This document shows, piece by piece, positions 1 through 39,546 of a DNA stretch of 39,546 bases; within the stretch, counting starts at the first letter, position 1, and every line of letters begins with the position of its first letter. Location: positions 81,853 through 121,398 of the forward strand of contig MKTV01000021.1 of NCBI GenBank assembly GCA_001898425.1, read 5' to 3'. This DNA comes from Rhodospirillales bacterium 69-11 (GTDB taxonomy: Bacteria; Pseudomonadota; Alphaproteobacteria; Acetobacterales; Acetobacteraceae). The notes beneath the pieces are model-generated. The model had not been told where the DNA came from and did no database searches. It saw only the letters and a program-made list of their open reading frames with translations. The translations under genes were made by a program, and so were the position numbers.

Positions 1-1
1 G

Positions 2-694
2 GGTGACATCTACCTCCGGCAGCAGAATCCCCCACCCAACGCCATGGTGATTACCGCACTGGGACGGCAATGGATGTGGAAGTTCCAGCATCCCGACGGC
101 CCGTCGGAGATCAACGACCTGCATGTTCCCGCGGGCCGGCCGGTCCGCATCGACATCCGGTCCCAGGACGTCGTGCATTCCCTCTACATCCCGGCGCTGC
201 GGCAGCAGGAGGAAGCGGTGCCGGGGCGTACGACGTCGATGTGGTTCAAGGCGGACACGCCAGGTGCCTATCGATTGTTCTGCTCCGAGTTCTGCGGCGC
301 TGATCACGCGCTGATGGCAGGCACACTCTACGTGCTGTCTCCGGCCGACTATCAGAAATGGCTCAAGACCGCCGGAGGTGGGCAATCCATCGCGAGCACC
401 GGGAAGCGGCTGTTCGAAGCCTATGGATGCAGCGGCTGCCATGGTCCGTCCGGTACGGTCCGTGCCCCCGATCTTGCCGGCCTGTACGGGCGCGTGGTCC
501 CGCTGCAGGACGGCAGCACGGTCGTCGCCAACGACGCCTACATCCACGACAGCATCATGCAGCCGAAGCGTCAGATCGCGGCGGGGTACAAGCCCATCAT
601 GCCGAGTTTCGCCGGCGCGATGTCGGAGTCCGATGTGACCGCGCTCGTCGCCTACATCAAGTCCTTGCGCCACGGAAGGGAACAGTCGCCATGA
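2..694 (+). CDS. coxB: Cytochrome c oxidase subunit II with fused cytochrome c domain (5' partial)
   Basis: Subunit II takes electrons from the cytochrome c pool through the CuA centre and passes them to subunit I; it is anchored in the inner membrane with its domains in the periplasm. The frame is open from base 2, so the N-terminal membrane anchors lie outside the window. Visible are the cupredoxin part with the His of VVHSLYIPAL and the CuA loop CSEFCGADHALM (two Cys, Glu, His, Met), then a C-terminal cytochrome c domain with the heme motif CSGCH and a distal Met in PIMPSFAGAM. The fused heme domain marks a caa3-type enzyme. The stop overlaps the coxA start as ATGA, so the two are translationally coupled. 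The family is certain; only the upstream part is unknown. Confidence 0.95.
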   Translation, partial: GDIYLRQQNPPPNAMVITALGRQWMWKFQHPDGPSEINDLHVPAGRPVRIDIRSQDVVHSLYIPALRQQEEAVPGRTTSMWFKADTPGAYRLFCSEFCGADHALMAGTLYVLSPADYQKWLKTAGGGQSIASTGKRLFEAYGCSGCHGPSGTVRAPDLAGLYGRVVPLQDGSTVVANDAYIHDSIMQPKRQIAAGYKPIMPSFAGAMSESDVTALVAYIKSLRHGREQSP

Positions 695-2334
695 GCGACG
701 CGGCCTTGCGCGATCCCCGGATTCCGGCACCGGTCATCGACCGGCCGGAGGACTACCTCCACGTCGAGCAGACGCTCAGCTCGTGGTTTTTCACGACCGA
801 TCATAAGCGGATCGGAATCCTGTATCTGGTCTCGATCACCGGGTTCTTCGTGATCGGCGCGATCGCCGCCGGGATCGTCAGGCTCGCGCTCGTCGTCCCC
901 GATGGCTCGATCCTGAGCAACGAAGTCTACAACCGGATGTTCACGCTGCATGGCGTGATCATGGTGTGGTTCTTCCTCGTCCCCTCGATCCCCAACACAC
1001 TCGGGAACTTCCTCCTGCCACTGATGATCGGCGCGAAGGACCTGGCGTTCCCCAAGATCAACCTGCTGAGCTGGTATGTCTTCGTCACCGCCTCCCTGTT
1101 CACGCTGTTCGTGCTGCTGTGGGGTGGCGTCGACACCGGCTGGACGTTCTACACGCCGCTCAGCACGCAATACGCGAATGGCTACGTCATCGCGGCGGTG
1201 CTGGGCATCATCGTCGTCGGCTACTCCTCCATCCTGACCGGGCTGAACTTCATCGTCACCGTGCACAAGATGCGCGCGCCAGGCATGACGTGGTTCCGCA
1301 TGCCGCTGTTCGTCTGGTCACTTTACGCGACCAGCCTCATCCTCGTGCTGGCAACGCCCGTCCTGACCATCGCGCTCGTGCTGGTCTTCGTGGATCGCGC
1401 CTTTGGCCTGGGCGTGTTCAACCCGGAGCAGGGCGGGGACCCCGTGCTGTTCCAGCACCTGTTCTGGTTCTACTCGCACCCGGTGGTCTACGTGATGGTG
1501 CTGCCGGGCATGGGCGTCATGAGCGAGCTCGTGACCGCGTACGCCTACAAGAAAATCTTCGGCTACAAGTTCATCGCCTTCTCGAGCCTGGCGATCGCCG
1601 TGATCGGCTTCTTCGTCTGGGGCCACCACATGTTCTACAACGGGATCACGCAGTACTCCGCTCTGACGTTCTCCCTCATGAGCTTCATCGTCGCGGTGCC
1701 ATCGGCGATCAAGGTGTACAACTGGGCGGCCACCATCCATAAGGGTCAGATCCGGCTCGACACGCCGATGCTGTACGCGATGGGGTGGATCGGACTGTTC
1801 GTGATCGGCGGTGTAACCGGCCTGATGCTGGCCTCGACCGCCCTGGATGGGCACGTCCACGACACCTATTTCGTCGTGGCCCACTTCCACTACATCATGG
1901 TCGGCGCAACCGTGGTCGCGTTCCTCGGCGGCATCCACTACTGGTGGCCGAAGATGACCGGGCGGCTCTACTCCGAACCCTGGGGACGCGTATCGGCGCT
2001 GCTGATGTTCATCGGCTTCAACATGACCTTCTTCCCGCAGTACATCCTCGGCTACATGGGAATGCCGCGGCGTTATGCGGTGTACCCCGAATCCTACCAG
2101 GTCCTGAACGTCCTCTCCTCCGCGGGGGCGACGATCCTGGCCGCCGCCTATCTGTTCCCGATGATCTACCTGGTCTGGTCGCTCTGGTACGGCGAGAAGG
2201 CAGGCGACAACCCGTGGCACGCGAAGGGGCTGGAGTGGACCACGACGTCACCCCCGCCGAAACACAACTTCCGCAAGATGCCCATCGTCGATTTCGATCC
2301 CTACGATTATTCCAACGAGCCGCCGGAGGAATAG
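691..2334 (+). CDS. coxA: Cytochrome c oxidase subunit I (A2-type heme-copper oxidase)
   Basis: Catalytic subunit that reduces O2 to water at the heme a3-CuB centre and pumps protons. The chosen start at 691 overlaps the coxB stop and gives 547 residues, the usual length; the frame is open further upstream but that part only shadows coxB. About twelve membrane helices are visible. Key histidines lie in HGVIMVWFF (heme a), YSHPVVY (CuB His and the cross-linked Tyr), WGHHMF (two CuB His) and AHFHYIMVG (heme a3 and heme a). The Glu of the usual HPEVY motif is absent and a Tyr-Ser pair precedes the His, the pattern described for A2-type oxidases such as caa3 enzymes. The next gene starts directly after the stop. 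Confidence 0.97.
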   Translation: MSDAALRDPRIPAPVIDRPEDYLHVEQTLSSWFFTTDHKRIGILYLVSITGFFVIGAIAAGIVRLALVVPDGSILSNEVYNRMFTLHGVIMVWFFLVPSIPNTLGNFLLPLMIGAKDLAFPKINLLSWYVFVTASLFTLFVLLWGGVDTGWTFYTPLSTQYANGYVIAAVLGIIVVGYSSILTGLNFIVTVHKMRAPGMTWFRMPLFVWSLYATSLILVLATPVLTIALVLVFVDRAFGLGVFNPEQGGDPVLFQHLFWFYSHPVVYVMVLPGMGVMSELVTAYAYKKIFGYKFIAFSSLAIAVIGFFVWGHHMFYNGITQYSALTFSLMSFIVAVPSAIKVYNWAATIHKGQIRLDTPMLYAMGWIGLFVIGGVTGLMLASTALDGHVHDTYFVVAHFHYIMVGATVVAFLGGIHYWWPKMTGRLYSEPWGRVSALLMFIGFNMTFFPQYILGYMGMPRRYAVYPESYQVLNVLSSAGATILAAAYLFPMIYLVWSLWYGEKAGDNPWHAKGLEWTTTSPPPKHNFRKMPIVDFDPYDYSNEPPEE

Positions 2335-2982
2335 GTGTCGAGCACGGTCGGGATCGAACTCGAGGAACAATACCACGACGTCGAGCAGCAGCGCGAAGCC
2401 GCGAAGCTTGGGATGTGGACGTTCCTGCTCACCGAACTGCTGCTGTTCTCGGGATTGTTCGTCACCGCGCTGGTGCTCCGCGTGATGCACCCGGACTCCG
2501 TGACGGCCGTCGCGTTGCACCTGAAGTTCTGGATCGGTGCCACCAACACCGCGATCCTGATCGTGTCGAGCTTCATCATGAGCGTTGCGATCGAACTCTC
2601 GCGACTCGGGCGCCAGCGCCCGATGGCCTGGTGCATGCTCGGCACCGCCGCCTTCGGTGTCTTGTTCCTGATGCTGAAAGGCTACGAGTATTACCGCGAC
2701 TACGTCGAGCACATGACGCCCTTCCTGAGCTTCCGGCGCTACGAGCTGGTGGGTGACCCGGCCTCACGCCTGTTCACCAACCTGTACTTTATCACCACGG
2801 GCCTGCATGCGGTGCACCTGATCATCGGGATCACCCTGATGCTGGTCATGGCATGGCTCGCGAGCCGGGAAGGGTTCCTGCAGAAGCACCAGAACCGGAT
2901 CGAGATCACCGGGCTCTACTGGCATTTCATCGACCTGATCTGGATGATCGTCTTCCCCACGCTGTACCTCCTGAACCGGTAG
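2335..2982 (+). CDS. coxC: Cytochrome c oxidase subunit III
   Basis: Third core subunit of the aa3/caa3 oxidase, a membrane protein that stabilises subunit I and its proton uptake path. The 215-residue product has a short polar N-terminus and about five hydrophobic helices, as in the short bacterial form that lacks the first two helices. Family stretches include GMWTFLLTELLLFSG near residue 30, GLHAVHLIIG in the middle and YWHFIDLIWMIVFPTLYL at the C-terminus. The start is a GTG immediately after the coxA stop codon, so translation is probably coupled. The subunit IV gene follows four bases downstream. Identification is firm. Confidence 0.95.
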   Translation: MSSTVGIELEEQYHDVEQQREAAKLGMWTFLLTELLLFSGLFVTALVLRVMHPDSVTAVALHLKFWIGATNTAILIVSSFIMSVAIELSRLGRQRPMAWCMLGTAAFGVLFLMLKGYEYYRDYVEHMTPFLSFRRYELVGDPASRLFTNLYFITTGLHAVHLIIGITLMLVMAWLASREGFLQKHQNRIEITGLYWHFIDLIWMIVFPTLYLLNR

Positions 2983-2986
2983 CGGC

Positions 2987-3265
2987 ATGTCCCCCGAACT
3001 CAGACAGCACCTTCGCACGCCAGTCCTTACGCTCTTCGCGCTGCTCGCTCTGCTCGGCGTCAACGTGCTGCTGGGCATCTTCTTCATCGGCGGCCATGCC
3101 TGGATTGCGGAGGGCTTCGTCGCCGCAACGATGGTGGCGATCGTGATCATGTTCGCGATGGAGGCGGTGAAGGACGCTCCGATCACCCGCCTCTTTGCGG
3201 CCATCGGTTTCGTCTGGGTGCTGATCCTGTTCGGACTGACAATGGTGGACTACGTGACGCGATGA
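2987..3265 (+). CDS. Cytochrome c oxidase subunit IV-like small membrane protein
   Basis: The 92-residue product has three predicted membrane helices (about residues 13-33, 40-58 and 68-87) and matches the size and layout of prokaryotic oxidase subunit IV (COX4_pro/CyoD type), an accessory subunit thought to help assembly or CuB stability. It sits between coxC and ctaG in the usual place for this subunit. It starts four bases after coxC, and its stop overlaps the ctaG start as ATGA. Similarity inside this family is weak, so the call rests on size, topology and position. A coxD or ctaF symbol would be reasonable but is not proven. Confidence 0.8.
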   Translation: MSPELRQHLRTPVLTLFALLALLGVNVLLGIFFIGGHAWIAEGFVAATMVAIVIMFAMEAVKDAPITRLFAAIGFVWVLILFGLTMVDYVTR

Positions 3266-4224
3266 AGCCGGCATCGGTCATGTCCGTCGGCGTCGTCACG
3301 CCCGCCGCACGAGCGCACGGGAGCCTCCGGCCTTTCTCCATTCCGTTCGGCGAGATCGTCGTGATCGCGGCCGCCGGGTCGCTCGCCTGGATCGTGGATG
3401 AACATCCACTGTCGTTGTTGCCCGTCGCGCCGTGGCACTTCTCCTGGGTGTCATTCATCGGAGTCGGGTTCGGCCTTCTCTGGTTCTGCCGAGGCCTTCG
3501 ACGGACACCTGCCGCGACGCGGCCGACGATCGCGCGCCGCGTGTGTTTCCTCGGCGGATTGGCGCTGATCTACGTGGTGGTGCTGACGGAGTTCGAGTAC
3601 TTCACCCAGCACATGTTCTTCCTCAACCGGGTCCAGCACGCCGTGCTGCACCATCTTGGTCCGTTTCTCATCGCGCTGAGTTGGCCAGTAGACACCATGG
3701 CGCGCGGCGTGCCGGCACCGGTGCTCCGCTGCTGCAGAATGCCGCTCGTCCGCAGAGCGGTTGGGATTGCACGGCAACCCGTGGTGGCGTTCCTGCTTTT
3801 CGAAGGGTTGCTCGCATTCTGGCTGATACCCGCGGTCGCGTATCGCGCGATGCTCGACTGGCCGCTCTACGAGATCATGAATGCCAGCATGGTCGTGGAC
3901 GGATTTCTGTTCTGGTTCCTCGTGCTGGATCCGCGCCCCGCTCCGCCTGCGCCGATCGGGTTTTTCCCGCGTCTGATGCTGGCGTTCCTCGTGATCTTCC
4001 CCCAGATCGGGATCGGCACGGCGATCGGCCTCGTCCAGCATGACCTCTATCCGGCCTTCGCCCTGTGCGGGCGCGTGTTCCAGTCGATCGGACCACTCGC
4101 GGATCAGGAGATCGGAGGACTGGTCATCTGGGTGCCCACCGGAATGATGAGCGCCCTGGCGTCGCTCGTGATCATGCGCCGGATGTTCATCCATGAGGAT
4201 CACATGAAACGATCGCTGGCTTGA
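3262..4224 (+). CDS. ctaG: Cytochrome c oxidase assembly protein, caa3_CtaG family
   Basis: Membrane protein of the caa3-type CtaG family, which in Bacillus is needed for an active caa3 oxidase. It differs from the copper chaperone CtaG/Cox11 of other alphaproteobacteria despite the shared name. The 320 residues form about seven hydrophobic helices. The His-rich segment around residues 113-130 (FTQHMFFLNRVQHAVLHH) is the family hallmark and probably binds metal; PPLLALG-type sequence is represented by GPFLIALSWP. The start overlaps the preceding stop by four bases, and the end overlaps the region of the next gene. The position at the end of the cox genes supports a role in assembling this oxidase. 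Confidence 0.85.
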   Translation: MKPASVMSVGVVTPAARAHGSLRPFSIPFGEIVVIAAAGSLAWIVDEHPLSLLPVAPWHFSWVSFIGVGFGLLWFCRGLRRTPAATRPTIARRVCFLGGLALIYVVVLTEFEYFTQHMFFLNRVQHAVLHHLGPFLIALSWPVDTMARGVPAPVLRCCRMPLVRRAVGIARQPVVAFLLFEGLLAFWLIPAVAYRAMLDWPLYEIMNASMVVDGFLFWFLVLDPRPAPPAPIGFFPRLMLAFLVIFPQIGIGTAIGLVQHDLYPAFALCGRVFQSIGPLADQEIGGLVIWVPTGMMSALASLVIMRRMFIHEDHMKRSLA

Positions 4225-4232
4225 GGCCATCC

Positions 4233-5423
4233 ATGCTGCGTCACATGCCCCTACTTGCCGCCATCCTGATCATCGGGGCGCCGATGACCGGCCAGGCGAA
4301 GATCCCCAAGGACACGGTCAAGATCGGGATCCTTCAAGAGATGCCGCGGCCCTATGCGGATCGCACCGGCCGCGGCGCCCTGGTCGCGGCGCAGCTGGCC
4401 GCCAGCGACTTCGAGACCGAGCATATGAGGGGAGAGGCGGAGATCCTGCCGGGCAAGGCGCGAACATCCGCGACGGGAGATCTGGACGAGGTCAAGACGT
4501 GGCTCGAGAAGGAGGATGTCGCTGCCGTGATCTCCTCGGCCTCCGCCGATGAGAACGGGCGCCTGGCAAAACTTCTGCAATCCCACAATAGGACCCTATT
4601 GATCGCCGGCAGCGCGGAGGAGCGAAGCAGCGAGCCCTGCGGACCGAACGTCGTGGTCTGGGGCGCAGGTAGCCGGTCACGGGCCAATGCGTTGGCGCAT
4701 GCCCTGGTGCCGGACGGGGGGAAGCGATGGTTCCTCGTCGCGGAGCAGACGCCGGCGGGCGTCGCCAGCGCAGCGGCGCTGGAGGAGGCGGTCGATGCCG
4801 CGGGGGGCAAGATCGTCGGTCGGACGGATCCCGTGCCCGGAGGTGTCGAACTGCAGGGGGATATGAAGCCGATCGAGCAGGCAGGGGCGCAGGTCGTCGC
4901 CCTGTCCATCCTGGGACCGGATCTCGCCGGAGCGCTGCGCGACGCGCAACTCGGTGGGCTTACGCACCGCGCGGTGCTCGCGTCTCCGTTCGCGACGGTT
5001 CAGGATGTCGATCAGGCTGGTGCGGCAGCGGCTGAAGGCTTGGTGGTGGCCGCGCCCTTCTATTGGGACGCCAACGCACGAACGCGGCGCTTTGCGAAGC
5101 GCTGGGATGAGAACCGCGATGCCACGCATGTCAGCGAGAATGCCGCCTATGTCTATGCAGCGGCGCTGAGTTTCATGCACGCTGCCCGCAGCGTCGACGA
5201 CATCGCAGCGGATAAGGTGATCGGGGCGCTCCGCCATGCTCCGATCGACGATACGCTCTTCGGCCAGGTGCATGTGACGGAGAACGGGCGCGTCCGCTAC
5301 GACATCGGGGTCTATCGCGTGAAGGCGCCCAGCGACATCCAGAAGCAATGGGCCTATCTGAGCAAGATCAAGAGCGTTCCTGCCGACGCGGCGTTCGACG
5401 CAAAGGACTGCGCCGAACGGTAA
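4233..5423 (+). CDS. Periplasmic ABC-type substrate-binding protein (Peripla_BP_6, branched-chain amino acid type)
   Basis: A 396-residue secreted protein with a signal peptide ending near GQA-K (residues 1-23) and a two-lobed type I periplasmic-binding fold. The mature start KIGILQEMPRPYADRTG, the middle AQVVALSILGPDLAGAL and the late FYWDANARTRRFAKRW are typical of LivJ/amide-type binding proteins. The ATG at 4233 has a GAGG six bases upstream; a TTG at 4221 overlapping the ctaG stop is a weaker option. Two Cys (in SEPCGP and the C-terminal DCAER) may form a disulfide. No ABC permease or ATPase lies nearby; the gene is attached to the oxidase operon instead. Orphan members of this family occur beside respiratory operons, but the ligand is unknown. 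Confidence 0.85.
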   Translation: MLRHMPLLAAILIIGAPMTGQAKIPKDTVKIGILQEMPRPYADRTGRGALVAAQLAASDFETEHMRGEAEILPGKARTSATGDLDEVKTWLEKEDVAAVISSASADENGRLAKLLQSHNRTLLIAGSAEERSSEPCGPNVVVWGAGSRSRANALAHALVPDGGKRWFLVAEQTPAGVASAAALEEAVDAAGGKIVGRTDPVPGGVELQGDMKPIEQAGAQVVALSILGPDLAGALRDAQLGGLTHRAVLASPFATVQDVDQAGAAAAEGLVVAAPFYWDANARTRRFAKRWDENRDATHVSENAAYVYAAALSFMHAARSVDDIAADKVIGALRHAPIDDTLFGQVHVTENGRVRYDIGVYRVKAPSDIQKQWAYLSKIKSVPADAAFDAKDCAER

Positions 5424-5469
5424 CGCGTCGGACGGTTTGGTCGGAAGCGGCGCTCAGTCGCAGGTGGGA

Positions 5470-5784
5470 TTAAGGCGCGCTCAGATTGTCGCAGGCCGTC
5501 CACCATTGGTCGGTCGTCACGGCATCCCGCAGCGCGTTCAGCACCCCCTTCGTGTCCTGCTGCATGTTCACCTGACAGATCGGGCCAGCAGGTGAGTCGA
5601 CGCGCGTCACGGTGACCGTGCGGCAACCATCCGGCATCAAGTTGCCATGGCTCTGGACGATCTGCGCGGCCTTGTCCCGCGTGGGGCAGATCTTCACCTG
5701 CTTGGTGCCCTCGGCAGACGCCGTCCCCGACACCAGCGCGACGGCGAGCGCCACCCCGGCGAGCTTGTACAATCGTGCAATCAT
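5470..5784 (-). CDS. Small secreted protein with four cysteines, function unknown
   Basis: A 104-residue protein. The start at 5784 is chosen because GGGAGG precedes it and because it opens directly into a signal peptide (residues 1-24, cleavage after TASA). An upstream extension of the frame to 5922 lacks these marks. The mature part is about 80 residues with Cys at 33, 54, 70 and 98, enough for two disulfides, and a C-terminal Trp pair (94-95). No heme or known metal motif is seen, and I do not recognise a family. It converges with the binding-protein gene on the other strand and is 290 bases from the nearest upstream gene, so it is probably transcribed alone. Confidence 0.65.
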   Translation of the reverse strand: MIARLYKLAGVALAVALVSGTASAEGTKQVKICPTRDKAAQIVQSHGNLMPDGCRTVTVTRVDSPAGPICQVNMQQDTKGVLNALRDAVTTDQWWTACDNLSAP

Positions 5785-6074
5785 GGGTGCCTCCCTCGTT
5801 CCACGACGAAGACTCGGCAGCGCGACGATGGTTCCAGCGTCCACTGCAAATCCGCCGGTCAGGGTCGTTGCACGGGCCACGGAAGGACGCAGGCTTCCAT
5901 CCTCTGGCTGCGCCGAGCGCAAAACTCACAACGATCACCCCAGGAGATCAACTCGGACCTGGATCGCGATCATACGAAGCCAGGCGGATCGGGGATGATC
6001 CACCTGGCCGCGCGTGTCGCGATCTGCAGCGATGCCGGCGCGCCGCGAGGATGCCCCGTCGGCGTGAGCCGCCG

Positions 6075-7742
6075 TCAGGCCGGCGTCGTGCGGCGCGTCA
6101 GCTCGCCCCGCCGCGCCATCTCGGCGATCCGGTCACCGGTGCGGCAAGCGATCGCCTGGATCGTCAGTGACGGATTGACGCCGCCGACGGTGGGGAACAC
6201 GGACCCGTCGCAGACCCACAGGTTCGGGATGTCCCACGACCGGCAATCGGCATTCACGACGCTGGTGCGCGGGTCGTCGCCCATCTTCGCGGTGCCGCCC
6301 AGATGGGCCGTGTCGGACTCGACGAACAGATCGCGCGCGCCCCCCACCTCCATCTGCTGCGACATGAAACGGACCGCATGCTCATACAGGCGCTTGTCGT
6401 TCTCGCCGTAGGAGAACGTGATGCGCGGGATGGGGATGCCGTATGCATCCTTCTCGTCGGTCAGCGTGACCTGGTTCTTCTCCTGGGGCAGAACCTCGCC
6501 GACGATCTTCAGCCCGACCTGATGATTGTACTTCTCCATCTCTCGCACCAGCTTCTCGCCCCACAATCCGCGGGAACTGGTGAGCGACCCGGCCCAGGCC
6601 GTCGGCAAGGGACCCTGGCTCATATACGCATAGCCCCCGAAGAAATCCTTGCCCGTGTCGGTGTAGTTCCAATGCTCCGTGATCGAGAGCGACGGCGGCG
6701 CCTTGTACCAGCGGATCTCCTGGTCGACGAGGCCGTAGACGCCGTGGTTGGACTGCGGCATCAGGTTCTTGCCGACGAGCCCGGAGCTGTTGGCGAGTCC
6801 GTCGGGAAACTGCGCGCAGGCGGAGTTCAACAGCAACCGGGGCGTCTCCACCGCATAGCCTGCGACCACCACGTTCTTGGCCTTCTGGAAACGCCAACGA
6901 CCATCGCGATAGTAGTGTACGCCGGTGGCGAGCCCGCGCGATCCCATCTCGATGCGGCTGACCATGGCAAGGTCGCGGATCTCGGCGTTGGCATCCAGCG
7001 CACGTGGCAGCCAGGTGTTCAGCACGCTCTGCTTGGCGTTGGTCGAGCAGCCGATGACGCAGAAGCCGCGATAGACGCAAGGGGGCGCGAGACCGCGCGG
7101 CGCCGACAGCGTCGCGATCGGTGTCGAGGACCAGCCGATCCCCATCTTCTCCGCACTGCTCGCCAGGAACTCGCCGGCGGCGCTCATGGGATGCGGACGC
7201 CGCGGATAGCGCGGCCGGTGCGGACCCCACGGGTACGACACGGGCCCGGAGATCGCCAGCGCCTGCTCGACCTCCGTGTAGTAGTGCCACATCTCGCGCC
7301 AGTCGATCGGCCAATCCACCGCATAGCCCAGCTTGGTTCGCGCCTTGAACCACTCCGGACGGAATCGCAGCGACACCATGGCGAAGTGCACCGTGCTGCC
7401 GCCGACCGACTTCCCGCTGTTGTTGCCGCCCATGTCGATCGGGTTGTCTCCGTCGACAATGCGCTCGTCACGCCAGTAGAGCTTCTGCTGCTCCGCCTCG
7501 TCGGACGCGAAATCCTCGAGCGGCCGCCAATATGGTCCCGCGTCCATCGCCACTACGCTGAACCCGTGCTCGGCCAGCTTGCACGCAAGCGTGCCGCCGC
7601 CAGCGCCGGTCCCGACGATGACGAAATCCACTTCCTCCGAGTCGGGGTATTGCCGCATCGGCACCCAGGCGCCGCGGCGGAAGACGTCGGGTGCCTGGCC
7701 TGAGACGGCGCGCGGAGCCGTCATTCCATCGTCAGTCGCCAT
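6075..7742 (-). CDS. GMC-family FAD oxidoreductase, gluconate 2-dehydrogenase flavoprotein-like
   Basis: A 555-residue flavoprotein of the glucose-methanol-choline family, likely oxidising an alcohol, sugar or sugar acid. The FAD-binding VGTGAGGG is at residues 43-50, followed by a Glu/Asp-type strand end (MDAG). The C-terminal part holds the catalytic His (HLGG, about residue 480) and the second catalytic Asn in GGVNPSLT (about 523). The sequence around GTAKMGDDP is typical of gluconate/sorbitol-dehydrogenase-type GMC subunits. The start at 7742 overlaps the upstream subunit 3-like gene by 11 bases, which links the two as subunits. There is no Tat or Sec signal before the FAD motif. It is the last gene of a five-gene operon. 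The substrate cannot be read from sequence. Confidence 0.85.
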   Translation of the reverse strand: MATDDGMTAPRAVSGQAPDVFRRGAWVPMRQYPDSEEVDFVIVGTGAGGGTLACKLAEHGFSVVAMDAGPYWRPLEDFASDEAEQQKLYWRDERIVDGDNPIDMGGNNSGKSVGGSTVHFAMVSLRFRPEWFKARTKLGYAVDWPIDWREMWHYYTEVEQALAISGPVSYPWGPHRPRYPRRPHPMSAAGEFLASSAEKMGIGWSSTPIATLSAPRGLAPPCVYRGFCVIGCSTNAKQSVLNTWLPRALDANAEIRDLAMVSRIEMGSRGLATGVHYYRDGRWRFQKAKNVVVAGYAVETPRLLLNSACAQFPDGLANSSGLVGKNLMPQSNHGVYGLVDQEIRWYKAPPSLSITEHWNYTDTGKDFFGGYAYMSQGPLPTAWAGSLTSSRGLWGEKLVREMEKYNHQVGLKIVGEVLPQEKNQVTLTDEKDAYGIPIPRITFSYGENDKRLYEHAVRFMSQQMEVGGARDLFVESDTAHLGGTAKMGDDPRTSVVNADCRSWDIPNLWVCDGSVFPTVGGVNPSLTIQAIACRTGDRIAEMARRGELTRRTTPA

Positions 7743-8379
7743 GGTGCACCGCCCCCTGCTTTTCTTCCGCCTCCCACGGATCGCGGCGATTGGCCTCGAT
7801 CCGGACATAACCACGCGGGGACGCCGGCCCGCCAAACCCGATTTCGTTCCAGGCCGTCGGATGCGCGTAGTAGGAGACGGTGATATCGTGCAGCACGCGG
7901 TGCTTGAAGAACCCCTGTGCCGGCAGGTCGCCCCATGCCGAACTGCGGACGTCACCCTGCTGCAGGAGTTCCAGCACCGTGTCCTGCCGACCCGCGGGCA
8001 GGTCCGTGAACTCCGCGCCGAAACGCACCTTCGCTTCGTCGTTCAGCGCATCCAGTCCGCGTTGCCACGCCTCCCGCAGCGGCGGCATCTCGGCGCGGCG
8101 ATACCCGACCGATTCCGTCTGCTCCAGCATCCGGTCCACAAGCCCGGCGACCGCAATCTTGTTCATCCGGTCGGTCGGTTGCGGCACGATACGGTCGCAC
8201 ACCGCCTTCAGGATCCGGAAGCGTTCGGCGCTGAGGAAGCGCGGCTCGTCCCGGACTTGAAGGCGCTGTCCGACCGCGGCGCGTGTCGGATCGTTCCATG
8301 ATGGCGTGTTCCACTTCGCCAGCACGTCGTAATCGGGGTAGCGCGCGCTGGTGTCCGCGTGCGGATGATCCTTACTCAC
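7732..8379 (-). CDS. Gluconate 2-dehydrogenase subunit 3 family protein
   Basis: A 215-residue protein of the small-subunit family that partners GMC flavoproteins in gluconate, fructose and sorbitol dehydrogenases. The segment RFLSAERFRILKAVCDRIVPQ (split at its centre, about residues 48-68) is the family signature, followed by helices around LVDRMLEQTE and the C-terminal YYAHPTAWNEIGFGGP, which is also typical. Most studied members carry a Tat signal that also exports the flavoprotein; here the N-terminus is polar (MSKDHPHADTSARYPDYD) with no twin arginine or hydrophobic stretch. The gene overlaps the upstream membrane-protein gene by 8 bases and the downstream GMC gene by 11, so all three are coupled. 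The family call is good; the cellular side is uncertain. Confidence 0.8.
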   Translation of the reverse strand: MSKDHPHADTSARYPDYDVLAKWNTPSWNDPTRAAVGQRLQVRDEPRFLSAERFRILKAVCDRIVPQPTDRMNKIAVAGLVDRMLEQTESVGYRRAEMPPLREAWQRGLDALNDEAKVRFGAEFTDLPAGRQDTVLELLQQGDVRSSAWGDLPAQGFFKHRVLHDITVSYYAHPTAWNEIGFGGPASPRGYVRIEANRRDPWEAEEKQGAVHHGD

Positions 8380-9397
8380 GGCGCGACCTCTCGAGCATCT
8401 TCAGGACGGACAGGCCCGCGAGCGCGAGCCCGGTGAAACTCGGAGGCGCCGGGATCGGCGGCCCGTTCTGGATGTTCTGCGTCCAGTTCTTCCAGCCTCC
8501 CATGTTCCGGTGGACGCCGATGATGTGGAACCCGGTTCCCGCGAAGCCCAGGAACGCCGTGAGCCGCAGCAGGAAGCGGGTGACCGGACGTTTGCGCGGG
8601 CGTCCGTCCACCGCGACAGCCGCCATCATCGCCGCGGTCACCGGTGGGATGGTGACGGGGAGGTACATGAACGGATCCTGGAACGCCCCGCGGAAATGCA
8701 GCAGCGCCGCCTCGGCTGCCGTGCCCGCGAGTCCCGCGGACGTCACGGCGGCGATCGCCCGGCTCTCGGGCATGCCATACAGCCTCGGCCGCTGGCCCGG
8801 CGCCGCATCCCGCACGCGTTCCGCGGCGACACCCAGCAAGCCTGACAGCACGAGCGCCGCGGGCGCACCGAGTGGCGCCCCATAGAATACGTTCGTCCAG
8901 GAGAAGCCACCCGTGCGCTTCCCCACGTTGTAGGCGTGGAATGCGAGACCGGCGAACCCCGTCGCGGCGGCCGCCGCATAGGCGACGTGTCGCTCCCGTC
9001 GCACGGAGGGCGTGTTGTCTCCGACGCCCGACGCGCTCGCGATGATCGACAGCGTGGAGGAGACGAGCGGGAAGAACATCGCGGGGTTGTGGAAGCCGCC
9101 GCGGTAATGCTCGATCGCACTGTCGAACAGAACCGATCCCGCGAGCACGCCGGCGCCGCGGTTCATACCGCGGGCAACTTCGACACGCGTTTGCGCATCG
9201 AGCGGCGCTGCGCGTTCCGGCAGCGTGTCGAGCTTGCGGAGGCGTGCCGGCAGATAAGAAGCCAGGTCGATCGACTCCCGATCGGGAGCGGTGAGGGTCA
9301 GCGCCCGCGAGGGTTCTCGCGTTCGCGTTCCGGTCAGACGGCGCCAGAAATCGGGCGGCATCGCGTGTCCACTGCTCCTTTGTGCTCTTGCCGGCAT
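8372..9397 (-). CDS. Multi-span membrane protein built from two internal repeats, function unknown
   Basis: The 341-residue product has a polar N-terminal 75 residues and then two homologous membrane halves. Half one has HYRGGFHNPAMFFP at 97-110, FAGLAFHAYNV at 148-158 and GGFSW at 163. Half two has HFRGAFQDPFMYLP at 234-247, FAGTGFHIIGV at 285-295 and GGWKNW at 300. The offset is 137 residues for all three blocks. Conserved His 97/234 and 154/291 could bind heme or metal. The start at 9397 follows the enolase-gene stop by one base (TGA-G-ATG). It lies inside an operon directly before the subunit 3 and GMC genes, so it may be their membrane anchor or electron acceptor. That role is inference; I do not know a named family. 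Confidence 0.75.
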   Translation of the reverse strand: MPARAQRSSGHAMPPDFWRRLTGTRTREPSRALTLTAPDRESIDLASYLPARLRKLDTLPERAAPLDAQTRVEVARGMNRGAGVLAGSVLFDSAIEHYRGGFHNPAMFFPLVSSTLSIIASASGVGDNTPSVRRERHVAYAAAAATGFAGLAFHAYNVGKRTGGFSWTNVFYGAPLGAPAALVLSGLLGVAAERVRDAAPGQRPRLYGMPESRAIAAVTSAGLAGTAAEAALLHFRGAFQDPFMYLPVTIPPVTAAMMAAVAVDGRPRKRPVTRFLLRLTAFLGFAGTGFHIIGVHRNMGGWKNWTQNIQNGPPIPAPPSFTGLALAGLSVLKMLERSRRE

Positions 9398-9398
9398 C

Positions 9399-10505
9399 TC
9401 AGCCCCCGCCGACCTGGTAGCGAGCGGCATCCCGCTCCTTCAACGTGAGTCCCAGGCCAGGCCGGGACAGGTCCGGACGGATCGCGCCGTCCTTTGCGTA
9501 GGGTGCGCCGTCAAACAGCATCTGCTCGATGCGCACGTGGTCGTGGAACCATTCCAGATGGCGCAGCCGCCGCGCGGAACAGGCCGCGTGAAGGTGCATC
9601 GCCGGGGCGCAATGTGCGGACAGGTCGATGTGGTTGGCCTGGGTCAGCGCCTCCACGGCAAGCCAGCCGGTGATGCCGCCACAGCGCGTCACGTCCGCTT
9701 GCAGCACGTCCACCGCCTGCGCCTCCAGCATGCGCCGGAAATAGTCCAACGTGTAGCCATACTCCCCGGCCGCCACCTGCACCGGACTGGGGACATGGTT
9801 GCGGACGAAGTGCATGCCTTCGAGGTCATCCGAGGAGACGGGCTCTTCGAACCACATCACGCCTTCACCGACGCAGCGCTCCGCCATCACGATCGCCTGC
9901 TTGCGATCGAACGCGCCGTTCGCATCGATGAACAGGCCGGGCCGTTCGCCGATGGCGCTGCGCGCGACGGCGACGCGGGCCGGATCGCGATCGGGTTCGC
10001 TTCCGATCTTCATCTTTACCCAGGCACATCCGTCGCGATGCACCCAGCCGCCGAGTTGCTCGCGCAGTTCGGCGTCATCATAGGTGGTGAAGCCGCCGCT
10101 TCCGTAGATCGGCACGGCGTCGCGGTTCTTGCCCAGCAGCTGGCAGAGCGGCAGGTCGAGCAGCTTGCCCTTCAGATCCCACAGCGCCCCATCGACCGCC
10201 GAGATCGCCGTGGCGACGAGTCCCGGATGCCCCAGGTTCCGGATCGTCGCCGTCATCTTGCGAAACGCGGAGGGCACGTCCATCGCATCCACGCCCGCGA
10301 CGGCCTCCTTGAGCTTCTTCTCGATCAGCGGAACGATCGAGGCATCGGCGTACGTGTACCCGATCCCCGTCTTGCCGCCCGCATCCGCTTCCGCGATCAC
10401 GATCGTCGTCTTGTCCCAGGCGATGGTGCCGTCGGCTTCGGGCTTGTCCGTCGGGATCGTGTAAGCGCGGGCGCGAATGCCCGTGATACGTGCCTCGGGC
10501 GTCAT
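9399..10505 (-). CDS. Mandelate racemase/muconate lactonizing enzyme family protein (enolase superfamily)
   Basis: A 368-residue enolase-superfamily enzyme. Members abstract a proton alpha to a carboxylate; the mandelate-racemase subgroup includes many sugar-acid dehydratases. Visible active-site residues are the KMK motif (Lys164/166), metal ligands Asp194 (FIDANGAF), Glu220 (WFEEP) and Glu248 (AAGEYGY), and the Asp271-His298 dyad (LQADVTRCGG and SAHCAP). This set places it in the mandelate-racemase subgroup and suggests sugar-acid dehydration or racemisation. It begins 7 bases after the TPP-enzyme gene and ends one base before the duplicated membrane-protein gene, in one operon with a gluconate-dehydrogenase-like pair, which supports a sugar-acid substrate. 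The exact substrate is open. Confidence 0.88.
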   Translation of the reverse strand: MTPEARITGIRARAYTIPTDKPEADGTIAWDKTTIVIAEADAGGKTGIGYTYADASIVPLIEKKLKEAVAGVDAMDVPSAFRKMTATIRNLGHPGLVATAISAVDGALWDLKGKLLDLPLCQLLGKNRDAVPIYGSGGFTTYDDAELREQLGGWVHRDGCAWVKMKIGSEPDRDPARVAVARSAIGERPGLFIDANGAFDRKQAIVMAERCVGEGVMWFEEPVSSDDLEGMHFVRNHVPSPVQVAAGEYGYTLDYFRRMLEAQAVDVLQADVTRCGGITGWLAVEALTQANHIDLSAHCAPAMHLHAACSARRLRHLEWFHDHVRIEQMLFDGAPYAKDGAIRPDLSRPGLGLTLKERDAARYQVGGG

Positions 10506-10512
10506 GGCGACC

Positions 10513-12303
10513 TCAGGACCTGCCGGGAAGAATGGTGGACAGCATTTCCTTCGCGGTGTTCTTGATGACGCTCAGCTCCTCGGGGTCGCCGCTCAGCAGC
10601 GTGCTGCTGAAAGCCTTCGCATTCTTCAGCGAGATGTGGGGCGGCAGCGGCGGGACGTTCGGATCGGTGAAGGCCTCGACCACAACCGGCCGGTCGGCCG
10701 ACAGCGCCTCCTCAAGGACGTGCCCGACCTTGTCCGGATTGTCGACGAACAGCCCCTTCAATCCCAGCAACTCGGCATAGCGATGGTACGGGAGGTCGGG
10801 CAGGCTCTGTGAGCCCTCGAACTTCGGATCGCCGGACTGCGCGCGCATCTCCCACGTGACCTGGTTGAGATCGCGATTGTTCAGCACCAGCACGACCAGT
10901 TGGTGGTTCGACCAGGCCTTCCAATACTTCGCGACCGAGATCAGCACGTTGATGCCGTTCATCTGCATCGCGCCGTCGCCCACGATCGCTACAACCGGAC
11001 GATGCGGATGCGCGAACTTCGCGGCAAAGGCATAGGGCATGCCGCAGCCCATCGTCGCGAGGCCGCCCGAGAGGGATGCCATCATGCCGCGACGGATCTT
11101 CAGGTCGCGCGCGAACCAGTTGGTGCCGGAGCCCGAATCGGCGGCGAGGATGCAGCCCTCGGGCAGGCGCGGCGACAATTCCCAGAAGACCCGCTGCGGG
11201 TTCAGCGGGTTCGCGTCATTCATCGCACGCGCCTTCAGCGTATCCCACCATTCGGAGATGCTCGCCTCGATCTTCTGCCGCCAGGACCGATCGGTCTTCC
11301 GCGTGAGCATGGGCAGGAGGGCGCGCAAGGTGGTGGCTGCATCGCCCACCATCGGCACTTCCATCGGATAGCGGAGGCTGAGCATGGCTGGGGAGATGTC
11401 GATCTGCACGCCGCGCGCGCTGCCGATCTTCGGCAGGAACTCGGAGTACGGAAACCCCGATCCGATCATCAACAGGGTATCGCACCCCATCATCATCTCG
11501 TAGCTAGGTCGCGTCCCCAGGAGTCCGATGGAGCCCGTGACGAACGGCAGATCGTCGGGCACGGCGGCCTTCCCGAGCAGGGCCTTTGCGACGCCGGCTC
11601 CGAGCGTCTCGGCGGTCTGGATGACTTCTTCGGTGGCGTTCATCGCACCCGCGCCGACGAGCATCGCGACCTTTTTGCCGGCGTTCAGCACCTCCGCGGC
11701 GCGGCGCAGCGTGCGCTCCTCGGGCATGACGACCGGGGGCTCGTAGCCGATGCCGGTGTGGACCGTGCCGTGCGACTGCGGCGGTTGCTCGACCGCCTTC
11801 TCCTCCTGCACGTCCTTGGGAAGGATGATGCAGGTGACCGTGCGTTCCGCTTTCGCGATGCGGAATGCGCGATCGATCAGGTGCTTCACCTGGGCGGCCG
11901 ACATCGCGGTCTGCACGAAGGCACCGGCGACGTCCTTGAACAGGTTCTGCAGGTCGAGTTCCTGCTGATAGTGTCCCCCAAGGGCTGCTCTTGCCTGCTG
12001 CCCGACGATCGCAACGACCGGCTGATGATCCAGCCGCGCGTCGTACAGGCCGTTCAACAGGTGCACGGCGCCGGGTCCTGACGTCGCGAGGCAGACGCCC
12101 ACTTCGCCGGTGTACTTGGCATGTGCGCACGCCATGAACGCCGCCAGTTCTTCATGGCGGGCCTGGACGAAGTCGATCTTGTCGCTCGCTCGATCCAGCG
12201 CGCCGATCAGGCCGTTGATGCCGTCGCCCGGATATCCGAACACGCGGCGAACGCCCCACTCGTGAAGCCGCTTCCAGAAGAAGTCGCTGACCGTGTTGCT
12301 CAT
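10513..12303 (-). CDS. Thiamine pyrophosphate-dependent enzyme (pyruvate oxidase/acetolactate synthase-like)
   Basis: A 596-residue TPP enzyme of the POX/AHAS/benzoylformate-decarboxylase group, acting on 2-keto acids. The N-terminal pyrimidine-binding domain has the catalytic Glu in ARHEELAAF (about residue 51); a central Rossmann-like domain follows around AMLVGAGAMNATEE; and the C-terminal domain has the TPP-Mg motif GDGAMQMNG starting near residue 442 and ending at VLNN near 475. The start at 12303 has GAGGT five bases upstream; an N-terminal extension to 12408 has no such support. It resembles the proteins called only TPP-requiring protein in many alphaproteobacteria, near PoxB. First gene of the minus-strand operon, divergent from the SDR gene. 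The substrate is unknown. Confidence 0.85.
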   Translation of the reverse strand: MSNTVSDFFWKRLHEWGVRRVFGYPGDGINGLIGALDRASDKIDFVQARHEELAAFMACAHAKYTGEVGVCLATSGPGAVHLLNGLYDARLDHQPVVAIVGQQARAALGGHYQQELDLQNLFKDVAGAFVQTAMSAAQVKHLIDRAFRIAKAERTVTCIILPKDVQEEKAVEQPPQSHGTVHTGIGYEPPVVMPEERTLRRAAEVLNAGKKVAMLVGAGAMNATEEVIQTAETLGAGVAKALLGKAAVPDDLPFVTGSIGLLGTRPSYEMMMGCDTLLMIGSGFPYSEFLPKIGSARGVQIDISPAMLSLRYPMEVPMVGDAATTLRALLPMLTRKTDRSWRQKIEASISEWWDTLKARAMNDANPLNPQRVFWELSPRLPEGCILAADSGSGTNWFARDLKIRRGMMASLSGGLATMGCGMPYAFAAKFAHPHRPVVAIVGDGAMQMNGINVLISVAKYWKAWSNHQLVVLVLNNRDLNQVTWEMRAQSGDPKFEGSQSLPDLPYHRYAELLGLKGLFVDNPDKVGHVLEEALSADRPVVVEAFTDPNVPPLPPHISLKNAKAFSSTLLSGDPEELSVIKNTAKEMLSTILPGRS

Positions 12304-12652
12304 ACGCACCTCGCATGCGCTCGAGTGACAGGCAACGACCGGGGATCCGATCGTCGTGTGGGCCAGGAACTCTGGCGCCGCGATCGGGTTTTCTAAATTG
12401 CCATTCATTTACCAAGATGCGGCCGCAGTGCTGCCGCATCCGCCGGGGCGTGCCGCATTATTTCTCGTTCATCAAAGGGCGGCGCCGAACTTCGATGGGT
12501 GGGCGTAGTTTTTGCCGCGTCGAGCGCCGCCGTCGACAAGTCTGAGTCCGGAACATCGTCCCGAGTGATCACACTTCCTCGCACGCGCCGGCCCGTACGC
12601 CGTTGCCTTCTCACGTGCGGCGTTTCCGCCTTTGAGAACAGGAGATTCGATC
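12304..12652. promoter_or_regulatory. Divergent intergenic region with a 25-bp inverted repeat
   Basis: This 349-base stretch separates the TPP-enzyme operon (minus) from the SDR-GH15 pair (plus) and must hold both promoters. It contains no credible gene. The clearest structure is GATGCGGC at 12416-12423 and its exact complement at 12433-12440, nine bases apart, a possible operator or hairpin. The GCCGCAT arm recurs once more near 12452. No promoter boxes are strong enough to call. Confidence 0.4.
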
Positions 12653-13645
12653 GTGTCCAGTATCGTGGTGATTACCGGAGCCGGGGCGGGCGTGGGCCGC
12701 GCCACCGCCATGGAGTTTGCTCGCAACGGCCACGACGTCGCGCTGCTCTCGCGTGATCCTGCGCGCCTGGAGTCGGCTGCCGCGGAGGCCCGCAAGTTCG
12801 GCGTACGTGCGCTGGCCATCCCGACCGACGTCGCCGATGCCGCCGCGGTCGAGTCTGCGGCCGACAAGGTCGAGACCGAACTTGGGCCGATCGACGTCTG
12901 GGTGAACGTCGCGATGGCGACCGTCTTCGCGCCGGTCGCCAAACTCACGCCGGAGGAAGTCGCGCGCGGCACCGCCGTGACCTATCTCGGCCAGGTGCAC
13001 GGCATGATGTCGGCGCTGAAGCGGATGCGCACGCGCAACCGGGGATCCATCGTCAATGTGGGGTCTGCGCTCGCCTATCGATCGGTGCCGCTACAATCCG
13101 TCTACTGCGGCGCGAAGTTCGCCATCCGCGGGTTCACCGACTCCCTGCGTTCGGAAATCCTGCATGACGGGCTGAACGTCTCGCTGTCGATGGTCCACCT
13201 GCCCGCCGTGAACACGCCGCAGTTCGACTGGGCCTTGAACAAGATGGGCAAGCGCCCGCAGCCGGTGCCGCCGATCTATCAGCCGGTTATCCCCGCGCGT
13301 GCGATCTATTTCGCGGCCTTCCATCCGCGGCGGGAAACCTGGATCGGCTTCCCGACGGTCAAGGCCATCCTGGCGAACCGCATCGCACCGGGCCTGATCG
13401 ACCGGTATCTCGCGAAGTCCGGCTACTCGGGGCAGCTCACCAACGAACCCGCCAAGCCAGACGCTCCCAGCAACCTGTTCGAGCCGGTGTCCGGTCCATA
13501 CGGCGCCCATGGGCGTTTCGATTCGAAGGCGCGCGACTGGAGCTGGGAAGTGTACACGAGCCGTCATCGGACGGCGATGTGGGCCGCCATCGGCTTGGGC
13601 GCGCTCTTCGGCCTGCACAGGCTGGCCCGCAGGCTCGATATCTGA
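12653..13645 (+). CDS. Short-chain dehydrogenase/reductase with C-terminal membrane segment
   Basis: A 330-residue SDR. The NAD(P)-binding TGAGAGVG is at residues 8-15, Asp69-region TDV follows, and the catalytic Ser138, Tyr151 and Lys155 are in VGSALAY and YCGAK. The usual NNAG/NNAM motif reads NVAM (about 85-88). After the 250-residue SDR core comes an extension ending in a hydrophobic helix (about 307-323) and a basic tail, so the enzyme is probably membrane-tethered. The GTG start at 12653 has AGGAG eight bases upstream; a TTG at 12632 is possible but has no such site. The GH15 gene begins four bases after the stop, so they form an operon. Related proteins occur in stress-type clusters of alphaproteobacteria; the substrate is unknown. 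Confidence 0.85.
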   Translation: MSSIVVITGAGAGVGRATAMEFARNGHDVALLSRDPARLESAAAEARKFGVRALAIPTDVADAAAVESAADKVETELGPIDVWVNVAMATVFAPVAKLTPEEVARGTAVTYLGQVHGMMSALKRMRTRNRGSIVNVGSALAYRSVPLQSVYCGAKFAIRGFTDSLRSEILHDGLNVSLSMVHLPAVNTPQFDWALNKMGKRPQPVPPIYQPVIPARAIYFAAFHPRRETWIGFPTVKAILANRIAPGLIDRYLAKSGYSGQLTNEPAKPDAPSNLFEPVSGPYGAHGRFDSKARDWSWEVYTSRHRTAMWAAIGLGALFGLHRLARRLDI

Positions 13646-13649
13646 CGCC

Positions 13650-15422
13650 ATGACCACGCGCCTGGAGGACTACGGGATGATCGGGGACGGGCAGACTGCC
13701 GCCCTGGTCTCCCGCCAGGGTTCGGTCGATTGGCTCTGCTGGCCACGGTTCGACAGCGACGCATGTCTCGCCGCACTGCTCGGCCGCCCGAAGAACGGCC
13801 GATGGTTGATCGCGCCCGTGCAGCCGGGCAAGGCGACCCGCCGCTACCAGGATGACACGCTGATCCTGGAAACCGAGCACACGACCGATGACGGCGTGGT
13901 GCGGGTCGTGGACTTCATGCCGCAGCGCAAGGATGGTTCGTCCGTCCTCATCCGCCAGGTGACGGGGTTGAGTGGACGGGTTCCGATGATCCTCGACCTG
14001 TCGCTCCGCTTCGACTATGGCAAAATCCCGCCCTGGACCGAGTCCACGGACGACGGGTTCGTCGCCCGCATCGGCCCGGATCTCGTCCTCTTGCGTGCCG
14101 AGACGCGGGTCGAGGTCACGCAGGGCGGCGCGTGCGGCGAGTTCATCGTCGCGCAAGGCGAGTGCCTCACCTTCACCCTCCAGCATGGGAGTTCGTGCAC
14201 GCGGCCGCCGCCGCCGGTCGACGTCGTCGCCGCGCTTCATGCAACCCAGAGATACTGGCGTGACTGGATCGGGCGCTTCGACCGTCCCACGCACTGGCCC
14301 GACGCGGTGCGCCGATCTCTCATCACCTTGCGCGCCCTGATCCACGAGCCGAGTGGCGGCCTCGTTGCGGCACCCACCACGTCGCTCCCCGAGAAGCTCG
14401 GCGGCAGCGACAACTGGGACTACCGCTACACGTGGTTGCGGGATGCGACCTTCACGATCTCCGCGCTGCTCAATGCCGGCTATCACGAGGAAGCGGAGCG
14501 CTGGCGCGAATGGATCCTGCGCGCGGTCGCCGGCACTCCTTCGGAACTGCGTATCCTCTACCGCGTCGACGGCGGCCGTCATGTGAACGAGTGGACGGTC
14601 GACTGGCTGGACGGATACCGCTGGTCCCGGCCGGTCAGAATCGGAAACGCCGCAGCGGCGCAACGGCAGATCGACGTGCTGGGAGAAGTGATCGACACGC
14701 TGGGCGTCGCTGCCGAGGCCGGTGTGCCGGTATCCGCGCAGGAGCAGGCCGTTGCCCACGCAATCGCCGAACGGATCGCCGGGATCTGGCGCGAAGGGGG
14801 CCGTGGCGTATGGGAGTCGCGCGGCGAGCCGAAGCAGTACACTTACTCGAAGGTCATGGCGTGGGTCGGCCTCGATCGGTTCATCCGCAACGAAAAGCTC
14901 CACGGCGACGCGGATACGTCGATGCTGCGGAAGCTGACGCACCTGCGGGAGGAAATCCATCGCGAGGTGTGCGACGAAGGCTTCCACCCGCGGCTCGGCA
15001 GCTTCGTGCAGCACTACGGGGCGCAGACGCTGGATGCCAGCCTGCTGCTCATCCCTCTCGTGGGCTTCCTGCCGGCGGACGATCCACGCATTGCGGGCAC
15101 GATCGCCGCGATCGAGCGAGAGCTGATGGAGGACGGGCTGGTCCGGCGCAAGCCGCCGAGTGGCGCGGTGCCCGAGGGCGCCTTCCTCGCCTGCAGCTGC
15201 TGGCTTGCGGATTGCCGGCAGATGCAGGGCCGGCACGAGGAAGCCTGCGAGGCGCTGGAGCGGGTGCTCAGCGTGCGCAACGACCTCGGCCTGCTGTCGG
15301 AGGAATACGATCTGGGTGCCGGACAGCTCGCCGGCAACTTCCCCCAGGCGCTCAGTCACCTTGCCCTGGTGACCAGCGCACTCGGGCTGTCGGGAAAGGT
15401 CCTGCAACGCGGGGGTGCCTGA
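13650..15422 (+). CDS. Glycoside hydrolase family 15 protein (glucoamylase/trehalase type)
   Basis: A 590-residue enzyme with an N-terminal beta-domain (about 1-220) and a C-terminal (alpha/alpha)6 barrel. The barrel carries NWDYRYTWLRDA (from residue 255), YTYSKVMAWVGLDRF, and a catalytic Glu near 551 in LSEEYDLGAGQLAGNFPQ. GH15 enzymes release glucose from maltodextrins, glycogen or trehalose; bacterial cytoplasmic members like this often act on trehalose. No signal peptide is visible, so an intracellular role is likely. The ATG at 13650 lies four bases after the SDR stop, indicating coupled expression. The frame can be extended upstream to 13509, but that part overlaps the SDR gene and has no family similarity. 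Confidence 0.9.
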   Translation: MTTRLEDYGMIGDGQTAALVSRQGSVDWLCWPRFDSDACLAALLGRPKNGRWLIAPVQPGKATRRYQDDTLILETEHTTDDGVVRVVDFMPQRKDGSSVLIRQVTGLSGRVPMILDLSLRFDYGKIPPWTESTDDGFVARIGPDLVLLRAETRVEVTQGGACGEFIVAQGECLTFTLQHGSSCTRPPPPVDVVAALHATQRYWRDWIGRFDRPTHWPDAVRRSLITLRALIHEPSGGLVAAPTTSLPEKLGGSDNWDYRYTWLRDATFTISALLNAGYHEEAERWREWILRAVAGTPSELRILYRVDGGRHVNEWTVDWLDGYRWSRPVRIGNAAAAQRQIDVLGEVIDTLGVAAEAGVPVSAQEQAVAHAIAERIAGIWREGGRGVWESRGEPKQYTYSKVMAWVGLDRFIRNEKLHGDADTSMLRKLTHLREEIHREVCDEGFHPRLGSFVQHYGAQTLDASLLLIPLVGFLPADDPRIAGTIAAIERELMEDGLVRRKPPSGAVPEGAFLACSCWLADCRQMQGRHEEACEALERVLSVRNDLGLLSEEYDLGAGQLAGNFPQALSHLALVTSALGLSGKVLQRGGA

Positions 15423-15514
15423 CCGGAGGGCAACCGAGCGCATCGGGAGTCGGACCCCGCTCGGCCCCCTGGGCAGGGGAGATCAGGGCGCCGTCGCACC
15501 GGATGAGCCCGCTG

Positions 15515-15540
15515 CGTGTCCCCGCCCTCGCAGGGACACG
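15515..15540. terminator. Probable bidirectional terminator hairpin
   Basis: CGTGTCCC at 15515-15522 pairs perfectly with GGGACACG at 15533-15540 across a ten-base loop. It lies between the convergent GH15 and TAXI binding-protein genes, where a terminator for both strands is expected. No T-run follows on either strand. The rest of 15423-15551 holds nothing else recognisable. Confidence 0.5.
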
Positions 15541-15551
15541 GCCGAACGGCG

Positions 15552-16688
15552 TCAGGCGTCGGCGCTGAGGTGCTTGGCGCGGTAGTCGGTCCAGAACGCC
15601 TCCCACTGGTCTTCCGGCTTGCCCTTGAACTCCTTCCGCGCCTCGGTCCAGCCGGCCATCACCTTCTTCAGCCGTGCGAGGCGCTTGGCCTGCCAGGCAT
15701 CGGCCTCGGCCGTCCACCAGCCCTTCTCCTTCATGTAGCGGATGGTGCCGTCGTGGAACGGCGCGTCCGCTCGGGGAAGGCCTGACATCTTGGGCGCCCA
15801 GTTAGCGGAGCTGCCCGTGGTTCCCGCGATCTCGTCCATCCCGGCGTCGACCGCTTTCACCAGCGCGTAGACCTCGTCGTCGCTGGTCTTCGCGTAGGTG
15901 GTGATCATCGGGTAGCGGATGCCGATCAGCTCCACGCCACCGGGCGGAATGCCTGCGCCGGCCGTTTCCCGCCGCGGCTCCAGGAAGTCGAGCCGCTTCT
16001 GCATGCGCGCCCAGCCGGCCTTGTCGTCGGCGGGGAAGGGGGGCCAGATCAGGCCGCGCGGGCTCGCTTCGATCTCGCGCATGTTGGCGGACGTGGTCAC
16101 GCTGCCCATGCCGTCGAGCTGGTTGTTCACGATGGCCGTCTTCATGGCGTTGTAGCTGCCGAACCAGACGACCTCGATGTCCTTCTCCGTCAGCCCCGCG
16201 AAGTCCAGATAGGCCTGGTTCTTCACGTTCACCGAGGGGTTGCCCTTGACGTAGCCGATGCGCTTGCCCTTGAGCTCGCTCATCTTCGTCATGCCGGTGT
16301 CCTTGGCCATCGCCAGCCCGTTCGTGGCGGGGCGGGCCAGGACGACGCGCAGGTCTTGCGGACCCCATGACTCCGCGGCGAAATCCTCGGTGCCTTCGGT
16401 CGCGAAATACAGCTCGTTCGCCAGGAAGCCGTAATTCGCCCGGCCTTGCTTGATCGGCAGCAGACGCCCGATCGACGTGCCCGAGGGCATGATCCTGACC
16501 CGGATCGGGTTCTGCTTCTGCAGCGCCTCGGCGATCGCCGAAGCCTCCACATAGCCCGAGGATCCCAGGTCATACGCCGTCCAGACGGAACTGCTCGGCA
16601 GCTTCTGAGCGCGCGCGGAGCGCAGCGACGTGGCGCCAAGCGCGGCCGTGACGGCGGTCCCCAAGACGACGGTTCGCCTCGATGGCAT
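15552..16688 (-). CDS. TAXI-family TRAP transporter solute-binding protein
   Basis: A 378-residue periplasmic binding protein of the TAXI type, which delivers a solute (often a carboxylate) to a fused TRAP permease. The start at 16688 has GGGAGG nearby and opens with MPSRRTVVLGTAVTAALG, a Tat-like or Sec signal ending at ARAQ (about residue 28). The mature part has the family pattern: GSSGYVEASAIAEAL, MPSGTSIGRLLPIKQG, an LKGKRIGYVKGNPSVNVK segment and a C-terminal helical region rich in Trp. The permease gene is on the opposite strand across a 278-base shared upstream region, an unusual divergent layout. The ligand is unknown. Confidence 0.88.
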   Translation of the reverse strand: MPSRRTVVLGTAVTAALGATSLRSARAQKLPSSSVWTAYDLGSSGYVEASAIAEALQKQNPIRVRIMPSGTSIGRLLPIKQGRANYGFLANELYFATEGTEDFAAESWGPQDLRVVLARPATNGLAMAKDTGMTKMSELKGKRIGYVKGNPSVNVKNQAYLDFAGLTEKDIEVVWFGSYNAMKTAIVNNQLDGMGSVTTSANMREIEASPRGLIWPPFPADDKAGWARMQKRLDFLEPRRETAGAGIPPGGVELIGIRYPMITTYAKTSDDEVYALVKAVDAGMDEIAGTTGSSANWAPKMSGLPRADAPFHDGTIRYMKEKGWWTAEADAWQAKRLARLKKVMAGWTEARKEFKGKPEDQWEAFWTDYRAKHLSADA

Positions 16689-16966
16689 TCTCAACCTCCC
16701 TTGCATTGCACGCCTTGTCAGACGCGGCGCGCTGGTGGACACGTATGCAAATGGCGGCGCGGAGTGTCAAACACCTTCGGGACGACCGCCTGCCTTTCGC
16801 GCCGCCGCCGGATCGCGCCGCCCGTCACGGACCTGCGCTGCAGACCGGTCCTGGACGAGTGCACTCCGGCACGTGTTAGCATCGACCTCGGGACGCAAGC
16901 GCCCGGGCAAACCCCAAGCCGGCACTGCAAGCCGGCCGTGAAGAACGACGCAGGGAGTGACATTCC
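16689..16966. promoter_or_regulatory. Shared upstream region of the divergent TRAP transporter genes
   Basis: This 278-base interval must carry promoters for both transporter genes. A direct repeat CAAGCCGGC occurs at 16915-16923 and 16928-16936, starting 13 bases apart and ending about 30 bases before the permease start. It could bind a regulator, but this is weak evidence. AGGGAG upstream of 16967 is the likely ribosome binding site of the permease gene. Confidence 0.3.
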
Positions 16967-18913
16967 ATGACGACGACGGCAGGCGACGTGTCGCCCGCGC
17001 TCGAGCTGGCGCCCGAAGATGGCGGGCGCGATCGGCTCAGTGGCTTTTCGTACTGGTTGGCCTTGGTCTTCGGTACGGTCGGCATCGCGATGACGATCAA
17101 CCAGACGTTCAACCTCAACGTCTTCGGTGGCCCGATCATCGATACCGGGTTCTTCTACATCGTCCTCGGTCTGTTCCTGTCGCTCGCCTTCCTCGCCTAC
17201 CCGTCCCATATCGGGGCCCGTCACCGCATCCCCTGGTTCGACTGGCTCCTCTTCGCCGCGACACTCGGCTGCTGCGGCTTTCTGGCCTGGAACGGCGGCC
17301 GCATCGTCGCCGAAGGCTGGGATCTTGATGCGCCGACCAGTGCGACCATCGTCGCGGGCTGCATCTGCCTGCTCGCGCTGGAGGGCCTGCGGCGCGCGGG
17401 GGGCGCCGTGCTGTTCGGCATGTGCGTGATCTTCGCCCTGTTCCCGCTGTTCTCCGACCACATGCCCGGCTTCCTGTGGGGGCCGAGCATGACCTTGGCG
17501 CAGACGGTGCGGGCGCATGCGATGGGGGTGGAGAGCATCATCGGCGTGCCGATGCGGACCGTCGCCTCCCTGCTGGTCGGCTTCCTGGTATTCGGGTCCG
17601 CGCTGGTGGTGACCGGCGGCGGCGCGTTCTTCATGGCGTTGGCGACCGCCCTGATGGGCCGCAGCCGCGGCGGCCCGGCCAAGGTCGCCGTCCTGTCCAG
17701 CGGATTCTTCGGCTCGCTCTCGGGCAGCGTGATCTCGAACGTCGTCACCACCGGCCAGCTCACGATCCCGACCATGAAGCGGATCGGCTATCCGCCCGCC
17801 TATGCCGGCGCGGTCGAGGCCTGCGCGTCCACCGGTGGCGCGCTGATGCCGCCCGTCATGGGCGCCGTCGCTTTCATCATGGCCGAGTTCCTGAACGTGC
17901 CCTACAGCGCCGTGATGCTGTCGGCGGTGATCCCCGCTCTGCTGTACTACGGCATCCTGCTGCTGCAGACGGATCACTACGCGGCGCGGAACGGCCTGCG
18001 CGCGCAGCCGCCCGAGGAGATCCCGCAACTCGGCCCGGTGTTCCGCCAGGGCTGGCACTTCCTGTTCAGCCTGGGGCTGCTGACCTACCTGCTGCTGGTG
18101 ATGAAGCAGGAGGCGCTGGCCCCCTACATCGCGACCGTGGTGCTGCTGGCGACCTCGATCGTGTTCGGCAAGGACCGCTTCGGTCTGACCGGCCTGCGGG
18201 ACCTCACGATCGACGCCACCCGCAACATCATCAACATCGTCGCGATCCTGGCCGGCGTGGGATTCATCGTCGGCTCGCTGTCCTACACCGGCGTCGGAGG
18301 CGCCTTCTCCCGCGAGCTCCTGCAGTTCGCGAACGGGAACGTCTACCTGCTGCTGGTGCTGGGCGCGCTCACCAGCTTCATCCTCGGCATGGGGATGACC
18401 TCCAGCGCCTGCTACATCTTCCTCGCGATCACGCTGGGGCCGGCGCTGGTCGGTGCCGGGCTGGACCCGATCGCGAGCCACCTGTTCATCCTGTACTGGG
18501 GCCTGATCAGCTTCATCACGCCGCCCGTCGCCCTGGCCGCGATCGCCGCGGCCACCATCGCGCGCGCCGATCCCTGGCGGACCGGCGTGCTCGCCATGCG
18601 GCTGGGCATGGTGAACTTCATCCTGCCGTTCCTGTTCGCACTGAACCCGACGCTGATCCTGCACGGGACCCCGATGGAGATCGTGCAGGACGTCGCCACC
18701 GCCATGATCGCGATCTGGCTGCTGGCGGCCGGGTTCGAGGGCTGGCTGTACGGGGTGGGACGGATCGGCCTCGCGCCGCGCGCCCTGGTGCTTCTGGCCG
18801 GGTTCGGGCTGCTCAAGCCGGGCATCGAGACCGATCTGTTCGGCCTCGTGCTGGTCGGATCGGTCTACACCGCCACGATCATGACGCGCCGCCGTCGGCA
18901 CACGCCCGCCTGA
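16967..18913 (+). CDS. TRAP transporter fused permease (TAXI type, DctQM fusion)
   Basis: A 648-residue membrane protein in which the small and large TRAP permease subunits are fused, the usual state for TAXI systems. An N-terminal group of about four helices (residues 20-165) corresponds to DctQ, and the rest to the 12-helix DctM part. Recognisable DctM stretches are VLSSGFFGSLSGSVISNVV, EACASTGGALMPPVMGAVA and LGMGMTSSACYIFLAITLGP. Transport is driven by an ion gradient, with solute handed over by the TAXI binding protein encoded divergently at 15552-16688. The start is supported by AGGGAG upstream. The gene is followed by a very strong inverted repeat. Confidence 0.92.
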   Translation: MTTTAGDVSPALELAPEDGGRDRLSGFSYWLALVFGTVGIAMTINQTFNLNVFGGPIIDTGFFYIVLGLFLSLAFLAYPSHIGARHRIPWFDWLLFAATLGCCGFLAWNGGRIVAEGWDLDAPTSATIVAGCICLLALEGLRRAGGAVLFGMCVIFALFPLFSDHMPGFLWGPSMTLAQTVRAHAMGVESIIGVPMRTVASLLVGFLVFGSALVVTGGGAFFMALATALMGRSRGGPAKVAVLSSGFFGSLSGSVISNVVTTGQLTIPTMKRIGYPPAYAGAVEACASTGGALMPPVMGAVAFIMAEFLNVPYSAVMLSAVIPALLYYGILLLQTDHYAARNGLRAQPPEEIPQLGPVFRQGWHFLFSLGLLTYLLLVMKQEALAPYIATVVLLATSIVFGKDRFGLTGLRDLTIDATRNIINIVAILAGVGFIVGSLSYTGVGGAFSRELLQFANGNVYLLLVLGALTSFILGMGMTSSACYIFLAITLGPALVGAGLDPIASHLFILYWGLISFITPPVALAAIAAATIARADPWRTGVLAMRLGMVNFILPFLFALNPTLILHGTPMEIVQDVATAMIAIWLLAAGFEGWLYGVGRIGLAPRALVLLAGFGLLKPGIETDLFGLVLVGSVYTATIMTRRRRHTPA

Positions 18914-18950
18914 GCCGGCGACGTGGGCCGTCCGACGGCATCTCGACATG

Positions 18951-18987
18951 CATCAGGCGCCTGGAGACGGCCTCCAGGCGCCTGATG
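18951..18987. terminator. Strong bidirectional terminator hairpin
   Basis: A perfect 16-base stem: CATCAGGCGCCTGGAG at 18951-18966 and its complement at 18972-18987, with a five-base loop. It lies between the convergent TRAP permease and LLM genes. A further copy of the arm core (GGCGCCTGATG) follows at about 18994-19004, so the element may be a remnant of a longer repeat. No clear T-run follows. Confidence 0.65.
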
Positions 18988-19040
18988 ATTGTTGGGCGCC
19001 TGATGGTTTCGGGCCCTGAATGGGGGCAGGGCTAACGGCG

Positions 19041-20117
19041 TCAGGCGGCCAGGACTGCCTCCCGGTCGATCGCCGCCGCACCGGCCTTCAGCCGCGGGAT
19101 CAGCTCCTCCCCGAACGCCGCGGCATCGGCCAGCGGGTCGAACCCGCGGATCAGGAACGAGGCAACGCCAAGCCGGTAGTATTTCAGCATTGCCTCCGCC
19201 ACCTGCTCGGGCGTCCCGACGAGGCAGGACGTGTTGCCCTTGCCACCCGACAGCCCAGCCACCGGCATCCAGAGGCGCTCGTCATGGATGTCGCCCCTGG
19301 CGGCGAGTTCGACGAGGCGCCGCCCCGACTGGTCCTGGCTGCGGGGCTGCGGAGGCGCCTGGTTGAGCGAGTCGAGGATCCCGCGGGCCTTGTCCCACGC
19401 CTCGCCCTCGGTGCGTCCCAGGATCGGACGGAACGAGACGTTGAATTTCGGCGCGGGCCGATCGAAGACCCCCGCCATCTCGCGAAAGGCCGCGATGCGT
19501 TCGGCGGTCTCCGCCAGCGGCTCGCCAAACATCGCGAAGGTGTCGCAATGCTGCGCGCCCATTGTCAGTGCGCCCGGGGATGATCCACCGAACAGCAACT
19601 CGGGGTAGGGACGCTGCACCGGACGGACATCGGGAAAGACCTGCCGGACCCGGTAGAAGCGGCCGTCGTAGTCGAACGGCTCCTTGCAGGTCCAGGTGCG
19701 CCGCATGACGTCGAGATACTCCGCCGCCCGCTCGTAGCGCTCCTCCTTCGGGGTGAAATCGCCGTCCCGCTGCATATCCTCGTCGCTGTTGCCGGCGATG
19801 ATGTGGATCGCGAGGCGTCCGCCCCACAGCGCATCGAACGTGGCGATGCTGCGTGCGGCAAGCGTCGGCGCCACCAGCCCAGGCCGGTGCGCGATCAGGT
19901 AGCCGAGCCGGGTGGTCTGCGAGGCGGCGTAGGAGGCGACGGCGAACCCTTCCGCCGAAGAGGAGTAGTAGCCGACCAGCACGAGGTCGAACCCGGCGTT
20001 CTCGTGCGCCTGCGCGAACTCACCAAGGAAGGTCGGGGAAACGCCGCCGCCGATGACGTGCAGCGCGGTTCCACCCGGCGGGGCAACCCCGATCATGCCG
20101 ATGATCCTGATGGGCAT
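19041..20117 (-). CDS. LLM-class flavin-dependent oxidoreductase (alkanesulfonate monooxygenase-like)
   Basis: A 358-residue bacterial-luciferase-like (beta/alpha)8 protein that would use FMNH2 or F420; the SsuD-like pattern favours FMNH2. Typical segments are AGFDLVLVGYYSS near the N-terminus, AHRPGLVAPTLAARSIATFD, the phosphate-binding HIIAGNSDEDMQRDGD and the late SCLVGTPEQVAEAML. The family includes alkanesulfonate, nitrilotriacetate and type II Baeyer-Villiger monooxygenases. The ATG at 20117 is preceded by AGGAG at good spacing; a TTG two codons earlier is less likely. It is the last gene of a row with two Baeyer-Villiger monooxygenases, 67 bases after the first of them. No separate flavin reductase gene is visible in the window. 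Confidence 0.85.
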   Translation of the reverse strand: MPIRIIGMIGVAPPGGTALHVIGGGVSPTFLGEFAQAHENAGFDLVLVGYYSSSAEGFAVASYAASQTTRLGYLIAHRPGLVAPTLAARSIATFDALWGGRLAIHIIAGNSDEDMQRDGDFTPKEERYERAAEYLDVMRRTWTCKEPFDYDGRFYRVRQVFPDVRPVQRPYPELLFGGSSPGALTMGAQHCDTFAMFGEPLAETAERIAAFREMAGVFDRPAPKFNVSFRPILGRTEGEAWDKARGILDSLNQAPPQPRSQDQSGRRLVELAARGDIHDERLWMPVAGLSGGKGNTSCLVGTPEQVAEAMLKYYRLGVASFLIRGFDPLADAAAFGEELIPRLKAGAAAIDREAVLAA

Positions 20118-20184
20118 GGGCAACTCCTGCTTCGGTCGAATTTCGCCGTGTGTCGTGTCTACGCGGTCCAGGGTCGGCCAGCGG

Positions 20185-22110
20185 TCAGGCGATCGCCAGG
20201 TCCGCCGGGTCCGGCTTGCGCAGGAACGCCGACATCTCGGCCGTGTAGAACGGGTTCATCGTGGCCGAACGGCCATGCTCGGTCCAATAGTAGTTGCGCG
20301 CGCGCGGATCGCTCCACGCCATGCCGAGATTGCGTTCGTCCACCAGCCGGTTGTAGCGCCAGAACGCGTCGGGCCGGACCTCCATGCTTCGGCCGTTCCC
20401 CAGCACCAGCATCTCCATGCACTGCAATGCATAGAGCGCGACCTTCTCGTGGAACGATGCCACGTTCAGGGCGCCGTTGGTGTTCGGGCCGTAGATCGAC
20501 CACAGATTGGGGAAGCCCGGCATCATGCAGCCGAGATAGGCGCGTGCGCCGTCCTTCGCCCACATGTCCTCGAGCCTCTGGCCTCCGGTGCCGGTAATGG
20601 TCATCGGGTAGAGGTACTCGGTCGCGTGGAAGCCGGTCGCGTAGACGATCACGTCCGCCTCGTGCAGCGTGCCATCCGTCGCGACGACGCCCTGCGGCTC
20701 GATGCGCGCGATCCCGCCGGTGACGAGGGTGACGTTGTCGCGCTTCAGGGCGTCGAGGATGCAGTACTCCGGGTCGACGACCACCGCGCGCGCCGACCAG
20801 ATCGGGTGCGCCGGAGTCATGGTGGCGACGAGCGCCGGATCCTCGAGCTTGCGCGTCAGGAACTCGATGCACGCGTCGCGGGCGCGCTTGTTGAGCGGGT
20901 TGACGGCGTAGGGATCCGAGAAGTCCGGATCGATCCGCGCGGCATGTGCGATCCGGTCGAGGGAGCAGGTGCGGGCGCGCATGAAGTTGGTGTGGAACGG
21001 CAGGTTGCGATCGAGCCAGTTGACCTGCGGCGGGAAGGGCGAGCGGTAGCCGGGCACGGGGAACAGCCATTGCGGCGTGCGCTGGAACACCGTGACATGG
21101 GCTGCCTCGAGCGCGATCTCGGGGATCATCTGATACCCCGTGCAGCCGGTGCCGATGACCGCCACACGCTTGCCCTTGAGGTCGGCCTCCTCCGGCCAAC
21201 GGGCCGTGTGCCATGCGGCCCCGGCGAACGACTGCGCACCTTGGATGTCGGGGATCTGCGGGCGGCTGAGGAAGCCGACCGCCGTGATGACCGCGCGCGA
21301 GCGGATGGTGCGCGCGCCCTCCGGTCCCTCGACGCTGATCTCCCACTCGCCGGCGGCATCGTCCCAGGTCAGCGCCTTGACCTCGGTGTGGAACTGGATG
21401 TGGCGCCGCAGATCGAACTGGTCGGCCACCCAGTCGAAATACTTCACGTTCTCCCGCCACTCGCAGAACGGGTTGGGATACGGGAAGTCGACGCCGAACA
21501 GATGCGTGTAGGACCGGCTGGGCGTGTCGACCCGGGCGCCCGGATAGCGGTTCTCCCACCATGTCCCGCCGACGCCGGAATTCTTCTCGATGACGGTGAA
21601 CGGGAACCCGGCCTGACGCAGTTGAAGCGCGGCATTCAGTCCGCCCATGCCGGCACCGATGACCGTGACGGTGAAATCCTTCATCCGCGCCGGATCGGGT
21701 GTTTCCTGCCAGCGCAGTGACCGCACGGCCGGATCGATCGCGGTCTCCTCGATGTAGTGATGCAGCTCCTCGCCTCTCAGGGTCCGGCCGAGCATCAGGC
21801 TCAGGCTGGCCGGGAGGCGTTCGGACGGGCCGATGGAGATCGGGCCGGCGCCGTCGTCGCGGTAGGATTTCAGGAACGCCGCGCCCTTCCGCCGGAGCAG
21901 CGCCACGTCCTGTTCGGTGGCGGCGGCGGCGACCTCGAAATAGCCGGTCTGCACCGTCTTCGTGCCGGTGGCCGCCACCTCCGGATCGCCGGTGAGCTGA
22001 TACAGCAGGCCGCGCAGCACCATCGGGTCGGCGTAGGCGATGGCGTCCTCGATGGTCGCGTCATCCGCGTTCCGCAATTCCTGCCGCGAAGACAGTGCCT
22101 GCGTGCTCAT
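20185..22110 (-). CDS. Baeyer-Villiger monooxygenase with N-terminal extension (4-hydroxyacetophenone monooxygenase-like)
   Basis: A 641-residue FAD/NADPH type I Baeyer-Villiger monooxygenase, converting ketones to esters or lactones with O2. After an extra N-terminal region of about 145 residues come the FAD motif GAGMGG (152-157), GGTWWENRYPG (181-191), the fingerprint FAGAAWHTARWP (295-306) and the NADPH motif GTGCTG (320-325). An N-terminal extension and a length near 640 are features of 4-hydroxyacetophenone monooxygenase and its relatives. The start at 22110 has GAGGAG nine bases upstream. It lies 155 bases downstream of a second Baeyer-Villiger gene and 67 bases upstream of the LLM gene. 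The ketone substrate is not predictable. Confidence 0.9.
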   Translation of the reverse strand: MSTQALSSRQELRNADDATIEDAIAYADPMVLRGLLYQLTGDPEVAATGTKTVQTGYFEVAAAATEQDVALLRRKGAAFLKSYRDDGAGPISIGPSERLPASLSLMLGRTLRGEELHHYIEETAIDPAVRSLRWQETPDPARMKDFTVTVIGAGMGGLNAALQLRQAGFPFTVIEKNSGVGGTWWENRYPGARVDTPSRSYTHLFGVDFPYPNPFCEWRENVKYFDWVADQFDLRRHIQFHTEVKALTWDDAAGEWEISVEGPEGARTIRSRAVITAVGFLSRPQIPDIQGAQSFAGAAWHTARWPEEADLKGKRVAVIGTGCTGYQMIPEIALEAAHVTVFQRTPQWLFPVPGYRSPFPPQVNWLDRNLPFHTNFMRARTCSLDRIAHAARIDPDFSDPYAVNPLNKRARDACIEFLTRKLEDPALVATMTPAHPIWSARAVVVDPEYCILDALKRDNVTLVTGGIARIEPQGVVATDGTLHEADVIVYATGFHATEYLYPMTITGTGGQRLEDMWAKDGARAYLGCMMPGFPNLWSIYGPNTNGALNVASFHEKVALYALQCMEMLVLGNGRSMEVRPDAFWRYNRLVDERNLGMAWSDPRARNYYWTEHGRSATMNPFYTAEMSAFLRKPDPADLAIA

Positions 22111-22265
22111 GGTCCTGGACTCCTCGGCATCGCTCTCGTTGATCCGACCTGAGCGAGCGGGGCGCGCGGAGTCAAGTTCAGCCGGCGCTGCCGACGCCGC
22201 GGCCGAGCGGCGGACGCAGGCAAGGGCAGCGGGGAACACCGACTGCCCGACGCCAGTTGGTTGAG

Positions 22266-23906
22266 CTAGGAGAGGGTGAACCCCTCATATCCCTCGGCTG
22301 CGACGGTCTGGCAGATCTCTCGATAGCGAACGAGGCCGCCGGCATAGGGCATGAAGACCCGCGGCTTTCCCGGAATGTTGGCGCCGAGATACCAGGAGTG
22401 CGTCGCGCGCGGCAGCAATGTCCGGTGCGCGGCCTCGTTGACCTCCACCACCCATTTCTCGACGGCTTCGGGACGGGCCTCGATCCGCTCCAGCCCTTGC
22501 GCGCGCATGTGGCGGATGCAGTCGGTGATCCAGTCCACGTGCTGCTCGATCGCAACGGGCATGTTGCACAGCACGGACGGGCTGCCGGGACCGGTGATGG
22601 TGAACAGGTTCGGGAAGCCCGCGACCTGCAGGCCGAGGTAGTTGCGCGGCCCTTCCTCCCACACCTCCTTCAGCGCGACGCCGTCCCGTCCGCGGATGTC
22701 CATCCGCAGCAGAGGTCCCGTCATCGCGTCGAAGCCCGTCGCGAAGACGATGATGTCGACAGGGTATTCCGCGTCGGTGGTGCGGATCCCCGTTTCGCTG
22801 ATGCACTCGATCGGCGCTGCCTTGACGTTCACCAGCGAGACGTTCGCCCGGTTGAACGTCTCGAAATAGTCGGTGTCGATCGGGGGACGCTTGGCCGCAT
22901 AGGGGTGGTCGATGTCGGACAGGATGGCCGCGGTCTCGGGATCCTTCACGATCGAGCGGATCTTGCGCTTGATGAAATCCGCCGCGGTGTTGTTGGCCTC
23001 CTGGCTGACGAGCATGTCCTGGAACGAGGCCCGGAACTGCAGGCCCCCGCGTTCCCACGCCTGTTCGTAGATCTTCTCACGCTCCTCCGACGGCGTGTCG
23101 ACCGCCTTCACCTCCGACACCTTGAAGGCCATCCCGTTATACGTCTGATGCGTCAGCGCGCGGATCTCCGCGGCGTTCTGCTTGACGTACTGCTTGAACT
23201 CGGGCGTCAGCGGCACGTTGCGCGCCGGCACCGAGTAGTTCGCGGTGCGTTGGAAGACGGTCAGATGCTTCGCCTGCGCCGCGATGACGGGGGCAGCCTG
23301 GATCGCGGTGGACCCGGTGCCGATCATGCCGACGCGCTTGCCCGTGAAATCCACGCCGTCATGCGGCCACTGGCCCGTGTGGTACCAATCTCCCTTGAAG
23401 TCCTGCAGGCCGGGAATGTTCGGCACGTTGGCGGTGGAGAGGCAGCCCACCGCGGTGATCAGGAACCTGGCGGAGAAGTTCTCCCCGGTGTCCGTCCGGA
23501 CGCGCCAGCGGTTGGCGGCCGCATCATAGTGCGCCGCCGTCACGCGGGTGTTGAACTGGATGTCGCGCTTCAGGTCGAACTTGTCCGCCGCGAAGTTCAG
23601 GTAGCGCAGGATCTCGGCCTGGCCCGGGTAGCGTTCGGACCACTCCCACTCCCGCATGAGCTCCGGCGAGAACGTGTACCAGTAGACGTGGCTTTCCGAG
23701 TCACACCGCGCGCCCGGGTAGCGGTTCCAGTACCATGTGCCGCCTACGCCATCCGCGGCTTCCAGCGCCTTCACGGAAAGCCCGAGCCGATCACGCAGGC
23801 ACAGCAACTGGTAGAGCCCCGCGAACCCCGCGCCGATCACCAGCGCGTCCAGCTCGGTCGCATTGCCGGCGTCGGTGTGATGAGGGGCCGTCACAACGTT
23901 CGTCAT
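22266..23906 (-). CDS. Type I Baeyer-Villiger monooxygenase (cyclohexanone monooxygenase-like)
   Basis: A 546-residue FAD/NADPH monooxygenase of normal length for the cyclohexanone/phenylacetone monooxygenase group. It shows GAGFAG (25-30) for FAD, GGTWYWNRYPGARCD (55-69), the complete fingerprint FKGDWYHTGQWPHDG (170-184) and GTGSTA (196-201) for NADPH. The Arg of the group's active site is probably within the RAS/RTA segments but cannot be assigned without alignment. It lacks the N-terminal extension of its neighbour at 20185, so the two are not a recent duplication. It starts 127 bases after the patatin-like gene on the same strand and may share its transcript. Confidence 0.92.
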   Translation of the reverse strand: MTNVVTAPHHTDAGNATELDALVIGAGFAGLYQLLCLRDRLGLSVKALEAADGVGGTWYWNRYPGARCDSESHVYWYTFSPELMREWEWSERYPGQAEILRYLNFAADKFDLKRDIQFNTRVTAAHYDAAANRWRVRTDTGENFSARFLITAVGCLSTANVPNIPGLQDFKGDWYHTGQWPHDGVDFTGKRVGMIGTGSTAIQAAPVIAAQAKHLTVFQRTANYSVPARNVPLTPEFKQYVKQNAAEIRALTHQTYNGMAFKVSEVKAVDTPSEEREKIYEQAWERGGLQFRASFQDMLVSQEANNTAADFIKRKIRSIVKDPETAAILSDIDHPYAAKRPPIDTDYFETFNRANVSLVNVKAAPIECISETGIRTTDAEYPVDIIVFATGFDAMTGPLLRMDIRGRDGVALKEVWEEGPRNYLGLQVAGFPNLFTITGPGSPSVLCNMPVAIEQHVDWITDCIRHMRAQGLERIEARPEAVEKWVVEVNEAAHRTLLPRATHSWYLGANIPGKPRVFMPYAGGLVRYREICQTVAAEGYEGFTLS

Positions 23907-24033
23907 GCTTCGCGCATCCCGTGCTGGATTGTCTTCTCCCCCAGCATGAGATCGCGTCCGTCATCCTGGCGCAAGGCGACCACGCCAGCGGGGCGCGGCA
24001 TCTCGGCGCCGATCTCGCCCGGACGACCGCGCG

Positions 24034-26802
24034 TCAAGGCGATTTCGGATCGATTGCGCTGAACGCTCCGGCGAAGAGGTGCTCCAGCTCTTCCCCCGCC
24101 ATGTGGGCCATCAGCAACTGGGCCTGGCATTGTCCCAGCGCGCGATAGCTCTCGAACTGGCTCTCCGAGAACCACTGGTTCGGCGTGGGGTCGTGCGGGA
24201 AATCCTCGTGCAGGTTGGCGTATGCGCGTGCATCCAACGGAGTTCCCGGCAACAGGGACGGCTTCATGTAGATCAGGCGCGCGGTGGGCTCGCTGTCCTC
24301 CGGATACCGGACGAGGCCCACGGCGAAGCCGGACACCGGGGGTTCGGTCACGGTGGAGGCGCGCGGGCGCACCCGCGTGGTGTCGAGATGCGTCACCTCG
24401 ACCTGCTGGTCGATCGCCGCCTTCCGCAGCGCGTTGCCGAGATCCTCGAAGCTGAAGCTCTCATCCTGACCGGCATCCACGATCAGGATCATGCGGCACC
24501 GCCGGCGGAACATCTCGTAGAGCCCGAGGTTCTCGAAGTGGCCGCCGTCGGACAGGTAGATGGATCGGCTCGCCGTTCCCGCACGGCCCAGCAGGTCGCC
24601 CAGCAAAGGATCCAGCGCTCGGACCGGGCGGCCCAGGCTGAGATCGGCGCCGCTCACCGTCGCCGGATTGGGCAGCCAGGCCCCCAGCCGGGCGTTGAAC
24701 AACGTCATCAGGAACGCCGTCACCGGGGAGGAATGATACCCCCAGTTCGGGCTCACCGCGGCCCCTGAGATCGTCATGGCCGTCGCGAGCGTGAGGCCCT
24801 TCGCGGTGTCGATGGGCTCCGATTGTCCTTCCCGGCCGGCATAGCCCACCGTCGGCACATAGACGCCCTCCGGCTGGGCGAAGCGCTCCCCCGGCCGCGG
24901 CAGCAGGGCAGCCCCACAGGACAGCGGGGTGGCGGTGAACGACATGGCCTTGCGTTCCGCCCAGGCCGCCGGATTTCCCGTGTTGAAGTTCAGCGTCATG
25001 TTGATGACGGGAAACAGCCGGCGCGTCCCGGTCGCGCCGGCCAGCGTGCTCAGCGGCATGGCATCGTTCGGATCGAAATTCGTGAACGGATCGGGCTTGC
25101 GATCTTCCTGTCGTGCGGATCCCAGGAACGCGCGGGTCAGCCGGTTGCGGTAGATCGCGTGCATCGAATAGCGATTCACGTTCACGACCCAGTTCACCCA
25201 GGCGACGCCGCCCGCGATGAGCACCGCCGCCGAGAAATGCGCGATCAGAAGCGCATGTCCCGGCCATGCGACGTGCGTGGCCGGAGCGCCGGGCGGAGCC
25301 GGCGCCATCTCCTCGAACCCCGCGACGTGCCTGCGCGCGAAGAAATCACCGAGGACGTCCTGCGCCCCCCCGAGCGCGAGCTGCAGGCAGAAGCCGATCG
25401 TCGCCAGCAGCGCGAGGACGAAGAGGCCGGAGAGTGCGTTGAGCACCAGGGGGCTCGTCATCCAAGGCTGCCGCACCCCGGACATGGAGGGCCCCAGCTG
25501 GGCGGAGACCTGCTTGCCCAGCCAAGCGGCGACAGGTCCTGTCGCCAGCGGCGTGAGCAGGCTGAACCAGAACGGAGGCTCCGCATCCGAGACGAAGGCG
25601 AGCAGGACGTCGGGGATCCCGATGGTGGCGAACGCGAAGACGGCCCACACGCCGCCGAGGCGGAGCTTGAGCGCATTCACCCGCGCGAGCCATTCACGGT
25701 CCATGTCGAACAGGCTCCCGTCCCGGCGCAGACCGACGAACACCGCGCTGTTGATGCCGTTGGACGCCGCGAGCCAGAGCGGGCCCAGCACTGCGAGCGT
25801 TGCCGCTTGCTGCGCCGTCGGGACCTTGTCGACGAGATAGCTGCCGCCCCACGCCAGGCCGCCGGAGACCAGGGTGGCCACGAGCCAGGCCACGCTGTTG
25901 GACACGAAGAGCGCGGCCCGCCCTGCCTCCCGTTTCGTCGCGCTGCGCACCCCCGCTGCGAGGAACGCGAGCCATAACGCGAGGAAGTAGAGCACCGCCA
26001 GGATCAGGCCGCGATGTCCCGAGCTGCCCTCGTGCGCGAGCGTCACCGGCGCGAGGAACAGCCAGACTCCGAAGGGCAGGACCACGCGCATGTCGATCAT
26101 GTGCGGCGGCATGGCGTCGCGCGCCGCATTTTCCGCGGGCGTTCCGGCCCCTGGCTTCAACCGATGATTGGGCAGGCCACGCGCGGACCAGTAGGTGCTC
26201 ACGCCGACGGCCAGGGCCGCGAGACCCATCAGCCCGTACTGCGTCAACGGCCAGGAGCCCGTCGCCCAGATGGCGGTGCGATAGAACACCGGGGCGACCG
26301 CGGCCAGCAGCAGGATCGGCAGGAACACCATGAAGTTCAGGAAGACGTTGCGGAGATAGAGGATGATGTTCGTCCACATGTCGGGTGAGAGCATCCCCGA
26401 TTCGGGCGAAAGGTAGCTCGTGTAGTTGCGCAGGTCGTGCAGCGCCGACCCGGGGGCGCCCCCTTCCCGCAGCGCGTCCACGCCCGCGGCGACGCTGCCC
26501 CGCTGCTTGATCAGCATTTGCAGCCAGGAGCCGATATAGCCCCCGCCGGAGACGGTCGAGAGATAGTCGAACCGCTCCAGGAGCCGGTGGCTCGCCAAGG
26601 CCTGCAGCACCCCCAGGGAGAACGCCGCGCTGCGGATGCCACCGCCCGAGAGGCACAGGGCAGACAGGTTCAGGTCACGCGCGCGATCTCGCACACCCGA
26701 AGCCGTCCTCGGCGGATCCACCCCGCGGATCGCCGCCAGTTCGGCGGCGAGCACCTCTATCGTGGTCTGCACGACTGGCGCATGCCGGCGACTCCTTGCC
26801 AT
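24034..26802 (-). CDS. Patatin-like phospholipase with a large multi-span membrane region
   Basis: A 922-residue protein with a split patatin domain. The N-terminal part has the oxyanion loop SGGGIRS (52-58) and the nucleophile Ser85 in STVSGGGYIGSW. The catalytic Asp is in SDGGHFENLG (Asp752). Between them lie roughly eight or nine hydrophobic helices (about residues 130-560). Patatins hydrolyse acyl esters of lipids; this one should be embedded in the membrane. The nucleophile elbow has Thr in place of the first Gly of GxSxG. The start at 26802 has AGGAGG seven bases upstream; a longer frame to 27237 overlaps the divergent gene and was rejected. Next to two Baeyer-Villiger enzymes it could cleave the esters they form, which is inference. 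Confidence 0.85.
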   Translation of the reverse strand: MARSRRHAPVVQTTIEVLAAELAAIRGVDPPRTASGVRDRARDLNLSALCLSGGGIRSAAFSLGVLQALASHRLLERFDYLSTVSGGGYIGSWLQMLIKQRGSVAAGVDALREGGAPGSALHDLRNYTSYLSPESGMLSPDMWTNIILYLRNVFLNFMVFLPILLLAAVAPVFYRTAIWATGSWPLTQYGLMGLAALAVGVSTYWSARGLPNHRLKPGAGTPAENAARDAMPPHMIDMRVVLPFGVWLFLAPVTLAHEGSSGHRGLILAVLYFLALWLAFLAAGVRSATKREAGRAALFVSNSVAWLVATLVSGGLAWGGSYLVDKVPTAQQAATLAVLGPLWLAASNGINSAVFVGLRRDGSLFDMDREWLARVNALKLRLGGVWAVFAFATIGIPDVLLAFVSDAEPPFWFSLLTPLATGPVAAWLGKQVSAQLGPSMSGVRQPWMTSPLVLNALSGLFVLALLATIGFCLQLALGGAQDVLGDFFARRHVAGFEEMAPAPPGAPATHVAWPGHALLIAHFSAAVLIAGGVAWVNWVVNVNRYSMHAIYRNRLTRAFLGSARQEDRKPDPFTNFDPNDAMPLSTLAGATGTRRLFPVINMTLNFNTGNPAAWAERKAMSFTATPLSCGAALLPRPGERFAQPEGVYVPTVGYAGREGQSEPIDTAKGLTLATAMTISGAAVSPNWGYHSSPVTAFLMTLFNARLGAWLPNPATVSGADLSLGRPVRALDPLLGDLLGRAGTASRSIYLSDGGHFENLGLYEMFRRRCRMILIVDAGQDESFSFEDLGNALRKAAIDQQVEVTHLDTTRVRPRASTVTEPPVSGFAVGLVRYPEDSEPTARLIYMKPSLLPGTPLDARAYANLHEDFPHDPTPNQWFSESQFESYRALGQCQAQLLMAHMAGEELEHLFAGAFSAIDPKSP

Positions 26803-26916
26803 CGTCGAGCCTCCTGTCTTTCCGCGGGACGGCGCCGTTGCCTGGTGCCTCGCATGGAGGCTGCTGCAAGGCAGGGGTGCCGAGCATGACAGCGATGATT
26901 GCGGATGCATACACCG

Positions 26917-26936
26917 GCGCAGTAATGTAATTGCGC
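26917..26936. promoter_or_regulatory. Possible operator in the patatin/unknown-protein divergent region
   Basis: GCGCA at 26917-26921 and TGCGC at 26932-26936 flank an AT-rich tandem GTAATGTAAT, in an otherwise GC-rich 217-base interval (26803-27019) between divergent genes. The 20-base element lies about midway, so it could control both. The arms are short, and chance occurrence is quite possible. Confidence 0.25.
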
Positions 26937-27019
26937 TCGCTTGCGGCGTTCTACCGATCACCGTCGTCGTTCGGTCTTGCGCCCGGGGGCAGCGTCGGCC
27001 ACGACGCCAGGAGGACCCA

Positions 27020-27460
27020 ATGAGTGTGACGACCAGCGATGATCTGCTGAAGCTGAGCCAGGCCGAACTGGATGCGCTGTTCAGTGCCCATGATCCTGGC
27101 CCGATCCCGAACGGCGAGGCGAAGGGCACCGCAATCGTCGCACCCGGCACCACCTTCAACGCCGAGATCGCGCAGGCGATCAATCTGTTCGCGTGGCAGG
27201 GCAAGGTGTTCGACAGCGCCACGATGACGCTGCGCAATCACATCCTGCCGTTCGGGCTAAAGGCGGTGATCGCGCGGATCAAGCAGGAGCCCAGCTGGCT
27301 GGACGGCAAGCCGTGCATCGTTCTCGACTATTCCGAGACGTCGATGGTCGCGCAGTGGATCCGCGACGAGATCAGGCTGATCGCGCCGGGTCTCTATCTC
27401 GGCAAGGTATACTGGTCGAAGACGCGGCTGATCGATTTCGCCCTGCAGTTCCCCGTGTAG
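27020..27460 (+). CDS. Conserved-looking small protein of unknown function
   Basis: A 146-residue soluble protein with no signal peptide, membrane helix or Cys cluster. AGGAGG stands directly upstream of the ATG at 27020, a strong ribosome binding site. The first 40 residues are acidic and helical (SQAELDALFSAHDPGPIP), and the rest looks like a compact alpha/beta domain with QAINLFAWQGKVFD, NHILPFGLKAVIARIKQ and the C-terminal APGLYLGKVYWSKTRLIDF. The last stretch, with GLYLG, reads like a lipocalin- or ligand-binding-type beta segment, but I cannot name a family. It is divergent from the patatin-like gene and convergent with the cytochrome operon. Confidence 0.75.
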   Translation: MSVTTSDDLLKLSQAELDALFSAHDPGPIPNGEAKGTAIVAPGTTFNAEIAQAINLFAWQGKVFDSATMTLRNHILPFGLKAVIARIKQEPSWLDGKPCIVLDYSETSMVAQWIRDEIRLIAPGLYLGKVYWSKTRLIDFALQFPV

Positions 27461-27489
27461 ACGGCGGGGCGGGCGTATATCCCGCCGTC
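27460..27489. terminator. Bidirectional terminator hairpin
   Basis: GACGGCGGG at 27460-27468 is an exact complement of CCCGCCGTC at 27481-27489, with a 12-base loop ending in TATAT. It fills the 35-base gap between the convergent small-protein gene and the last cytochrome gene, starting on the last base of the stop codon of the former. Confidence 0.65.
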
Positions 27490-27495
27490 CACGGC

Positions 27496-28947
27496 CTACA
27501 GCGTCTTGAGGAAGGTCAGAAGGGCGCGCTTGGCGTCTTTATCCAGATCGGTGCCGTAGACGTGGCCGCCATTGCCGTTGCCGCGCAGCCGGGTGTCGAA
27601 GCGGAAGCCGTGCGCCTCTGCCGCCGGGCCGGTCGCCACGAACCCCACCTGCTCGCGATCCAGCACGTCGTAGCCACGCCAGAAGACGGTTGGGCGTTCG
27701 GCTGGCGCCCGCAACAGGTCCGCCAATGTCGGCACCGACCCGTTGTGCAGATAGGGCGCGAGCAGCCATACGCCGGTCAGCGGCCGCGCCACGTAGCCGG
27801 ATGCGCCTCGCAAGGGTGCGTCGCTCATGCCGATCGCGCGCGTCAGCCGGTTCATGCGGGCGGCATCCTTGTCCTGCCAGGTGCGCACATGCTCCGGATC
27901 GGTGCCGATCTCCTCCAGCGGGATCACGGTGCCGGTCCGAGCCCCGCCGACCTCGTGGCACGTGGCGCATCGGGCGGCATAGACGGCGCGTCCAGCGGAT
28001 ACCTCGGCCGAATCCAGCGGGGCGGGGAAGGGCGGAGGCGGAAGGTCGCGCAGGAATGCGACGATCCAGTCGTTGCGGGCATGGAAGCCAGGCAGCGGCA
28101 GTGATCCCACGCCGAGGGCGGACGTCGCCGTCACCCCGTAGAGCGACACCCCCTCGCCGCCCGCGTGCAGCGGCATCCCATCCCGCAGGCCCATCCGCCA
28201 GAGACCCGGGAAGTCGGTGTTGCCGACGGTGTCGTCCAACGGCGTCCGGGTCAGGATGAATTTCGGCAGATTGAACGCATCGTCTCGTCCGGGGCCCCAG
28301 GCCGGGCGGGTCTCGGTCCAGGCGAGCTGGCGTCCGGCCATGTCCAAGGCGAACCGCGTCACCGGGATCAGCACCCAGCCGTAGAGCTTGGCCTCGACCC
28401 AGTTCAGCGGGAAGTTGAGCGCGATCTCCGGCAGCAGCCGCGCGCTGTTGAAGCGATCGTCCCGTGCCGCGGCCACCAGGAAGTGCACGAGGTTGCCGAG
28501 GTCCAGCGCATGCGCGGGCCCGCCCGGCACGATGTGCTGGTCGCCCTCGGGCGACTCGCGCCAGGTGGCGGTGTGGCACAGCGCGCAGGTGATGGTGACG
28601 CGGTCGTACACACGGTGGTCGATCGAGAACCCGGCCGGCAGCGCCTGCCCTTGCTCCCACGCCACTCCGAACGCGCCGTAGCCGCCCCATCCCGGCTTCG
28701 CGGGCCCGTAGCCCGCGGTCGCGTACTGCGCGACCAGGTCCGGGAACACCCGCGGCAACACCATGAAGATCGGGTAGGGGATGCCGAGTGCCGAACCGCC
28801 CACCGACCCGTAGAGGAAGCGGTCGGTGTCGCAGGCGAAGTGCTGCGGCCCCGGACGCAGCACCAGCACGAGGCCGACCACGGCCATGACCACCAGTACG
28901 AGCAGGCCGGCGAGAGCGAGCAGGCAGGCGCGCAGGACCCGACCCAT
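27496..28947 (-). CDS. Di-heme c-type cytochrome, RoxA-like superfamily (483 residues)
   Basis: A membrane-anchored periplasmic protein: one N-terminal hydrophobic helix (about residues 7-30), then two heme motifs, CALCH at 121-125 and CATCH at 327-331, 206 residues apart. After the second heme comes APYLHNGSVPTLADLL (397-412) and the C-terminal DKDAKRALLTFLKTL. Two hemes about 200 residues apart and the PYLHNGSVPT block resemble RoxA-type rubber oxygenases rather than classic bacterial cytochrome c peroxidases, where spacing is nearer 145. The start codon shares one base with the stop of the upstream cytochrome gene (TGATG). It is the last gene of a four-gene operon. It may transfer electrons or act as an oxygenase/peroxidase; sequence alone does not decide. 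Confidence 0.85.
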   Translation of the reverse strand: MGRVLRACLLALAGLLVLVVMAVVGLVLVLRPGPQHFACDTDRFLYGSVGGSALGIPYPIFMVLPRVFPDLVAQYATAGYGPAKPGWGGYGAFGVAWEQGQALPAGFSIDHRVYDRVTITCALCHTATWRESPEGDQHIVPGGPAHALDLGNLVHFLVAAARDDRFNSARLLPEIALNFPLNWVEAKLYGWVLIPVTRFALDMAGRQLAWTETRPAWGPGRDDAFNLPKFILTRTPLDDTVGNTDFPGLWRMGLRDGMPLHAGGEGVSLYGVTATSALGVGSLPLPGFHARNDWIVAFLRDLPPPPFPAPLDSAEVSAGRAVYAARCATCHEVGGARTGTVIPLEEIGTDPEHVRTWQDKDAARMNRLTRAIGMSDAPLRGASGYVARPLTGVWLLAPYLHNGSVPTLADLLRAPAERPTVFWRGYDVLDREQVGFVATGPAAEAHGFRFDTRLRGNGNGGHVYGTDLDKDAKRALLTFLKTL

Positions 28948-30503
28948 CAGAAGGTCTTCAGGAACTCGACCAACGCGTCCTTGTCGGACGCGGGCAGGTC
29001 GGTGCCGTATCTGGGGCCATCATGGCCGCGGTTGCTGTTGCCGGCCCACGGGCCGGGCGCGCACGTGTTCTCCTCATGCCGGTTCTCCGGGTTCGCCGCG
29101 ACCGCACATTGCGCGCTGCCCTCCGGACACCGGGTTTCGAAGCGGAACAGCTTGCGCCCGTGCTCTTCCGCCTCCGTGGTGACGAAGCCGAGACGCTCCG
29201 GATCGATCAGGTCGTCGCCGCGCCAGAAGGCGGCCGGCCTGCGCTCCCACGGCTCGAGCAGGTCACGCACGGTCGGGACCGATCCGTTGTGCAGATAGGG
29301 TCCTCGCAGCCACACCCCGTCCAAGGGCGCGTTCGCATAGCCATGCGTCTTCCGGAAATGGCGGAAGCGCTGGTCCGGGTAGGCGGCGTACAGGTTGCCT
29401 TGCTCGACGGCGAGCGCCGCCGTGTAGTTGTCCAGGCGGCAGGGATCCGTGCCGATCTCCTCGATCGGGGTCACCTGCCCGACCTGGGCGCCCGTGAAGT
29501 CGCGTCCGCTCGCGCCGTGGCAGCCGGCGCAGAGCCGCGCGTAGATCGGTGCGCCGCGGGCCGCGAGGGGCTGGTCGATCGGAAGCGGCCATTTCGGCGG
29601 CACGTTGCCGGGAGAGCGCAGCCAGGAAGCGGTCTCCGCCAGCGACGCATCGTCTGCCAGAGGGGGAACGGCGCCGGTGCCGAACCCGGCACTGCGATTG
29701 CGCTCCTCCACGGAGTCGTTGTTGCCGTCCCAATGGAGATGCATGCCGGCCCGAGCGCCCTGCAGCCAGAGCGACGGGAAGTCCACGATGCCGGTGGTCT
29801 CCCGCGCGGGCAGCAACTCCTGTGGCCAATTGAGCAGCGCCTTCAGCGGGCCGAACGTATCGAACCGGCCAGGACCGCCCGCCACCTCATAGTCCAGGAA
29901 GCGCAGCCGGAAGCGTGCGAACACCACGGCTTCGCGCAGGGCGGGGACGGCGACGTAGCGCAGCAGGAAGCGGTCGACCGGGCCGTATCGCGCACCGGTC
30001 GCCTCCGCCGCCTGCACCACCTGCCAGGGATTGAAGCGCTCGTCGAGCATGCAGTTCTCGAGGAAGCGCGTGAAGGCGACGAGATCCAGCCGGTTCGCGG
30101 GCATGCCCGGGACGATGACGGCGGGACCGTCGCGCTCGAGCCGGTAGGTGCCGACATGGCACGTGGCGCAGTTCAGGGAGACGCGCTCGAGCCCGAGGGT
30201 CTGCCGTAGCGACGTTCCGATCGGGCGATCCATTCCCGGCTCGTAGATGAAGCCCAGGGACTCCCACCCGTCACCCGGGAGGTAGTCGCGGCAGAGCCGG
30301 GGCAGCGCCTTGAAGATCCCGATCGGGATGCCGGCCAGCCGGTCGCCGCCGGTCGAGCCGTATTTGAACTGCTGGACCGGGTTCGCGAAATGCTGCGGGA
30401 TGTCCGCGCGGTATCGCTGCACGGCGATCGCGGCGCCGGCAAGCAGGACGACGAGCACGAGCGCCATCGCGACCCAGACGGGGCGAAGGCGCCGGAGCTT
30501 CAT
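28947..30503 (-). CDS. Di-heme c-type cytochrome, RoxA-like superfamily (518 residues)
   Basis: A paralogue of the downstream gene: an N-terminal anchor (about 9-28), heme motifs CATCH at 112-116 and CAGCH at 325-329, GPYLHNGSVPTVRDLLEP (401-418) and the ending DKDALVEFLKTF. Extra Cys residues between 459 and 481 could form a disulfide absent from the 483-residue protein. The segment QFKYGSTGGDRLAGIPIGIFKALPRL near the N-terminus (45-70, split here for description) matches FLYGSVGGSALGIPYPIFMVLPRV of the neighbour, so the two are homologous along their full length. The chosen start at 30503 overlaps the GMC stop as ATGA; the frame is open much further upstream, but there it only shadows the GMC gene. 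Confidence 0.87.
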   Translation of the reverse strand: MKLRRLRPVWVAMALVLVVLLAGAAIAVQRYRADIPQHFANPVQQFKYGSTGGDRLAGIPIGIFKALPRLCRDYLPGDGWESLGFIYEPGMDRPIGTSLRQTLGLERVSLNCATCHVGTYRLERDGPAVIVPGMPANRLDLVAFTRFLENCMLDERFNPWQVVQAAEATGARYGPVDRFLLRYVAVPALREAVVFARFRLRFLDYEVAGGPGRFDTFGPLKALLNWPQELLPARETTGIVDFPSLWLQGARAGMHLHWDGNNDSVEERNRSAGFGTGAVPPLADDASLAETASWLRSPGNVPPKWPLPIDQPLAARGAPIYARLCAGCHGASGRDFTGAQVGQVTPIEEIGTDPCRLDNYTAALAVEQGNLYAAYPDQRFRHFRKTHGYANAPLDGVWLRGPYLHNGSVPTVRDLLEPWERRPAAFWRGDDLIDPERLGFVTTEAEEHGRKLFRFETRCPEGSAQCAVAANPENRHEENTCAPGPWAGNSNRGHDGPRYGTDLPASDKDALVEFLKTF

Positions 30504-32383
30504 GCCGCCCTCGCCAGCCTGGCGTCGGCGAGGACGACGTCGGCGGCCTTCTCGGCCGCGAGGTAAATCGCGCCCGCGATGAAGAAGCCGGGGATACGTG
30601 GGAAGATCGAGGCGTCGACGACGCGCAGGCCGCGCGCGCCGTGGACGCGGAGGCGGCCGTCCAGCACGCCGCCGGCCTCCACGGGACCGATCGCGGCGGT
30701 CCCGCTCGCGTGGTGGCCCCAGGCCGTGTCGCGTATCCAGCCCGCAATCTCGTCGTCCGACTGCATGGCCGGCCCGGGCACCTCTTCCGCGGCGACCAGG
30801 CCGCGGTCGGCGAGGGGGCGCACCAGCTTCCGGACCGACCGCACCGCGCCGACCATGGCGGCGAGGTCCGCCTCTCCGCCGGTATCGAAGGAGTTGAACG
30901 CGATCTCCGGCATGTCGCGCGGATCGGATGATCGGAGCCGCACGCGACCGGCGCTGTTGCCGGTGTGCGCCTTCAGGATCGTCCAGGACAGCGCGTCGTG
31001 GTGTGCCGCGACTTCCCGCGAGTAGCCCGGGGCGTAGCCGTTGAAGCGGGCGAGCAGCGCCATGCAGAACAGGTCGGGCGTGGGCACGCCGGGGCTGGAG
31101 CGGGCGGTGAACGCCAGGGCCGTGCCGTTCGTCACGTACATGCCCTGGCGGCGTTGCCACTGCCGGAACGGCCGATCGCCCTTCCGGAACCGGGCACCCG
31201 CCAGGACGCGCCAGTCCCGTGCCATGCGGGAGATGACGGACACTTCGTAGCGGTCCTGCAGGTTACGGCCGACCCCGGGCGAGGCCACCCGCAGCGGGAG
31301 GCCGTGACGCGCCAGCTCCTCGGGCGGGCCGATGCCGGAGAGCATCAGGAGCTGCGGGGTGTTGAACGTTCCCCCGGCAAGGATGACCTCCCCGGTGCAC
31401 CCGACCCGGCGAAGCTCGCCTGCCCGGGCCGCCCCAGGGGACATATCAGGGGACGTATCAGGGGACATGCCAGGACAAGCGGAATACAGGCGCGCGCCCT
31501 TCAGGTACTCGACGCCGACCGCCCGCTGCGTGTCGTCCAGCACGACACGGGTGACGAGGGCGTCCAGTTCGATCCGCAGCCTGTCGGGATGCCGTCGCAT
31601 GACGTCCAGCAGACGCTCGCGCGTGCCGTAGCGCCGGCCGCCATCGGTGCACAGCGGCGGATAGCACAGGCCGGTGGAGCCGCTCTCGAGGATGCGACGG
31701 TCGTTCGGATCGGCCCGCCCCTGGACGAGGCGCCAGAGCGACCGGATCAGGTCCGGCTCATCCAATTGGAACCTCGCCGCGGACAGTAGGAGGCTCAGGA
31801 TCAGGGTGTGGTCACCCCAGACCTGCGGCGGCACGGCCTTCTCCGTCGGCAGCCACCCCTTCCAGCCATGGCCGGTGGGATCGAGGCCGAAGCGGGACAG
31901 GAAGCGCCACAGCGGCCGATGCCGGCATTGCTCGAGCCGGCGGACGTAGGGGCGCATGGCGGCGGCGGACCAGGACGGATCGCCGGTCAGCCGCGCGATG
32001 CCGTCCCAGTCCGCGTCCTGGGGCCACATCGTGATCATGGCGTTGTGCGCCGTGCAGCCGCCGAGTGTTCCGGCGCGGGGATAGAAGATGCCGGCCGGCG
32101 TGCGCTTCGGGTCGCGGCCGCGCTGCGCGGGATCGGCGAAATGCTCGACGAAGAAGTCCCACGCCATGCTCGGGTTTTCCGACGCGAAGGGATGGAACGC
32201 GGGAACGTCGTAGTCCTCCGGCAGCCGATCGTCTTCGGCGGTGCGGGGATCGCTTCCCGCCTCGATCACCAGGACACGGGCACCGGCTTCGGCCAACCGT
32301 GCGCCCACCGTGCCGCCGCCGGCGCCGGAGCCGACCACGATGTAGTCCCAGCTCTCCTCCACGCCGGAGCCCGCGCGGTGCAT
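30500..32383 (-). CDS. GMC-family FAD oxidoreductase linked to cytochromes
   Basis: A 627-residue GMC flavoprotein with VGSGAGGG at 17-24, PRAGTLGGCTAHNAM (102-116) near the flavin, and the catalytic His pair in WGHHASG (555-561). The C-terminal FPRIPGFFIAGAIYLAAEKAAD has Phe/Ala where most GMC enzymes carry the second catalytic Asn or His; I believe this is a trait of one GMC clade, not a mutation. An unusual loop at 304-317 (PGMSPDTSPDMSPG) is encoded by a 12-base tandem repeat. No signal peptide is visible, although its operon partners are periplasmic cytochromes. It lies four bases after the 803-residue cytochrome gene and overlaps the next one by four bases. Confidence 0.87.
   Translation of the reverse strand: MHRAGSGVEESWDYIVVGSGAGGGTVGARLAEAGARVLVIEAGSDPRTAEDDRLPEDYDVPAFHPFASENPSMAWDFFVEHFADPAQRGRDPKRTPAGIFYPRAGTLGGCTAHNAMITMWPQDADWDGIARLTGDPSWSAAAMRPYVRRLEQCRHRPLWRFLSRFGLDPTGHGWKGWLPTEKAVPPQVWGDHTLILSLLLSAARFQLDEPDLIRSLWRLVQGRADPNDRRILESGSTGLCYPPLCTDGGRRYGTRERLLDVMRRHPDRLRIELDALVTRVVLDDTQRAVGVEYLKGARLYSACPGMSPDTSPDMSPGAARAGELRRVGCTGEVILAGGTFNTPQLLMLSGIGPPEELARHGLPLRVASPGVGRNLQDRYEVSVISRMARDWRVLAGARFRKGDRPFRQWQRRQGMYVTNGTALAFTARSSPGVPTPDLFCMALLARFNGYAPGYSREVAAHHDALSWTILKAHTGNSAGRVRLRSSDPRDMPEIAFNSFDTGGEADLAAMVGAVRSVRKLVRPLADRGLVAAEEVPGPAMQSDDEIAGWIRDTAWGHHASGTAAIGPVEAGGVLDGRLRVHGARGLRVVDASIFPRIPGFFIAGAIYLAAEKAADVVLADARLARAA
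31434..31469. repeat. Three 12-bp tandem repeats inside the GMC gene
   Basis: Three in-frame units of the form (C/T)CAGGGGAC(A/G)T(A/G) run at 31434-31445, 31446-31457 and 31458-31469, with a decayed partial fourth after that. They encode the alternating MSPD/TSPD loop near residues 304-317. Because the unit is a multiple of three, copy number can change without breaking the frame. Confidence 0.85.
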
Positions 32384-32387
32384 CGGC

Positions 32388-34799
32388 TCAGAACGTCTTC
32401 ATGAAGGCGATCAGCGCGTTCTTGTCGGCGTCGCTCAATGCCGGTTCGGCCGACTGCATGGACGTGCCGAAATAATGCCCCCGGTTGACGACGAAGTCCG
32501 GACACTTGTTCAGCGCCAGCAGGGGCCTCGCGAGATTCGCGAAATGAGTGCGCAGTTGCTCGTCCGTGGCATCCGCGGGCAGGGTCAGCAGGTCGAGCTT
32601 CAGGCGCAGCAGCAGCCGCGCGAGCTGCAGGTAATGCGCCCCGATGTCACCCCCCTCCGCCAGGGGTTGCAGGTTGGCGAGCAGGTTCACCGGCACGCCG
32701 GCCGGGATCGGACCAAGCCGGATGCCGCCATCCGCTTCGAACAGTCGCGGCACGACATGGCGCACGGCACGCAGCGGTTCGGGGATGAAGCCGGCCGGGA
32801 TGATCAGGAAGCTGCGTGCCGTGGTGCGGTCGATGACGCCGGGCACCTTGTCGCCGAGGATCGCGTCCTTCCGGCGCCGCTCCGGCCAGAGCATCTGCTC
32901 CATCGACGCCTGGAACACCCGCACGCGCGCGGCGACCGACGGATCATGCTCATAAGGACCGACGGTGTTGTTCAGCAGGAACGGCGCCGTGGACCAGACG
33001 CTGACCAGCGATGGCGGGCGAGTGTAGCCGCGGCCACCGGCCGGCATCACGTACGGCCGAGCGTCGCCGGTGAAGGGGTCGTGCACGGTGATCGCCCCGA
33101 CCGAGGGCAGCGACTTGTAGCTGGCGGAGGAGAAATCGTTCCAGATGTTGCCGGAGAGTGCATTGGTCGCGAGCGGACTGCAGGCGTTCGTCTGGAGCAA
33201 GGTCACGGGGACCCGCGCCTCCGTCGACAGGAAGTTGTCCTGCAGGAAGTCGGGCGCGGCGACGATCTCGCGCATCTTCGCCTTGAACGCGTCGGTGCGC
33301 GTCCAGGCCCAGTAGCGGTCCCAGCAGCGCATGTAGTTCGGCCCCGCGCAGCCTTGCAGGTTGGCCTCGGCCGGGATCGGGGCGGGCAGCTTGCTGGAAT
33401 GGCAGCGCGCGCAGGTCTCGGCGAACACCGTCTTGCCGCGATCGAGGATGGCGGCGTCGGTTTCCAGGTAGGCGGCGCCCCCCGGTGCGTCGGCCAGGTG
33501 ATCCGGTTGCCCCGCATGCAGGAAGAACCGCGCCATGTCGGGCGTGCCTTGTTCGGTGGCCTGCCAGTAGGCCGAGTTGCGCTGCGCCGTAGCGATGCGG
33601 ATCGGCGTGATCGGCTTGCCGCCGATCACGGGATTGAAGTGGCGGAGCCACTCCTCACTGTACAGTCCGATGTTCAGGTAGACCCGGTTGAGCGCCCCGA
33701 GCGCGCCGACGGCATCGGACCCGTCCTTCAGCACGTGCGGCGTGAAGACGGTTCCGGGCTTCTGGAAGAACTGGGTGAGCGGCCCTGACGAGACGAAATC
33801 GTTGAACTGCCGGTTGTTCCTCTCGGGCCCGACGATGCTCTCTTTTCCCCATCGCAGCGCCTGGGCCATGCGCGCGCCCAGGTTGTAGATCGCGTTCATG
33901 GTGCGGGGGTTGTTGATGTTGTCCGTCGAGACCAGAGACGTGTCCATCGCGCCCGGACGATATGTGTGCACCAGCTGGAACATGAAGTTCCGTGGATCGG
34001 CGCCGTAGACGAAGATTCGATCGACCCACATGTATTGTGCGCCGACCGTCGAGTTCAGTTCGGACCATTGCGGGTGTGCGGCGTCTGCGGGCGGATGGAT
34101 CGGGCTTGGTCCGACATGGCAGAAGCCGCAGCTCATTCCCACGCGATAGGGCCGCACCAGCTTGGGGTCGTCATAGTACGACGGGTCGGAATAGTAGCGC
34201 TCCGGATCCCAGCGCTCGCGTGCGGCTTCGTCGAAATCGGGGTTGGTGAACAGGCGCAGGCCGACGATCCCGCTGGGTTCGCCGAAATAGGAGCCGACGG
34301 GCACGGTCTTCCCGCGCGATCCCAGGGCGACCCCGGGATACTTCGCCGGATCCGCGAAAGGATCGGGGGGGCAGGCATCGCGACGCTTGTCGAGCCACAG
34401 GCCGAAGCGCGCCGGATCCGGGCCGTCGGCCTTTTCGAAGCAGGGCTCGTTGACGACCCCCAGCCAATCCCAGCGGCTGTCGCGATCGGCCTTCTGGCCG
34501 GGATGCGAGGTCACGATCTTCAGCAGGTCGAACGCGCCGAAGGTGCTGCGTGTCATGCCGTCCCAGAAACGGTCATTGCCGCCGGTCCAGACCAGCCACA
34601 TGTTCCGGCCGCGCACTTCCTCCGGCGTCAGCGGGATGCCGTTGTCCATGTCATGGAAGTAGTCCTCGCTGGCCTGTGGCAGGCTGGCGGCCGTTCGCCC
34701 GGCGCGCTTGGCCTCGTCCAGCGGCTGTGCGGCCGCGAAGCCAATCGCCAAGAGTGTCGTCGCGAGCAGGGTGACTGCCCCCTTCACTCTGGCCGGCAT
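32388..34799 (-). CDS. Large di-heme c-type cytochrome (803 residues), RoxA-like superfamily
   Basis: A secreted protein with a cleavable signal peptide (residues 1-24, ending FAAAQ) rather than a retained anchor. Heme motifs are CGFCH at 224-228 and CARCH at 463-467, 239 residues apart. The equivalent of the PYLHNGSVPT block is APFLLNNTVGPY (605-616), and the end ADKNALIAFMKTF matches the C-termini of the two smaller cytochromes, so all three are related. The additional length lies in a roughly 200-residue N-terminal region and in the region after the second heme, which has extra Cys and many aromatic residues. First gene of the operon, four bases before the GMC gene. It could be the catalytic oxygenase or peroxidase of the set; this is inference. 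Confidence 0.85.
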   Translation of the reverse strand: MPARVKGAVTLLATTLLAIGFAAAQPLDEAKRAGRTAASLPQASEDYFHDMDNGIPLTPEEVRGRNMWLVWTGGNDRFWDGMTRSTFGAFDLLKIVTSHPGQKADRDSRWDWLGVVNEPCFEKADGPDPARFGLWLDKRRDACPPDPFADPAKYPGVALGSRGKTVPVGSYFGEPSGIVGLRLFTNPDFDEAARERWDPERYYSDPSYYDDPKLVRPYRVGMSCGFCHVGPSPIHPPADAAHPQWSELNSTVGAQYMWVDRIFVYGADPRNFMFQLVHTYRPGAMDTSLVSTDNINNPRTMNAIYNLGARMAQALRWGKESIVGPERNNRQFNDFVSSGPLTQFFQKPGTVFTPHVLKDGSDAVGALGALNRVYLNIGLYSEEWLRHFNPVIGGKPITPIRIATAQRNSAYWQATEQGTPDMARFFLHAGQPDHLADAPGGAAYLETDAAILDRGKTVFAETCARCHSSKLPAPIPAEANLQGCAGPNYMRCWDRYWAWTRTDAFKAKMREIVAAPDFLQDNFLSTEARVPVTLLQTNACSPLATNALSGNIWNDFSSASYKSLPSVGAITVHDPFTGDARPYVMPAGGRGYTRPPSLVSVWSTAPFLLNNTVGPYEHDPSVAARVRVFQASMEQMLWPERRRKDAILGDKVPGVIDRTTARSFLIIPAGFIPEPLRAVRHVVPRLFEADGGIRLGPIPAGVPVNLLANLQPLAEGGDIGAHYLQLARLLLRLKLDLLTLPADATDEQLRTHFANLARPLLALNKCPDFVVNRGHYFGTSMQSAEPALSDADKNALIAFMKTF

Positions 34800-34811
34800 G
34801 CCTATCCCCCC

Positions 34812-34868
34812 TCGCGGTTATTTCCGCGACTGCACCATGGATGTGGGTGCCACATCAACACTGATGTG
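34812..34868. promoter_or_regulatory. Operator-like inverted repeats upstream of the cytochrome/GMC operon
   Basis: In the 223-base gap 34800-35022, three half-sites alternate in orientation: GATGTG at 34840-34845, CACATC at 34851-34856 and GATGTG at 34863-34868. Their centres are 11 and 12 bases apart, about one helical turn. The left pair is part of GATGTGG-GTG-CCACATC, and the right pair part of CACATCA-ACAC-TGATGTG. Nearer the gene, TCGCGG-TTATTT-CCGCGA at 34812-34829 is another perfect inverted repeat, 13 bases before the start codon, possibly a leader hairpin. This arrangement suits a dimeric regulator binding cooperatively. The rest of the gap (34869-35022) shows nothing I can name. 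Confidence 0.5.
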
Positions 34869-35022
34869 CGATCGGACCTGTGCGCGCCTGCGCTCCGATG
34901 CGCCTCGCACCGGCGACGACGAGACCGGACACGAAACGTAATCGCCAGCAACGCGCCGGCTCCGACCGCTCGGTTTCGCGACAGGTGTGACCCTGGCCCG
35001 TGCCGGTCCGGGGGCTGCCCGC

Positions 35023-36534
35023 TCAGGATCCGAGGGATGAAGGCGAACGGTCACCCGCGTCGTTGGGACGGGCGACCCCGGCCCGCTCCATCTTCACCCT
35101 GGGCGGTCTCCCGATCCAAGGTGGCACGCGGGCGATGCGGAGCAGGCCGGCGACGCTGGACAGACCACGCAGCGAGCGCCGCGCTTCCAGCATGATGTCG
35201 CGCATCATCAGGCGGCTGCTCGTTCCGGCCGCCTCCTCCACGAAGGACAGCTGGTGCAGGGCGAGCAGGCCGAGGACGAACGCGATGCCGAAGAAGAAGG
35301 TCCAGGCGTGGAAGTTCAGCACCTGGACGGTGACGTCCTGCAGTCCGCCTCTCCACGTGAATGCCAGGGTCAGTTCGTGTGTCGCGAAGAAGTCCGCGCA
35401 CAGGCCGCCGACGATCGGTGCGACGGCGGCACAGCTCGCGCTCACGACGCCACTGGCCGCCAGGAACGAGGTCGCCTGCCCCGCGGGTGAGAGCTTCATC
35501 GCGATGTTGCCGGTGGCGAGCGTCACGCCGGCGATCGCGATGCCCATCAGGACGTGAATGCCCAGCAGCAGGTAGAAGGTGATCGGCTTCGCCCATGCCA
35601 GACCGGTCAGGCTCCAGGCCAAGGTGCACAGCAGGAACAGGGGCGCGGCGAAACGCAGCACGGCCTTGTTGCTGAACCGGTCGCTCAGGCTGCCCCATAG
35701 CCCAATCGCCGCGATGTTGCTCAGCTGGCTCGCCGTGCTGAGGACGATGACGGTGCGCAGCGGGTAATCGAGGCTCTTGAGCATGTAGACGGCGAAGAAC
35801 GGGGAGGCGAGGTTCGCCGCGAAGTTCCACGAGGCGAGGAACGCCATGAGGCGGCGGAAATTCCTGTGGCGGAATGGCGCGATCAGCAGGGGAAGCATCG
35901 GCGTGTGCTTCGTTGCCGGGGGCATGGGCTGATCGGGCGTGATCGACAAGAGCCGAACCCCGAGGAACCCGATGGCGGCGCTGACCAGGAACAGGCCGGC
36001 GTAGGAGGTTCCCGGCACGGCGAACGTCATGCGGCCCAGGAAGTCCACCAGGACGCCGCCAGCGAGCGCAAGCGCGGTTGCCATCGCGGTGTTGGCCGCA
36101 GCGCGCCGTCCGAAGAAGCGGCCGAACTCGGTCTCGGGAACGAGGTCGCGCATCCAGGAATTCCAGGCGCACCCCGCGACCGCCGCGGCGGCCTGGTAGA
36201 CGGCGATGGAGGCCACCAGGATGGCCACGCTGGAGCCGCCCCCGACGAAGGGGGCGAGCGCCGCGACGATCAGGAAGCAGCGGCCGATCCCCGCGCTCCA
36301 GGTGCAGATGGCACGGCGCCGGCGGAGGCGCTCCACCAGGATGACGCCGGGGAATTGCAGGAACTGCACGGCGAACGGCACCGCCGCGAGCAGGCCGATC
36401 GCGAAGTTGCTGGCGCCGAGAGCAAGGGCGAAGCCGGTCAGGAAAACACCCGTACTCAGCGTGCTCATCGCCTCGCTCGCCAGGGCGTCGTAGGTGAGGA
36501 GCCGGAAGGTCCGGTTCAGGTCGGTCGCGGTCAT
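35023..36534 (-). CDS. MFS-family transporter
   Basis: A 503-residue membrane protein with about twelve hydrophobic helices and the basic loop VERLRRRRAI after helix 2 (about residues 67-77) that corresponds to the conserved MFS loop 2-3 motif; a similar site in the second half is LSDRFSNKAVLR. The N-terminus (FRLLTYDALASEAMSTLSTGVFLTGFALALGAS) is typical of a group of uncharacterised bacterial MFS proteins. The substrate is unknown. The gene lies 50 bases after the ABC permease gene on the same strand and 223 bases before the large cytochrome gene, so it may close the ABC transcript. Confidence 0.85.
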   Translation of the reverse strand: MTATDLNRTFRLLTYDALASEAMSTLSTGVFLTGFALALGASNFAIGLLAAVPFAVQFLQFPGVILVERLRRRRAICTWSAGIGRCFLIVAALAPFVGGGSSVAILVASIAVYQAAAAVAGCAWNSWMRDLVPETEFGRFFGRRAAANTAMATALALAGGVLVDFLGRMTFAVPGTSYAGLFLVSAAIGFLGVRLLSITPDQPMPPATKHTPMLPLLIAPFRHRNFRRLMAFLASWNFAANLASPFFAVYMLKSLDYPLRTVIVLSTASQLSNIAAIGLWGSLSDRFSNKAVLRFAAPLFLLCTLAWSLTGLAWAKPITFYLLLGIHVLMGIAIAGVTLATGNIAMKLSPAGQATSFLAASGVVSASCAAVAPIVGGLCADFFATHELTLAFTWRGGLQDVTVQVLNFHAWTFFFGIAFVLGLLALHQLSFVEEAAGTSSRLMMRDIMLEARRSLRGLSSVAGLLRIARVPPWIGRPPRVKMERAGVARPNDAGDRSPSSLGS

Positions 36535-36584
36535 ACGGCGCTCGTCTCCCGGCTACTGCGAACGCCGCCGACCGGGGACGCCCA

Positions 36585-37616
36585 TCAATTCCCTTCCTTC
36601 GCGATGTCCGGCTCGCGCGTTTCCGACCGCCGTACCAGGATCGAGAGCGCGACCGCGATGATCAGCGCGCCGCCATAGAACAGGTTCTGGATGAACACCT
36701 GAATCCCCATCAGCGACAGCCCGTAGATCCCGGTCACCAGGAAGTACACCGCCGCGAACGATCCCCAGGCATTGAACCGCCCCGGCACGATCGCGGTGGA
36801 TCCCAGGAACGCCGCTGCGAACGCCGGCAGCATGAAGCTGTCGCCCGAATTCGGATCCGCCGACGCGCTCGTTCCCGCGTAGAGCACGCCCGCCAGCGCG
36901 GCGATGCAGGAGCCGCCCATCAACGCCCCGAAGCGCAGCTTCCCGACCGGCAGCCCCGAGAGTCGTGCCACGCGCCGTCCCCGGCCGACGAACAGCAGCT
37001 GCCGGCCGATCGGCGTGTAGGTGAGGAAGTACCAGAGTGCCGCCACCAGCAGCACCGCATAGACGAAGCCGAGCGAAATGCCGAAGACCTGCGGCACGAT
37101 CACCAGCTCCACGAGTGTCGGGGAGATGCCGGAGATCATGTTGCTGTGGCTGATCCACAGCGTGATGCCTGCGACCACCGATCCGACGCCCAGCGTGGCG
37201 ATGATCGACTCGATGCCGATGACCACGACCAGGATGCCATTGATCGTGCCGACGATCAGGCCTGCCACGATGGAGGCGAGGATGGCCCAGCCCACCGGCA
37301 CCCCGAGTTGCGCGTTCAGCACCGCGATCAGCATCGCCGAGAGCGACAGCACCGACGCGGCCGAGAGGTCGTACTCGCTCGAGGTCAGCGTCACCACCAG
37401 CGAGCACGTCAGGACCACCAGGACGGCCTGCGAATTGAAGATCGACGTGAAGTTCTGCAATTGCAGGAAGCTGTCGGGCTCCAGCACGCTGAACAGTACG
37501 ATCGTCAGGGCCCAGGCGAACAGCAACGCGTAGCGATGACAGAACTGCGCCACCGGGCTCTGGCGCGGCGTCAGCGCCTCACGCGGAGTGGCGGAGGTCC
37601 GACCCGAGGCATTCAT
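36585..37616 (-). CDS. ABC transporter permease, ribose/sugar type (RbsC-like)
   Basis: A 343-residue permease of the branched-chain/ribose (BPD_transp_2) family with eight to ten helices. Characteristic segments are VLTCSLVVTLTSSEYDLSAASVLSLS, the GTINGILVVVIGIESIIATLG loop that contacts the ATPase, and GRGRRVARLSGLPVGKLRF. The ATG at 37616 has AGGA at suitable spacing; a TTG two codons upstream is less likely. The start lies inside the ATPase gene, a 38-base overlap, so the pair is translationally coupled. With the ATPase and the binding protein it forms a sugar-type importer; the solute is not known. Confidence 0.9.
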   Translation of the reverse strand: MNASGRTSATPREALTPRQSPVAQFCHRYALLFAWALTIVLFSVLEPDSFLQLQNFTSIFNSQAVLVVLTCSLVVTLTSSEYDLSAASVLSLSAMLIAVLNAQLGVPVGWAILASIVAGLIVGTINGILVVVIGIESIIATLGVGSVVAGITLWISHSNMISGISPTLVELVIVPQVFGISLGFVYAVLLVAALWYFLTYTPIGRQLLFVGRGRRVARLSGLPVGKLRFGALMGGSCIAALAGVLYAGTSASADPNSGDSFMLPAFAAAFLGSTAIVPGRFNAWGSFAAVYFLVTGIYGLSLMGIQVFIQNLFYGGALIIAVALSILVRRSETREPDIAKEGN

Positions 37617-39129
37617 GGGCAATCCTATCCTTTGTGAGATCCGCGCCGCTCAGCTCCGTCGCGACCCGGCCGCGCCGGAAGATCAGCACGCGCTGGCACA
37701 GCATCGCCAACTGCTCGTGGTCTCCGCTCAGGCACAGCACGCTGCCGCCACGCGACGCGAAGTCGCGGATGATGGTGAAGATCTGCTCGCGCGCGCCGAT
37801 ATCCACGCCCTGCGTCGGCTCCTGCAGGATGAGCAGCTTCGGTGCCAGTTGCAGCCACTTCGCCAGCAGCACCTTCTGCTGGTTGCCGCCGCTCAGCGCC
37901 TCGAGCGGCAAGGTCGGGTCCGCCGGCCTCACCCCCAGGCGCTGGAGTTGCGCCCGCGCGTGGCTGTCCATCGCGCGCCCGCGCAGCCAGCCGCGGTAGA
38001 ACCGGTGGAGCACCGGCAGGGTGACGTTTTCGCTGATCGTCAGCTCGCCGATGCACCCTTCGCGGAGCCGTTCGCCCGGCACGTAGCAGATGCCGGCCTT
38101 GATCGCGGCCCCGGGCGTCATCCCGCGGAGGTCGTAGCTTCGGGTGCCGAGGCGCAGATGGCCGGTTCGCGCCGGCAGCCCGCCGATCAGCAAGGGCCCG
38201 ATCTCGGCGAAGCCTGATCCGATCAGGCCGGACGCCCCGACGATCTCACCGGGCGCGAGCGACAGGGCGACGCCGCGCACCCCGGCGCCCGACAGATCCT
38301 GTACGTCGGCCAGGTGGTCCGAACGGCTGGGCGGCGCAGGGCGGGTCTCGGCCGGCGGAATGTCGTGACCGACGATCAGGCGCACGAGGTCCGCGCGGGA
38401 GAAGCCGGACGTGGGACCGCTGCCGGCGACGCGTCCGTCGCGCAGGACGGTGATCCGGTCGGTGACCGCGGCGACTTCGTCGAGATCGTGCGAGACGAAC
38501 ACCACGCCGAACCCCGCGTGCTGCACCCGCTTCACCGTCTCGAACAACTGGCCGACGTTGGAATCCGCGAGGTTGGCGGTGGGTTCGTCGAGGATCAGGA
38601 TTCCGCGCTGCACCCCGGTGTCCGACTGCAATTGCCGGATCTCGTCCACCGCGCGGATGATCGCCAGCATCGGGCGTTGCCACGGCCGGAGCGTCTCCAC
38701 CGCGGCGCGCGGATCGACCGCCATGCCGAACTCGTGCAGCAGCGCCTCGCAGCGGCGGACCTCGGCGCTCCAGGCGATGCGTTTCAGCCGCTGTTGCGCG
38801 AGCGCCCCGATGCGCAGGTTCTCGACCACCGAGAGCGAGGCGACCAGGCCCGGATCCTGGTGCACGAAGGCCATGCCGAGGGAGCGGAACACGCCGGGCG
38901 CGAGCGGCAGCCGCACGGGCTTGCCGTCGATGAACAGCTCCGCCCCAGGCTCCGGTGCGTGATAGGCCCCCAGGATTTTGATGAACGTCGACTTGCCGGA
39001 CCCGTTATGCCCGACCAGGCCGTGCACCGAACCGCTTTCGACGGTCAGCGAGACGTCATCCAGTGCGAGCGTGCCCCCGAAGCGCTTGCTGAAGTGCCGC
39101 GCTTCGAGGATCGGCGTGCCGGTCACCAT
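37579..39129 (-). CDS. Sugar ABC transporter ATP-binding protein with two nucleotide-binding domains (RbsA-like)
   Basis: A 516-residue duplicated ATPase. Domain one has Walker A GHNGSGKST (40-48), Walker B ILILDEPT (177-184) and the H-loop FVSHDLDE (about 211-218); its signature is degenerate (LRPWQRPML, about 147-155). Domain two lacks a true Walker A (GLIGSGFAEIG, as in RbsA-type proteins), has the signature LSGGNQQK (412-419), and its Walker B reads LLILQEPT (432-439) with Gln where Asp is normal. The two domains would combine at one fully active site. It starts seven bases after the binding-protein gene and overlaps the permease gene by 38 bases. The call is firm; the substrate is unknown. 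Confidence 0.92.
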   Translation of the reverse strand: MVTGTPILEARHFSKRFGGTLALDDVSLTVESGSVHGLVGHNGSGKSTFIKILGAYHAPEPGAELFIDGKPVRLPLAPGVFRSLGMAFVHQDPGLVASLSVVENLRIGALAQQRLKRIAWSAEVRRCEALLHEFGMAVDPRAAVETLRPWQRPMLAIIRAVDEIRQLQSDTGVQRGILILDEPTANLADSNVGQLFETVKRVQHAGFGVVFVSHDLDEVAAVTDRITVLRDGRVAGSGPTSGFSRADLVRLIVGHDIPPAETRPAPPSRSDHLADVQDLSGAGVRGVALSLAPGEIVGASGLIGSGFAEIGPLLIGGLPARTGHLRLGTRSYDLRGMTPGAAIKAGICYVPGERLREGCIGELTISENVTLPVLHRFYRGWLRGRAMDSHARAQLQRLGVRPADPTLPLEALSGGNQQKVLLAKWLQLAPKLLILQEPTQGVDIGAREQIFTIIRDFASRGGSVLCLSGDHEQLAMLCQRVLIFRRGRVATELSGADLTKDRIAHECLGSDLRHSA

Positions 39130-39136
39130 GCGCGGG

Positions 39137-39546
39137 CTATTTCACGCCCCACAGTGCCTCGTAGCCCTTCTGCGCCGCGTCGCCGTAGCCGACGCCGTAC
39201 TTGGCCGGCACGCCGGCGGCTTCCACGTCCTTCTTGGTGAAGGCGCGCACGCCCACAACGTAGTCCTTCACCAGCGGCTGCTTCAGCAGGACGCGCATGT
39301 CCTGGTCCAGGATCGCGCCGGCCAGCCAGGTCGTGTCCTCGCCGGAGTCGAAATCCACCACGTTGCCGGTTCGGATCATGTCGAGCACGGCGGGCGTGTT
39401 GTTGAACGACGCAACCTTCACGCGCGTCGAGGCGCCGGTGGTGATGATCGCCGGCACGACGAACTGGACCATCCCGTCATAGATCGGGATCACGTAGTTC
39501 AGGCTCCGGTCGGCCAGGATGGCGCTTTGCACCGTCGGGCCGATCT
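39137..39546 (-). CDS. Sugar ABC transporter periplasmic substrate-binding protein (C-terminal part)
   Basis: The frame runs off the right edge of the window, so only the last 136 or so residues are present. They show the second lobe of a type I periplasmic-binding protein: NYVIPIYDGMVQFVVPAI, KVASFNNTPAVLDMI, the family-typical DFDSGEDTTWLAGAILDQD and the end YEALWGVK. These resemble binding proteins of ribose/sugar importers, in line with the RbsA- and RbsC-like genes directly downstream. An internal GTG at 39532 is not the real start. This is the first gene visible of the importer operon. Confidence 0.85.
   Translation of the reverse strand, partial: IGPTVQSAILADRSLNYVIPIYDGMVQFVVPAIITTGASTRVKVASFNNTPAVLDMIRTGNVVDFDSGEDTTWLAGAILDQDMRVLLKQPLVKDYVVGVRAFTKKDVEAAGVPAKYGVGYGDAAQKGYEALWGVK

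Follow-up and report, generated by a model that had tools for sequence, protein, structure and literature searches.

Reactions are known for few members of the RoxA superfamily; the papers name rubber cleavage and oleate oxygenation. The latter involves PA2077 and PA2078 (FadCcp) of Pseudomonas aeruginosa, described as an oleate 10S-dioxygenase and a 7,10-diol synthase, respectively. According to that description, both are di-heme relatives of RoxA encoded in tandem; PA2077 oxygenates oleate and requires both heme histidines, and the activity of PA2078 survives mutation of either one (PMC4496055). The adjoining gene encodes the LysR regulator OdsR (PA2076), and homologues of the Pseudomonas system have been described from other genera, Paracoccus sanguinis being one example (PMC6377657). 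RoxC, which lacks W302 and F317, is listed as having no known function (PMC10837239). The locus compared here lies in a 39,546-nucleotide stretch of DNA from Rhodospirillales bacterium 69-11 (hereafter, the window), in which an earlier note had recognized three related di-heme cytochromes around a single flavoenzyme as a system not known as described. This judgment is correct in part: no paper describing the CytA-GMC-CytB-CytC-patatin combination was found in the literature covered (open-licence papers, no preprints), but oleate-oxidizing tandem di-heme RoxA relatives are already known from Pseudomonas (PMC4496055).

Gene cluster and its recurrence

The genes and heme motifs of the locus are as follows.

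35023..36534, minus strand: MFS transporter (profile match), same strand as the quartet and upstream of it
32388..34799, minus strand: CytA, di-heme c-type cytochrome, 803 aa, with a signal-like start (judged by eye)
34116..34130, minus strand: first heme motif of CytA, CGFCH, residues 224-228
33399..33413, minus strand: second heme motif of CytA, CARCH, residues 463-467
30500..32383, minus strand: GMC flavoprotein, 627 aa, GMC_oxred_N and GMC_oxred_C
28947..30503, minus strand: CytB, di-heme RoxA-like cytochrome, 518 aa, hydrophobic N-terminal anchor
30156..30170, minus strand: first heme motif of CytB, CATCH, residues 112-116
29517..29531, minus strand: second heme motif of CytB, CAGCH, residues 325-329
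27496..28947, minus strand: CytC, di-heme RoxA-like cytochrome, 483 aa, hydrophobic N-terminal anchor
28573..28587, minus strand: first heme motif of CytC, CALCH, residues 121-125
27955..27969, minus strand: second heme motif of CytC, CATCH, residues 327-331
27020..27460, plus strand: small protein, 146 aa, convergent to CytC
24034..26802, minus strand: patatin-like lipid acyl hydrolase with several hydrophobic segments, 922 aa when counted from the chosen start

An ORF check of the window places the quartet CytA, GMC flavoprotein, CytB, and CytC on the minus strand at 27496-34799, as tightly packed as the earlier note had it, with one 4-base gap, one 4-base overlap, and a 1-base overlap, which is the base shared by the CytB and CytC reading frames. 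The CytB start is an ATG within a longer GTG ORF. A simple codon-position gene caller missed this gene owing to an antisense ORF; it is accepted as real because homology decides, its counterpart in locus L034 being 78% identical. The quartet interval, which had been taken for the whole unit, is too short: the patatin-like gene is part of the same gene unit, and the small convergent gene is probably a member as well. The small protein matches no Pfam family; it has a 79% identical homologue at the equivalent place in L034 and is homologous to a lipoprotein of L031 (E 1e-14), and in GMC-less clusters its lipoprotein homologue sits between CytA' and CytB. Membership of the MFS gene is uncertain: the neighbourhood comparison gave no MFS match at L034 or L035, although L056 and L058 have MFS genes annotated at a distance of ~5-6 kb from CytB or the operon containing it.

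The four genes keep company in other genomes. All of them are present at six other fetched loci (L034, L035, L056, L057, L067, and L075, counting L035, where the GMC gene is cut by the contig end), in three gene arrangements; at L036, CytA, GMC, and CytB are present and the contig ends before CytC. CytA adjoins GMC in 10 of the 10 fetched loci with a CytA at least 35% identical. The parts are nevertheless separable, because there are loci with CytB and CytC but without GMC (L030 to L033 and L062 to L064; L065 in genome G410, probably the L031 contig judging by its identical length of 75,911 bases and its matches, was counted once together with L031 in the neighbourhood lists) and loci with CytA, GMC, and patatin but without CytB or CytC (L073 and L074). 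The latter two are located on rhizobial plasmids, of Mesorhizobium (pOM4) and Rhizobium CCGE532; in both, CytA is followed by a single open frame in which GMC is fused to a window-type patatin. Window-type patatins matched 43 plasmid records; in five of the eight neighbourhoods inspected, none of the annotated genes is a cytochrome, GMC, or peroxidase partner.

Cytochromes and their putative oxygen-site residues

Each cytochrome has two CxxCH motifs, separated by 239 (CytA), 213 (CytB), and 206 (CytC) residues, in agreement with the range given in the earlier note. The three are less uniform in other respects. CytB and CytC are 39% identical and have PYLHNGSVPT in common, and therefore they are homologous, chance being excluded; their C-terminal blocks are DKDALVEFLKTF and AKRALLTFLKTL, respectively. 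Judging by sequence profiles, on which the assignment rests because the structure models are unusable (for CytB, a 12-row alignment gave a pLDDT of 45.9, with RoxA as the top Foldseek match at a nonsignificant E of 0.39 and a TM of 0.19), both belong to the RoxA-like/NF040606 family. They score 158.7 and 175.5 bits against NF040606 (cut-off, 150) and 53.6 and 62.7 bits against PF21419 (cut-off, 26.7). NCBI calls NF040606 a "di-heme-cytochrome C peroxidase," a label that is a name with no tested function. In the profile search, the best solved relative of CytB and CytC is RoxA (4b2n; E 4e-22), compared with E 0.03 for a cytochrome c peroxidase, and no CCP/MauG Pfam family is among the matches listed for them (HMMER omits most of those with E >0.1). 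A classic cytochrome c peroxidase operon is rejected on these Pfam matches and E values. Thus, the earlier view that the cytochromes are closer to RoxA-type oxygenases than to cytochrome c peroxidases applies to CytB and CytC, although CytA shows only a remote resemblance.

CytA, which has homologues 81% identical in L034 and 47% identical on plasmid pRL11, is by its sequence a remote RoxA-like relative and no full member of the CytB/CytC family. It stays below the cut-offs of both NF040606 (26.9 bits) and PF21419 (13.4 bits), reaches RoxA at E 7.7e-4 with a six-row profile, and matches CytB at E 0.006 at best; in the profile-profile comparison, the alignment is limited to the last 29 columns (probability 98). 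The PYLHNGSVPT-like block ascribed to all three proteins reads APFLLNNTVGP in CytA, where the HNGS histidine is replaced; the C-terminal NRGH is kept, and the C-terminal block is DKNALIAFMKTF. Its structure model (6-row alignment; pLDDT 30.6) was also unusable.

Along with the two CxxCH motifs and PYxHNGSVP, CytB and CytC share with RoxA a His at the position of H641, the second ligand of the C-terminal heme; CytA has His there, too. CytB histidines include H405 (of HNGS) and H494. The putative equivalents of W302 and F317 of the RoxA oxygen site are W258 and F274 in CytB but Ala and Leu in CytC, in a region where the alignment with RoxA is weak (20.6 bits). Both residues are kept in 9 of 9 proteins of the CytB clade, whereas of the 9 proteins of the CytC clade, 8 lack W, 8 lack F, and 7 lack both. 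The CytC of L030 and the pRL11-type CytC keep W, and the CytC of L062 keeps F; the pRL11-type CytB has lost F. The tree was built from 55 proteins found, after leaving out 10 (<250 aa) and dropping 4 of the remaining 45 (fewer than two CxxCH); the tree program flagged long branches, with the two 9-row clades used here being unaffected.

Compared by its published description (PMC4496055), the PA2077/PA2078 pair resembles CytB/CytC in being tandem di-heme paralogues in one operon (a predicted one for CytB/CytC), with RoxA kinship, a PYFHNGSVP motif, and a C-terminal axial His, as well as in the inter-heme W being kept by one partner and lost by the other (Table 1 therein). However, the Pseudomonas proteins are longer (634 and 624 aa versus 518 and 483), their hemes are 245 and 235 residues apart, so that the spacings in CytB and CytC fall outside the 235-245 range, and they have cleavable signal peptides (only PA2077 being predicted to have a transmembrane helix) instead of hydrophobic anchors (PMC4496055). 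The F317 equivalent, absent from CytC, is present in both, and the description of their operon includes no CytA, GMC, or patatin (PMC4496055).

Flavoprotein, patatin, and linked genes

Like choline oxidase and other members of its family, the GMC protein combines the two Pfam domains with the first catalytic His (H558). However, F601 occupies the position of N510, a catalytic residue of choline oxidase, so that the His plus His/Asn pair of the alcohol-oxidizing GMC type is replaced by His and Phe. Phe is found at this position in 4 of 4 proteins checked (window, L034, pRL11, and L067) and, on visual inspection, in the fusions of L073 and L074. A hydrophobicity scan found no hydrophobic start or export signal in the GMC proteins of the window, L034, and pRL11, in which the FAD-binding motif is reached within ~18 residues of the start; this silence is weak evidence because the same scan missed the signal-like start of CytA. 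The periplasmic chain around the flavoenzyme proposed earlier is therefore doubtful, the more so as GMC is fused to a multi-helix patatin in two plasmids.

The patatin scores 40.7 bits against Pfam Patatin (cut-off, 27.7) and has the motifs GGGIR, VSGGG (at 84), and DGG (at 752). Patatins and animal-type peroxidases are found near CytB more often than chance would have it: across 13 genomes with 14 CytB loci, 5 of the 52 patatin matches are at most 10 kb away from such a locus, against 0.24 expected (P 5e-6), as are 4 of the ~11 peroxidase genes, against 0.05 expected (P 2.5e-7). These counts involve loci chosen by similarity to CytB (the window among them), several of them related and two near-identical ones from G051, as well as rounded genome sizes and 14 peroxidase rows merged by hand. 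Judging from sequence similarity, the peroxidases beside CytB are mostly fatty-acid alpha-dioxygenase-like: the closest full-length match of the one in L058 is a fatty acid alpha-oxidase (E 4e-109), and genes 54-62% identical to it adjoin CytB relatives in L066, L069, and L070. The L068 peroxidase is not matched by the L058 protein, and a search of the window genome found no PF03098 peroxidase.

An OYE-type flavoprotein adjoins CytB in the pRL11-type and peroxidase-type clusters. Among solved structures, it matches general ene-reductases first and a 12-oxophytodienoate reductase lower, and therefore no substrate is inferred from it. At L073, a gene for a LodA/GoxA-type CTQ-dependent oxidase lies ~7 kb from the CytA-GMC pair; at L071, the neighbours of a CytB-like gene include a Rieske oxygenase and a fusion of GMC with an alpha/beta-hydrolase.

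Proposed lipid oxygenation and alternative functions

We give a probability of about 0.5 to the locus encoding an inner-membrane unit for oxygenation of fatty acids or related lipids. As we infer them, its substrate, reaction sequence, use of O2, orientation in the membrane, and electron flow would be the following. The patatin would free an acyl chain, either a fatty acid or a lipid like it; CytB, on the periplasmic face, would bind O2 at its N-terminal heme like RoxA and then put it into the unsaturated chain; CytC, with W and F of the oxygen site lost, may handle the hydroperoxide or relay electrons; CytA, paired with GMC, could serve a second oxidation step; and GMC, on the cytoplasmic side beside the patatin, would oxidize or rearrange the oxygenated product. 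The CytC hemes may matter little, given the tolerance of PA2078 to heme-histidine mutations. In favour of the unit are the RoxA-like assignment of CytB and CytC, their W/F residue pattern, the recurring gene quartet, the two GMC-patatin fusions, the linkage to patatins and alpha-dioxygenase-like genes, and the precedent of PA2077/PA2078. Several observations count against such a unit: GMC and the patatin look cytoplasmic and the cytochromes must be periplasmic; the CytC residue pattern is not universal; the parts can occur separately; and there are the partnerless patatin plasmids, the unmatched L068 peroxidase, and the window genome without PF03098.

The strongest competitor, to which we would give perhaps a minor share, has CytB cleaving or oxygenating a double bond of an isoprenoid, terpenoid, sterol, or hydrocarbon, with GMC oxidizing the resulting alcohol. 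It draws on RoxA as the closest solved relative, on the W302 and F317 equivalents of CytB, and on the L071 neighbourhood, but CytB and CytC, unlike RoxA, RoxB, and RoxC, are shorter, N-terminally anchored, encoded beside GMC and patatin, and far under the respective NCBIfam cut-offs (38.9-64.9 bits versus 900-1000), and the genes linked to them, for patatins and alpha-dioxygenase-like proteins, suggest acyl lipids instead. Somewhat less probable is a peroxidase role, in which CytB and CytC would draw electrons from respiratory cytochromes to reduce or isomerize lipid hydroperoxides, shielding the membrane. The NCBI name of NF040606 and the action of PA2078 on a hydroperoxide, whose toxicity it is described as easing (PMC4496055), agree with such detoxification; the O2-site residues of CytB better fit an oxygenase, as does the His that, as in RoxA, occupies the place of the second ligand to the C-terminal heme, and the GMC and lipase would be left unexplained.

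MauG-like maturation, in which a partner protein would acquire its protein-derived cofactor through the cytochromes, is improbable. In its favour are the motif PYLHNGSVP, which is of the MauG type, the CTQ-dependent oxidase gene near the L073 pair, and the MbnH-family di-heme enzyme model, which CytC matches very weakly (10.7 bits against a cut-off of 362.85), but the best profile match is RoxA, and no quinone-enzyme gene was noticed in passing among the other annotated or Pfam-scanned neighbours. Finally, even though neither the MFS gene nor those beyond it are seen next to the cluster in L034 and L035 and window-type patatins also occur without cytochromes, chance adjacency of unrelated cytochrome, GMC, and patatin genes is rejected as very unlikely in view of the recurrence of the quartet in three orders, the constant CytA-GMC pairing, the two fusions, and the proximity counts.

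Returning to lipid oxygenation, adding oxygen to fatty acids or related lipids is probably the function, a role in which this gene set would not have been described before. More tentatively, and with the odds somewhat against it, the locus might represent an undescribed oxylipin-type system that spans the membrane in Alphaproteobacteria, symbiotic rhizobia among them. In such a system, an inner module of a lipase and a GMC with an unusual His/Phe active site, fused in some species, and an outer di-heme oxygenase trio would oxygenate lipids of the membrane or of a host. The gene set links the RoxA superfamily to a lipase and a flavoenzyme and offers a concrete substrate class for it; it is also found on plasmids of rhizobia used in the laboratory, R. 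johnstonii 3841 (pRL11) and S. fredii CCBAU 45436. If lipid oxygenation proves true, this would be a second kind of bacterial oxylipin system besides the Pseudomonas one, for which homologues in other genera have been described (PMC6377657), and it could bear on plant-microbe signalling.

The four-gene core and its family assignment

Four tightly packed genes, CytA-GMC-CytB-CytC, occupy the minus strand of the window from 34799 down to 27496. CytA and GMC lie 4 bases apart, GMC and CytB overlap by 4 bases, and CytB and CytC overlap by 1 base. These genes and their two neighbors mentioned below are as follows.

Minus strand: CytA, di-heme cytochrome, 803 aa
Minus strand: GMC flavoprotein, 627 aa
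Minus strand: CytB, di-heme cytochrome, 518 aa
Minus strand: CytC, di-heme cytochrome, 483 aa
27020-27460, plus strand: small convergent gene
24034-26802: patatin-like gene

Each cytochrome contains two CxxCH motifs, separated by 239 (CytA), 213 (CytB), or 206 (CytC) residues. CytB and CytC, which are 39% identical and both carry the block PYLHNGSVPT, are paralogues. CytA has APFLLNNTVGP at this position and is a remote relative: its one-to-one alignment with CytB is weak (E 0.006), and the profile-profile alignment is limited to the last 29 columns (probability 98). A hydrophobicity scan predicts N-terminal anchors on CytB and CytC; it gave no flag for CytA, whose start looks signal-like by eye. 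The FAD-binding motif lies right at the N terminus of GMC. The periplasmic oxidation chain that the earlier note had drawn around this flavoenzyme is doubtful, because GMC has no visible export signal and at other loci forms one protein with a membrane patatin.

Both CytB (158.7 bits) and CytC (175.5 bits) score over the cut-off of NCBIfam NF040606 (150), as well as that of the Pfam RoxA-like_Cyt-c family; CytA is below both cut-offs. All five NF040606 matches in the window genome fall within this locus. With a 12-row profile, the top solved structure is the rubber oxygenase RoxA (4b2n; E 4e-22), compared to 0.03 for a cytochrome c peroxidase. RoxA residues W302, F317, and H641 map onto CytB residues W258, F274, and H494, in an alignment that is weak in its middle part. 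According to PMC6311187, O2 binds to RoxA at its N-terminal heme, with F317 nearby, and H641 is a ligand of the C-terminal heme.

Gene orders in other genomes and the CytB/CytC pair

The unit extends beyond the four core genes. Pseudoroseomonas coralli (L034) has the same gene order as the window, with proteins 66 to 81% identical, and also the small convergent gene. Rhizobial plasmids pRL11 (L056), L057, and L075 and the genome G500 (L067) share the order OYE-CytB-small membrane protein-CytC-CytA-GMC, where OYE is an OYE-type flavoprotein. On pRL11, a plasmid of the laboratory plant symbiont R. johnstonii 3841, the cluster comprises seven genes. A patatin gene follows this cluster in L056 and, annotated as two pieces, in L075; it is on the opposite side in L067, and none is annotated beside the cluster in L057. 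In genome G051, GMC-CytA and patatin-OYE-CytB-small(-CytC) are transcribed divergently at each of two loci. CytA adjoins GMC in all 10 fetched loci where its identity is at least 35% (the window, L034, L035, L036, L056, L057, L067, L073, L074, and L075), several of them close kin. Among plasmid records, comparison of accessions shows that at least 18 of the 21 matched by CytA recur in the list of 40 CytB records (56 matched); gene neighborhoods were read in 3 of the 18.

A second group of seven loci (L030 to L033 and L062 to L064) encodes a remote CytA (26 to 30%), a lipoprotein, and then CytB and CytC, with no GMC within the fetched stretches and, in five loci, a mono-heme protein between the lipoprotein and CytB. 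The lipoprotein is homologous to the window's small protein (E 1e-14), which ties the window-like and GMC-less groups together. The intervening protein of L031 (3608-5170, 520 aa) matches no Pfam family and contains just one heme motif, CTGCHQ. The L031 record is labeled “Candidatus Kuenenia,” and its stretch 210-8227 gives matches equal to those of G410, a genome of the window's class; it is probably a mislabeled or mis-binned MAG.

CytB-like proteins (E<=1e-30) occur in 9 of the 385 genomes of the class-level set and in 4 of the 398 of the phylum-level set, the window's own genome being counted in each. The CytC query (E<=1e-10) has matches in 19 of 150 family genomes, spanning most of its length only in G000 and G051.

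When 41 proteins are placed in a tree, those from window-like clusters form a CytB clade and a CytC clade of 9 rows each (support 100/100). Both clades represent the identical 9 loci, meaning that the two genes are inherited as a pair. The Trp and Phe residues (W258 and F274 in CytB) are both kept in 9/9 CytB-clade proteins. In the CytC clade, each is lost in 8 of 9 proteins, the exceptions being L030 for Trp and L062 for Phe. In the pRL11-type clusters, Trp is kept in both paralogues and Phe in neither. For the oleate dioxygenase/diol synthase pair PA2077/PA2078 of Pseudomonas aeruginosa (UniProt Q9I238, Q9I237), PMC4496055 gives Trp in PA2077, Ser instead in PA2078, and Phe in both. Trp is thus split between the partners as in CytB/CytC, whereas Phe is kept in both, unlike in the CytC clade; the analogy is a partial one.

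Association with lipid-related genes

The link of patatin to the unit is strongest in Mesorhizobium onobrychidis pOM4 (L073) and Rhizobium CCGE532 (L074), where a CytA homologue (35 to 36% over the main part) is followed by a single open GMC-patatin frame of 1562 or 1537 residues, respectively. The fused GMC and window-type patatin show 30 to 39% identity over the matched parts; in the L073 protein, Pfam finds GMC_N and GMC_C, with Patatin at 26.6, just under the cut-off of 27.7. No CytB or CytC match was detected within the fetched L073 and L074 stretches. About 7 kb from its CytA gene and the fusion, L073 also carries a gene for a LodA/GoxA-type CTQ-dependent oxidase (1-1351). Another flavoenzyme-hydrolase fusion, an 1150-aa GMC-alpha/beta hydrolase protein, is encoded just upstream of a CytB-like gene in L071 (5580-9032).

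Relative to choline oxidase, GMC keeps the first catalytic His (H558) and has F601 aligned to N510, a catalytic residue of that enzyme. The same Phe is found in the GMC of L034, pRL11, and L067 and, by eye, in the L073 and L074 fusions. Because of this replacement, GMC may not be a standard alcohol oxidase.

Linkage was evaluated at a distance of 10 kb for 14 loci in 13 genomes (~70.8 Mb) with CytB-like loci. Patatins account for 5 nearby genes among 52 over-cut-off matches (0.24 expected; P 5e-6) and animal-type peroxidases for 4 of ~11 (0.05 expected; P 2.5e-7). The full-length L058 peroxidase is closest to fatty acid alpha-oxidase/alpha-dioxygenase (E 4e-109), with lactoperoxidase (1e-28) as the top match outside that group, and the L066, L069, and L070 genes are 54 to 62% identical to it. 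L068 also has an animal-type peroxidase, unmatched in the search with the L058 protein. Further candidate lipid hydrolases are encoded near the cytochrome: an LCAT-like protein in L062, alpha/beta hydrolases in L058 and L068, the GMC-fused one in L071, and one below the cut-offs in L069. Methylobacterium L059 and L083 have a patatin relative next to a di-heme cytochrome, as does S. fredii L061 according to its annotation; the L059 protein shares 40% identity with the window's patatin and is below the Pfam cut-off. Of 8 plasmid neighborhoods of window-type patatins inspected, 3 have a cytochrome, GMC, or peroxidase partner (a GMC fragment with small c-type cytochromes in L077, a peroxidase in L078, and the L083 di-heme cytochrome); the 5 without one count against the lipid context.

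Proposed function

Elsewhere in the window, 44-4224 (plus strand) encodes an oxidase set that may act as an electron sink, made up of COX2 with a cytochrome c domain, COX1, COX3, and CtaG. A second GMC oxidoreductase is encoded at 6075-7955 (minus strand), ~16 kb from the cluster, with MR_MLE- and TPP-enzyme genes on the same strand at 9399-12408.

Lipid oxygenation is favored over two other functions of the locus: isoprenoid oxidation, which we consider unlikely, and peroxide defense, which is somewhat less likely still. We infer the substrate and the electron path and, at roughly even odds (about 0.5), expect the locus to carry out oxygenation of lipids, most likely fatty acids, at the inner membrane.
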